Assembly (NCBI GenBank): GCA_016793015.1
Contig: JAEUJD010000074.1
Span: 1-44,465, forward strand
Length of the DNA stretch: 44,465 nucleotides
Direction: 5' to 3'
From: Phycisphaerales bacterium
GTDB lineage: Bacteria; Planctomycetota; Phycisphaerae; Phycisphaerales; UBA1924
Part shown: positions 1 through 44,465 of the stretch, one piece after another
Layout: the number at the start of each line of letters is the position of its first letter
Numbering within the stretch: position 1 is the stretch's first letter
Translations under genes and position numbers: made by a program
Notes under the pieces: model-generated
Seen by the model: only the letters and a program-made list of their open reading frames with translations
Told to the model about the DNA's origin: nothing
Database searches by the model: none

Positions 1-2
1 GA

Positions 3-328
3 TGCGGCGGTGCTGGATGCGTATGGGTTCAGCGCACGGGGGATTTGCGAAGCGAAATGAGAATGGGACGAATAGGTCCAATGGGGCCGATGCGACGGAT
101 GGGACGGATGCGGCAAATGGGACTTCTGCCGCGCGCGAGGAGCGGTGGATTGGCTTTGCGAAGGCACATCGCCCGGAAGGGCGATGCCACGATGGTGTGC
201 GGCGGTGCTGGATGCGTATGGGTTCAGCGCACGGGGGATTTGCGAAGCGAAATGAGAATGGGACGAATAGGTCCAATGGGGCCGATGCGACGGATGGGAC
301 GGATGCGGCAAATGGGACTTCTGCCGCG
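3..328. repeat. 131-bp perfect direct duplication (195-bp period)
   Basis: Positions 3-133 and 198-328 are identical over 131 bp; the 64 bp between them contain a short palindrome (167-186). Each copy carries seven units of the 9-bp repeat described separately. No convincing gene lies in 1-380. Open frames through it encode only low-complexity Met-Gly-Pro or Gly-Thr-Asp runs. Confidence 0.95.
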
Positions 329-380
329 GTTGAGAATGGGAAATAGGACATCGAGGTCCGATGGGACCAATAGGGCCGAT
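65..380. repeat. 9-bp tandem repeat arrays, left flank of four-helix-bundle gene
   Basis: Units of about RGGNCNNAT are repeated in register. Seven units span 65-127 (GGGACGAAT, AGGTCCAAT, GGGGCCGAT and so on). The same seven recur at 260-322 through the duplication. A third array at 338-380 ends with AGGTCCGAT, GGGACCAAT, AGGGCCGAT. The last unit ends one base before the stop codon (381-383, minus strand) of the neighbouring gene. A matching array in the same orientation lies beyond that gene's start at 978-1013. Confidence 0.9.
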
Positions 381-950
381 TCATTTTTTTCTGGGTTGGC
401 TGTTGGCGCGGCTTCGGTATTCCAGGCGGGCTTTGGTCATGCGTTCGCGGATGCCGCCTTCTTTGATGAAGTCGGTTTCCAGGCGGCGGATCTGTTGATC
501 GAGGAGAAAGTTCGCCTGGTGGATCACGCAGATGGCGATGTTTGCGACGACGTCGGCGGGGCGGGTTTCGCAGTAGGACCGATACGTCTCGTAGGTCGCT
601 TGGGGATCACTTCCGAGCTTGCGGGCGAAGAGGGCTTCTTTGGAGTCTTTGGGCCAGAGCGCGAGATCGCGGACGCGGAGGAAATCCTGGTAGTCGTTGA
701 GCAGCTCTTCGAGGCTGGCGCGGGCGACGTTGACCAGCTTGATTTCCATCTCTTTGGAAGTGCCGGATGCCGCGGTGCCCTCGACGATGTTTTTTTTGCC
801 AGAGCGTGCGGCCTGGAACATCTGGTCGATGGTGCGGTCGCCACGTTTGAGGAAGCGCTCGCAGAAGCGGAAGGTGATGTCGTAGGCGATTTCGGCTTTC
901 TTGTAGGAAAGGAGTTCCTTGTAGTTGCCGTGTGGGGGGATGAAGGGCAT
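381..950 (-). CDS. Four-helix-bundle protein (S23/IVP type, with suffix domain)
   Basis: This 189-residue protein resembles the four-helix-bundle family first seen in intervening sequences of 23S rRNA genes and in Avd proteins of diversity-generating retroelements. Predicted helices run at about 12-37, 40-61, 64-92 and 128-160. The segment QMFQAARSGKKNIVEG (43-58) is the family's typical second helix. The part after residue 130, with an NFLLDQQIRRLE stretch and a basic tail, fits the longer 'suffix' form. There is no signal peptide. The ATG has no clear Shine-Dalgarno. The gene is not inside an rRNA gene and no reverse transcriptase is near. It lies exactly between arrays of a 9-bp repeat, the stop codon abutting one of them. 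Its role is unknown; nucleic-acid binding is an inference from relatives. Confidence 0.85.
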   Translation of the reverse strand: MPFIPPHGNYKELLSYKKAEIAYDITFRFCERFLKRGDRTIDQMFQAARSGKKNIVEGTAASGTSKEMEIKLVNVARASLEELLNDYQDFLRVRDLALWPKDSKEALFARKLGSDPQATYETYRSYCETRPADVVANIAICVIHQANFLLDQQIRRLETDFIKEGGIRERMTKARLEYRSRANSQPRKK

Positions 951-977
951 GGGGGTTCGGGACGGGGGCTGAGGAAT

Positions 978-1013
978 AGGACGTATGGGGCCTATGGGTC
1001 GTGTGGGACCTAT
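978..1013. repeat. 9-bp repeat array, right flank of four-helix-bundle gene
   Basis: Four units in register: AGGACGTAT, GGGGCCTAT, GGGTCGTGT, GGGACCTAT. They share the consensus and orientation of the arrays at 65-127, 260-322 and 338-380. The array lies 27 bp upstream of the four-helix-bundle start. Confidence 0.85.
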
Positions 1014-1047
1014 TTCTCAGCGTACTGAATTGGCTTACTGGGTTTGC

Positions 1048-1518
1048 TTATTGGCCGCCGTACTTGGCTTGCATGAAGGCGTGGCGGGCCTTTGCTACTT
1101 CCTGAAAGGTCAGCGACCCGGCTGCCGGCCGCGCTCGAAACGCCAGAATCCCCGAGCTCATTGGGGTGCGGTTTTTGGCATCCATGACATACCACGCCCG
1201 CGTGGCATCGATCCAGCCTGTGCCGCTGAAATCCTGGACGAACCGTGCGTGCGCTGTGCCTCCCTCGTTTTCGCGATCGGCATCGAGCATGCAGCCGAGA
1301 TCGTCGTAGAGGAGGGGGCGGGCGTTCTGGATCACCACGCGGGCGGCGGCGAATTCAACATCTTCGATTGTCATGCCGCAGGAGGCGCACTGGTCGATTC
1401 CTTTTTGGATCGAGCCGATTTCTGCAGGCCGCACGATCGCGAGTGCCGCGAAACAAACCGCTCCCACGATGAAGAAGGCCATGCTGGTGACGCGATTGGG
1501 TTGGTTTGCTTGCGTCAT
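1048..1518 (-). CDS. NosL-like copper-binding accessory protein
   Basis: This 156-residue protein has an N-terminal membrane segment at about 13-29. A NosL-type domain follows, with the CxxCGM metal site (C44, C47, M49) and a second Met after DDLGC (M77). The segment FVQDFSGTGWIDATRAWYVM is typical of the family. NosL proteins bind Cu(I) outside the cytoplasmic membrane and help metallate nitrous-oxide reductase. The start at 1518 is preceded by a G-run resembling a ribosome site; an upstream in-frame ATG at 1569 would add 17 basic residues. No other nos gene is in view, so a more general copper-chaperone role is possible. The family call is firm; the physiological partner is not known. Confidence 0.8.
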   Translation of the reverse strand: MTQANQPNRVTSMAFFIVGAVCFAALAIVRPAEIGSIQKGIDQCASCGMTIEDVEFAAARVVIQNARPLLYDDLGCMLDADRENEGGTAHARFVQDFSGTGWIDATRAWYVMDAKNRTPMSSGILAFRARPAAGSLTFQEVAKARHAFMQAKYGGQ

Positions 1519-1568
1519 CAGAAGAAACCCCCTTCGCGTCAATCGCTTCGCAAAGCTGCGCGATGCCA

Positions 1569-1593
1569 CCTCCCCCTTTGGGAAAGGGGGAGG
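1569..1593. repeat. Palindromic repeat, CCTCCC family
   Basis: Perfect hairpin with 11-bp arms (CCTCCCCCTTT at 1569-1579 and its complement at 1583-1593) and a GGG loop. It resembles the C-run/G-run palindromes at 8110-8130 and 11088-11108. Confidence 0.8.
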
Positions 1594-1628
1594 ACCAAAG
1601 GCAAAGACGCGCTGGGCGGATACAGAAT

Positions 1629-1674
1629 GCGAAATGGCAAATTATCAAATGGCAAATTGCAAATCCGGAGATGC
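1629..1674. repeat. Degenerate AAATGGCAAA repeat
   Basis: The motif AAATGGCAAATT occurs about three times, with variation, between nosL and the FIST gene. The same kind of array recurs at 12310-12375. Confidence 0.65.
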
Positions 1675-2990
1675 TACTTCGAGCGGAACAGCGTTAAGCA
1701 CGCGCTGTTGCCGTGGAGGAAGGAATCGGCACCAACCCCCCCAACCGGGGCGATTTCGCCGGAGGCGAAGAAGCCTGCGAGGGGGAAGATTCCACCTGTT
1801 GCACCGCCCGGCAAGAACGATGGCGTGATGATGGAGCCGGGCTTGGCTTTTTGCTCGCCGGCGGTCACCTGACCGAAGGCGCGGCAGACTGCGGCGGCGT
1901 CGTGGTTTTTTTCCTGGAAGAGGCGTGTGCCGCGGCCGTTGCAGGTGATGAGGAGGCCGCCGGCGGGGCGCTCGTGCAGGCGCTGGCCGTCGAGCAGCAG
2001 CGACAGATCCTGCGTCGCGGTGTCGGCATCGCGCACGTGGAACTGGACGGTCTGGCCGGGGCGGACGAAATCGGCGACGGCGATCGAGCCGGAGGTTGGG
2101 TCTTCGCCGACGACGGCGCGGATGAGGAAATCATCGCGGCCGAAGCGGGCTTTGTACTCGTTGATGACGCGGCCGAGGAAAAGGCCGCCCGAGAGCGCGC
2201 CGCGGTCGCCCGGGTCCATGTCGTTGACGACTTCGCGCATGACCTCGCGGGCGGGCTTGCCGCCGAGTTGGAGGATGAGGTTGTTCCTGGCCTTGGTGAT
2301 CAGCATCGGCTGGCCGACAGCGCGGCAGCCCTGGCTGACGATGGTGTCGACGCTCAAGTTCCCCGAGAGCGTCACGCCGACCGCGCCGAAGCGGGCGATT
2401 TTTCCATCGAGGAAGAGGGCGTTGCCGCCGGGGGCGCGGGCGGCGGAAGCGAGGCCGCCGATGACGCGGCCGATGGGCTTGCCCTGCGCATCCATCCGCC
2501 GCGCCTTGTTGAGCGCGGGAACAAGCTGCAGAACCGGGATGCTGAACGGATCGGCGAAGACGAAGGTCGCAGCGCTGTCTTCCGATGCGCCGACACCCCC
2601 CGCCAGCACCGCGACGTGCTCCTTCTCGTTCGCATCGAGCGGCGGGAACGAATCCGACGTGAACGCGCTCAGCCGCACGCCGGGAAGCGAGAGCGCGAGG
2701 ATCGATACGCCCGGCGCCCGCTCGAGTTCGATCGCGCCGCCGAGCACCGACTCGGCCGAGACGCCCATGCAATTAACCGGGCGCAGCATGGCGCGCACAT
2801 CGCGCGAGATCGCCTCGGCCTGCTCGGTGTGATGCGAGGAGAAGAAAACAAAGGCCAGATCGCAAGGCCGCCCGCTCAACTGCGCAAGGCAATCCTCCGA
2901 AGCGGCTCGCACCGCGAGCGCGGTCTCCGGCTGCGCAGACAACGCCGCGGCAACCGCGGGACCGGGCACAGAGTTCGCATCGACATCCAT
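1674..2990 (-). CDS. FIST N- and C-domain sensory protein
   Basis: This 438-residue protein matches the two-part FIST architecture (FIST_N then FIST_C), a predicted small-ligand sensor domain of signal-transduction proteins. The N-terminal half contains the family-like stretches FVFFSSHHTEQAEAI and MGVSAESVLGGAIE. The C-terminal half contains GGLFLGRVINEYK, GDFLIRAVVGEDP-like sequence and, near the end, GGATGGIFPLAGFFASGEIAPVGG. There is no kinase, GGDEF or chemotaxis domain in the same chain, so it is a stand-alone FIST protein. The start at 2990 is chosen because the frame further upstream runs through a palindromic repeat (3014-3041) and encodes repeat-derived peptide. A TAGCGT box lies seven bases before this ATG. 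The ligand is unknown. Confidence 0.85.
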   Translation of the reverse strand: MDVDANSVPGPAVAAALSAQPETALAVRAASEDCLAQLSGRPCDLAFVFFSSHHTEQAEAISRDVRAMLRPVNCMGVSAESVLGGAIELERAPGVSILALSLPGVRLSAFTSDSFPPLDANEKEHVAVLAGGVGASEDSAATFVFADPFSIPVLQLVPALNKARRMDAQGKPIGRVIGGLASAARAPGGNALFLDGKIARFGAVGVTLSGNLSVDTIVSQGCRAVGQPMLITKARNNLILQLGGKPAREVMREVVNDMDPGDRGALSGGLFLGRVINEYKARFGRDDFLIRAVVGEDPTSGSIAVADFVRPGQTVQFHVRDADTATQDLSLLLDGQRLHERPAGGLLITCNGRGTRLFQEKNHDAAAVCRAFGQVTAGEQKAKPGSIITPSFLPGGATGGIFPLAGFFASGEIAPVGGVGADSFLHGNSACLTLFRSK

Positions 2991-3013
2991 TCCGCAAACG
3001 CTAGGTGTCGCCC

Positions 3014-3041
3014 GATCGTGGCACCGCCCTTCCCGGGGGTG
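3014..3041 (-). repeat. REP-like palindrome, inverted copy
   Basis: On the minus strand this reads as an imperfect copy of the CACC-GCCC-GGAA-GGGC-GGTG palindrome followed by CCACGA, as found at 167-195, 9330-9355 and 11157-11181. It lies just upstream of the FIST start. Confidence 0.65.
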
Positions 3042-3068
3042 CCGCTGTTTTGCAGCACTTTCCGCGTG

Positions 3069-3096
3069 CGGCAAATTGCCGATTCCCGGCTATACT
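3069..3096 (+). promoter_or_regulatory. Candidate promoter with palindrome upstream of RRM gene
   Basis: A perfect 13-bp palindrome CGGCAAATTGCCG (3069-3081) lies nine bases before a -10-like TATACT (3091-3096). No good -35 is visible at the standard distance. The transcript would have a leader of about 120 nt before the RRM start at 3224. Confidence 0.35.
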
Positions 3097-3223
3097 TTTG
3101 GCGGATTGCACCCGTTCGACTGTCTGAAGTGGGTGGTCTTGGGACCGTTTCGGATTCTGCTTGAGCGCCGAGTAGGTTTCATCGATTCAGGGTTGGATGC
3201 TCAGGCAAGATGCGAGAAACGGT

Positions 3224-3631
3224 ATGAGGATTTACGTCGGCAATCTGCCCTTCAGCTGCACCGAAGACGAGCTCCGCACCCAGTTCAGCACCTTCGGTGC
3301 GGTGACGTCGGCCGCGATCGTGATCGACCGCGAAACCGGCCGCCCCCGCGGCTTCGGTTTCGTCGAGATGGCCAACGACGAGGAAGCCCGCAAGGCAATC
3401 GCAGCCTGCAACGGCCAGCAGTTCGGGGGCCGCCCGCTCGTCGTCAACGAAGCCAAGCCCCGCGAAGCCGGTGCCGGCGGCGGCGGCCGAGGTGGATTCG
3501 GTGGCGGAGGGGGACGAGGTGGATTTGGCGGGGGCGGAGGAGGCGGGCGCGGTGGGTACGGCGGGGGGGGACGAGGTGGGGATCGAGGGGGGCGCGGGGG
3601 AGACCGCGGTGGAGATGGGGGCGGGTGGTAA
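3224..3631 (+). CDS. Glycine-rich RRM RNA-binding protein
   Basis: This 135-residue protein starts directly with an RNA recognition motif. RNP2 is IYVGNL at residues 3-8 and RNP1 is RGFGFVEM at about 43-50, with the usual beta-alpha-beta spacing and a C-terminal PLVVNEAKPRE strand at about 78-88. The last 45 residues are almost entirely Gly and Arg in GGRGGFGGGG-type repeats, an RGG-like tail. Small RRM-RGG proteins of this layout in cyanobacteria and planctomycetes bind RNA and are often cold-responsive, which is inferred here, not shown. An in-frame ATG at 3197 would add nine residues, but the domain fits the start at 3224. A strong intrinsic terminator follows, so the gene is probably transcribed alone. 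Confidence 0.92.
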   Translation: MRIYVGNLPFSCTEDELRTQFSTFGAVTSAAIVIDRETGRPRGFGFVEMANDEEARKAIAACNGQQFGGRPLVVNEAKPREAGAGGGGRGGFGGGGGRGGFGGGGGGGRGGYGGGGRGGDRGGRGGDRGGDGGGW

Positions 3632-3684
3632 ATCAGCGCTCTTTGATCCGGCTGTTTGAAGTTGGAAACTGCTTGAAATCAAAG

Positions 3685-3714
3685 CGACCCGAGCGAGTGC
3701 TCGGGTCGTTTTTT
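3685..3714 (+). terminator. Rho-independent terminator of RRM gene
   Basis: Perfect 10-bp stem CGACCCGAGC (3685-3694), GAGT loop, GCTCGGGTCG (3699-3708), then six T residues (3709-3714). It lies 54 bp after the RRM stop codon. Confidence 0.9.
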
Positions 3715-3755
3715 GTTTTGGCGCGAGGGTTCAGCGGTTTGCGGCGATGTGCTGA

Positions 3756-6287
3756 CTATTCGCAAACGAGGGCGTTGTAGGCTTGGACGAAGAGCTGGAA
3801 ATCGGCGTCGTCGACGTAGTTGTCGTGGTTGAGGTCGGCTGGGCAGACGGGGGGGCATTCGAGGATGTTGTAGGCGACGATGAAGGTTTGGAAGTCGGTG
3901 TCGTCGACGAGGAGATCGCCGCTGAAATCGGCGGGGCAGCAGAGGATGGTCGCGAGGGCGGAATTTGTGGTGACTGCGGGGCAGGTGGATGGTGTGATTG
4001 AGGAAATCACGCAGTCGTAGCTGCCGGCGTCGGAGGGGCTGACGTTGGAGAGGGAGAGGGAGAGCGTTGTGGCGCCGGCGATGATCGTGCCGGAGGGGGT
4101 TGTGCCGTTGGCGAGATTGACTGCGTTGCGGCGCCACTGGTACTTGGTGTATTTGGTGTAGCCGAGGGCGGGCTGCGCGGTGAAGGTGAGCGAGCGGCCG
4201 CAGTTGGCGCTTGCGGGTTCTGGGTGCTGGGCGATCCAGGGGATTCCATCTGGGGACCAGCGGGCGAAGAAGTTGGATTGGATGCTGCTGACGGTGAGGG
4301 AGATGTCGCCACCGACGACGAGTTCGTTGTGATCTTCGGCGAGGGCGTAGACCTTGCCGCTGGGTTTGAGGCCGGTCACGAATTCAGAGAGAGTGGTACC
4401 GTTCCACTTTTGGAGGATGATCGCGCCGGAGGTGGTTTCGCCACCGACGAGGAGGTTGCCCTGGTAGTTGAGGAGGGCGTAGCCGTAGCCTTCGAGGGGA
4501 CCGGGAATCGGCTGCCATTCGGTGCCGGTCCATTTGGCGAGGTAGTACGAGTGGGAGTCGACGGTGAATCTGCCCGTGCCGTAGAGATCGCCGTTGAAGA
4601 TTGCGAAGGCATAGAAACTGGCGGATGGATCGCCCATGGCGTGCCAATGTTCGCCGTCCCAGCGGGCGACTCTGGATGCAGCGGTGTCGCCCGCAAAGGT
4701 GAAGGCCCCTGACACAATGAGTTCTTCTCCGAAGACGATGGCAGCCGTGACCGAGACAATATCGCCGCCGCCGTTGGTCAGGCCGGCTTCAGGCCATTCC
4801 CAACCGGAATCGCCGAGCCGAGCGATGTTTGAAAGGGGATGTCCGCCTGAAGAATCGAAACGGCCGACGGCGTGAAGCTTGCCTTGAAACGGTACGACTG
4901 AGTAGACGACGGGAGACACCGTCGGGTCGGCATACTCGAGCAACGGCGCGAGAGTCTGAAGGCTTCCATCGGACGAGAGTTCGAGCAAGCCGCCCGCGGA
5001 GTTCTTCTCGAACTCGCCGAAGATGCCTGCAACGAGGAGGCGGGATTGATCTGCCGCGAAAGAGATAATGCCGGGACGTGTGAGAAAGACCGAGTCGGGC
5101 ATTCGTGGCGCCGAGCCGATGGTTTCAAATCGCACGCCGTTCCATTGCGCGATTCTGGCGTCGTCGGCGAGGAAGCTTGAACTTGTCAGACCCCTAAATC
5201 CCTGTCCTGCGATCAACCTGCCGTTGAGATGGCCAAAGGCGCTGAGCATGCCGCCGAAGCTCTCGCTGACAGGTCCCCAGTTGAAGCCGTTGAACACGGA
5301 GATTCGTGTGGCGGAATTGCCGAAGGCGATGAGGCCAAAGCGAGTCGAAACAAGGCCGGACGGAGCAGAACCGAAAAACCCGGGCGACACGTTGCCGATT
5401 ATTTGCCAGGCGGTTCCGTCCCATTCGGCAACAGGCGCTGATCCGGTCTTCGGACGGGCGCAAAGCCGACCGCTTGGGCTTTGCGAGAGGAAGGTGTTGG
5501 ACCCAAAGGACGCCGAAACCAGATTCCAGTTTGAGCCGCTTCGCACAAAGATGCCATTTAAACTGTTCGAGTAAAGTTGGCCGCCTGCAAAGCAGAACTG
5601 TTCCGCGGGGTGGACGCTGGGGAGCGCGGCTCCGTTGATCCATGTTGCACCATCGAATGTTGCAAAGCTCGTGGGCGACGTGCTGCCAGTCAAGTAGAAC
5701 CTGCCGCAAATGATGAGTTGGCCGTCTACGACTGTTACGTCATTGACGGTGTTCGAGAAGTCCGTCCGGAACGGCGGATTGATCGACGTCCACGTCGCCC
5801 CATCGAGACGAGCGACGAAGCGCGGCTGGCCACCGATGATCAGATCGCCGAGGGCGATGAGCGAGCCGTTGAACTGAGTGATGCGTCGGACGCCGTTCAC
5901 GCCGACAAGTTCGGTCCAGCCCGCGCCGTGCCACCGATAGACACGCGCACTGTCGATTGCGTACAAGTTTGATCCGAACGCAAAGAGAGTCGGGTTCTGC
6001 AGCGGCGAGCCGAGAAACGGCGCGTTTCCTTCGGGCCTTTGCCAATTCGTTCCGTTCCAAGTCGCGATGCGGTTGACCGTGAGCGTGCCCGCCTTGGTGA
6101 ATTGTCCAGCGACAGCCAGCACTGATTGAAGTGGGCCGGAACCATCCGGGTCCCATTCCACTGCACCAGTCGGCACGCCGTTGAGGTCGGGGGTCTGCAG
6201 ACCGGAGAGCCACTGCGCGCCACACTGGGCGAAGGCTTGCGAGACGAGCGGGCAGGTCAGGGCGAGGAGGAGAGCCGCGAACTTCAT
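3756..6287 (-). CDS. Secreted beta-propeller / Ig-like protein with C-terminal dockerin
   Basis: This 843-residue protein begins with a signal peptide (MKFAALLLALTCPLVSQAFA). A long series of degenerate repeats follows, of the type 'VAGxFTxAGxxxxNRIAxWNGTxW', 'VARLDGATW', 'ARWDGEHWHAM' and 'AKWTGTEWQPI', suggesting one or two beta-propellers. An Ig-like domain lies at about 683-780 (TFTAQP...YQWRRNAVNLANGTT...SPSDAGSYDCVI). The last 61 residues are a two-repeat dockerin with paired cysteines (DFSGDLLVDDTDF...AYNILEC and DLNHDNYVDDADF...AYNALVC). The frame stays open upstream to 7718 only because it is the shadow of the neighbouring gene; the start at 6287 gives the signal peptide. The protein is probably exported and anchored or displayed through the dockerin. 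Its substrate is unknown. Confidence 0.9.
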   Translation of the reverse strand: MKFAALLLALTCPLVSQAFAQCGAQWLSGLQTPDLNGVPTGAVEWDPDGSGPLQSVLAVAGQFTKAGTLTVNRIATWNGTNWQRPEGNAPFLGSPLQNPTLFAFGSNLYAIDSARVYRWHGAGWTELVGVNGVRRITQFNGSLIALGDLIIGGQPRFVARLDGATWTSINPPFRTDFSNTVNDVTVVDGQLIICGRFYLTGSTSPTSFATFDGATWINGAALPSVHPAEQFCFAGGQLYSNSLNGIFVRSGSNWNLVSASFGSNTFLSQSPSGRLCARPKTGSAPVAEWDGTAWQIIGNVSPGFFGSAPSGLVSTRFGLIAFGNSATRISVFNGFNWGPVSESFGGMLSAFGHLNGRLIAGQGFRGLTSSSFLADDARIAQWNGVRFETIGSAPRMPDSVFLTRPGIISFAADQSRLLVAGIFGEFEKNSAGGLLELSSDGSLQTLAPLLEYADPTVSPVVYSVVPFQGKLHAVGRFDSSGGHPLSNIARLGDSGWEWPEAGLTNGGGDIVSVTAAIVFGEELIVSGAFTFAGDTAASRVARWDGEHWHAMGDPSASFYAFAIFNGDLYGTGRFTVDSHSYYLAKWTGTEWQPIPGPLEGYGYALLNYQGNLLVGGETTSGAIILQKWNGTTLSEFVTGLKPSGKVYALAEDHNELVVGGDISLTVSSIQSNFFARWSPDGIPWIAQHPEPASANCGRSLTFTAQPALGYTKYTKYQWRRNAVNLANGTTPSGTIIAGATTLSLSLSNVSPSDAGSYDCVISSITPSTCPAVTTNSALATILCCPADFSGDLLVDDTDFQTFIVAYNILECPPVCPADLNHDNYVDDADFQLFVQAYNALVCE

Positions 6288-6812
6288 GAGGCGGATTCCA
6301 GGTTGATGCGGATTCCATTTGGAATTCGGGCTCGATTGTACGGAAAAGCACGGGCGAAACCAAATGGATTGGAAAAGAGATGCGCGGCGGGAGCTGATAA
6401 CTTTTCGGTGGTGCGAGTGCGAAATGGAGCACTGCGATTGTGTTGACGGGGTCGCGTGGGGCACATCGGACTCCTGCGGACTGAGCGCATTTTGAAGATG
6501 CGCTTGCTTGCGGCGATACGTTGTCGAAAGCCTGGTCGAGTGAGACGCCGGGGTGTCGGCAAGGTAGGTGGTGGCCGCGTTCGATGCGAGTTTCGATTGG
6601 TCGCTGGGTTTTCTGGTGCAGGAACGAAGGGAGCACAAGACACCGGGCGGATGCCCGGTGCCAAACGAACGTGGCGCTTGGACGTGCACACACCGTGGAT
6701 AAGGCCGGCAATTCAGGGAGAAGGCGGCTTGGGATGACATCTTCACATTCCTGCCCAAGCGGCTCGAAGTTTGGGTCAAGTTCGGCCGATAACCAGACGG
6801 GAGAGTTTTCCT
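6288..6812. other. Divergent intergenic region, 525 bp
   Basis: The region lies between the divergent propeller and dehydratase genes. No convincing gene is seen; short open frames have no recognisable domain. It holds one REP-like palindrome (6641-6660) and a ribosome site (GGGAGAG, 6799-6805) for the dehydratase. Promoters for both genes must lie here, but none was clear by eye. Confidence 0.6.
6641..6660 (+). repeat. REP-like palindrome
   Basis: CACCGGGC-GGAT-GCCCGGTG, a perfect 8-bp stem followed by CCA. It is a sequence variant of the CACCGCCC-GGAA-GGGCGGTG family elsewhere in the window. Confidence 0.75.
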
Positions 6813-8444
6813 ATGCCAAGGCCGGCCACGAATCACCAGAATCCATCCCCCACACTCACCTCGCCCGCCCCTGCAATTTTGGTGGGAACGGCACAGACGT
6901 TGAGCCTGCTGGTGGATCAGTTGCGGCTGGTGCCTGACGCACCGATCCCGGTGGGGTTTGTCGATGTCGATTCGGCGAATGGGATCGAGGGCTTGGGACG
7001 AGTCGCGCACGAGGCACACGCGACGTTGGCGATCATCTCGTTGCCTTCGGCGATGACGAAGCAGTTGGATGCGGCACGCGGCGCGGTTCGCGCGGCGGGG
7101 TTGCAGGAACGGATCGTTCCCCCACTGATGGAATTGCTGGAGCGAGCACCGACGCGGACGGACATGACGTTTGTCAAGAGCGGGCGCGAGATCGATGTGA
7201 CGGATCTGATCGGGCGCACGCCGTATGGAGTCGATCGGCGTGCGGTCGCGAGTGTGCTTGAGGGCGCGCGAGTTTTGATTACGGGCGCGGGCGGGTCGAT
7301 CGGATCGGAAATCGCGCGGATTGCGGCGACGTTCCGGCCGGGCATGCTGATCCTGATGGAGCGGAGCGAGAACGCGCTCTTTGAGATTGACCGGCAGATT
7401 GCGCGGAAGTTTCCGGATGTGCCCCGCAAGGCGCTTTTGCATGACATTGCGGATGCGGATGCGACGATGCGGCATGTGCTGGAGCTCAAGCCGGATGTGG
7501 TGTTCCATGCCGCGGCGCATAAGCATGTGCCGCTGATGGAGGATCACCCGGCGCATGCGCTGACGAACAACCTGTTTGGGACCAAGAGCGTCGCGGATGC
7601 GGCGCTGGCGTGCGGGGCAAAGCGGTTTGTGCTGATCAGCAGCGACAAGGCCGTGAACCCGACGAGCGTGATGGGCGCGACGAAGCGGCTTGCGGAGATG
7701 TACACGCAGGGCTTGCACAAGCAGGGACGCGCGGTGCGCGGGAGTGCGGCGACGAACTTCAGCATGGTGCGGTTTGGCAACGTGCTGGGGAGCGCGTGCA
7801 GTGTGCTACCAATTTGGAGCACGCAGTTAGCAGAGGGCGGGCCGATTACGGTGACCGATCCGCGGATGACGCGGTATTTCATGACGATCCACGAGGCGGC
7901 GATGCTGGTGATTCAGAGTGCTGCGATCGAGCCGGGGCCGGATGCGGCGGTGTTTGTGCTGGATATGGGCGACCCGGTGCGGATCATGGATCTGGCGATG
8001 CGGTTTGTGCGGGCGCATGGGTATGCGCCGGTGGTGAAGGGGATTGCGGGAACGAACTCGGATGTATTCGAACTTCAAATGGCCGCCGCGCGAATAAACC
8101 CACCCCCAACCCCCTCCCTCGGGGAGGGGGCTCCGGATGAAGGCATGCCGCGGATGGAAGTTGCGGTGACGGGGAAGCGGCCGGGGGAAAAGCTGTATGA
8201 AGAGCTTTGCTACGGCTCGGAGCAGTTGAGGGCGACGCCGTTCCCGGGGATCAACTCATGGGCGGGGGAACTGCGGAGTGATTTCAATTTGCCTGCGATG
8301 ATTGCGGAGCTTGGCGCGGCGCGGCAGATGATGGAGAAGGATGCGGTTGTTCGCGCGATACGGAAGCATGTGGTGGAGATGCGGGCTGTGGGGGAAGAGA
8401 TTGAGGCGCGGCCTCCGCACATGTCGCTTGAGCGCGCAGCCTGA
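6813..8444 (+). CDS. CapD/FlaA1-type nucleotide-sugar dehydratase (polysaccharide biosynthesis)
   Basis: This 543-residue soluble member of the extended short-chain dehydrogenase family acts on UDP-activated sugars (4,6-dehydratase/epimerase) for surface polysaccharide. The NAD(P) Rossmann motif GAGGSIGSE is at 158-166. HAAAHKHVPLMEDHP and SSDKAVNPTSVMGATKRLAE (276-295) follow. The usual catalytic Tyr is replaced by Met (M287, with K291), as in WbpM-type enzymes. TGKRPGEKLYEEL lies near the end. The N-terminal 150 residues resemble the CapD CoA-binding-like domain but lack membrane helices. Between the two halves of the C-terminal region, residues about 428-441 (NPPPTPSLGEGAP) are encoded by a palindromic repeat found elsewhere between genes. 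The start at 6813 is chosen by GGGAGAG seven bases upstream. The sugar product is not determined. Confidence 0.92.
   Translation: MPRPATNHQNPSPTLTSPAPAILVGTAQTLSLLVDQLRLVPDAPIPVGFVDVDSANGIEGLGRVAHEAHATLAIISLPSAMTKQLDAARGAVRAAGLQERIVPPLMELLERAPTRTDMTFVKSGREIDVTDLIGRTPYGVDRRAVASVLEGARVLITGAGGSIGSEIARIAATFRPGMLILMERSENALFEIDRQIARKFPDVPRKALLHDIADADATMRHVLELKPDVVFHAAAHKHVPLMEDHPAHALTNNLFGTKSVADAALACGAKRFVLISSDKAVNPTSVMGATKRLAEMYTQGLHKQGRAVRGSAATNFSMVRFGNVLGSACSVLPIWSTQLAEGGPITVTDPRMTRYFMTIHEAAMLVIQSAAIEPGPDAAVFVLDMGDPVRIMDLAMRFVRAHGYAPVVKGIAGTNSDVFELQMAAARINPPPTPSLGEGAPDEGMPRMEVAVTGKRPGEKLYEELCYGSEQLRATPFPGINSWAGELRSDFNLPAMIAELGAARQMMEKDAVVRAIRKHVVEMRAVGEEIEARPPHMSLERAA
8097..8130 (+). repeat. Palindromic repeat inserted in frame in a coding gene
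   Basis: This has the same start (AACCCACCCCCAAC) and hairpin (9-bp arms, TCG loop, 8110-8130) as the intergenic copy at 11075-11108. Here it lies in the dehydratase reading frame and adds about 13 residues. Confidence 0.85.
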
Positions 8445-9114
8445 AACGGAAACGAACGACGGGTGCAAGAACGCAAGCGAGAAGGATTGGACCAGGCGCC
8501 GGAATGGCGAGGGTGACGCTGTAATCTGTCCGCAGATGCGCGCCCGAGTTCAGTTCGGCGAGGTAGCGGAAGGAATACTGTCCCGGCATGAGGATGCCGG
8601 AGAACTCGATGGATGCATTTGGCCACGCATTGTCGACGTGAACGAGGTTGTTGCCGCCGATGTCTTTCAACTCGATTGCGAACAGGTCTGTGGGTCGCAG
8701 GGCGAGCGCGGAAGCGACCAGGTTGAATGGCGTATCGACATCGACCGAAAAGGTTGTGATGATCTCCACGCAAGCGCGAGCGATGGGACCCTGCAGAGCA
8801 GACACGGTTATTGGGGTGCCTCTCGCTTCAAGAGAGCCGAAGGCGGAGATGCCGGAGGCATTGATGTTGGATTCGATGCTTGCGGAAGCGTACATGACGT
8901 ACGCGATTCCCATCCATTGAACCGGACGAAGGGCGGTTCGCGTTTGCGCGAATGATCCGGTGGCGCTCGAATTGGCGGTGAAACCAGACGGCGGAAGCGT
9001 GGATCGCAGAGCGGCTATTTCTCGGAACTGTGAATGATAAATCACGGCGGCGTCGGAGCTACTTGAGAGCGCAGCGGTGACGAGGAGAGTTGCGAATGCC
9101 GCGTTGAGGCGCAT
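8284..9114 (-). CDS. Exported protein with PEP-CTERM-like segment
   Basis: This 276-residue protein of unknown function has a signal peptide (MRLNAAFATLLVTAALSSSSDAA). A beta-rich, Ser/Ala-rich middle follows, ending at about 218-240 in IPAPGPILLACVLAPVV and a basic FRFRLR cluster. That arrangement (Pro-Ala-Pro motif, short hydrophobic helix, Arg cluster) resembles PEP-CTERM sorting tails, but the chain continues for about 46 more low-complexity residues. Its 3' end overlaps the convergent dehydratase gene by 161 bp. Either the tail is real or a stop codon has been lost. The start is supported by a -35/-10 pair (TTGCCA, 17 bp, CATACT on the minus strand) ending five bases before the ATG. Confidence 0.7.
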   Translation of the reverse strand: MRLNAAFATLLVTAALSSSSDAAVIYHSQFREIAALRSTLPPSGFTANSSATGSFAQTRTALRPVQWMGIAYVMYASASIESNINASGISAFGSLEARGTPITVSALQGPIARACVEIITTFSVDVDTPFNLVASALALRPTDLFAIELKDIGGNNLVHVDNAWPNASIEFSGILMPGQYSFRYLAELNSGAHLRTDYSVTLAIPAPGPILLACVLAPVVRFRFRLRAQATCAEAAPQSLPPQPASPPHASVSREQPHPSPSSAAPRQAPQSSQAN

Positions 9115-9119
9115 GGAGA

Positions 9120-9148
9120 AGTATGCGTGATAAAAGGATGGTTGGCAA
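9120..9148 (-). promoter_or_regulatory. Sigma70-like promoter of PEP-CTERM-like gene
   Basis: On the minus strand TTGCCA (9148-9143) is separated by 17 bp from CATACT (9125-9120). Only five bases separate the -10 from the ATG at 9114, so transcription would begin at or next to the start codon, giving a leaderless mRNA. Confidence 0.6.
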
Positions 9149-9164
9149 CCCATGAATGAATTGG

Positions 9165-9247
9165 GTCGCCCCTTCAGGGCTCGGATTGGACGTATTTGCG
9201 TACCCAGGGCGTTGCCCTGGGCTTGGGCTGGGGTGCACCGTTGGTGC
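9165..9247 (+). repeat. Composite three-hairpin intergenic repeat
   Basis: Three successive perfect palindromes: GCCC-CTTCA-GGGC (9168-9180), CCCAGGGC-GTT-GCCCTGGG (9203-9221) and GCACC-GTT-GGTGC (9235-9247). The regular series suggests one mobile or repeated unit rather than chance. No gene is seen in 9115-9385 apart from this and the adjacent REP element. Confidence 0.7.
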
Positions 9248-9329
9248 GGAAGGCGGGGATCGCAAGGGCGGAGTGTGGGCGGGTTGTAGGCGGGTTGTGA
9301 AGGCGTCATGGATGTGGGGAGTGCGCAGA

Positions 9330-9355
9330 CACCGCCCGGAAGGGCGGTGCCACGA
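9330..9355 (+). repeat. REP-like palindrome
   Basis: CACCGCCC-GGAA-GGGCGGTG (9330-9349) followed by CCACGA. It is identical through 9355 to the copy at 11157-11182. It lies just upstream of the DUF1801 gene, about where a -35 would be. Confidence 0.85.
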
Positions 9356-9373
9356 AGGCGGTGGCGCTCGCGT

Positions 9374-9379
9374 TATGCT
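9374..9379 (+). promoter_or_regulatory. -10-like box six bases before start codon (leaderless candidate)
   Basis: TATGCT, then six bases, then ATG at 9386. The same hexamer with the same spacing precedes the RND adaptor gene (12834-12839). No Shine-Dalgarno is present. Confidence 0.5.
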
Positions 9380-9385
9380 CAGCGC

Positions 9386-9781
9386 ATGGCGATTCACAAA
9401 GACATCCGGGCGTACAACGCGGCGCGGGCGGCGGGCGACAAGAAGATTTGTGTTGCGCTGGCGAAAGCGATCGATGCGAATCTGAAGGGAAGCGAGTGCA
9501 AGATCTGGCACGCGCATCCGGTGTGGTTCCTGGATGGGAATCCGATCGTCGGGTATCACAAGCTGAAGGATTGCGTGCGGCTGCTGTTTTGGAGCGGGCG
9601 GTCGTTTGAGGAACCCGGGCTGGCAGACGAGGGCGGGTTCAAGACGGCGGGCGCGCGGTACACGGATGTGGATCAGATTGATGCGAAGGACCTGAAACGG
9701 TGGCTAAAGAAATCGGCCGCGATTCAGTGGGATTACAAGAACATTGTCAAGCGGAAGGGGAAGCTGGTGCGGCTGAAGTGA
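9386..9781 (+). CDS. DUF1801 (YdhG-like) domain protein
   Basis: This small 131-residue cytosolic protein shows the DUF1801 pattern. An N-terminal helical part contains ICVALAKAID. The core is CKIWHAHPVWFLDGNPIVGYHKLKDCVRLLFWSG at about 35-68. The C-terminal part has DLKRWLKKSAAIQWDYKNIV. Members have a frataxin/YjbR-like alpha-beta fold and no established biochemical role. The start at 9386 is preferred over an upstream in-frame ATG at 9308, because the stretch between is read through a REP-like repeat and a TATGCT box lies six bases before 9386. It stands alone between repeat-rich gaps. Confidence 0.82.
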   Translation: MAIHKDIRAYNAARAAGDKKICVALAKAIDANLKGSECKIWHAHPVWFLDGNPIVGYHKLKDCVRLLFWSGRSFEEPGLADEGGFKTAGARYTDVDQIDAKDLKRWLKKSAAIQWDYKNIVKRKGKLVRLK

Positions 9782-9792
9782 GAGGAAGACTT

Positions 9793-9868
9793 CAACGGAG
9801 GGGTACGGAGCGCCACGGAGAAAGGCGTTTACCACAGAGGCGCAGAGACACAGAGAAGAGAGAGGGAG
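9793..9868 (+). repeat. GA-rich ACAGAG-type dispersed repeat
   Basis: This stretch is rich in CACAGAGGC, GCAGAGACAC and AGAGAAGAGAG. A related stretch sharing GCCACGGAG lies at 10881-10980. The two flank the TolB-like gene. Confidence 0.55.
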
Positions 9869-9883
9869 TGTGTTTGTAGTGCT

Positions 9884-10825
9884 TCAGGGAAGGGGCTTCA
9901 GACCGTCGAGCGCCCAGGCGAGGTCGGCTTGCATGAGTTTGGGGCCGGAGAGATAGAGAAGTGATTTGCCATCGGGCGTGAGGGCGGGGGAGATTTCGCC
10001 GTCGGCGGTATTGATGCGGGTGATGAGTACAGGCTTGGTCCAGCGTGCTTTGTTGTCGGCGATGCCGTCCTTGGTGATGCGGAACGAAACGGCGAGTTCG
10101 CAGGCGCTGAAGGGTGCGTCTTTGGGGACGGATTGAAAAATGATGAACGAGCCGTCAGGCGGGAGGACAGGATCGGTTTCGATTTCGGGGCCATTGATGT
10201 CGCTCAGGTTGATTGGCTCGCCGTAGCCGGTTTCGGCTTTGGGGACGCACCAGAGATCGACCGAGCCTTTTCCTCCTTCGCGATCGGAGGCGAAGAAGAG
10301 GGTGCCATCGGCGGTTTCGCAGGGGTAGCCGTCGTATCCGTCGCTCGATGCTTCGGGGATGAAGCGCGGCGTCCCCCACCCGCCCCACTTCTCCCTTTGG
10401 TTGGGAACGCCCGAGGCGTCGCGCTCAACAACCCACACATCTTGCGGGATCCAGTCTTTGTCGGTGCCGGGGCGCGGACGGCTCGACATGAAGAAGAGGC
10501 GTTTGCCATCCGCGGAGAGGAAGGGCTCGTAGTCGTTGTGTTTGCCGGAGAACTCGGCGATGCGCGGGAGAGACCAGCGAGCGCCGTCGAAGGTTTGTGT
10601 GCAGATCTCCATGCGCACGCCCCCGAAGGACTCGGGGGAGCGTGGATCGCGGCGCATGAAGGCGTTGAAGACTGTGTTGCCGTCGGGGGAGAAGGTGATG
10701 CCGTTGACGGTTTCGACTTTGCCGCTTGCGAAAAGGGTGGGTTTGGGGGTGGGCTTGGGGGCGGGATGATTTTGTGCGGGCGCGGGTTGAGCGAGCGCTG
10801 CCGCGGCGAGGAAGAGAGAGATCAT
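9884..10825 (-). CDS. Exported TolB-like (PD40) beta-propeller protein
   Basis: This 313-residue protein has a short signal sequence (MISLFLAAAALAQPAPA) and a Pro-rich linker. WD40-like PD40 blades follow: ITFSPDGNTVFNAF, PFLSADGKRLFFMSSRP, GTLFFASDREGGKGSVDLW, PVLPPDGSFIIFQS and PALTPDGKSLLYLSGPK. The blades are spaced about 50 residues apart, giving five or six. Such domains occur in TolB and in many planctomycete periplasmic proteins, where they mediate binding; no catalytic residues are evident. There is no TolA/Pal cluster beside it, so it should not be called TolB. The start at 10825 gives the signal peptide. It is probably monocistronic. Confidence 0.85.
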   Translation of the reverse strand: MISLFLAAAALAQPAPAQNHPAPKPTPKPTLFASGKVETVNGITFSPDGNTVFNAFMRRDPRSPESFGGVRMEICTQTFDGARWSLPRIAEFSGKHNDYEPFLSADGKRLFFMSSRPRPGTDKDWIPQDVWVVERDASGVPNQREKWGGWGTPRFIPEASSDGYDGYPCETADGTLFFASDREGGKGSVDLWCVPKAETGYGEPINLSDINGPEIETDPVLPPDGSFIIFQSVPKDAPFSACELAVSFRITKDGIADNKARWTKPVLITRINTADGEISPALTPDGKSLLYLSGPKLMQADLAWALDGLKPLP

Positions 10826-11074
10826 GCAGGCGTGTAGCGTGAGGGGGGCTTGAGGTTGCGGGGAGAGGTCAACTCGATGGGCCACGGAGGGGAACACGCA
10901 AAGAGGCGGCGAGAGAACGCGGAGGGGCGGAGGGGGCGGAGGGTCGCGGAGAAGAGAGGAGGGAAAAGGGAGGGAGGCAAAAGCAAACCCTTCGCCCAAC
11001 CTCTTCACTCGGGGAGGGGGGTTCGGAGTTGCGCGATGTGCGCAGTTCGTATTGGCGAACGCAACGCGGCCCGA

Positions 11075-11108
11075 AACCCACCCCCAACCCCCTCCCTCGG
11101 GGAGGGGG
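11075..11108 (+). repeat. Palindromic repeat, CCTCCC family
   Basis: AACCCACCCCCAAC followed by a hairpin with 9-bp arms and a TCG loop (11088-11108). It matches the copy inside the dehydratase gene at 8097-8130. Confidence 0.85.
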
Positions 11109-11156
11109 GTTCGGAGTTGCGCGAGCTAGACGGGTTTTGAATTGACGGCGTCAAGA

Positions 11157-11182
11157 CACCGCCCGGAAGGGCGGTGCCACGA
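11157..11182 (+). repeat. REP-like palindrome
   Basis: CACCGCCC-GGAA-GGGCGGTG (11157-11176) followed by CCACGA, as at 9330-9355. It lies just beyond the stop codon of ychF. Confidence 0.85.
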
Positions 11183-11191
11183 TGGGCGCGA

Positions 11192-12295
11192 TCAGACGTT
11201 GAACAGGAAGTGGCACACGTCGGCGTCGTGCATCACGTAGTCCTTGCCTTCGATGCGCATCTTGCCGCCTTCTTTGATGGCTTTTTCGTTCTTGAATTTC
11301 TCGAGGTCGGCCACGGAGTAGATTTCGGCGCGGATGAAGCCTCGCTCGAAGTCGGTGTGGATGACGCCAGCGGCCTGCGGGGCGGTCGAGCCGATCGGGA
11401 CCGTCCAGGCGCGGATTTCCTTCGGGCCCGCCGTATAGAACGACTGCAGGCCCAGAAGTTTGTAGGCGGAGCGCGCGAGGCGGTTGAGGGCGGGCTCAGC
11501 CATGCCGAGCGACTGGAGCATTTCGAGGCGATCAGCGTCGGCGAGTTCGGAGAGCTCGCTTTCGATCTTGGCGCAGATGGGGACCCACTCGGCGCCTTCC
11601 TTCTCGGCGTGCGCCCGGACCTTCATGCAGAGTTCGTTTTCGCCGTTCACGTCGTCTTCGTCGACGTTCATCACGTAGAGGACTTTTTTGGACGTGATGA
11701 GATTGAGACCTTTGAGGACTTTCTGGTGATCGGCGTCGTCGAAGTGGACGGTGCGGGCGACCTTGCCGGCATCGAGAACGGGCTGGAGCTTCTTGAGAAC
11801 CTCGAAGCGGATGACGGATTCTTTTTCGCCGCTCTTGGCGGCACGCTCGGCCTTGCCGACTGCGCCGGAAACAACTTCGAGATCGGCGAGGACGAGCTCG
11901 GTGTTGATGGTTTCGATATCGCGGATGGGATCGACGGAGCCGTCGACGTGGGTGATGTCTTCGCCGCCGGGGGCTTTGAGGAAGCAGCGGACGACCTGAA
12001 GGATCGCGTCGGTCTCGCGGATGTGGCTGAGGAACTTGTTGCCGAGGCCGGCGCCTTCGCTGGCGCCCTTGACGATGCCGGCGATATCGACGAGGCGGAG
12101 CATCGCGGGGATGATCTTCTGCGACTCGATGTGGGAGCGGATGATCTCGAGCCGCGGGTCGGGGATGGGGACGACGCCGACGTTGGGCTCGATGGTGGCG
12201 AAGGGGTAGTTGGCGGCGAGCGCGCCCGCCTTCGTGAGGGCATTAAAGAGGGTGCTTTTGCCGACGTTGGGGAGACCGACAATTCCTGCTTCCAT
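11192..12295 (-). CDS. ychF: Redox-regulated ATPase/GTPase YchF (Obg family)
   Basis: This 367-residue protein is full length for the universally conserved YchF/OLA1 family, which prefers ATP and associates with ribosomes in stress control. The P-loop GLPNVGKST is at residues 7-15. [29 protein letters not shown] follows (switch II/G3). MNVDEDD stands at the nucleotide-specificity position, where YchF proteins characteristically lack the GTP-specific NKxD. The C-terminal TGS domain has the signature [30 protein letters not shown] and ends in DVCHFLFNV. The start at 12295 is the first residue of the family's N-terminus ([15 protein letters not shown]). There is no Shine-Dalgarno. Confidence in identity is very high. 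Confidence 0.97.
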
Positions 12296-12309
12296 GGGGA
12301 GGGAGGGTA

Positions 12310-12375
12310 GATGCAAATGGCCAAAGGGCCAAATGGCAAAGCGGCAAAGGGCCAAATTTCCAAAGGGCCAAATGA
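12310..12375. repeat. Degenerate GGCCAAATGGCAAA repeat
   Basis: Repeated CAAATGGCCAAAGGGCCAAATGG-like units fill the gap between ychF and the tRNA. They are similar in kind to 1629-1674. Confidence 0.65.
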
Positions 12376-12399
12376 AAGCGCGGATACCATGTGTGCAAC

Positions 12400-12474
12400 G
12401 CGTTCGTAGCTCAGCCTGGATAGAGCATCGGTCTTCGAAACCGAGGGTCGCAGGTTCAAATCCTGCCGAGCGTA
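12400..12474 (+). tRNA. tRNA-Arg (anticodon TCG)
   Basis: A complete cloverleaf is readable. The acceptor is GCGTTCG / CGAGCGT, with G-U pairs at 1-72 and 4-69. The D stem is GCTC/GAGC and the anticodon stem is TCGGT/ACCGA. Loop CTTCGAA gives anticodon TCG (codon CGA). The T arm is GCAGG-TTCAAAT-CCTGC and the discriminator is A. CCA is not encoded. Confidence 0.93.
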
Positions 12475-12481
12475 TTGGGAT

Positions 12482-12618
12482 AGAACAGCAGATTGGCAGA
12501 GGGAAGACCCCGCGGCTCATGGGCTTGAAGCGCCTGCGCGTTTGCGGCGGTGGGTGCCCTCGAAATCAATCGCGATTGACGTGCCGGTTTGCGCCGTTCT
12601 CTGCGAATCTGCTGTTCT
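12482..12618. repeat. Inverted repeat between two tRNA-Arg genes
   Basis: AGAACAGCAGATTGGCAGAG at 12482-12501 is the inverse of 12599-12618 with one mismatch in 20 bp. The arms enclose 97 bp with no recognisable gene. Confidence 0.8.
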
Positions 12619-12664
12619 GCCACTCAGGGGCTCTCCCCCCGCTGCTGCTCTAAACTTCTTCAGT

Positions 12665-12738
<74 letters not shown>

Positions 12739-12790
12739 TTTTGCGGGAGGCGTTCGGCCGTCGCGTATCGAAATCCCCATCCAGAGATAG

Positions 12791-12839
12791 TTGTTTGAAA
12801 CAAGCATCTGGCCGGATGCGCGTGGTACGGGTTTATGCT
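12791..12839 (+). promoter_or_regulatory. Palindrome and -10-like box upstream of RND adaptor
   Basis: A perfect 13-bp palindrome TTGTTTGAAACAA (12791-12803) could be an operator. A -10-like TATGCT (12834-12839) ends six bases before the ATG at 12846, which implies a leaderless transcript. No good -35 is visible. Confidence 0.4.
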
Positions 12840-12845
12840 TGCGGC

Positions 12846-14039
12846 ATGGCTGATGCACACTGGACCGGACGAGCGCGGGCTGTGATCTTGGCTGGAGCGA
12901 TGTTGATCGGAGTGGCGGGCTGCCGCAAGAAGGAGCAGCAGGCGGCGAGGCCGATGCAGGCACCGGAAGTGGCGGTGGAGATCGTGACGCCGGTCACGGC
13001 GCCGGGGAACTACGAGTTCATCGCGCAGACGGAGGCGTCGCGGGTGGTCGAGATCCGGGCGCGGGTGCAGGGCTTTTTGCTCAAGCGGCACTTTGAAGAA
13101 GGCGGGCAGGTGAAGGAGGGCGACCTGCTGTTCACGATCGACCCGCGGAGTTTCGAGGCGAATCTGCAGATCGCGCGGGCGCAGCTTGCGCAGGCGAAGG
13201 CGCAGATGGCGCTGGCGGAATCAAACCTGTCGCGCGTGAAGGAAGGCGTGGAGAAGGGCGGCATCGCGCAGGCGGACCTGGACAGGGCGCAGGCGCAGCG
13301 CGACGAGGCGGTTGCGGAAGTGAAACTTTCGGAAGCGCGGGTGACGAATTCGGAACTGGAGCTGAGCTACACGAAGGTGCTCTCGCCGGTGTCGGGGACG
13401 ATCGGGCGGGCGGAGAAGCAGGAGGGCGCGCTCGTGGATTCCGGGCAGAACAGCCTGCTTGCGACGAGCCAGCAGGTGGACCCGATCTATGTGAACTTCA
13501 ACGTGAGCGAGCGCGATGTGCTGAAGTGGCGGAGCGATGTCGCGACCGGGAAGATCAAACTGGTGAACGACAAGCACCTGCCGACGCAGATCACGCTGTC
13601 GGACGGGACGGTGTTTGAATCGACGGGGTCGATCAACTTCGTCGATGTGAAGGTGGATCCGAACACGGGCACGGCGATGATCCGCGCGGAGTTTCCGAAC
13701 AAGGAATCGCGGCTGCTGCCGGGGCAGTATGTGAAGCTGAAGATTCTGGGGGTGTCGAGGCCGAACGTGCTGACTGTGCCGCAGGAAGCGGTTCTGAATA
13801 CGCCGAACGGCACGTTCGTGATGGTTGTGGGCGACGACGGGAACGCGGAGCGGCGGCCGGTGACGCTGGGCGACTGGCTGGGCTCGGACTGGGTGGTCGA
13901 ATTTGGGATCAAGCCGGGCGAGAAGGTGATCGTGGACAACCTGCAGAAGGTGCAGCCGGGAAGCCCGGTGCGGATAGTGGGAACGGTGCCGGCGCCGGGA
14001 GCGGGTTCGGATGCTCCAAAGACCTTGGAGAAGAAGTGA
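12846..14039 (+). CDS. RND efflux periplasmic adaptor (membrane fusion protein)
   Basis: This 397-residue AcrA/MexA-type adaptor links an RND pump to an outer-membrane channel. The N-terminus has a lipoprotein signal with lipobox VAGC (C at about 20). The lipoyl-like half-motif EIRARVQGFLLKRHFEEGGQVKEGDLLFTID is followed by an alpha-hairpin coiled coil (about 85-165) with repeated QAQ/AQAKAQMALAES heptads. The partner half-motif LSYTKVLSPVSGTIGRAEKQEGALVDSG comes next. The beta-barrel and membrane-proximal domains follow (FPNKESRLLPGQYVKLKI...VLTVPQEAVL). The start at 12846 gives the lipoprotein signal. The pump gene begins 54 bp downstream, so the two are surely an operon. No outer-membrane factor or adjacent regulator is seen. 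Confidence 0.94.
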   Translation: MADAHWTGRARAVILAGAMLIGVAGCRKKEQQAARPMQAPEVAVEIVTPVTAPGNYEFIAQTEASRVVEIRARVQGFLLKRHFEEGGQVKEGDLLFTIDPRSFEANLQIARAQLAQAKAQMALAESNLSRVKEGVEKGGIAQADLDRAQAQRDEAVAEVKLSEARVTNSELELSYTKVLSPVSGTIGRAEKQEGALVDSGQNSLLATSQQVDPIYVNFNVSERDVLKWRSDVATGKIKLVNDKHLPTQITLSDGTVFESTGSINFVDVKVDPNTGTAMIRAEFPNKESRLLPGQYVKLKILGVSRPNVLTVPQEAVLNTPNGTFVMVVGDDGNAERRPVTLGDWLGSDWVVEFGIKPGEKVIVDNLQKVQPGSPVRIVGTVPAPGAGSDAPKTLEKK

Positions 14040-14093
14040 CCATTCGTTGATCGCGGCCGGTCGGGCGACAGATTGAAACCGAGAGGACTCTCG

Positions 14094-17000
14094 ATGTTTG
14101 CAAAGTTCTTCATCGATCGGCCGGTGTTCGCGACGGTGCTGTCGCTGCTGATCACGCTGCTTGGGCTGGTGGCGATTCAGAACCTGCCGGTTGCGCAGTT
14201 TCCGGAGATTGTGCCGCCGAGCGTGGTGATCAGCGCGACGTATCCGGGCGCGAGCGCGGAGACGGTGGCGCAGTCGGTGGCGGCGCCGATCGAGCAGCAG
14301 TTGTCGGGTGCGCGGCATCTGATCTATTACCAGAGCCAGTCGGGCAACGACGGGACGTTGAAGATCACGGCGACGTTTGAGATCGGGTCGGATCAGGATC
14401 TGGCGGCGGTGGAGGTGCAGAACCGGCTGGCGATTGCGCAGCCGCGGCTGCCGCAGGAGGTGGTGAGGCAGGGCATCACGGTGACGAAGACGTCGACGAG
14501 CATGCTGTGCGTGGTCGGGCTGCGGTCGGAGACGGGCGAGTACGACGATGTGTATCTGGCGAACTACGCGACGATCAATCTGCTGGATGCGATCAAGCGT
14601 GTGCCGGGAGTCGGCGATGCGACGATTTTCGGAGGCAAGGACTACGCGATGCGGGTGTGGGTGGACCCGGATCGGCTGACGCAGAAGGCGTTCACGGTGA
14701 CGGATCTGGCGACGGCGATCCGCGATCAGAACGCGGTGTTTCCGGCGGGGCGGATCGGACAGAGGCCCGGGCCGGCGGATCAGCAGTTGACACTGCCGGT
14801 GCTGACGCGCGGGCGGCTGGAAGATCCGCAGGATTACGAGGACATCATCCTGCGGGCGAATCCGGATGGATCGATGCTGCGGCTGAAGGATGTGGCGAAG
14901 GTTGAACTGGGAAGCCAGACGTACGACTTGTTCGGGCGGCTCGATGGAAAGCCGACGACGCTCATTCTGATCTATCTGCAGACGGGGGCGAATGCGCTCT
15001 CGACGTATGACGCGGTCGAAGCGGCGATGCGTGATGCGCAGAAGTCGTTCCCCAAGGGTGTGGAGTGGCTGATCCCGTACGACACGGTGCAGTTCATCCG
15101 CGCTTCAATGGAGAGCGTGGTGCACACACTGATCGAGGCGGGCATTCTCGTGATCCTGGTGGTGTTCATTTTCCTTCAGAGCTGGCGGGCGACGCTTATT
15201 CCGCTCGTGGCGGTGCCGGTGGCGATCATCGGGACGTTTGCCGGGATGCTGGCACTCGGGTTCACGATCAACTCGCTGACGCTGTTTGGGATGGTGCTGG
15301 CGATCGGCATCGTGGTGGATGATGCGATCGTGGTGGTTGAGAACGTCGAACGCATCATGCACGATGAGCATCTGCCCGTGCGCGAGGCGACGATCAAGGC
15401 GATGGATCAGGTGACGGGGCCTGTGATCGCGATCGTGCTGGTGCTGGGCGCGGTGTTTTTGCCGGTGGCGTTCCTGGGCGGATTGACGGGCGAGCTTTAC
15501 CGGCAGTTTGCGGTGACGATCGCGGTGAGCGTGGCGATTTCCGGGCTGGTCGCGTTGACGCTGAGCCCGGCGATGTGCCGCCTGCTGCTGAAGCCGCATG
15601 ATGGCAAGCCGAAGTTCTTCCTGTTCCGGTGGTTCAACTCGGCGTTTGATGGGATCACGCACGCGTACTCGGGCACGGTGAAAGTGGCGATTCGGCTCGC
15701 GATCGTGACGATGCTGCTCTTCGGCGGGCTGCTGTTCGTGACGTGGCGACTCTTCCAGACGGTGCCGGGCGGTTTCATTCCGGATGAAGATCAGGGCTAC
15801 ATCATCGTCGCGATGATTCTGCCGGACGGGGCGTCGATCGATCGGACGGACCGGCTGGCTTCGGAAGTTGAGAAGTTTCTCAAGGCCGATCCGAATGTGG
15901 CGCACACGGTGATGCTGGGCGGCTTTGACTTCCTGGCGGGCGGCATCAACAGCACGAACACGGGAATCCTCTTTGCGCGGCTGAAACCCTGGAACGACCG
16001 CAAAGCGCCCGACCAATCGGCGCAGGCGCTGATCGGAAAGGTGTACGGGCACTTTGCGACAAACCGGGAAGGACTGGTCCTTCCGTTCAACCCCCCCGCT
16101 ATTCAGGGACTGGGGCAGCGGGCGGGATTTGAGTTCCAGTTGCAGGCGCGCGGCGCGGGCGATGTGCGCGATCTGGCGGCGGTGAACCAGAAGTTCATGG
16201 CGGAAGCTGCCAAGCGGCCGCAGATCACGGGATTGAACGCGACGCTGCGGGTGAACACGCCTCAGCTGTTCGTGGACCTTGATCGCGACAAGGCGAAGAT
16301 GCTCGGGCTTTCGCTGACGGATGTGTTCAACTCGCTGCAGGCGTACCTGGGCGCGTTGTACGTGAACGACTTTGACAAGTTCGGACGCATCTGGCGGGTG
16401 CAACTGCAGGCCGAGCCGCAGTTCCGCAAGTCGCCGGAGTCGATCACGAACATTTTCGTTCGGAACGACAAGGGCGAGATGGTGCCTCTTTCGGGCGTGG
16501 TGAACCTGAAGCTGCAATCGGGGCCGAACACGGTGGCCCGATTCAACGGATTCCCGTCGGTGCAGATCACGGGAGCTCCGGGCGCTGGTTTCAGCACGGG
16601 CGATTCGATGCAGGCGATGCGCGACGTGGCGGCGGAGGTGTTGCCACCGGGTTATGGATACGAGTGGTCGGGCGCGAGCTTCCAGGAGATCAAGGCGGGC
16701 AATCAGGCGCCGATGGTGGTCGGGTTTGGATTGGTCGTGGTCTTCCTTGTACTCGCGGCGCAGTATGAGAAGTGGTCGCTGCCCTTTGCGGTCTTGCTGG
16801 CGGTGCCCATCGGCGTGTTTGGAGCATTGGTCGCGGTCTGGTTCCGCAACTTTCCGAACGACATCTATTTTCAGATCGGTCTGCTGACGCTTGTCGGACT
16901 TGCGGCGAAAAACGCGATTCTGATCGTGGAATTCTGCGCGATGGAAAGGGCGGCGGGGAAAGGGCTGGTTGAAGCCGCCGTGAACGCGGCGCGGCTGCGC

Positions 17001-17276
17001 TTTCGACCCATCGTGATGACGAGCCTGGCGTTCATTCTGGGCGTTGTGCCGCTTGCCATTGCACGCGGCGCGGGCGCCGCGGGCAGGCAGTCGATCGGTA
17101 CGGGCGTACTGGGCGGCATGATCGCGGCGACGTTCCTGGCGATTTTCTTCGTGCCGGTGTTCTTTGTGATCATCCAGGCTGTGTCGGAGAGGTTGTTTGA
17201 GAAGCACGGGCGGGAGAAAGGCGGGATCGCTCCCGGATCACCACCGCCGGCGGCTCAGCCGCACGTGAATCCGTGA
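14094..17276 (+). CDS. RND multidrug efflux permease (HAE1 family)
   Basis: This 1060-residue inner-membrane pump is of full AcrB/MexB length. It drives proton-coupled export of hydrophobic compounds. The N-terminus MFAKFFIDRPVFATVLSLLI is typical. The TM4 proton-relay aspartates are in GIVVDDAIVVVENVER (about 410). Twelve helices fall in two groups (about 340-560 and 865-1040) around two porter loops. The motif GGFIPDEDQGYIIV marks the second half. Near the C-terminus AAKNAILIVEFC and RFRPIVMTSLAFILGVVPLA match the family. A GAGAGGA ribosome site lies six to seven bases before the ATG at 14094. The 3' end overlaps the convergent phosphoesterase gene by 22 bp. The substrate is not predictable from sequence. 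Confidence 0.96.
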   Translation: MFAKFFIDRPVFATVLSLLITLLGLVAIQNLPVAQFPEIVPPSVVISATYPGASAETVAQSVAAPIEQQLSGARHLIYYQSQSGNDGTLKITATFEIGSDQDLAAVEVQNRLAIAQPRLPQEVVRQGITVTKTSTSMLCVVGLRSETGEYDDVYLANYATINLLDAIKRVPGVGDATIFGGKDYAMRVWVDPDRLTQKAFTVTDLATAIRDQNAVFPAGRIGQRPGPADQQLTLPVLTRGRLEDPQDYEDIILRANPDGSMLRLKDVAKVELGSQTYDLFGRLDGKPTTLILIYLQTGANALSTYDAVEAAMRDAQKSFPKGVEWLIPYDTVQFIRASMESVVHTLIEAGILVILVVFIFLQSWRATLIPLVAVPVAIIGTFAGMLALGFTINSLTLFGMVLAIGIVVDDAIVVVENVERIMHDEHLPVREATIKAMDQVTGPVIAIVLVLGAVFLPVAFLGGLTGELYRQFAVTIAVSVAISGLVALTLSPAMCRLLLKPHDGKPKFFLFRWFNSAFDGITHAYSGTVKVAIRLAIVTMLLFGGLLFVTWRLFQTVPGGFIPDEDQGYIIVAMILPDGASIDRTDRLASEVEKFLKADPNVAHTVMLGGFDFLAGGINSTNTGILFARLKPWNDRKAPDQSAQALIGKVYGHFATNREGLVLPFNPPAIQGLGQRAGFEFQLQARGAGDVRDLAAVNQKFMAEAAKRPQITGLNATLRVNTPQLFVDLDRDKAKMLGLSLTDVFNSLQAYLGALYVNDFDKFGRIWRVQLQAEPQFRKSPESITNIFVRNDKGEMVPLSGVVNLKLQSGPNTVARFNGFPSVQITGAPGAGFSTGDSMQAMRDVAAEVLPPGYGYEWSGASFQEIKAGNQAPMVVGFGLVVVFLVLAAQYEKWSLPFAVLLAVPIGVFGALVAVWFRNFPNDIYFQIGLLTLVGLAAKNAILIVEFCAMERAAGKGLVEAAVNAARLRFRPIVMTSLAFILGVVPLAIARGAGAAGRQSIGTGVLGGMIAATFLAIFFVPVFFVIIQAVSERLFEKHGREKGGIAPGSPPPAAQPHVNP

Positions 17277-18856
17277 TAGGCAGAGACAAACAGAACAAAG
17301 TCGCTGTCATCGACGGCGCCATCGGCATTCAGATCGGCGAAGGCGGAGGCGGGCGGGACGACCAACGTGTCGTACGAACTGGCGAACGCCATGAAATCGA
17401 GATCGTCGACATGAGCATCGCCGTTGAGATCGCCGTCGCAGAGGGGCTGGATGTAGGTCACTTCCAGTGTGGGCCGATCTGCTTCGGTGATTGCTTCGCT
17501 CGAAAGGATCCGCCACGGATCGCCGGCGCGCGAGATGATGACCCAGCCCTGATTGGAGGCGGGATTGCGTGCCATATCGTTCACGGTCGCGGTGACATCG
17601 AAGATCGCCCACGCATCGGGCACGTTGGGAAGCACAACAAATTCGGGCTCGCTGGCGGCTTCGACGCCGTCGAGCTGCACGCCGCTGCCCATTGAGTTCC
17701 AGTTGGAATTCTCAACCCACGGGCGGAACATGCGGTGCAGCGCGACGTCTCCGCTCGTGCCATCCAGTTCGTCGGTTCCTGTGAGGAGCTTGAGCTTTGC
17801 AGAAAGTACCTGGGCGCCGGGGGGCACGCGGCCCGGCTCGCGCCCCACAAACGACTCGAAGCGAATCAGCGATTGCACCGTGTTCGGAGTTCCGGTGACG
17901 AGCAGCGGGGAAATGGTGGCACGCGAGACATTGGGCACCGAGGAATCGATGTACGTGTCGCGAACGACGACACCAGGAACGCGGCGGATGCTGACGCTTC
18001 TGATGTTTGGGTCCCCTCGGAAGATGCCCGCGATCGGCGCGACTTTGCGGGCGACCGGCGGGGGGACTGCGCTGTAGAGATCGCAGAGCGTGCGGAGCAG
18101 ATTGTGCAGCGTGTAAGTGGACTGGTAATCACCCGGGCGGATCATCGGGCCGTAAAGGATCGTGGGGATGCGGTTACGCTGCTCGAATTCATCTTCGTCC
18201 CATGTGATAATCAAGAGACTGTTGTGCATCATCGCCCACTGGGCGTAGGGACCGATGTGCTGCGCGAGCCACGCATCGCCCTCTTCGACCGTGCCATCGT
18301 GCATGTCGTGGTTCAGATTTGGAATGACAATTGAAACGCTGGGTAACTGCGAGAAATCGAAAGGGAAATCGGAGAAGGGCTTGTTGGCTGCGAGCGGCAG
18401 CTGATAGAGGCGGGGGCTTGGCGATTGCCAGTGCACGGCCGGATTGTGCTTGCTCGCATACGCGGCGAAGGTTGCACCATCAAAGCCGGCGAAGGGAAGA
18501 TCCTCCGAGTAATTCGCGAAGGTGCGACCGGCCGCGATGAGCGACGAGGCGAGGTTTGGCGCGTTGAACGGAACGCCCGCTGGAGGGTCGTTGTCGAGCA
18601 CGCCGAGCGATTCGCCCGAGAAAAAATGGATGTAGTTGGGCTGGCTCGGATGCGTCAGGGCGTAGAAATCAGACAAGAGCGCGCCGCCCGAGGCCAACTG
18701 ATTGAGAAAGGGCGCCCCGGGGTACCCGATGATCTGCGAAACCGAGCGGTTCTCCTCGATGACGATCACGATGTGATCCGGGACGGACGCCGCGGCGGTG
18801 GTGATGATGCGCCCGCAAACGATGACGGAAAGTGCGAGCCTGGTCTTGCGAGTCAT
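17255..18856 (-). CDS. Secreted phosphoesterase with DNRLRE-like domain and dockerin
   Basis: This 533-residue protein has a signal peptide and a PF04185-type phosphoesterase domain (acid phosphatase / phospholipase C-like). Recognisable parts are HIVIVIEENRSVSQIIG, HPSQPNYIHFFSG, NLNHDMHDG and LLIITWDEDEFEQRNRIPTILYGP, which carry the usual metal ligands. From about 280 to 470 there is a DNRLRE-like beta domain (VRDTYIDSS..., LIRFESF, AKLKLLTG, WAIFDVTATVNDMA, GWVIISR). The last 60 residues are a two-repeat dockerin (DLNGDAHVDDLDF, DLNADGAVDDSDF). The ATG at 18856 has GGAAGG about six bases upstream; a GTG two codons earlier is an alternative. The layout suggests an extracellular phosphatase held at the cell surface. 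Confidence 0.9.
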   Translation of the reverse strand: MTRKTRLALSVIVCGRIITTAAASVPDHIVIVIEENRSVSQIIGYPGAPFLNQLASGGALLSDFYALTHPSQPNYIHFFSGESLGVLDNDPPAGVPFNAPNLASSLIAAGRTFANYSEDLPFAGFDGATFAAYASKHNPAVHWQSPSPRLYQLPLAANKPFSDFPFDFSQLPSVSIVIPNLNHDMHDGTVEEGDAWLAQHIGPYAQWAMMHNSLLIITWDEDEFEQRNRIPTILYGPMIRPGDYQSTYTLHNLLRTLCDLYSAVPPPVARKVAPIAGIFRGDPNIRSVSIRRVPGVVVRDTYIDSSVPNVSRATISPLLVTGTPNTVQSLIRFESFVGREPGRVPPGAQVLSAKLKLLTGTDELDGTSGDVALHRMFRPWVENSNWNSMGSGVQLDGVEAASEPEFVVLPNVPDAWAIFDVTATVNDMARNPASNQGWVIISRAGDPWRILSSEAITEADRPTLEVTYIQPLCDGDLNGDAHVDDLDFMAFASSYDTLVVPPASAFADLNADGAVDDSDFVLFVSAYHGFTCG

Positions 18857-18957
18857 GCACACCTTCCTTCGGCTCGTGGAGCTGGGACTCTGAGCCTTTC
18901 ACCGTAGCAGGCGGTGCAAGGGGGCCGATTGCCGCGGGTCGATGGGGAAAGGCAATG

Positions 18958-18987
18958 AAAAGGCCCGCGCCGGTGGGCGCGGGCCTT
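18958..18987 (-). terminator. Rho-independent terminator of unknown dockerin protein gene
   Basis: A 12-bp perfect stem (18960-18971 with 18976-18987) with a four-base loop is followed on the minus strand by a short T run. It lies 18 bp after the stop codon of the gene ending at 19006. Confidence 0.75.
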
Positions 18988-19005
18988 GCGAGTGAATGGG
19001 GCGGA

Positions 19006-20625
19006 TTACGGGCAGATCAGAGCGTCGTATGCCGCGGCAAAGAGAACGAAGTCTGCGTCATCAACGAGGCCGTCTCCGTTGAAGTCGGCGGGGCAGCACG
19101 CGAAGAGGGCGGGGAATGTCGGGCAGGTCAGCGTGTTGTATGCGAACGCGAAAAGGATGAAGTCGTCGTCGTCGACCACACCGTCGCCGTTGAGATCCCC
19201 GACGCATCGCTTGTCGAAGCAGGCGGTGGTCGTGGCGAGCGGGAGATCGTTCACGGGCACATTGACGGCGACCCAGTTGTCGAGCTGGGCGACCTGGAGG
19301 GCGGGAGTTTTGACTTGGAGGACGACCGGCTGGTTGAGCGGCGTGAACGCGATCTCGCGGCAGCCGCTGGTCAGATCGGTGAAGGTCTTGACGAAATAGA
19401 TGTCGTTGCCTCCTGCGCCGAAGTCGTTGGTGACTCCGGCCATGGCGTAGCCCCCCCACGGTCGCCAGTTGGTGACTGCTTCCCCCCGCACGGTCGGGCC
19501 GGGAACCAGCGGTCCGTAGAGCTCTTGCCGCACAAACGCACCCGCATTTGAGATCTCGATGAGGGAGGCGCTGTTGGTCGGCGCTGCGGCACCGAAGGAT
19601 GTTCTTCCGGCGATGACGGCGGTTCTCGCAGGGGTGAAGATCACGGCCTGATAGCCGTTGGTAAAACCGTCAACATCCCGGGCCCAGGTCGGTGCGCCGG
19701 TGAGGCTGTCGACTTTTGCGACGATGAGGTTGGAGGGCGAGAGCTGGCCGGGGACTGCGGGACCGCGCCGGCCGCTGAAAACGATATCGCCGGAACCGTC
19801 GAGCGCGAATCCGTCGGCGGTGATGCTGATCCCGGCGGTCGGGTGGAGATATTCGCGCGCCCAGATGACGTTGCCCGCAGAATCGGTGCGCATCGCGAAC
19901 GCAGCATACTTGTTGACAGCGGTGTCGAACATGTTGCCGACGATGAGGAGGTCGGTCGATCCTGCGGGGAACCGGGCCTCACGGATTTCGGCGAAGTCGA
20001 GCTCGGCGGGGGTGTTTCCCGGCGGGATATACGCGCGTTCGAGAAGGAGCGCGCCCGCGCCGGTCTGGATCGTCAGAATGCCGGCACGCGAGACGCCGAA
20101 CGAAGCGGTCTGCCGATTCACCGAAGCGACGCGCTGGCCGTTGACCTCGCGCACGCTGACGCCCAGTGTTCCGGCGGCGGCCGCGATGGAATTGGCAAAT
20201 GGAGTTCCCTGGACGAGGGTGCCCCAGAGGGGCAGGCCCGCTGGCGAGACGCGGACGATGAGCTTGCCGTTTGCGGCACCGCCGAACGCGCTCTCGCAGC
20301 CGAAGAGCAGGGCGTGATCACGGGCCTCGTCGAGCGTGTAGCCGGCGTTGTTGCCCTGCGTAAGCAGATACTGCTTGCTCCACAGCACGAAGCCGTCCGA
20401 ATCGTACTTGACGGCGTGGATGGCGGTCGGGTTGCCGACGGGCGATCGGATGCCGATCGTCTGGTACGAACAGTCGTACAGATCGGCGATGTCGAGGGCG
20501 ACTTCGCTCGGCGGCGTTCCGTATGCGCGCTGAAAAATCTGCGCGGAGCTCACGCTCCCGATCGCGGTACCAAACAAAGCCGCGACCAACCAAACCTCGG
20601 TCCGTCTGGAAGTCCGTGATTTCAT
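19006..20625 (-). CDS. Secreted protein of unknown function with C-terminal dockerin
   Basis: This 539-residue protein has a signal peptide (RRTEVWLVAALFGTAIGSVSSA). A long beta-rich body follows with repeated 'W(A/S)R/KxY' segments, such as VLWSKQYLL, VIWAREYLHP, LPLWGTLV and PTWARDVDG, which look like a degenerate propeller of the kind found in secreted planctomycete proteins. The C-terminus is a two-repeat dockerin with flanking cysteines (DLNGDGVVDDDDF...AYNTLTC and DFNGDGLVDDADF...AYDALIC), the most canonical of the four in this window. The start is fixed by AGGAGA eight to nine bases before the ATG. An intrinsic terminator follows. No catalytic site is recognised. Confidence 0.88.
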   Translation of the reverse strand: MKSRTSRRTEVWLVAALFGTAIGSVSSAQIFQRAYGTPPSEVALDIADLYDCSYQTIGIRSPVGNPTAIHAVKYDSDGFVLWSKQYLLTQGNNAGYTLDEARDHALLFGCESAFGGAANGKLIVRVSPAGLPLWGTLVQGTPFANSIAAAAGTLGVSVREVNGQRVASVNRQTASFGVSRAGILTIQTGAGALLLERAYIPPGNTPAELDFAEIREARFPAGSTDLLIVGNMFDTAVNKYAAFAMRTDSAGNVIWAREYLHPTAGISITADGFALDGSGDIVFSGRRGPAVPGQLSPSNLIVAKVDSLTGAPTWARDVDGFTNGYQAVIFTPARTAVIAGRTSFGAAAPTNSASLIEISNAGAFVRQELYGPLVPGPTVRGEAVTNWRPWGGYAMAGVTNDFGAGGNDIYFVKTFTDLTSGCREIAFTPLNQPVVLQVKTPALQVAQLDNWVAVNVPVNDLPLATTTACFDKRCVGDLNGDGVVDDDDFILFAFAYNTLTCPTFPALFACCPADFNGDGLVDDADFVLFAAAYDALICP

Positions 20626-20776
20626 GGGCTGGTCTCCTGAATGCCCTGATTGGCCGCGAGCACCGCGCCGGCGGCAAGATCGGGGTAATTCCGGAAGCGC
20701 ACGAATGTTGAAGGGTGTGCGGATATCAGGACGTTGCTCGCAGCGAACGGGGTGCTGCCGCGAGCCTTTCAGGATG

Positions 20777-20847
20777 CGAACTTGCCGGCAAAGGTTGCGC
20801 CGTCGGCAAGTTCGAGAGGCCATTTATTCACGTTTTATGGCCTTCGA
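20777..20847 (+). promoter_or_regulatory. Two strong tandem hairpins upstream of lipoprotein gene
   Basis: The first hairpin has perfect 11-bp arms (CGAACTTGCCG at 20777-20787 and its inverse at 20804-20814), with a small GCAA/TTGC stem inside its loop. The second has AGGCCAT at 20817-20823 and ATGGCCT at 20837-20843, with further pairing outside. They lie between the divergent starts at 20625 and 20874. They may be operators, a structured leader or a small RNA. Confidence 0.55.
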
Positions 20848-20861
20848 GTTGAGCAGCGCAG

Positions 20862-20867
20862 TAGTTT
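20862..20867 (+). promoter_or_regulatory. -10-like box six bases before GTG start
   Basis: TAGTTT, six bases, then GTG at 20874. This is the same geometry as at 9374 and 12834. If this is the -10, the hairpins at 20777-20847 lie upstream of the transcript and would act as DNA sites. Confidence 0.4.
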
Positions 20868-20873
20868 TGAACT

Positions 20874-21308
20874 GTGAAAATCAAGACTGGCATTCTGTTT
20901 TCGGCCGCCGGTTCACTCGCGCTCGTGACGCTTGGGGGTTGCACTTCTGTTCGCTATACCCCGGGCGAACTTGCCGCCCGTGAAGCGGAAGTGGACGCGA
21001 CACCCGTTGCGAGCGCCCCGTCGCACTCGTCCGCGTGGGCGGGCGTGCTGCCCAGCGATGATGTGAACGCTTCGCCTCTGGCGATGGCCGAATACAACCA
21101 GGATCTTGCTCGCAACGATGGCGCGTTCGGCGTCGTGAGCGGGCCCCCGGGCGAGCCGATGGCGTACTACGCGTCTGCCGAACCGCCTTCGATGTATCTG
21201 CAGTATCAGTTCACGCTGCCGACGAATGCGAACTCGGTCACGGTGTTCCGGCGCTCGAGCGATCCGGTGTTTACGAGGCCGTGGCGCGGCTTTTATCGCG
21301 TGCCGTGA
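20874..21308 (+). CDS. Small lipoprotein of unknown function
   Basis: This 144-residue protein begins at a GTG with a lipoprotein signal (MKIKTGILFSAAGSLALVTLGGC; lipobox LGGC, C23). The mature part has no recognised domain. It is low in charge, rich in Ala, Ser and Pro, and ends in a short beta-like region (YLQYQFTLPTNANSVTVFRRSSDP...RPWRGFYRVP). Two strong hairpins precede it. It converges with thymidylate kinase, whose stop lies 20 bp beyond its own. The signal and good codon use make it a real gene; the function is not known. Confidence 0.8.
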   Translation: MKIKTGILFSAAGSLALVTLGGCTSVRYTPGELAAREAEVDATPVASAPSHSSAWAGVLPSDDVNASPLAMAEYNQDLARNDGAFGVVSGPPGEPMAYYASAEPPSMYLQYQFTLPTNANSVTVFRRSSDPVFTRPWRGFYRVP

Positions 21309-21328
21309 TCGGATGATCTGCCGCGGGT

Positions 21329-22117
21329 TCAGGGCTTTGTGAATCGTGCGCAGAGCGCGCGGGCCGTGAGATCCCATACCTGTTCGGCGTTGCCCTTGGC
21401 ATCGAGTAACTCATGGTGGGCGGGGTCGGCCTTTGCCTGCGCGAGGTAGCTCTCGTGGACGCGTCGACGGAACTCATCGGAGCGGCGCTCGATGCGGTCG
21501 TCGAAGAGCGTCACGCCCCGGAGGGCTTCGGCGGTCGCGGATTTCTTCTTGCCGGTCGTCGCCGGGACGCCGCGCGTGCGGGCGGTTGCTGTGTCAACAT
21601 CGACGTAGTAGATCAGCACAAGATCGGGCGAGAGACCGAGCGTCGCGACCCGCCCCACTGCTTTGATGTCTTCTGCGAGCAGGCCGCCCCCGGCGCCTTG
21701 GTAGGCGAACGTGGAAGTCAGGAAACGATCGGCGATGACGAGATGGCCCGAAGCGAGGGCCGGCCTGACCGTCTCTTCGACGAGCTGAGCGCGGCTGGCC
21801 ATGTAGAGCAGCATCTCGCAGTGCAGCGTCATTTCGGACGACGGATCCAGTAGAACGCTGCGAATCTGCTCGCCGACGGATGTGCCCCCGGGCTCGCGCA
21901 CCGTGGTCACCTGCACCCCGACGGCCTGGCAGGCCTCGGTAAGACGTTTCATCTGCGTGCTTTTGCCCGAGCCGTCGGGACCTTCAAAGACGAGGAACTT
22001 GCCCGCCAAGGCCCGGGGCCATGCATCGTTCGAATTCGTGTTGGAAGGTGAGGCTTGGGACACCGGGCCGAGTGTAGCCGTTGGTGCGCCGGATTCTCGA
22101 TAGTCGACCGCTGTCAT
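21329..22117 (-). CDS. tmk: Thymidylate kinase (dTMP kinase)
   Basis: This 262-residue protein phosphorylates dTMP to dTDP in DNA precursor synthesis. The P-loop FEGPDGSGKST lies at about 44-54. REPGGTSVGEQIR matches the dTMP-binding region. IADRFLTSTFAYQGAGGG carries the DR(F/Y)xxSxxAYQ signature. The lid region (RTRGVPATTGKKKSATAEALRGVTLFDDRIE) is longer than in most relatives, with a basic GKKK insert. The first 35 residues are an extra low-complexity leader. The gene's ATG overlaps the stop of the upstream regulator (ATGA, 22117-22114), so translation is probably coupled. An internal start nearer the P-loop cannot be excluded. Confidence 0.95.
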   Translation of the reverse strand: MTAVDYRESGAPTATLGPVSQASPSNTNSNDAWPRALAGKFLVFEGPDGSGKSTQMKRLTEACQAVGVQVTTVREPGGTSVGEQIRSVLLDPSSEMTLHCEMLLYMASRAQLVEETVRPALASGHLVIADRFLTSTFAYQGAGGGLLAEDIKAVGRVATLGLSPDLVLIYYVDVDTATARTRGVPATTGKKKSATAEALRGVTLFDDRIERRSDEFRRRVHESYLAQAKADPAHHELLDAKGNAEQVWDLTARALCARFTKP

Positions 22118-22710
22118 CCCGCTTCCTTCGTGTCGCCCGCATCCTTGCCTGGTCCGATTGCCGCGCCACCAATGTAGCCGAGAATCTTCGCGGCGGCCTG
22201 CAACCCGCGGCCCGCGGGGCTGACGAAGGAATTTGAAACGCCCTCGAGCGTCTGGAAAAAGCGGAGCAATTCATCGAGGCGTTTGTTGTGGGCGAGAAAA
22301 TCCGGCCCCTGCTCGCGCCCCGCGCGTTCGCCGGCCCTCTCTCCCGTTTGGTCGCGTATCTCGTAGAGCTGGGCGCGGAGCGGATCGACCTCGCGCTTCA
22401 TGCGCTCGCGCACGATGGCGCGGAACATGGCCCAGACGTCGCTCTCGGCCTTGAAATATTCCTTGCGGTCGCCCCGGCGATGGACGCGTTCGACGATGCC
22501 CCAATCGAGCAAAGCACGCATGGACATGCTGGCATTGCCCCGGGAGATCCGAAGCCGCTCCATGATGTCGTCGGTGCAGAGCGGCTCGCCCGTGATGTAG
22601 AGGAGGGCGTGCACCTCGGCCATGGTGCGGCTGATGCCCCAGGCGCTTCCCATCTGCCCCCAGACGGCCACGAATCGGTCCTGGGCTTCGTTCAGTTGGG
22701 TCGGCTGCAT
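22114..22710 (-). CDS. GbsR/MarR-family transcriptional regulator
   Basis: This 198-residue DNA-binding protein has a winged helix typical of the GbsR branch of MarR. It begins FVAVWGQMGSAWGISRTMAEVHALLYITGEPLCTDDIMERLRISRGNASMSMRALLDWGIVERVHRRGDRKEYF (about 13-85). The recognition helix is around RISRGNASMSMRAL. A charged coiled-coil-like C-terminal half follows. Relatives control osmoprotectant or envelope genes. It is the first gene of an operon with tmk. A -10-like TATACT on the minus strand lies about 38 bases upstream, with a palindrome in the spacer, so self-regulation is plausible but not shown. Confidence 0.88.
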   Translation of the reverse strand: MQPTQLNEAQDRFVAVWGQMGSAWGISRTMAEVHALLYITGEPLCTDDIMERLRISRGNASMSMRALLDWGIVERVHRRGDRKEYFKAESDVWAMFRAIVRERMKREVDPLRAQLYEIRDQTGERAGERAGREQGPDFLAHNKRLDELLRFFQTLEGVSNSFVSPAGRGLQAAAKILGYIGGAAIGPGKDAGDTKEAG

Positions 22711-22747
22711 GGATTCGCCCTCGGGTGCCTTGGCTTGGTACGTTCCC

Positions 22748-22778
22748 AGTATAGCGGAAGTTTCAGAAACGATTGAAA
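22748..22778 (-). promoter_or_regulatory. Candidate promoter and operator of GbsR-like gene
   Basis: On the minus strand TATACT (22753-22748) is a good -10. The perfect palindrome GTTTCAGAAAC (22760-22770) lies in the spacer, where a repressor would block polymerase. TTTCA and TGAAA (22761-22765, 22774-22778) form a wider inverted pair. The -35 is weak. Confidence 0.45.
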
Positions 22779-22921
22779 ATCAGCAGGGTTGCAAAGGCTT
22801 GCGGATGCGGCGTTTACGCGCATACCCGCACCGGGAGCCGGAGCGAGCATTTTTGCGGGCGTCCTTCCCCCGAATACTTCAACAGTCGTCACTGCGCTGC
22901 GGCGCATCTGGAGTGGAAGGC

Positions 22922-25900
22922 ATGACACGCGAACCCGGTCTTAGTTCTCAGGAATCGGCGGCGCTCCTTGATCCCACCTCGGGGAAGCGGAGTGGTGTCA
23001 AGGGCAAAAAGATCCTGCTGATTCTCGGCGGCCTTGCGCTGATCGTGATCGCGATCGTGGCGTTGCTGCCCAAGATTGCTTCGCCCCTGCTGAACGGCCG
23101 AACGGTGCTCACCTCCGACCGCGTGAATGCGACGATTCAGTCGTCGTCGCTCGGGTGGTTTGGGGATCAGCAGGTTCGCCTCGCGCTGACCGACTCGAAG
23201 AGCAAGCCCGCCGGCGCGCTGGATGTCTCGATCGATCGCGGCTTACTCGCGCTCGTCAGCAACTGGTACAACCTCGGCACGATCCGGATCAGCGGCGATG
23301 CCGAGCTGCGAGAGGGGCTGGCGACCACGCCATCGCCCAAACAGGGTGAGGCCAGTGTCACGGTTAAGACCGACCGCATTCCGCTTCCCAAAGGGCTGCG
23401 CGCGCGCATCGAGATCAACCTGAGCAAGCTCGGCGTGGTGGATGCCTCCGGCAAATCGGTTGCGGAACTGCGCGATATCAAGAGCATCACCGACGTTCAG
23501 GTCGGTTCGCCGCTCACACTCGATTTCGAGGCCAAATCGGGCGTATCTCCGATTATGGCAAAGGTCCGGATCGACAACTGGACGCAGCCGGATGGCAGCA
23601 TCCATCTCGACACCGCGAGCCTGCAGAAGAACTCGCCGAAGGTTGATGCATCACTGAAAGTTGAGGACCTGTCGGTCGTGCTTGTGGATGCGTTGATCGC
23701 AACGGCGACGGGTCAGGATCGCAACCTGCGCACGATCCTGGGCGAGACTGTCTCGGTTCAGTCGCAGGCGGCGGGCGACTTTGCGGGCGGAAGCGCATCG
23801 GTCAACGTCCGCAGCACGGGTGCGCAGGCTGATGCAAAGCTCGCGCTCAAAGACGGCGTGATCACACTTGCAGAACCCGCCAAAGTCCATGTGGCCGCGT
23901 CGGCAACCCGGGCGATTCTCGACACGTACGCCCCGCCGTCGCAGGCGGGCGGCTTTGTTGTGACCGCTCCGCCGGAAGCAGCGCTCCAGATCGACGAGCT
24001 CTCGGTCAAGCTCCCGGGGGCCGCACTGGATCTTCGCGGTGCGCGCATTCGCGCGACGGCAACGCTCGCGGGCACATCAGGCAAAGTCGCTCTTGGCGAG
24101 GGGCAGCCGGCGTCGGAAGTCTCGATCCCATCTTTCCGGGCGACACTCGCGAGTGAAGACCTTGCCGGGGTAGTTCGCATGACGGCCGATGCGGCATCGA
24201 CGATTTCTTCGGCGGGCAAATCCTCATCCGGTGGCAATCTCAATGCGGATCTTTCGGCATCGGGCCTTTTGGATAAGGACGGCGCTCCGCTCGCGGGGCT
24301 GCCGAAGGCGATTGATGGCCGCGTCTCGCTCAAGGGAGCGGCAACGGAGATCCTGCAGCCCATTGTGTCGGGTGCGCTCGCATCTTCCGGCCTGAGTCTG
24401 GATCTGCCCCGCGATATCGGGCCAACCGCTGATCTTGATCTGGTCGCGAAAACCGAGGGGAGTGTTATCGATGTGGATCTGACCGCGACATCGCAATCGG
24501 CGAATGTCGCTGCAGCGCTCCGCGTGACGGACGAAGCGTTAACCACGCGCGACAAGGGTGTTTCGCTCCGGCTTGGGAATGCGGGCGCGATCGCTGCTCG
24601 TACGCTCAAGAGCCCGAGCCTGACGCTTGCACGCCCTTCGGGCCAATTGGGCGTGAATGTTTCCACCTTGAAACTCCCGCTCGAAGCCGGAACACGCAAG
24701 CCGAAGCTGGATCAACTGACAACCCAGGTTGCGCTGGTTCTCTCGGATTGGGCGTTGACGGCGCAGGTCCCGCCGGGTGAAGGACAGGTTGCGGGGCGGC
24801 CGATCGCGCTCGACCTGCGTTCACTCAACGCCGATGTTGCGCTCGCGCCTGGCAAGGGCGGCGAGATTCGAATCACTTCTGATGCATCGGCCGATAACTC
24901 CCCCGTGAAGCTCGTGGGCGATCTGAAGCTGCCCAACGCGCTCGCGGCATTCTCCGGGGTCAAACCGCCGACGACCGGAAGCCTCGCGCAGAAGCTGGGG
25001 CCGGCACTTGCGATTGGTCACTTGGAGCTTTCCGGTTTGCCCGCTTCCATCGCAGATGCGCTGCCGCGTTCGGCGCAGGCGGCATCAACCATGGGCGCAC
25101 TGGTGCGCGAAGCCGTCGGCGACACCATCGCGATTGCAATCGATTCCGCGCAGGGCGCAAGCGCCGAGACGATCGCGATCAAGGCGACGGTGCAGGGGTC
25201 GCGAGCCAACCTTGCGGTCAACAGCAGCATTGATCAGGCGGCGATCGTCGCAACCGCAACAGGGGCCGGCACAATCTCGCCGGGATTGCTCGACGCGTTG
25301 ATGACGGGCAACTCTGCGGACAAGCCCCGGCTGCGCGCACCCGCTTCGTACACCTTCTCGATGGAGCCGCTCAATATCCCGCTGGATCCCTCGGGCTCGC
25401 CCGTGATGACAAAGGCGGGCGCGCTGAAGGCCCGCGCCGCCATCGCGGGTCAGGCGATCGTTCAATCGGGAACGCAGGCGTACGGCGTGCAGGACTTTGC
25501 GATGAATGCGAACGTCCCGCTGTCGGCGCTCGGCGCGGGGGCGGGAGGGGCGGCATCGCTGGAAGCGACCGGAGGGCTGCTTTCCGCGGACGGCACACCG
25601 ATGGGTGCACTCGTTGCAAAGGCGGGGCTGCCGCTCGGATCCAATCTGACGCTTGCCGGACCTGCGGATATCGAAGTGCGCCTGAACGATGTCAACACGG
25701 TCGGACTTGATCGCGCGCTCGGACAGCCGCTCTTGGTCTCTGGTGCGCTCGGGCCGAGCGCTGCTATCACCGCAACCACAAAGATCACGCCCCCGGCGGG
25801 TGCGCCGATCGGGGTTGCGGACGCACTCGCCAAGGCCGATCTCGCGGCGGATGTCACGCTCGCGTCGCAGAAACTCGAGATCAAGCGCCCCGTGCGTGCG

Positions 25901-27298
25901 CGTGCCGAGGGCGACCGGCTCACGCTCGAATCTCCCGATCCGATCGTCTGGACCATCGATCCCGCGTGGTTTGACCGATTTGTACTGGGCAAGGGCCAGG
26001 GCAAAGCGACGACCGATCTTGCCCTCGCGGCACCCGCCCGAGCGGAACTGGTCGTCGGCAAGGCGGTCGTTTCGCGTACCAATGCGGAACGAGGCATCCA
26101 GGGACCGGCGTTCCCGGGGATCTTCGCGTTCGACGCGACGGCGCGGATCGCCTCGATGGAACTGGTCGACTCGCGCTCCGTCCGCACGCAAATGAACGAT
26201 GCGGTGCTCAAGCTGCAATCAGCGCCGTCCAGCCCCGGTCAGCCGGTCGCGATCGCGTTTGACCTTTCCTTCGCCAAGCTCGCGATCGTGCCCGATCCTG
26301 GAAAGGCGGGCCCCGGAGGCGGCGTCGTTCATGGAACCATCGCCGGAATCACGACGGCGCAGGGCGCCATCGATACGGCGAATCCGGTCATCACCGCCTC
26401 TGGCGAGATTCGTTCGCTGCCTTCGGCGTTGATCGACGCATTCAGCGTCAAGAACGGTCTGCCCGGTGAGATCCTCGGCCCGAGCGTGAACGTGGCGCTC
26501 AACGCCAAGGACTTCTCCAAGGTGGGCGGGACGATCGCGTTCAGTGCCGCGAGCACCGAGACGGGCGCCGTTGTCGACAACGGCGTGACCAAGCAGTTGC
26601 CACGAGCCGAGATGGCGATCAAGGGCGTATCGCAGAACGGCGTGCTGGTAGGCCCGCTCAATGTCTCGCTCCGCCGCGTGGATGTCGGCTTGCAGAAGCG
26701 GCTTTCGGGCGTGCTGCCGATGGTGGCGGATGTTGAAAAGCGGTACGAAGATCGTGCGACTGCCGCGGCGTCGCCGGAGCTCGCGATACCGCTCGACGGC
26801 GATATGGCCAAGCTGAACGGCACGCTCAACATCGATCCGGGCGATGCGCGATTCAAGACTTCCGGCGCGTTCGGTTCGATTCTCCGGGCCGTCAAGGCAA
26901 AGGACGAGGGCAAAGTGCTGCAGCGTTTGAAGCCCGTCACCCTCACCATTACAAACGGCGTGATCACGTATCCGCGCTGGGAATTCCCGATGGGTGAGTT
27001 CAAGATGGAGATCGAGGGAACAGTGGATCTTCCCAAGAACTACGTGGACATGATCGCGTGGGTGCCGATCGGGCAACTCGCGGATGATGTCTCGGGAGTC
27101 TTCAGCAAGATCCCGGGCGTTGGGACTGCGGGCAACACACTGAATCAGGCCACGATGGTGCCGATCCGGTTCAGCGGGCCCATGGGCAATACCAAGACTA
27201 CACCCGACGTCGGGCTCTTCGGCAAGAACTTCATCAAGAACGTCAACCCGGAAAAGGTTGTCGATGTGCTAAAGGACATCTTCAAGAAGCCCAAGTAA
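22922..27298 (+). CDS. Large AsmA-like envelope protein
   Basis: This 1458-residue protein has a short cytosolic N-terminus and one membrane helix at about 30-48 (ILLILGGLALIVIAIVALLP). A very long periplasmic beta-rich region follows, with alternating hydrophobic residues and repeated 'xLxLxGxxxGxLD' texture. The C-terminus (about 1330-1450) resembles the AsmA/TamB end domain: LNIDPGDARFKTSGAFGSILRA, FKMEIEGTVDLPKNYVDMIAWVPIG and VPIRFSGPMGNTKTTPDV. AsmA-family proteins form long beta grooves proposed to move phospholipid between membranes; that role here is an inference. A GGAAGG-type ribosome site precedes the ATG at 22922. The frame is open further upstream, but that part overlaps the divergent regulator and lacks family features. 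It ends 12 bp from the convergent signalling operon. Confidence 0.85.
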   Translation: MTREPGLSSQESAALLDPTSGKRSGVKGKKILLILGGLALIVIAIVALLPKIASPLLNGRTVLTSDRVNATIQSSSLGWFGDQQVRLALTDSKSKPAGALDVSIDRGLLALVSNWYNLGTIRISGDAELREGLATTPSPKQGEASVTVKTDRIPLPKGLRARIEINLSKLGVVDASGKSVAELRDIKSITDVQVGSPLTLDFEAKSGVSPIMAKVRIDNWTQPDGSIHLDTASLQKNSPKVDASLKVEDLSVVLVDALIATATGQDRNLRTILGETVSVQSQAAGDFAGGSASVNVRSTGAQADAKLALKDGVITLAEPAKVHVAASATRAILDTYAPPSQAGGFVVTAPPEAALQIDELSVKLPGAALDLRGARIRATATLAGTSGKVALGEGQPASEVSIPSFRATLASEDLAGVVRMTADAASTISSAGKSSSGGNLNADLSASGLLDKDGAPLAGLPKAIDGRVSLKGAATEILQPIVSGALASSGLSLDLPRDIGPTADLDLVAKTEGSVIDVDLTATSQSANVAAALRVTDEALTTRDKGVSLRLGNAGAIAARTLKSPSLTLARPSGQLGVNVSTLKLPLEAGTRKPKLDQLTTQVALVLSDWALTAQVPPGEGQVAGRPIALDLRSLNADVALAPGKGGEIRITSDASADNSPVKLVGDLKLPNALAAFSGVKPPTTGSLAQKLGPALAIGHLELSGLPASIADALPRSAQAASTMGALVREAVGDTIAIAIDSAQGASAETIAIKATVQGSRANLAVNSSIDQAAIVATATGAGTISPGLLDALMTGNSADKPRLRAPASYTFSMEPLNIPLDPSGSPVMTKAGALKARAAIAGQAIVQSGTQAYGVQDFAMNANVPLSALGAGAGGAASLEATGGLLSADGTPMGALVAKAGLPLGSNLTLAGPADIEVRLNDVNTVGLDRALGQPLLVSGALGPSAAITATTKITPPAGAPIGVADALAKADLAADVTLASQKLEIKRPVRARAEGDRLTLESPDPIVWTIDPAWFDRFVLGKGQGKATTDLALAAPARAELVVGKAVVSRTNAERGIQGPAFPGIFAFDATARIASMELVDSRSVRTQMNDAVLKLQSAPSSPGQPVAIAFDLSFAKLAIVPDPGKAGPGGGVVHGTIAGITTAQGAIDTANPVITASGEIRSLPSALIDAFSVKNGLPGEILGPSVNVALNAKDFSKVGGTIAFSAASTETGAVVDNGVTKQLPRAEMAIKGVSQNGVLVGPLNVSLRRVDVGLQKRLSGVLPMVADVEKRYEDRATAAASPELAIPLDGDMAKLNGTLNIDPGDARFKTSGAFGSILRAVKAKDEGKVLQRLKPVTLTITNGVITYPRWEFPMGEFKMEIEGTVDLPKNYVDMIAWVPIGQLADDVSGVFSKIPGVGTAGNTLNQATMVPIRFSGPMGNTKTTPDVGLFGKNFIKNVNPEKVVDVLKDIFKKPK

Positions 27299-27310
27299 TC
27301 GCGGGCGCAC

Positions 27311-28438
27311 TCAGGCGAGCAGATCGCGATCGTCCTGGTCTTCGAGCTCTTCGCTGTGCGAGGGGAACGGATCGCCCGGGCTCGCCCACTCTTCCCTGGG
27401 AAGGTGGCGATGGTGCACCTTGATCACGCGCCCGAACTGGCTTGCGAGGATCTTGGACAGCGATTCGAGCGTTTCGCGTGCGTGTTCGGGGAACGGGACC
27501 GAGCGATCGCGGAAGAGCAGCACGCACGCGAGCGTTTCACCCTCGTGGGCAGCGGGCGCCGCCAGCACGGTGCAGTCGCCCAGCCATTCAACCGCGCCCG
27601 GGAGCGCACGCTTGACCTGCGCTTCGCCTTCGAGCAGAACCGTGGAACCGATTTCGTCCATGCGGCACGGCACGGTGTCGGCGAGGTGATCGAGCATCAT
27701 CTCCGCCGAGTCCTTTGCGCGGTCGTAGTTCACGTACGCACCGAGAGTCCAGTCGCCGCTGCTCGATGGAAGGAAGAGCGCGGCATTGGTCGAACCAAGC
27801 TTGGCGAGCAGAAACTCAAGGCTCGTCCGCATCAGGCTCTCGAGTTCGATCTCCTGGCGGATCAATCCGGTGAACTCGCCGGCGATCGCGACGGTATCGA
27901 TCTTGCCCGCGAGCTCGGCGTACGACTCGGTCATCTCCGAGCAGAGGCGGGTCAGTTCATTCGAGAGTTCTCGACGCGATGCATTGAGCTTGCGGCAGAG
28001 CCCGCGCAGACGGCGTTCCCGCGCGCTGGCCGAGCCCCGCGCCGCGGCGGCCCGCAGGAACATCGACTCGAACTCGTTGGGTTCGCATTTCTCATCGGCG
28101 AAATCGTCGCATCGGAGCTCAAGTGCCCGGCGCGCCGCACGCGTGTCGGTCTTCTCGCAGAGGAGGATCACGGTCTCGACGGACCGGGCCGAGGGAATCT
28201 CGTCCGCGATCGATTCGGCCATGAGCAGGATCGACCCGACGCCCTCGCCGATCGATGCTTCGGCGCACGCAGCGGTCGGGGCGGAGCGGCATTCGTACCC
28301 GAAACCGGTCAGCGAGCGGACGATCATCTCTCGGCGTGCCCGCACCGGGTGGGCCACAAGTACGAGCACGCCCTGGTGCGCCTTCGCGACCGGACGGGTT
28401 TCACATTCCTTCGCCGACTTTGCTTTTCGTGCCGCCAT
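27311..28438 (-). CDS. Pseudo-receiver plus GAF-domain signalling protein
   Basis: This 375-residue cytosolic protein is the third gene of a signalling operon. The N-terminal 110 residues have a receiver-like fold pattern (GVLVLVAHPVRARREMIVRSL..., SILLMAES, ETVILLCEK) but lack the phospho-acceptor Asp. A helical linker with Arg/Glu heptads (about 125-190) leads to a GAF domain (about 190-340; SLMRTSLEFLLAKLGSTNAALFLP, GEGD-like loop, CTVLAAPAAHEGETLACVLLFRD). No kinase or output domain follows. A GTG at 28510 overlaps the stop of the upstream gene (GTGA) and would add 24 residues; the ATG at 28438 is chosen provisionally. Its likely role is to sense a small molecule for the HDOD/HTH partners. 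Confidence 0.78.
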   Translation of the reverse strand: MAARKAKSAKECETRPVAKAHQGVLVLVAHPVRARREMIVRSLTGFGYECRSAPTAACAEASIGEGVGSILLMAESIADEIPSARSVETVILLCEKTDTRAARRALELRCDDFADEKCEPNEFESMFLRAAAARGSASARERRLRGLCRKLNASRRELSNELTRLCSEMTESYAELAGKIDTVAIAGEFTGLIRQEIELESLMRTSLEFLLAKLGSTNAALFLPSSSGDWTLGAYVNYDRAKDSAEMMLDHLADTVPCRMDEIGSTVLLEGEAQVKRALPGAVEWLGDCTVLAAPAAHEGETLACVLLFRDRSVPFPEHARETLESLSKILASQFGRVIKVHHRHLPREEWASPGDPFPSHSEELEDQDDRDLLA

Positions 28439-28506
28439 GTTCGGTGCATCCAGGTGCGGGTAGGTCCGCACTTGGTTTTCGACGCACGGGCGGCCCGACT
28501 TTGGTG

Positions 28507-29796
28507 TCACTTGCCCGCAGGTGCGGAGTTGATCGATGTTTCTCGATTCGGGGCGACCGATCCGCGTGCCGCGGTTTCGAGAATTGACTCAAGTTCCCGG
28601 GATGCCTCGACGATCGCGAGCGCCGCGGCCCGGTCGCGGGCGTCGTGCATCCGCATGGCGAGCAATTGCGTCTTGGAAGTCACGATCGAGAGGCTCTGCT
28701 TCGCCCGCTTGCCGGCTTCGGCCAGATTCCGAGCATCTGCCAGCCCGCTCGCCGTGGGCGCGATCGCATCCGGCGGGGTCTGTCCACGCACGGCGAGGGT
28801 CAGCTCGCGGACGCTGCGGAGCAACCCCCGATTCTCCCGTGTTGTTTCCATGATCGATTCGATTGCAAGAGCCGATGGACCGGCGTTCGAGAGTCCGAGC
28901 GCAATAAGTCGATCGCTGACGGCCCGCAGCAGCTTCTCGCCAAACTCAGCCATCTCCGGCGGACGGATATTCGCGGCGGGAAGCATGACGGGTACCGCCG
29001 CGGGAACGCCGAAGTCGCCGCTCCAGCCAAGCCCGAGCGTCTGCACGAATGCGGCGCTCCCGGCGATCAGGCCGACCATCGGGCGGTTCTCGGATTCGGG
29101 GAGTTCCTCGAACGGCGTGGCGTGGAGCAGCATCACTTCGCCGAGCGCTGCGGGAAGATTCCAATGGTCGGCCAGGGCCTTGCCGGCACGCAGGTAATCG
29201 ACCCCCAGGACGCGCCGCTCGACCTGCGCACTGGGCTCGCAATCGTGGCGCGCGAGTTCGATGACGCGTGCGTAAGCCTTGGGCAACGCGAAATCGAGCA
29301 CGAGCTTTCCGATCGCGTGCAGCAGCCCCGCGACGAACGCTTCTTCGGGCGCGATCCGCAGCACCGAGCGGTTCGCCCCGGCCAGCAACTCCGCCGTGCA
29401 CGCGACGCAAACGCAGTACTTCCAGAATCCGGCACGATCGAAACGTTTTTCGCCCTGTTCATGCTCGGGCGTCAGTGCGCTGAACGCGCTGGCGCCGAGC
29501 ACGGCGCCGCGCACCGCGCCAAGCCCGACCAGCACCACCGCCCGCCTCACCGAGGTAATCTTTTCCGCCACTCCCTTGTCGGCCCGCCTGCAAAGCCCGA
29601 GGATTCGGCCGGACAACACCGGATCTGTCTCGACCAGCCGCGCAATCTCCGCCAGATCGACCGTCGCCTCTTCGCCCAGCGCGAGCAATCTGCTCGCAAC
29701 CGGCGCGAGCGGCGGCAGGCTCTGCACCTGGCGCAGGATCATCTTCACCTGTTCGGTTTCGTTCCCGCCGACAAATGGGCTTCCCGGTTCCTGCAT
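28507..29796 (-). CDS. HDOD-domain signalling protein
   Basis: This 429-residue protein carries an HDOD domain (about 15-220), related to HD phosphohydrolases but lacking the metal-binding residues. The family hallmarks are LPPLAPVASRLLALGEEATVDLAEIARLVETDPVLSGRILGLCRRA and AFVAGLLHAIGKLVL. HDOD proteins act as signalling scaffolds. The C-terminal half is helical and rich in Ala, Glu and Arg, possibly a coiled coil. The start at 29796 follows the upstream stop by a single base and the 3' end overlaps an alternative start of the next gene, so the three genes are translationally coupled. The upstream partner is a receiver-HTH protein. Confidence 0.88.
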   Translation of the reverse strand: MQEPGSPFVGGNETEQVKMILRQVQSLPPLAPVASRLLALGEEATVDLAEIARLVETDPVLSGRILGLCRRADKGVAEKITSVRRAVVLVGLGAVRGAVLGASAFSALTPEHEQGEKRFDRAGFWKYCVCVACTAELLAGANRSVLRIAPEEAFVAGLLHAIGKLVLDFALPKAYARVIELARHDCEPSAQVERRVLGVDYLRAGKALADHWNLPAALGEVMLLHATPFEELPESENRPMVGLIAGSAAFVQTLGLGWSGDFGVPAAVPVMLPAANIRPPEMAEFGEKLLRAVSDRLIALGLSNAGPSALAIESIMETTRENRGLLRSVRELTLAVRGQTPPDAIAPTASGLADARNLAEAGKRAKQSLSIVTSKTQLLAMRMHDARDRAAALAIVEASRELESILETAARGSVAPNRETSINSAPAGK

Positions 29797-29797
29797 G

Positions 29798-30463
29798 TCA
29801 CGCCGCCTTGCGGAAGCTACCCATCGACGCGCCGAGCATCTCTTCGACCTTGCGCAGAAGGACCACGGGCTCGAACGGCTTGAGCAGCATCGCATCAATG
29901 CCCGCGGCGGACATCGCGCGAATCTCGTTCTCGCAGCCCGAGGCAGTCACTCCGAGAATGCGGCAGTTCCGCAGGTCCTCGCGAGCCTTGAGCCGCGAGC
30001 AGACCACGCTGCCGCTCACATCGGGGAGCATGAGATCGAGCACGATCGCATCGGGTCGAAAACTCTCGGTAAGCAGCCCCGCGTCGTAACCCGTTGAAGC
30101 CGTGCGCACCTCGTAGCCGCCCCGCGAGAGCGCGTGCTCGGCGAGACGCAGAAAGGAATCGTCGTCGTCGACCACCAGCACGCGCTTGCGGATCTGCGTT
30201 TCGGCACCCGGAGTCTCGAGCGCATCGGTCGGAATGCCGCTGGCTCGCATAAACCGAAGCAGTTCATCGCGGGGGATGCGACGGAACTTCGAGCCGGGCA
30301 CACGGAAGCCCGTCAGCCGGCCGGCATCGAAGCAGCGGATGATCGTTTGCTGGCTCACTTTGCACACCGCCGCCGCCTCACCCGTGGTGAAGATGCGTTT
30401 GGCCCCCTCGGATCCGCCGGTCAGTGCATCGTGCGAATCGCCGCGAAGATCAGAAGAGTCCAT
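29798..30463 (-). CDS. Excisionase-type HTH fused to response-regulator receiver
   Basis: This 221-residue protein has the DNA-binding domain first. TTGEAAAVCKVSQQTIIRCFDAGRLTGFRVPGSKFRRIPRDELLRFM (about 26-72) is an excisionase/MerR-like winged helix. A receiver domain follows from about 90 to 210 with all key residues: acidic pocket VVDDDD, phospho-acceptor in IVLDLMLPD, the conserved Thr in GVTAS and the Lys in LLKPFEP. The order HTH then receiver is the reverse of ordinary response regulators. The start at 30463 has GGAGGG close upstream. It heads an operon with the HDOD and GAF genes. No histidine kinase is nearby, so the phosphodonor must be encoded elsewhere. Confidence 0.9.
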   Translation of the reverse strand: MDSSDLRGDSHDALTGGSEGAKRIFTTGEAAAVCKVSQQTIIRCFDAGRLTGFRVPGSKFRRIPRDELLRFMRASGIPTDALETPGAETQIRKRVLVVDDDDSFLRLAEHALSRGGYEVRTASTGYDAGLLTESFRPDAIVLDLMLPDVSGSVVCSRLKAREDLRNCRILGVTASGCENEIRAMSAAGIDAMLLKPFEPVVLLRKVEEMLGASMGSFRKAA

Positions 30464-30627
30464 GCGCCCTCCGGAATTGGAGCGGGAACAGAAAACGGAA
30501 TTGGCGAGTGCCAACGTCCTGAAACCTCGTCATCGGGCCTGGCGCTGGGTCACTTCAGGCAATCTGGCGGAGATGTGACGCCCCGGGGGGCAAATGAGGG
30601 GCTTGGCATCCCATCCCGATCGCGAAC

Positions 30628-31371
30628 TCAGGGCTTTTGCCGAGCCCTCCAAAGGGTGACCGCCTCGGGTTCACGCGCATAGACCGGCGCGAGCGACCCG
30701 GGCGCAGCGACCGGCAATCGGCATCCGAGTTCAAGACATGCCGCGGGATCGAAATGGGGAGGAACCACCGGCACACCCGCACGTTCCGCCGCCTCGCGAA
30801 TGGGTGCGGGCAGGAATTTGTCTGAAACGAGCATCTCGACGTCGAGACCCTTGATGTCGCCAGCGCGCACGAGCGATCCTTGCGGACACATCACGCTCGA
30901 GCCGCGATCCCATCCCGGTGAGAAAACGGTCGCGAACGACGTCTCGCCCTTGCTCGCGAGCAACACCGCAAACCGGCCGGGGCACGCGACCCGGCTCGCA
31001 ACGACCAGAGCACTGGGGATCGCAACGCACGCAGCGCCCGTCGCAAACGCGATCGCGTTGCCGATGGTCACCGCAACCCTCAGTGCTGTAAACCCGCCCG
31101 GTCCGACCGAGACCGCGACCAGCCCGATGCGGGCGGCCGCGATTCCCTCCCGCCTGCAGATCCGGTCGATCGCGGGCATCAAATCGTCTTCGCGCCCGGC
31201 TTGACGCCGAAGGGATTCAATCCCGATCGCTCCGACAATGGACCAGGCTCCGGCCCGATGGGCAACTTCCGCGAGCGCCACACCCGGACCGCCACCATCG
31301 ATTCCGTCCGCCGAAGACGGATTGCTCGATTCGATCGCCAGTGCAAAGACCTTGTCGTGCGCGGATCCCAC
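30628..31371 (-). CDS. tsaB: tRNA threonylcarbamoyladenosine biosynthesis protein TsaB
   Basis: This 247-residue ASKHA-fold protein partners TsaD in making t6A37 on ANN-decoding tRNAs. The N-terminus ALAIESSN and the core VGLVAVSVGPGGFTALRVAVTIGNAIAFATG (about 83-113) match the TsaB signature GPGSFTGLR; here the Ser is replaced by Gly and the second Gly by Ala. The later part (PVYAREPEAVT) fits the family end. Translation starts at GTG. A TAGGCT box on the minus strand (31383-31378) lies six bases before it, suggesting a leaderless mRNA. Neighbouring genes are unrelated to tRNA modification. Confidence 0.88.
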   Translation of the reverse strand: MGSAHDKVFALAIESSNPSSADGIDGGGPGVALAEVAHRAGAWSIVGAIGIESLRRQAGREDDLMPAIDRICRREGIAAARIGLVAVSVGPGGFTALRVAVTIGNAIAFATGAACVAIPSALVVASRVACPGRFAVLLASKGETSFATVFSPGWDRGSSVMCPQGSLVRAGDIKGLDVEMLVSDKFLPAPIREAAERAGVPVVPPHFDPAACLELGCRLPVAAPGSLAPVYAREPEAVTLWRARQKP

Positions 31372-31377
31372 GGAGCA

Positions 31378-31383
31378 AGCCTA
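31378..31383 (-). promoter_or_regulatory. -10-like box six bases before tsaB GTG
   Basis: TAGGCT on the minus strand, six bases, then GTG. The geometry is the same as for the boxes at 9374, 12834 and 20862. The -35 is not convincing. Confidence 0.4.
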
Positions 31384-31497
31384 GAAGCCCGGGACCCGCC
31401 CCCAATGCCCGAAAGCGCCGGGCAGACGGCCGAACGCGACTTCCAAACCGGCTACGCTCTGCCGATCGAACACCCCTTCACGACCCGGGAGCGACGA

Positions 31498-32382
31498 ATG
31501 CGCCTCGCACTGACCGCAATCACTCTTGCCTCTGCTGCACTTCCCACATTCGTCCTTGCCGAACCGCAGCAGGAGCAGCTCTCGACCACCCCCGCGCCGG
31601 AACCGAAAGCCGAAGACCAGTCGCAGCCGCTCGGCACGAAGCAGCCCGAATGGAAGTTCCAGTTTGAGCCCTCCGCCTGGTACGCCGGCGCGAGCGGCAA
31701 GGTGCGCATCGCGGGTGCCCCCGCCAACGCGGGAACCGTCCAGATCAACGATCTGCACCTCGACAACCCGCGTCTGACACCCGCGGGCGAGCTGCACGTC
31801 CGCACCGGCAACTGGCGTTTCAGTTTCGGCACGTTCTTCTTCTCGCAGAATCGGCTCCAGACCATGGACGTCGGAGGCCAGCTCGGAACGGTGACGTTTG
31901 CGCCGGGCAATCAGGTCTATTCGAAGATGGAACAGAACGAATACGTGCCCGTTGTCGGGTACGAGTTCTGGAACTACTACGCGCCGAAATCAACCGGCGG
32001 CGTCGAGTTCCTCGGGCGGCTCGAGGCGTTTGGCGGCGCTCGCATCGACGACATGCAGTTCAGTTTCGCGCAGGGTGCGATCGCCTCCAGCCAGAGCGAG
32101 GTCTTCGGGCAGGCGATCATCGGCGTCAAGGGATCGATGGAGATTGCCGAGCAATTCTCGATCGACCTCGAAACCAGTGTCGGTGGCTGGCCCGGGAGCA
32201 ACGATTACGCGTGGAGCTGGGATATCACCGTTGGCTTCATGTGGCGCCCGATCCCCAACGTCGGTGTACAGGTCGGTTATCGCAACCTGGTGAACGAGCT
32301 CCGCAGCGGCAGCGATTCGGAGCGGTTCTATTACAACGGCGGCCTCGCCGGCCTTTTCTTCGGCGCCGTCGTGCGTTTCTGA
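31498..32382 (+). CDS. Exported outer-membrane-like beta-barrel protein
   Basis: This 294-residue protein has a signal peptide (MRLALTAITLASAALPTFVLA). A Pro/Glu-rich linker follows, then a body of amphipathic strands with aromatic girdle residues (WKFQFEPSAWYAGASGKVRI, WRFSFGTFFFSQNRL, VVGYEFWNYYAP, DYAWSWDITVGFMWRPIPNVGVQVGYRNLV). It ends in a C-terminal phenylalanine (LFFGAVVRF), the usual signal for outer-membrane beta-barrel assembly. The pattern suggests about eight to ten strands. No specific family is recognised. The start at 31498 yields the signal peptide; the frame upstream overlaps the divergent tsaB. The role could be a porin or structural barrel. Confidence 0.8.
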   Translation: MRLALTAITLASAALPTFVLAEPQQEQLSTTPAPEPKAEDQSQPLGTKQPEWKFQFEPSAWYAGASGKVRIAGAPANAGTVQINDLHLDNPRLTPAGELHVRTGNWRFSFGTFFFSQNRLQTMDVGGQLGTVTFAPGNQVYSKMEQNEYVPVVGYEFWNYYAPKSTGGVEFLGRLEAFGGARIDDMQFSFAQGAIASSQSEVFGQAIIGVKGSMEIAEQFSIDLETSVGGWPGSNDYAWSWDITVGFMWRPIPNVGVQVGYRNLVNELRSGSDSERFYYNGGLAGLFFGAVVRF

Positions 32383-32482
32383 TCAACCCGCGGCCGCAGG
32401 TCAAGCCCCAATCGGCGAATTCCACAATTCTGTGGATTGTCAAAAACATCGACAACTTGTTCGATCCGCGTTTCATTCTCAC

Positions 32483-32511
32483 TTGACGCGGCACGCGCCA
32501 TCGCGGATACT
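32483..32511 (+). promoter_or_regulatory. Sigma70-type promoter of HU-family gene
   Basis: TTGACG (32483-32488), 17-bp spacer, GATACT (32506-32511). This is the best promoter match in the window. It predicts a leader of about 258 nt before the HU start at 32776, with no credible gene in between. A small inverted repeat TCCACA-ATTC-TGTGGA lies upstream (32421-32436). Confidence 0.7.
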
Positions 32512-32775
32512 CTCTCTTGGGAAACCTCATGTCTGAAGCGTGCCTACATTCAGCGCGGGGCTTTTCCGGGGGAAGGGCAATGGGGTTGCGGGGTGCTGCT
32601 TCACATTCGGATTTGATCGTCCCTTGACCGGGCACGGTTCTCCGCCCATGCCGACGCGTCCGACCACGCGCCGGCACGGGGAAATCTTCCGTCAGTTGGT
32701 TGGACGTAGAACAGTGGCGCGGCAACGATGCTTCGCAAGTCAGACTCTCGAGCGCTTTCGCGGGAACACAGGGCC

Positions 32776-33162
32776 ATGCGAACGATCACCAAGAAGAATT
32801 TGATCGATCACATTTCCACTCGGGCAAAGATCAAGCGCCCGCTTGTGAAATCGGTCGTGCAGGAATTCCTTGATCAGGTCATCACCGAACTCCAGCGCGG
32901 CAACCGGCTCGAGTTCCGCGACTTCGGCGTCTTCGAGGTGAAGAACCGCGCCGCGCGCTCGGCTCAGAACCCCAAGACCCTCGAGCCCGTCGCGGTCCCC
33001 GCGAAGCGCACCGTCAAGTTCAAGATCGGTCGCCTGATGCGCGAGAGCCTGGAAGAGCCGACCAGTCGCGCAAAGCCCGCTCCCACCCCGGCTTCCGCTC
33101 CGGCGACCGGCACGGTCGTCGTCGCCAAGCCCCGCTTTAGCGGCACCAAAGTCGAAGCCTGA
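32776..33162 (+). CDS. HU/IHF-family DNA-binding protein
   Basis: This 128-residue nucleoid protein has a DNA-bending HU fold at residues 1-94. It shows TKKNLIDHISTRAKIKRPLVKSVVQEFLDQVITELQRGNRLEFRDFGVFEVKNRAARSAQNPKTLEPVAVPAKRTVKFKIG. The NPKTxEPVxVPAKRxVKFK beta-arm sequence is diagnostic. After the fold comes a 34-residue Ala/Pro/Thr-rich basic tail that ordinary HU lacks. The start at 32776 matches the usual HU N-terminus; a frame extension to 32728 lacks support. A strong promoter lies about 260 bp upstream. It acts in chromosome packing or as an architectural factor; homo- or heterodimerisation is not known. Confidence 0.93.
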   Translation: MRTITKKNLIDHISTRAKIKRPLVKSVVQEFLDQVITELQRGNRLEFRDFGVFEVKNRAARSAQNPKTLEPVAVPAKRTVKFKIGRLMRESLEEPTSRAKPAPTPASAPATGTVVVAKPRFSGTKVEA

Positions 33163-33288
33163 GAACGGCCCGTTTCTTTGCCCTTGCCCGACCCGGAACA
33201 CGGGGCTGCTCTGCGCTCGAGCCGTAGCCACCCCGCACCCGCGATCGCCGCCAAGATCATCGCCAAGATCACCGCGTCGAGCCCTCTA

Positions 33289-34599
33289 TCACTTCGGAAT
33301 CGGTACGCCCGACGAATCCTGTTTCGGAGGGAGCGGCGTGCCGCTGTCTTCCGGAGGGGTCGCCGCGGGGCCGATGGCGGGGGGCGAAGCCTCGATCTGG
33401 CGCGGCACAAACATCTCGTCGAGTCTTGCGCTGAGTCGCTTTGCATCGAACTGCGAGATCGCAAACAGCCATCCGTTCGCCCGCTTGTTGATCGCCGCCG
33501 CTTCCTTCGCGAGGTCCGCTTTGCTTTCCGCCGGAGACTCCTGGCCTTCGTTCGGCACAGCGCTGGACGGAATCAAATCGGCGACCGCCTCCGCGCTCAC
33601 CTGCGCCCACCACTTGCCGTCGCGAAATCCGGTCTTCACGGTCAGGACCAACCCGTCGAATGTCTCGAACCGCGCCACCGCCGGATGCGCCGCATTCGGT
33701 CCGGTTGCTGCCGGATCCGGATTGCCGATCACCCCGCCGGGATCCTTCATCACGTCTTCCATACCGAGGTATGCCGCGACCTGCACGGGCTGATCGATCG
33801 ATTCGCTCGGTTTCAGTTCAAGATCACCGGGCATTCCCGCCGCATCGAACGCGGTCGCGTCCTTGTTCTTTCGCGATAGCGCCAGATCCGGCTCGGCGTG
33901 AGCGCCGGGTGAGGAAGGGCCCGTACCGACTGCACGGTGCACCGTCACACTCTTGATGCGCTCACGACCAACGGCCGCGATCTTGCGGTCGATCCAGTTC
34001 ATCGGCTCGGCATCCATGTAGATGGTGCCGCGTGTGAGCCACGACTGCGTCGCTCCGGGCCTGCGGACGAACTGCCCGGTTTCCATGGGCCGATCGAGCG
34101 TCGCGTTGCCGATTTCTGCCGCGTTTCCGATGATGATGGTGCCGAGGGTCTTTCCGCTGGCGTCCTTCAATTCCACAAGTGCGCCGGGCGCGCCGGCCTT
34201 CTTCGCCTCGTCGCTCGCGTCTTTCGGAAGCACGACCACATCCTGCACGCCCAGCCGCGGATAAAACTCGGCGCTCGCCGTCTTCGGCTCCGCGAGTTCG
34301 AGATTGCTGAGCTGAATCAGGGTCGTCCGCAGCTTCTCGATGTCTGCCGGAAATCCGTCCTTAGCGGTCACGGTCCAGGCCGCGTTCTCTCCGGCACCCG
34401 TCCGCGTGAGCGTCAAGCTGCCGGTATTTTTGAGAACCGTGAGCGTGGAGACGTTGTTGATGTTCTCTTTCAAGCCCGGGATCGCGGCACCGGGTGCGGG
34501 AATCTCCGCCCCGCCCCGCCTGGCCTTGACCGCAAAGAAAGCGCCGCCGGCGATGAGCGCCGTAGCGATCGTGAGATTCCGCAGTTTCGTTCCGCTCAT
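33289..34599 (-). CDS. DUF4340 protein of Gld-type ABC transporter operon
   Basis: This 436-residue protein has one N-terminal membrane helix (LTIATALIAGGAFFAVKA) and a long extracytoplasmic region. The DUF4340 features are SLTLTRTGAGENAAWTVTAKDGFPADIEKLRTTLIQLSNLELAEPKT, a later TLGTIIIGNAA and GQFVRRPGATQSWLTRG. It ends in a Pro-rich tail. In many bacteria DUF4340 genes sit beside GldG-like ABC components, as here: its start is 12 bp from the stop of the GldG-like gene. The complex's substrate is unknown. Confidence 0.88.
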   Translation of the reverse strand: MSGTKLRNLTIATALIAGGAFFAVKARRGGAEIPAPGAAIPGLKENINNVSTLTVLKNTGSLTLTRTGAGENAAWTVTAKDGFPADIEKLRTTLIQLSNLELAEPKTASAEFYPRLGVQDVVVLPKDASDEAKKAGAPGALVELKDASGKTLGTIIIGNAAEIGNATLDRPMETGQFVRRPGATQSWLTRGTIYMDAEPMNWIDRKIAAVGRERIKSVTVHRAVGTGPSSPGAHAEPDLALSRKNKDATAFDAAGMPGDLELKPSESIDQPVQVAAYLGMEDVMKDPGGVIGNPDPAATGPNAAHPAVARFETFDGLVLTVKTGFRDGKWWAQVSAEAVADLIPSSAVPNEGQESPAESKADLAKEAAAINKRANGWLFAISQFDAKRLSARLDEMFVPRQIEASPPAIGPAATPPEDSGTPLPPKQDSSGVPIPK

Positions 34600-34611
34600 G
34601 CTTCCAACCTC

Positions 34612-36546
34612 TCAAGCGCCCGTCCGCGCTGTCCGACGCCCGAGCGCTCGCAGCCCGGCCCAGAGCAACGCGATCAGCATCACGACGACAGGCACCAAAC
34701 CGATGTTGATCAACTTGACCCGCGCGCCGAGCTTCTCGACATCCTGGTTCAGATCAAACTGCACTTTCCGAAGCTGCTTGCGGGTCTCGAGCCGCTCAGC
34801 CCGCAATGACTCCAGTTCCTTCTGCTGGTCGGGCGTCAGGACGATCACGCCCTGCTCCGATTGGTCCGGCCGGGTCCGCTCGATCTCCAGGATGCGCTGC
34901 TGCGCCGCTTCGGCTTTCTTCTTGAGCTGCTCTTCCTCGGCACGCAGGCGCTGTTCTGCTCCCCGCCGGATCTCTTCCACGCGGGTGAACGGCCTGGTGT
35001 ACTCGCCCCGCCCGCGCACGCCCAGCAGATCACCGCTGCCCACAAACGAGTCGATCGCGCTCGTCAGAAAATTGATGTTGTCGGCAACCTTCATCGCCCC
35101 GAGCGCGGTCTGCTGCATCCACAAGCGGTCGGACAGCACATCCACATCCGCGATGATCATGATGCCCGCGGCCTTGACCGAATCCTTCACGCTCTCTCCC
35201 GCGACCGGCTCACCCGGGCCCGCCGTTGCAGGGTCTGCCGCGTTTGCCCCCGGATCGCCCTGCGGGAAGGCGGTCTTGAGATTGCCCGTTAACCGCGCCG
35301 CGAGCGTCAGCCTCTGCCCGCTCGATTTGAATTCGGCCAAAACGGTCGTCGGATCGGTGAGCGCCATCATCGCGGACGCCTGGAGCAGCATCGTGTTGTC
35401 CGTCGTTTCCACGATCGGCGTCAGCTCTCCACCCTTGTTTGCCGGGTCGGCAAGAGCTTTTCGAGTCAACGCGCCCGCCATCGCAAAGTTCACGCTCGTC
35501 AGTTTCCCCGTCACCGGATCGGATTTGTTCAGCCCGCGCTGATCGACCGTGATGTACGGCGGAAAGACAATCTGCTGCTGCCTGGCACCCTGACCCGCGA
35601 TCAAGCGTGTCCCCAGCGTGGCATCGGCCGCGACCAGCTTCGGATCAAACCCGACTCCCCATGTAGTGAACAGGTTTTCGAGATTCGATGAGAGATCGAC
35701 ACCGCCCGGCTGCATCCGGTTTTGTGCCGCGGCCTCGTCGGCCATGCAGAGCGGATCGACATAGATGATCGCCTTACCACCCTTCAGCACATACTGATCG
35801 ATCGCGAACTGCGCCTTCACGTTGAAGTTCTTCGGGTGAACGACCAGCAGCACGGTCGTCTCGGCGGGGATGACCAGGTTGTCCGCAAGCAACGTCCGCA
35901 CGTCGTACAGCTGCTTCAGTTCCTGCATGAACGCCCAGCCGGGCTTTCGCATCGGTTGCTGCGTGCGCGGGTCCATGGCAAAGCCCCCCGCGAGGTCGAG
36001 GCTGCTGACAACCGACACCACCGGCTTCTTCGCCATCGAGAGCGCCTGCACCAGCCGCGCGACGTCATACTCGAGGAATCGCTCGTTCGATACATCAAAG
36101 AGCGGAATCACTTCGCGTCCGCCGATGGTGTTTGTTCCGACCAGCCCGAGATAGATCGAATCGCCGTTCCCGGTTGGAATGCCCGTCAGCCCCGCCTGTG
36201 CGGCGCGATCCTCATCTTCGCTGAACGCCTCCGGGTCGATTGTCCGCACGACAACTTTGCCGCCCGACGCCCTCGCAAACTCTTCCAGCATCTCGCCGAT
36301 GCGGCCCGCGATTCCCTCGATCTGAGGCCGTCCTTGCGAAGCCTTGGCCGAGTAATAGAACGTCAGCGTGATCGGTTCCGCCGGACTCTTCGCGATGTTC
36401 TTTGATCCCTCGGTCAACGTGAACAGCCGCCCATCGGTCAGATCGAGCCGCACCGAACGCAGCGATGCGCTCGCCAAGACGTTCACCGCCACCAGCAAAA
36501 CAGCCAGCAGGATGAGAGACACAATTCCAGTCACCTTTGCGTTCAT
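34612..36546 (-). CDS. GldG-like ABC transporter auxiliary protein
   Basis: This 644-residue protein has an N-terminal membrane helix (VSLILLAVLLVAVNVLA), a large extracytoplasmic domain and a C-terminal membrane helix (VPVVVMLIALLWAGLRAL). The first third resembles the GldG ABC-type domain (SVRLDLTDGRLFTLTEGSKNIAKSP, PITLTFYYSA). A middle part (WAFMQELKQLYDVRTL, VLLVVHPKNFN, AIIYVDP) carries the typical DUF4350/GldG fold. A charged coiled coil (about 540-610) precedes the last helix. In gliding Bacteroidetes GldG works with GldF and GldA; here it probably serves another envelope process. The stop of the permease gene lies 64 bp upstream. Confidence 0.9.
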   Translation of the reverse strand: MNAKVTGIVSLILLAVLLVAVNVLASASLRSVRLDLTDGRLFTLTEGSKNIAKSPAEPITLTFYYSAKASQGRPQIEGIAGRIGEMLEEFARASGGKVVVRTIDPEAFSEDEDRAAQAGLTGIPTGNGDSIYLGLVGTNTIGGREVIPLFDVSNERFLEYDVARLVQALSMAKKPVVSVVSSLDLAGGFAMDPRTQQPMRKPGWAFMQELKQLYDVRTLLADNLVIPAETTVLLVVHPKNFNVKAQFAIDQYVLKGGKAIIYVDPLCMADEAAAQNRMQPGGVDLSSNLENLFTTWGVGFDPKLVAADATLGTRLIAGQGARQQQIVFPPYITVDQRGLNKSDPVTGKLTSVNFAMAGALTRKALADPANKGGELTPIVETTDNTMLLQASAMMALTDPTTVLAEFKSSGQRLTLAARLTGNLKTAFPQGDPGANAADPATAGPGEPVAGESVKDSVKAAGIMIIADVDVLSDRLWMQQTALGAMKVADNINFLTSAIDSFVGSGDLLGVRGRGEYTRPFTRVEEIRRGAEQRLRAEEEQLKKKAEAAQQRILEIERTRPDQSEQGVIVLTPDQQKELESLRAERLETRKQLRKVQFDLNQDVEKLGARVKLINIGLVPVVVMLIALLWAGLRALGRRTARTGA

Positions 36547-36610
36547 TGATCTGTCTCGCTCAGGATTGAGGTCACATCCGCCATCCAACATCCCCGATCC
36601 GACATTCTGC

Positions 36611-37345
36611 TCACTCCGCCTTCTTCATATTCACCACCACGCCCGTCGCGGCAACAAACACCGCGATGATCGACCCGAAGAAGATCATGTCCCGAAGATC
36701 GAGCACACCCTTCGAGATCGCCTCGAACCGCGACAGGAAGCTGAAACTCCCGATCACTTTCACGGCTTCCAAGGGCAGCCAACCGCTCACAAACCCTTGC
36801 ACTTCCTTCAGCCCCGCCAGCATGAAAAGCAGACAGATCACGACCGAAACAATGAACGCGATCACCTGGCTCTTGGTCGTCGCGCTGATGCACGACCCGA
36901 TCGCCAGGAACGCCCCCGCCATCAGGAAACTCCCCAGATACCCCGCGAGGATGACGCCGTTGTCCGGGTTTCCGAGGTAGTTCGTCGTGATCCACAGAGG
37001 GAACGTGAGCGCCAGCGCGATCGCCACAAAGCCCCACGCCGCGAGAAACTTCCCCACCACCGCCGCGGCAAGCGAGATCGGCAGCGTCAGCAATAGTTCG
37101 ATCGTTCCGGTCTTCCGCTCCTCCGCCCACAGCCGCATCGAGACCGCCGGAATCAGGAACAGATAGAGCCACGGATGGAAATTGAAAAACACCACCAGAT
37201 CCGCCTGCCCGCGCTCAAAGAACGCGCCCAACTGGAACGTAAACACGCCCGCCAGAAACAGAAAAATCACAATGAACACCAGCGCCACCGGCGTCGTGAA
37301 ATAGCCCGAAAGTTCGCGCCGAAAAACCGGAACGAGGCCCTTCAT
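36611..37345 (-). CDS. ABC transporter permease (GldF-like)
   Basis: This 244-residue integral membrane protein has six predicted helices (about 20-38, 58-72, 98-122, 132-155, 162-182, 222-240). The segment RLWAEERKTGTIELLLTLPIS is the characteristic ABC-2/GldF cytosolic loop. MKGLVPVFRRELSGYFTTPVALVF is a typical start. A GGAGGT ribosome site five bases before the ATG lies inside the upstream ATPase gene, whose stop overlaps this start by four bases (ATGA). It forms the membrane channel of the four-gene complex. Confidence 0.92.
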   Translation of the reverse strand: MKGLVPVFRRELSGYFTTPVALVFIVIFLFLAGVFTFQLGAFFERGQADLVVFFNFHPWLYLFLIPAVSMRLWAEERKTGTIELLLTLPISLAAAVVGKFLAAWGFVAIALALTFPLWITTNYLGNPDNGVILAGYLGSFLMAGAFLAIGSCISATTKSQVIAFIVSVVICLLFMLAGLKEVQGFVSGWLPLEAVKVIGSFSFLSRFEAISKGVLDLRDMIFFGSIIAVFVAATGVVVNMKKAE

Positions 37346-38394
37346 CGTGCACCTCCGGCCTTCATGGTCTCGCGCGCCGGCTCCCGGTCTCGCATCGTCA
37401 TCTCTCTGAAAACATCATCCAGCCGCCCGCCCTCCACCGCGATCGTCTCGATCGTCCAGCCCCTGCCCTTCGCAAAGCTCGTGACATCCGCGAGCAGCGG
37501 CCTGCCCCCACGGGGCACCAACGTACACGTCTGCCGAGGTCCGCCGGGGCCTGCCGCCGACACGGGCACGTGACGCACGCCCTGATCCTCCACATCCGCA
37601 ACCCACGTGATCGCCGCGAACTCTTTGGCGATGTTCAGAGGCTCTCCCCCGGCATTGAGAGGTGGAATCACCGTCAGCGTCACCGCATTGTGGTACTTGC
37701 TCATCGATCGTAACTGCGCCGGCGTCCCATCCACCAGCACCTTCCCCTTCGCGATGATCACCGCCCGTGTGCAGACCGCCTCCACTTCCTCCAAAATGTG
37801 CGTGCTCAGCACCACCGCACGCCCCGAATTCACATCGCCGCGGCTCGCCAGTTCCCGAATCACGTTCCGAACCTCGTGCTTCTGATTCGGATCCAGCCCG
37901 TCCGTCGGTTCATCCAGAATCAGCACCGGGGGCTCGTGCAGCATCGCCTGCGCCAAACCCACGCGCCGCTTGAATCCCTTGGACAGCGTCTCGATCGGCT
38001 GGCGCATCACTCCGCCGATATGCACGCGTTCCACCACCGCATCAATCTTGCGCTTCTTCTCCGACCCTTTGAACCCGCGGATCTGCCCGATGAAATCGAG
38101 AAACGCCGCGGGCGTCATATCCGGGTAGTTCGGCGCGCCTTCCGGCAGATACCCAATCACGCTCTTCACACCCACCGGATCGTCCACCACATCGCGCCCG
38201 CACACCACAGCCGATCCGCTCGTGGGCGTCAAGAACCCTGTCACCATTTTCATGGTCGTCGATTTGCCCGCGCCGTTCGGCCCGAGGAACCCGAGCACTT
38301 CGCCCGCGTTCACTTCCAGGCTCACGCCGTCCACCGCGAGAATCGATCTCGAACCCGCCCCGTACCGCTTGCTGATGTTCCGGATGCTGATCAT
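37342..38394 (-). CDS. ABC transporter ATP-binding protein (GldA-like)
   Basis: This 350-residue ATPase has all motifs: Walker A GPNGAGKST at about 38-46, a Q-loop near GYLPEGAPNYPDM, signature LSKGFKRRVGLAQAML, Walker B PVLILDEPTDGLDP and an H-loop in LSTHILEEVE. A C-terminal extension of about 120 residues follows the usual 225-residue core (VTLTVIPPLNAGG..., DVFREMTMRD), as in GldA/NatA-type ATPases. AGGAGA lies about ten bases before the ATG at 38394. It is the first gene of the operon ATPase, permease, GldG-like, DUF4340. Confidence 0.94.
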   Translation of the reverse strand: MISIRNISKRYGAGSRSILAVDGVSLEVNAGEVLGFLGPNGAGKSTTMKMVTGFLTPTSGSAVVCGRDVVDDPVGVKSVIGYLPEGAPNYPDMTPAAFLDFIGQIRGFKGSEKKRKIDAVVERVHIGGVMRQPIETLSKGFKRRVGLAQAMLHEPPVLILDEPTDGLDPNQKHEVRNVIRELASRGDVNSGRAVVLSTHILEEVEAVCTRAVIIAKGKVLVDGTPAQLRSMSKYHNAVTLTVIPPLNAGGEPLNIAKEFAAITWVADVEDQGVRHVPVSAAGPGGPRQTCTLVPRGGRPLLADVTSFAKGRGWTIETIAVEGGRLDDVFREMTMRDREPARETMKAGGAR

Positions 38395-38828
38395 GCAGCG
38401 AGCATCTCCTTCTTTGGTCCAATCCCGCAACCGCGAAAATACCGACATCCAAATCCCAACAAACCGACGCGGGTCCGTCCAGCGTAGGAAAGACCCTCTC
38501 GCACCCCATTTTTATCTTGTGGGGCCGACGGCTCCACCGATCGTGGGTATCTAGTCATTCCGGCGGCCCCAAGGTTCGCCAAACGAATACGACCGAAAAC
38601 ACCCGCGGGCCGATTTTCTCCTCCTCACGGCCCGCACAGTTGGAGCAGACGCGCATGTCCCGCCGCCGCGCCCCGTTCCGGGGCTTGCAATACGCCTCCT
38701 TCATTGACTTCCTTGAAGCAGGTCAGCGGCGTTCGTCGCGACTCCCCTCCCGGGCGCAATGGTTGCCCGATTTCGGGGCGTCACGCACGACGCCCGGAAT
38801 TTCGCCTCGCGGCGGGGGAGAGCTCTCG
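38395..38828. other. Divergent gap between ABC operon and STAS gene, 434 bp
   Basis: No separate gene is supported. A hairpin with 8-bp arms (GTGGGGCC-GAC-GGCTCCAC, one G-U pair) lies at 38519-38537. An in-frame ATG at 38655 could extend the STAS protein N-terminally by 58 residues. No clear promoter was recognised on either strand. Confidence 0.5.
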
Positions 38829-39398
38829 ATGGATATTTTCTCGGATTCGGACGCTCTGTTGGACGGCGCACAAAACACGGGAAGCCGGTCATCGGCCCCG
38901 GGTCAGGCGACGCCAAGCTATGAGCGGCCTCTCCGCGCTGGTGCGTCGTCGCCGGGGCCGTCTGTTTCAAACAAGCAATTTCCGCGCGACCGCTTCATGG
39001 CAGTCGATCGTCTGCCCTACGCCACAGTCATTACCTTTATCACGCCACACCTCCGAGAAGCGCACGCCGCGCAACTCGGCCCGGAACTCATCGCTCTCGC
39101 CCGTCTCACCGGCGGCCGGCTCGCGCTCGATATGACGCAGGTGACCGATTTTTCCTGCGCCTGGATCAACGCCATGCTCGCGGCTTCACAGCACTGCGAG
39201 CAATTCGGTGGCCGGCTCGCCATCATGTCGCTCAATCCACGCCTCGAAAACCTCCTCCGCGAGACCGGCCTGCATCGCCAGCTCTACCTCGCCGGGTCGG
39301 TGAAAGAGGCGCTCCAGCGCTTTGCCAATGCCGCCAGCCGCTCGGAAGGCGTGGGCCTTGGTCGCTGGCTCGGCCTCAAGCGTGTGAACGCGGCATAG
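38829..39398 (+). CDS. STAS-domain protein (anti-sigma-factor antagonist-like)
   Basis: This 189-residue protein has a disordered, Ser/Gly/Pro-rich N-terminal 60 residues followed by a STAS domain (about 70-175). The conserved loop, LALDMTQVTDFSCAWINAMLAASQHCEQFGGRLAIMSLNPRLENLLRETGLHRQL, keeps a Ser at the position phosphorylated in SpoIIAA-type antagonists. Such proteins usually switch an anti-sigma factor or kinase; none is adjacent. The start at 38829 has a GGGGGAGAG ribosome site seven bases upstream; an ATG at 38655 is the alternative. The gene probably stands alone. Confidence 0.8.
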   Translation: MDIFSDSDALLDGAQNTGSRSSAPGQATPSYERPLRAGASSPGPSVSNKQFPRDRFMAVDRLPYATVITFITPHLREAHAAQLGPELIALARLTGGRLALDMTQVTDFSCAWINAMLAASQHCEQFGGRLAIMSLNPRLENLLRETGLHRQLYLAGSVKEALQRFANAASRSEGVGLGRWLGLKRVNAA

Positions 39399-39605
39399 TC
39401 GTCCGTGAACCAAATCCGCAAGAAGCCCCAATTCTCGGACCTTGCTGCGGATCGCCCAGATCGCGGGAAACTCAGCACCCTCGCCCTTCGTACCTGAATA
39501 CGGAGGGATTTTCCTGCGCTTCAATATCTTCCGAAAGACCGCCGATTCCGCTCTGGAAATCGCGCCGAGAATCTGAGTTCCCACCGGTCGAGAGAGGGGT
39601 TGTTC

Positions 39606-41765
39606 TTGACAGCTTTGAACGCATCAACACTTGGGCTCTCTCTGTGCGCCGGTCTGGCCTTCGCCGCCACCCAAGCCTTCGCGCAGGATGCGCTCAACCT
39701 TCGCGCCCAGCATGTCCGCCTCCGCGACACGCCGGACCTGCTCAAAGAGCGAACCATCGGCGGCACAACCGCACCCCGCATCGTCACGCTCGACGGCCCC
39801 ATGTCTCCCGAACGCCGCGCCGCGCTGGCAAAGGCCGGCGTTCAGATCAAGGGCTTTCTCGACGGCGATTCGTTCATGGCCGAGATCGCGCCCGGCTCGC
39901 CCGCGGCACTGAACCGCCTCGGTTTCGTCCGCTCCGCTTCCGACTTCATGCCAGAATGGAAGATCTCGCCCGATCTCCTCGCCCAGGCGCCCGCTCGCAA
40001 TTTCAAGGATGCCGTGCGTCAGCGCCTCCAAGCCAAGGGCAAACTGGCGCTGGTGGTCTCGCTCGTCCCCGGTGCCGACCAGAATCTCGCCCGCACCCAG
40101 CTTGCCGCGCTCCCGGGCGCCGAATTGATCCGACTCGACAACGCCGGAGGCGACCTGCTCGCAGTCCTCGCCCTCCCCGCCGATCAACTCCGTGCGCTCA
40201 GCCGCCTCTCCACCGTCTTCTTCATCGAGCCCGCGCCCGAGTTTGAAGACCGCAACGCCAACGCCCGCTGGATCGCCCAGACCAATATCACCAACTCCAC
40301 GCCCTTCTACACGGCATCACTCACGGGGACCGGCCAAATCATCGGCATCGTCGAAGCATCGACGAAACTCGACCTCTCCCACTGCTCCTTCTTCGATCCG
40401 CTTATCTCGGTCGCCGGCCCGACGCACCGGAAGGTCGTCTACCTCAACACTCCCCGCAACGTCGGTTTGCACGCGACGCACGTTTCGTGCACCGCTGCGG
40501 GCGATGCCGGCGACAATACCAACACGCGTGGAATCGCCTACGGCTCGCGCATTTCCTTCGTCGGCGGCCTCGCGCTCGACCAGACCGTCATCTTCAACCT
40601 CTTCCTCGACAACTACAACCACGGCGCATTCGTCCACAACAACTCGTGGGGGAACAGCGGCACCAACGCCTACGACGTCACCTGCCGCGCCGTGGATAAT
40701 TTCTCATGGCTCAACGACCAGTGCCTGTTGATGTTCGCGACTTCCGAATCCGGAGCGCTGACCAACCCTGAAAACGCCAAAAACTGCCTCGCCGTTGTCG
40801 CGACCGGCAACGTCGGCACCCTCGAGTCCGTGCTTTACGGCGGAACCGGCCCGACCACCGACGGCCGCCGCAAGCCCGAGATCGCCGCCCCCGGCATTCT
40901 CACATCCGCCGTCAACGGCACCGGCTGCGGCATCGGTGTCCAGGCCGGCACCTCGATGGCCACGCCGGTTGTGACCGGCATGGGTTCGATCATCCGCCAG
41001 TATTTCACCGATGGCTTCTATCCCTCCGGCACAGCCAACGCGCCCGATGCGTTCACGCCAACCGGGCCGCTCATCAAGTCCATGCTGCTCAACAGCGCGG
41101 TCCGCATGTCCTCGCAGGCCGCCTACCCCAACAACGTCGGGGGCTGGGGCCGCCTCCTGGGCGATCGCGCCGTCTATCTCCCCGGCGATGCACGCAAACT
41201 TCTGGTGCGCGATCAACGGAACAACGCCCCCGGCGCGTTCTCGACCGGCCAGTTCAAGTACATCCGCTTCGTGGTCACCCCCGGCAACGAAGACCTCCGC
41301 GTCACCATGTCGTTCCACGATGCTCCCGGCAACGTCGCTTCCAGCGCGCCCGTCGTCAACAACCTCGATCTCACGCTCATCGCGCCCGGAAATACACAGT
41401 ACCTCGGCAACGTCTTCAACAACGGCTGGTCCACCACCGGCGGCAGTTCCGATCCGCTCAACAACGTCGAGATGGGGATGATCCAATCCCCCGCTCCCGG
41501 CGTCTGGTTCGCAAGGATTGACGCCGCCGCGGTCAACGTCGGCACGCAGGGCTACGGCCTCGTTGTGACCGGCAACGTTGCGGAAGCAACCTGCATCTGC
41601 GATCTCAACGCCGATGGCCTGGTCGACGATGCCGACTTCGTGCTGTTCGTCGCTTCCTACGACCTGCTCGAAGATCCGGTCGGAGACTTCAATGGCGATG
41701 GCGTGACCGACGATGCCGACTTTGTCATCTTCCTCGATTCATACAACGAATTGCTCTGCCCGTGA
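39606..41765 (+). CDS. Secreted subtilase-like (S8) protein with dockerin; altered active site
   Basis: This 719-residue protein has a signal peptide (STLGLSLCAGLAFAATQAFA), a pro-region to about 215 and an S8 domain. The catalytic His (H289 in GLHATHVS) and Ser (S450 in AGTSMATPVVTG) are present. At the usual Asp the sequence reads GIVEAS (E250), and the oxyanion Asn region reads FATSES (E381) instead of AAGN. Activity may therefore be lost or changed. A beta-sandwich P-like domain follows (about 535-655), then a two-repeat dockerin (DLNADGLVDDADF, DFNGDGVTDDADF, ending ELLC). The start is probably TTG at 39606, seven bases after GAGAGAGGGG; a TTG at 39600 is the alternative. The protein is exported. 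Confidence 0.87.
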   Translation: MTALNASTLGLSLCAGLAFAATQAFAQDALNLRAQHVRLRDTPDLLKERTIGGTTAPRIVTLDGPMSPERRAALAKAGVQIKGFLDGDSFMAEIAPGSPAALNRLGFVRSASDFMPEWKISPDLLAQAPARNFKDAVRQRLQAKGKLALVVSLVPGADQNLARTQLAALPGAELIRLDNAGGDLLAVLALPADQLRALSRLSTVFFIEPAPEFEDRNANARWIAQTNITNSTPFYTASLTGTGQIIGIVEASTKLDLSHCSFFDPLISVAGPTHRKVVYLNTPRNVGLHATHVSCTAAGDAGDNTNTRGIAYGSRISFVGGLALDQTVIFNLFLDNYNHGAFVHNNSWGNSGTNAYDVTCRAVDNFSWLNDQCLLMFATSESGALTNPENAKNCLAVVATGNVGTLESVLYGGTGPTTDGRRKPEIAAPGILTSAVNGTGCGIGVQAGTSMATPVVTGMGSIIRQYFTDGFYPSGTANAPDAFTPTGPLIKSMLLNSAVRMSSQAAYPNNVGGWGRLLGDRAVYLPGDARKLLVRDQRNNAPGAFSTGQFKYIRFVVTPGNEDLRVTMSFHDAPGNVASSAPVVNNLDLTLIAPGNTQYLGNVFNNGWSTTGGSSDPLNNVEMGMIQSPAPGVWFARIDAAAVNVGTQGYGLVVTGNVAEATCICDLNADGLVDDADFVLFVASYDLLEDPVGDFNGDGVTDDADFVIFLDSYNELLCP

Positions 41766-41814
41766 TCTTTGTATTCACTGATCGCTGAAAGCTGTTCACC
41801 GGCAGCTTCCCGAT

Positions 41815-43554
41815 TCATTCCTCGTCGAAGTAGTCTTCCGCCGTCTTCTCGGCTTCGTTCTCAAACTCCACCGGCGCCGACTGCGCATCGCTCAGGATGC
41901 TCTCGTCGAACTCGCCCTCGTCGGCCACCCACACGCCTTCCTGCTTGGTAATGTTGGCGCGGTGCCCGCCGCGGCCGAGCTTGAGCTTCTCCGAGAACTT
42001 CTCGGTCTGGATGAGTTTGGTGTCGTCCTCGCGCTGGCGCCGTGCCCGGATCACGATCCGCAGGGGCACTTCGACAAACGGCGTCTCTTCGCGCAGCCGG
42101 TTCATCAGGAACCGCTGGTAGTTCGGCCGGAACAGTTCCGGATGATTCACCACGATCGTGATCGTCGGCGGATTCGTTTGCGTCTGCGCAACGAAGAACA
42201 CCTTGGCCATCGTGCCCGCCGTATCGGTCGGCCCCTGCCTCGTCACGATCTCGCGGATCAGCCGGTTCAATTTGCCCGTCGTCACACGCTCCTGGGCCTG
42301 CTGCTGCAACTCGAACGCGAGCTCGATCGTCTCGCGGACATTCTCGTTGTTCTGGCCGCTGATAAAGGCGATCGGCGCAAAGGCCAATCCCTTCAGCTCC
42401 TTCCGCAGATAGGTTTCGTACTTCTCCGGCGTGACCGGCTTGTCGTCGCGCCCGATCTGCCCCTCGGCAAGGTCCCACTTATTCACGACAATGATCGTCG
42501 GCTTCCAGCTCTTCTGGGCAAGCGCCGCCAACTGCTCATCCACCTGACTGATCTTTTCCGTCGCATCAATCAAGAGCAGAATCACATCCGCCCGCTCGAT
42601 CGCCCGCACGGCGCGATCCATCGCCCAGTGCTCGATCATGTTCTGGAAACTCTTCTTCCGCCGAACGCCCGCCGTATCGATCGCAACAAGCGTCTTTCCA
42701 TCAAAATCAAACCGCACGTCGATCGCGTCCCGCGTCGTGCCGGCAATCTCGCTCACAATCACCCGGGGCTCGCCCGCCATCGTGTTCACCAGCGTGCTCT
42801 TGCCCGCGTTCCGCTTGCCCACGATCGCCAGCATCATGTCCGCCCGCGCCTTGGGCCGCTTCGAATCATCATTCTCCGGCATCAATTCGTACAGCGTCTC
42901 GAGAAACTCGCGACGCATGTAGTTGTTCATCGAACTGACCATCAAGGGATCGCCAAAGCCCAGCGCCGACAACTCGTGCGCGTGCGCCTCCCACTTTGGT
43001 CCGTCCACCTTCGTCGCAACAATCCGAATCGGAGGCCGCTTCGATTTCTTCCCCTCGGTGCCTTGATGCCTCTCTGCCGCGTTGCCTTCTTCCTGCTTCA
43101 ACCCCTTCTTGCTCTTCCCACCCTTCGCCGCCTTCCCCTCTCGACCCGCGGCACCCAGCTTGCCCTCGCGCAGCAGCTTCGCAATCTGCAAATCGTGGGG
43201 AGTGATCCCCGCCTGCGCATCGACCGCAAACAGAATCAGATCCGCCCCCTCAACCGCCGTCGCGATCTGCGTCTCGATATCCCGAGTCAGCGTCGCCAGG
43301 TCCGAGCCGATCTCGTCGTACCGCTCGCCTTCCGCGGCATACACACCAAACCCGCCGGTATCCATGAACTCCACGACCTTGCGCGGGCTGTTCACACCGT
43401 TCGGGCCTTCGAGGTCCACGATGGCCGCGACCCGGTCGCGCGTCACCCCCGGCGTCGGGTCCACGATGGAGACCTTCGACTTGGCGATGAGGTTCATAAG
43501 CGAGGACTTGCCCGCGTTGGGGCGTCCGACAATGGCGATACGTGGAATGGGCAC
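41815..43554 (-). CDS. der: Ribosome-assembly GTPase Der (EngA) with insert
   Basis: This 579-residue protein is longer than the usual 440-490. It has two GTPase domains and a KH-like end and is needed for 50S assembly. The first domain has GRPNAGKSS (10-18), DPTPGVTRD, DTGG (65-68) and TKVDG (181-185) in place of NKxD. The second has VGKRNAGKST (about 245), DTAGVRRKKS and NKWD, all canonical. The KH end contains PPTITIVVNHPELFRPNYQRFLMNRLREETPF and PLRIVIRARR. Residues about 133-173 are a Lys/Gly/Glu-rich insert with the peptide AERHQGTEGKK, encoded by DNA that resembles dispersed intergenic repeats. A low-complexity acidic tail ends the protein. The start is GTG, five bases after a TACTAT box. 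Confidence 0.95.
   Translation of the reverse strand: MPIPRIAIVGRPNAGKSSLMNLIAKSKVSIVDPTPGVTRDRVAAIVDLEGPNGVNSPRKVVEFMDTGGFGVYAAEGERYDEIGSDLATLTRDIETQIATAVEGADLILFAVDAQAGITPHDLQIAKLLREGKLGAAGREGKAAKGGKSKKGLKQEEGNAAERHQGTEGKKSKRPPIRIVATKVDGPKWEAHAHELSALGFGDPLMVSSMNNYMRREFLETLYELMPENDDSKRPKARADMMLAIVGKRNAGKSTLVNTMAGEPRVIVSEIAGTTRDAIDVRFDFDGKTLVAIDTAGVRRKKSFQNMIEHWAMDRAVRAIERADVILLLIDATEKISQVDEQLAALAQKSWKPTIIVVNKWDLAEGQIGRDDKPVTPEKYETYLRKELKGLAFAPIAFISGQNNENVRETIELAFELQQQAQERVTTGKLNRLIREIVTRQGPTDTAGTMAKVFFVAQTQTNPPTITIVVNHPELFRPNYQRFLMNRLREETPFVEVPLRIVIRARRQREDDTKLIQTEKFSEKLKLGRGGHRANITKQEGVWVADEGEFDESILSDAQSAPVEFENEAEKTAEDYFDEE
43040..43165 (-). repeat. Repeat-like insert within der
   Basis: On the minus strand this reads as purine-rich AAGG/GAAG and GGCATCAAGGCACCGAGG-type sequence, unlike the rest of the gene and similar in kind to the GA-rich gaps at 9793-9868 and 10881-10980. 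It keeps the reading frame. Confidence 0.5.
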
Positions 43555-43559
43555 GGGGA

Positions 43560-43565
43560 ATAGTA
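43560..43565 (-). promoter_or_regulatory. -10-like box five bases before der GTG
   Basis: TACTAT on the minus strand, five bases, then GTG at 43554. It fits the leaderless pattern seen at other genes. No good -35 at 17 bp. Confidence 0.4.
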
Positions 43566-43613
43566 GGAAACCGAGAGGGGCATCAACCGTGCATTTCGCT
43601 TCGGTTCCAGCCG

Positions 43614-44207
43614 CTACCGCTCTCGCCGAACCCGGTAATCTTCCTCAATTAGCGGCACGTGTAAAACCTCTGCCAGCCGCCTGACGACTTTTTTGCAGTT
43701 CGATCCCATTTCCACTATCGCTTTTCGTCGCAAGTTCCCGTTGTCGTCGTGGACAACGTGGATCTCCGGATACTCGATGATATCGGATCCTCGGTAGTAA
43801 AAGACGCGAGCGAGCGCGATTGCACGAACCTTTGAGAGTGAGATCTGGACCGACCCGACGTGGATCGTGTTCCTCATCGAATCGATGACCATCACCGTTC
43901 CGATGCGAGCGCTCCGCACTTGGTGAACAACAAACACGATAATGGACACCATTCCGAGTAGAACCAATGCGAACGCCATCAAGTTTCCCATGGGCTGAGC
44001 GTTCATCGCCCTACCAAGCCAGAGCGCAAAGAGGATGAGTCCGCTCAGCGAAAGCAACCAGAAGAACAGCATCGCAAGAGACGGGAATATCCGCCACGAT
44101 GACGCGCGAAGAGTCGTTTGCCCATTTGGTTCTTCCTTCAAATGCCAGAGCGTTTGAACACTCGAAGGTGATTTGCGCATCTGGGGCTCGAAGGGTGGCA
44201 ACTCCAC
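43614..44207 (-). CDS. Small membrane protein of unknown function
   Basis: This 197-residue protein has two membrane helices (about 43-65 and 72-95) after a cytosolic N-terminus. A C-terminal domain follows (IGTVMVIDSMRNTIHVGSVQISLSKVRAIALARVFYYRGSDIIEYPEIHVVHDDNGNLRRKAIVEM), whose pattern resembles PH-like or DUF-type beta domains that follow twin helices. It has no recognised family. The GTG at 44207 is assumed; an ATG at 44180 would remove nine residues. A TAGGCT box (44222-44217, minus strand) lies six bases before an in-frame ATT just upstream of the GTG. It lies 59 bp from der on the same strand. Confidence 0.72.
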   Translation of the reverse strand: MELPPFEPQMRKSPSSVQTLWHLKEEPNGQTTLRASSWRIFPSLAMLFFWLLSLSGLILFALWLGRAMNAQPMGNLMAFALVLLGMVSIIVFVVHQVRSARIGTVMVIDSMRNTIHVGSVQISLSKVRAIALARVFYYRGSDIIEYPEIHVVHDDNGNLRRKAIVEMGSNCKKVVRRLAEVLHVPLIEEDYRVRRER

Positions 44208-44216
44208 AATGCGCCC

Positions 44217-44222
44217 AGCCTA
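44217..44222 (-). promoter_or_regulatory. -10-like box upstream of small membrane protein gene
   Basis: TAGGCT on the minus strand, the same hexamer as at tsaB. It lies six bases before an ATT codon that is in frame with the GTG start. Confidence 0.3.
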
Positions 44223-44279
44223 GCAAACAGACCGACGCTGACGCGCGCTGCACACAATTTCCAAGTTCTTCGTGTCCGT

Positions 44280-44465
44280 TCAGCATGCGGCCGCGTTCGG
44301 CAACCGTCCGCGCCGCCGCTTTGCCGCGAACAGAAGCATCGGCAATCCCGCCGCCATCCCCGTCCCCTTCGGCGCATCCCGCAAGGGCCGAAACCGCTCA
44401 CCCGTCCGCTGCTCTCGAAAATACTTCGCCATCTCCACCCGCTGCTCCCAAGTCAGCACGCCGAA
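44280..44465 (-). CDS. 3' end of a gene running off the window (C-terminal 61 residues)
   Basis: Read from the right edge, the minus strand encodes FGVLTWEQRVEMAKYF, then about 45 more residues to a TGA at 44282-44280. Codon use is G/C-ending and regular, as in the neighbouring genes. The tail GTGMAAGLPMLLFAAKRRRG (Gly-rich turn, short hydrophobic helix, Arg cluster) resembles C-terminal sorting signals of the PEP-CTERM kind, though it is short. The rest of the gene lies outside the window. The identity is unknown. Confidence 0.5.
   Translation of the reverse strand, partial: FGVLTWEQRVEMAKYFREQRTGERFRPLRDAPKGTGMAAGLPMLLFAAKRRRGRLPNAAAC

Follow-up and report, generated by a model that had tools for sequence, protein, structure and literature searches.

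A Four-Helix-Bundle Gene and Its Own 9-bp Repeat Arrays Behave as a Selfish-Element-Like System

Introduction

To our knowledge, proteins of the S23/IVP type have no settled function outside the case of the DGR protein Avd. In REP/RAYT systems (PMC2817692; PMC3116915), a gene is bordered by short repeats, often palindromic, that match its clade; many gene-less copies of the repeats lie elsewhere in the genome, and the distribution is patchy. RNase III excises the Coxiella IVS, which has been described as selfish (PMC4990558). For the family TIGR04258, which NCBIfam names '4helix_suffix' without giving a function, the literature searched held neither a mention of the family nor a description of an array association, and nothing relevant was found there on a link between S23 proteins and tandem repeats or on S23 genes in restriction-modification (RM) or CRISPR operons.

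We analyzed a 44,465-nt stretch of DNA from a Phycisphaerales bacterium (assembly GCA_016793015.1, contig JAEUJD010000074.1, positions 1–44,465; hereafter the window), in which a TIGR04258 gene (the bundle gene) is bracketed by arrays of 9-bp units. The gene and its own arrays behave as a previously unreported selfish-element-like system. Like REP/RAYT, the system pairs one gene with clade-matched short repeats, has dispersed gene-less repeat copies (for array types A and C), and is patchy. Unlike RAYT, the bundle protein is an S23/Avd-fold helix bundle in which no Y1/HUH transposase domain was found; whereas REP repeats measure 20–40 bp, those of the bundle gene are 9-bp-periodic arrays that also lie in frame within the gene, and the bundle gene, unlike REP/RAYT, is often found in defense operons. 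We refuse RAYT identity because Pfam and NCBIfam reveal no Y1 transposase domain, and refuse membership in REP/RAYT because the protein is unrelated, although REPIN-RAYT is the nearest working analogue.

With 23S rRNA IVS carrying S23p, the bundle gene shares superfamily and fold, patchiness, horizontal movement, and, in part of the cases, complementary or inverted sequences at its borders. Unlike these IVS, it lies outside rRNA and features a suffix, a loop insert, 9-bp arrays, and dispersed copies, and S23 genes that lack the suffix have no arrays. Position rules out identity with a 23S rRNA IVS, as the neighbors of the window gene are NosL and, over a contig break, DUF3800 and HsdR. The resemblance to DGR Avd lies in a matching fold (Z 11.5–12.2) and in a basic four-helix bundle, but no template/variable repeat pair was seen, and among the annotated neighbors within 4 kb of 135 bundle loci there was no recurrent reverse transcriptase cluster and no DGR.

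The Bundle Gene and Its Protein

The bundle gene is present in a single copy in the window genome (G000). It lies on the minus strand with its coding sequence at 384–950, the ATG at 950, and the stop codon at 381–383, and encodes a protein of 189 aa (P0001). The protein belongs to TIGR04258, since the suffix domain scores 83.9 bits against a curated NCBIfam cut-off of 40 and follows a TIGR02436 bundle (27.5 bits, cut-off 24). Pfam adds a weak match to 23S_rRNA_IVP (E = 4e-5), which falls under the gathering score. These are the only matches in Pfam and NCBIfam, and no catalytic domain is recognized in either; PHROGs and PADLOC contain no match to the protein.

A sequence search of the PDB returned 2gsc as the sole match at E = 0.39, which made a fold comparison necessary. 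The AlphaFold model (mean pLDDT 89.9) adopts the S23 fold and matches 2gsc with a Z of 16.1 and an rmsd of 1.8 over 113 positions, 2rld with a Z of 13.4, and the Avd structures with lower scores, including 11.5 for 4dwl. The model has the S23-type four-helix bundle by which the S23/IVP fold superfamily is defined, and the protein is basic, with a computed pI of 9.4. The preliminary description had assigned the protein to the S23/IVP type; the fold and superfamily agree with this, but the TIGR04258 suffix sets the protein apart from a generic IVP.

Profile and model together place the suffix at 411–554 (minus strand), where it comprises helix 4 of the bundle and a C-terminal helix. According to the secondary structure of the model, an insert of residues 94–131 (558–671, minus strand) separates helices 3 and 4, and this is the site at which relatives carry an in-frame 9-bp array. 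Within it, the stretch at 573–596 (minus strand) encodes TYETYRSY and, compared with the array-encoded linkers of relatives, is likely a decayed in-gene array that now falls below the array threshold. The proteins of three other loci (L053, L061, and L064) end in a four-cysteine motif, CPLCGKP...GCSGYPDCKG, which resembles a topoisomerase-type zinc ribbon and is perhaps an extra nucleic-acid-binding part.

Arrays in the Window

Arrays of the unit RGGNCNNAT had been reported at 65–127, 260–322, 338–380, and 978–1013, all in one orientation and tight on the gene. All four are present. A pattern search of the 3.86-Mb window genome for (RGGNCNNAT)x3 with at most two mismatches gave 56 matches, against none for a reversed control pattern, and arrays occurred in 0 of 720 shuffled loci. 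The fit to the gene is as close as described: the 3′ array at 338–380 (plus strand) abuts the stop codon, and the 5′ array or hairpin at 978–1013 begins 28 bp upstream of the ATG. However, the arrays at 65–127 and 260–322 (both plus strand) are not independent, but one 3′ array within a 131-bp direct duplication (3–328, plus strand) whose copies at 3–133 and 198–328 are 100% identical and spaced 195 bp, with a spacer between them. Nor does a single orientation mean much for 978–1013, which consists of about four 9-bp units and has no strand, because its unit is near-palindromic (RGGWCCYAT) and matches both strands. At the equivalent position, the relative G393 has a more perfect hairpin.

The duplicated sequence recurs on contig C191 of the same assembly, at 1–133 and, with 95% identity, at 1906–2037. 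As C191 opens with the same 133 bp as the window, the left end of the window marks an assembly break within a repeat, and the first array copy lies in this contig-end repeat. Synteny with G393 puts C191 beside the left end of the window, giving the joined order NosL, bundle gene, arrays, DUF3800, an ORF, and HsdR. The spacer of the duplication contains another REP-like repeat, the hairpin GCACATCGCCCGGAAGGGCGATG (window positions ~160–190), which is also found at C191:1944–1978 and at many further sites of G000 and its congener G398.

Association of Arrays With the Gene Across Loci

The surroundings of TIGR04258 genes were examined in a motif-free scan that scores self-similarity at each lag from 4 to 24. 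At 55 planctomycete loci, period 9 covers 3.6% of the 400 bp on either side and 0.15% of sequence farther off. Period 18 comes next, a 10-bp unit gives rise to a minor signal at periods 10 and 20, and the remaining periods are near background or confined to one or two loci. An independent set of 80 loci spans at least 10 phyla, with hosts among the Planctomycetes, Verrucomicrobia, Lentisphaerae, Kiritimatiellae, Bacteroidetes, Chlorobi/Ignavibacteria, Acidobacteria, Nitrospirae, Delta-, Gamma-, and Zetaproteobacteria, Chloroflexi, and others. Here, period 9 covers 4.9% of the upstream and 4.4% of the downstream flank as against 0.116% far away, an enrichment of about 40-fold within 400 bp, and periods 9 and 18 alone are strongly enriched.

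Whether flanking arrays are commoner beside such genes than beside random genes had been named as a check on the idea of a single gene-and-array unit. Within the same loci they are commoner near the gene, with arrays in 40 of 80 gene-centered windows but in only 6 of the 325 remaining ones (p = 1.5e-26). At the single threshold used throughout, arrays go undetected in half of these 80 loci, some of which carry weaker ones. The association also depends on the suffix, as arrays accompany 14 of 35 loci that have it (coverage 3.4%) but only 1 of 31 TIGR02436 loci that do not, where coverage is at background (0.12%).

The arrays lie upstream of, downstream of, or inside the bundle gene. Their units vary by locus (ATRGGNCNN, AARGGACNN, GATCNGWCG, TGGACNNNR, GTCNGACCN, the 10-bp GTCCGTGNNN, and others), and a GTCC/GGAC or GTC/GAC core is common to most. 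Arrays inside the gene are in frame between bundle and suffix, which in the AlphaFold model corresponds to the loop between helices 3 and 4. Each of the seven upstream array pairs that were classified is inverted, so the upstream side tends toward a hairpin. Pairs of one upstream and one downstream array, 17 of them direct and 13 inverted, do not form consistent terminal inverted repeats and leave a single long stem enclosing the gene, in the style of an IVS, unsupported. A universal rule that two adjacent unit positions are variable was dropped, as it is true of just 40 of 111 arrays.

Unit Type and Protein Clade

The type of repeat unit follows the protein clade and not the host. On a tree of 44 proteins with eight unit types, built with the linker columns removed, unit type changes 12 times, compared with a mean of 26 in 200 shuffles, none of which was as low. 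Type C corresponds to one fully supported protein clade from genomes of five families, and the same is true of type F. Type B is likewise one clade, extending over Desulfobacteraceae, Thiocystis, Kiritimatiellae, and Planctomycetes, provided that locus L193 is counted, the unit of which is a close type-B variant (AAAGAC/AAGGAC). Genomes with several bundle genes (G324, G256, G145, and G386) contain several unit types, each with its own clade.

Dispersed copies agree with this assignment. Matches to dispersed type-C arrays number 299 in G145, 57 in G324, 33 in G256, 17 in G386, and 7 in G284, all of which carry a type-C gene; a further carrier, G130, has just two type-C arrays, both beside the gene. 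Thus, dispersed type-C arrays are found in five of six type-C carriers, compared with 2 of 24 non-carriers (5 matches in G061 and 1 in G127; p = 8e-4). Of all the evidence for a single system of gene and repeats, this correspondence in type is the strongest.

Dispersed Copies and Co-occurrence in Genomes

In the window genome, arrays lie at about a dozen sites and accompany one bundle gene. Dispersed arrays were counted by pattern search in a phylum sample of ~390 genomes, most of them draft MAGs. Among 41 relatives, the gene is present in 4 of 5 array-rich genomes (at least 20 matches) and in 2 of 36 others. In the phylum sample as a whole (392 genomes), the gene is present in 16 of 44 array-positive but 14 of 348 array-negative genomes (p = 2e-9). 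Because some array matches lie in or beside the gene itself, the comparison at five or more matches is cleaner, and here the gene occurs in 6 of 7 genomes and in 24 of 385 others. The arrays are thus mainly found in gene-bearing genomes and not widely without the gene, with the exception of the congener G398, in whose 94% complete assembly 62 array matches but no bundle gene were detected. Dispersed copies are few or absent in G130 and in much of family f49.

Of 40 dispersed sites, 21 are intergenic, often between convergent or tandem genes, and the rest fall within called ORFs, although the gene calls are crude. In G000 and G398, the copies are often palindromes of 36–45 bp with ends like GAAATAGG...CCTATTTC. 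Hairpin stability is not a universal property of dispersed arrays, as z lies below −3 in 16 of the 40, mostly those of G000 and G398. An intergenic array on C191 in G000 is missing from the matching intergene of five congeners, while two further G000 arrays have orthologs in G398, and one orthologous hairpin pair differs in unit number. Insertions with clean target duplications or exact ends were not seen in these comparisons, which involve species-level relatives with fast-changing intergenes.

Together, the association, its dependence on the suffix, and the tracking of clade by unit type uphold the earlier proposal of one unit: neither of the two comparisons that might have overturned it did so, and a functional or evolutionary unit of gene and arrays is very probable.

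Genomic Neighborhood and Patchiness

The bundle gene is patchily distributed over at least 10 bacterial phyla and variably absent in relatives. At the window locus, a NosL-like gene (1048–1569, minus strand; Pfam NosL 2.7e-12) is a conserved neighbor and is followed by the bundle gene in both G000 and G393. In G398 and G395, the NosL ortholog is instead followed by a frame that by eye is hsdM-like. The interval after NosL forms a variable island within the genus (8134–19000 of locus L231 in G398; 445–8110 of L233 in G395), with these hsdM-like frames in two genomes and HsdR and DUF3800 in G000.

When the ORFs within 4 kb of 135 loci were clustered, the leading recurrent neighbors were mainly defense families: HsdM/HsdS (19 loci), Cas1 (15), Cas4 (12), Cas8c and Cas7 (11 each), Cas5 (10), Cas2 (9), and a ResIII/HsdR-type helicase (6), together with an ABC-transporter-type cluster (8) as the main non-defense neighbor. 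With few exceptions, nearby members of these families lie on the same strand as the bundle gene, and ~30 of the 135 loci have recurrent same-strand neighbors of type I-C cas or type I RM systems. The family is absent from phage records, occurs on one plasmid, from Prevotella nigrescens, and is found on 1 of 2.9 million viral contigs; given this near absence, the bundle gene is not chiefly carried by phages or plasmids.

Type I-C operons of family f49 illustrate the patchiness. The gene lies between cas7 and cas4 in G153, G328, G258, G422, G239, G275, and G429, between cas4 and cas1 in G308, and at both junctions in G070, while the operons of G334, G195, G427, G358, G217, and G382 are without it. 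In G248 (locus L310, ~1300–1500), the bundle gene is reduced to a decayed remnant immediately upstream of an intact cas4. A single array in several of these operons provides the bundle gene with its stop codon and cas4 with its start codon. G153 retains a broken fragment of the cas4 5′ end upstream of the bundle gene, and its working cas4 starts with array-encoded codons, as though the gene had come in through recombination within cas4. Type I-C operons appear to have an insertion hotspot at the 5′ end of cas4 (L304 in G153, L305 in G328, and L306 in G334), with truncated 5′ copies of cas4 upstream of the inserted gene, which is the bundle gene in G153 and another gene in G334, and with a new N-terminus for cas4. 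The gene inserted in G334 resembles, by eye, a DUF1016/YhcG nuclease.

Proposed Mechanism and Alternative Explanations

The best explanation, at a probability of roughly 0.55, is that a single-copy 'manager' gene keeps and spreads a dedicated family of 9-bp-periodic repeats, a proposal modeled on REPIN-RAYT. The repeats maintained by this gene would be short and often hairpin-forming. The basic S23/Avd-fold protein, probably a pentamer like its solved relatives, would bind its own array type in the form of an RNA or single-stranded DNA hairpin and, together with a host enzyme or one supplied in trans, may promote array copying and re-insertion. As the protein has no recognized catalytic domain, array insertion would need such another enzyme. 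Further points that weigh against this explanation are the gene-less but array-rich G398, the half of the 80 loci in which arrays stay below the threshold, the scarcity of dispersed copies in G130 and much of f49, the failure to see insertions with clean target duplications among the species-level relatives compared, and the inconsistent orientation of upstream and downstream arrays. Because the period is a multiple of three, arrays can occupy reading frames without a frameshift. The bundle gene itself would move mainly through horizontal transfer and recombination of host operons. A more far-reaching proposal, which we hold tentatively, is a new class of mobile-repeat system without a recognizable transposase, in which the S23/Avd-fold protein drives templated array building and dispersal, for example by presenting hairpin RNA or single-stranded DNA to a host polymerase or to a reverse transcriptase acting in trans, and the system rides in transcribed operon junctions, chiefly those of defense operons.

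It seems unlikely that nothing is mobile and that the arrays are binding sites through which a regulator or nucleoid-type bundle protein controls its own gene and regulates or organizes the genome. The basic protein and the arrays near the start and stop of its gene would suit such a role, and translational control is conceivable where an array spans the bundle stop and the cas4 start. However, the dispersed arrays are not concentrated at promoters, with 21 of 40 intergenic and the rest in ORFs by crude calls, and their large copy numbers and lineage-specific presence fit spread better than a conserved regulon. Doubtful to a somewhat greater degree is a passive association, whereby another enzyme (such as a RAYT or reverse transcriptase) or replication slippage generates the arrays, and the gene either favors sites rich in arrays or at operon junctions or is tolerated there. 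A protein with no recognized catalytic domain and the gene-less arrays of G398 are what this would lead one to expect, yet passive preference would not yield unit types that track the protein over the host, with several types inside one genome, and dispersed copies match the type of the clade.

The gene could also be an accessory to defense or anti-defense that serves CRISPR-Cas or restriction operons, with arrays as by-products, which is improbable. While the ~30 of 135 loci with cas or RM neighbors and the proximity of hsdR in G000 point this way, most loci have no such neighbors, PADLOC gives no match, close relatives with an intact cas4 have no copy of the gene or a decayed one, and its position varies between junctions within one operon type. 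There is next to no likelihood of an ordinary minisatellite expansion for which the repetitive coding linker (TYRTYR...) of the gene served as the seed: the linker is indeed an in-frame 9-bp array in many members, but flanking arrays are present where the linker has none, slippage does not produce the inversion seen in seven of seven upstream pairs, and copies are dispersed genome-wide.

Since repeat type tracks protein clade in different phyla, a nucleic-acid partner can be predicted for each protein, and the function of S23/IVP proteins becomes directly testable with cognate and non-cognate arrays. If the manager-gene explanation is true, it would add a further repeat-plus-gene system unrelated to RAYTs and would account for the 9-bp hairpin repeat families of Planctomycetes, Verrucomicrobia, and further phyla. 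That the gene is found within CRISPR-Cas and restriction operons is relevant to the way in which defense operons serve selfish genes as a means of transfer.

Other Repeats in the Window Genome

Contig C191 (locus L129) contains two further repeated sequences. A coding-like stretch at 5130–5435, within an ORF that has no Pfam match, has many copies of 67–77% similarity across genomes of the genus. A short CTCTGTGCCTCTGCGTCTCTGTGG-like element at 5524–5555 recurs in dozens of places in these genomes and constitutes a separate dispersed repeat. In the window itself, positions 12313–12372 hold a period-8/23 tandem repeat, CAAAGGGC (TRF score 78), that is unrelated to the 9-bp arrays.
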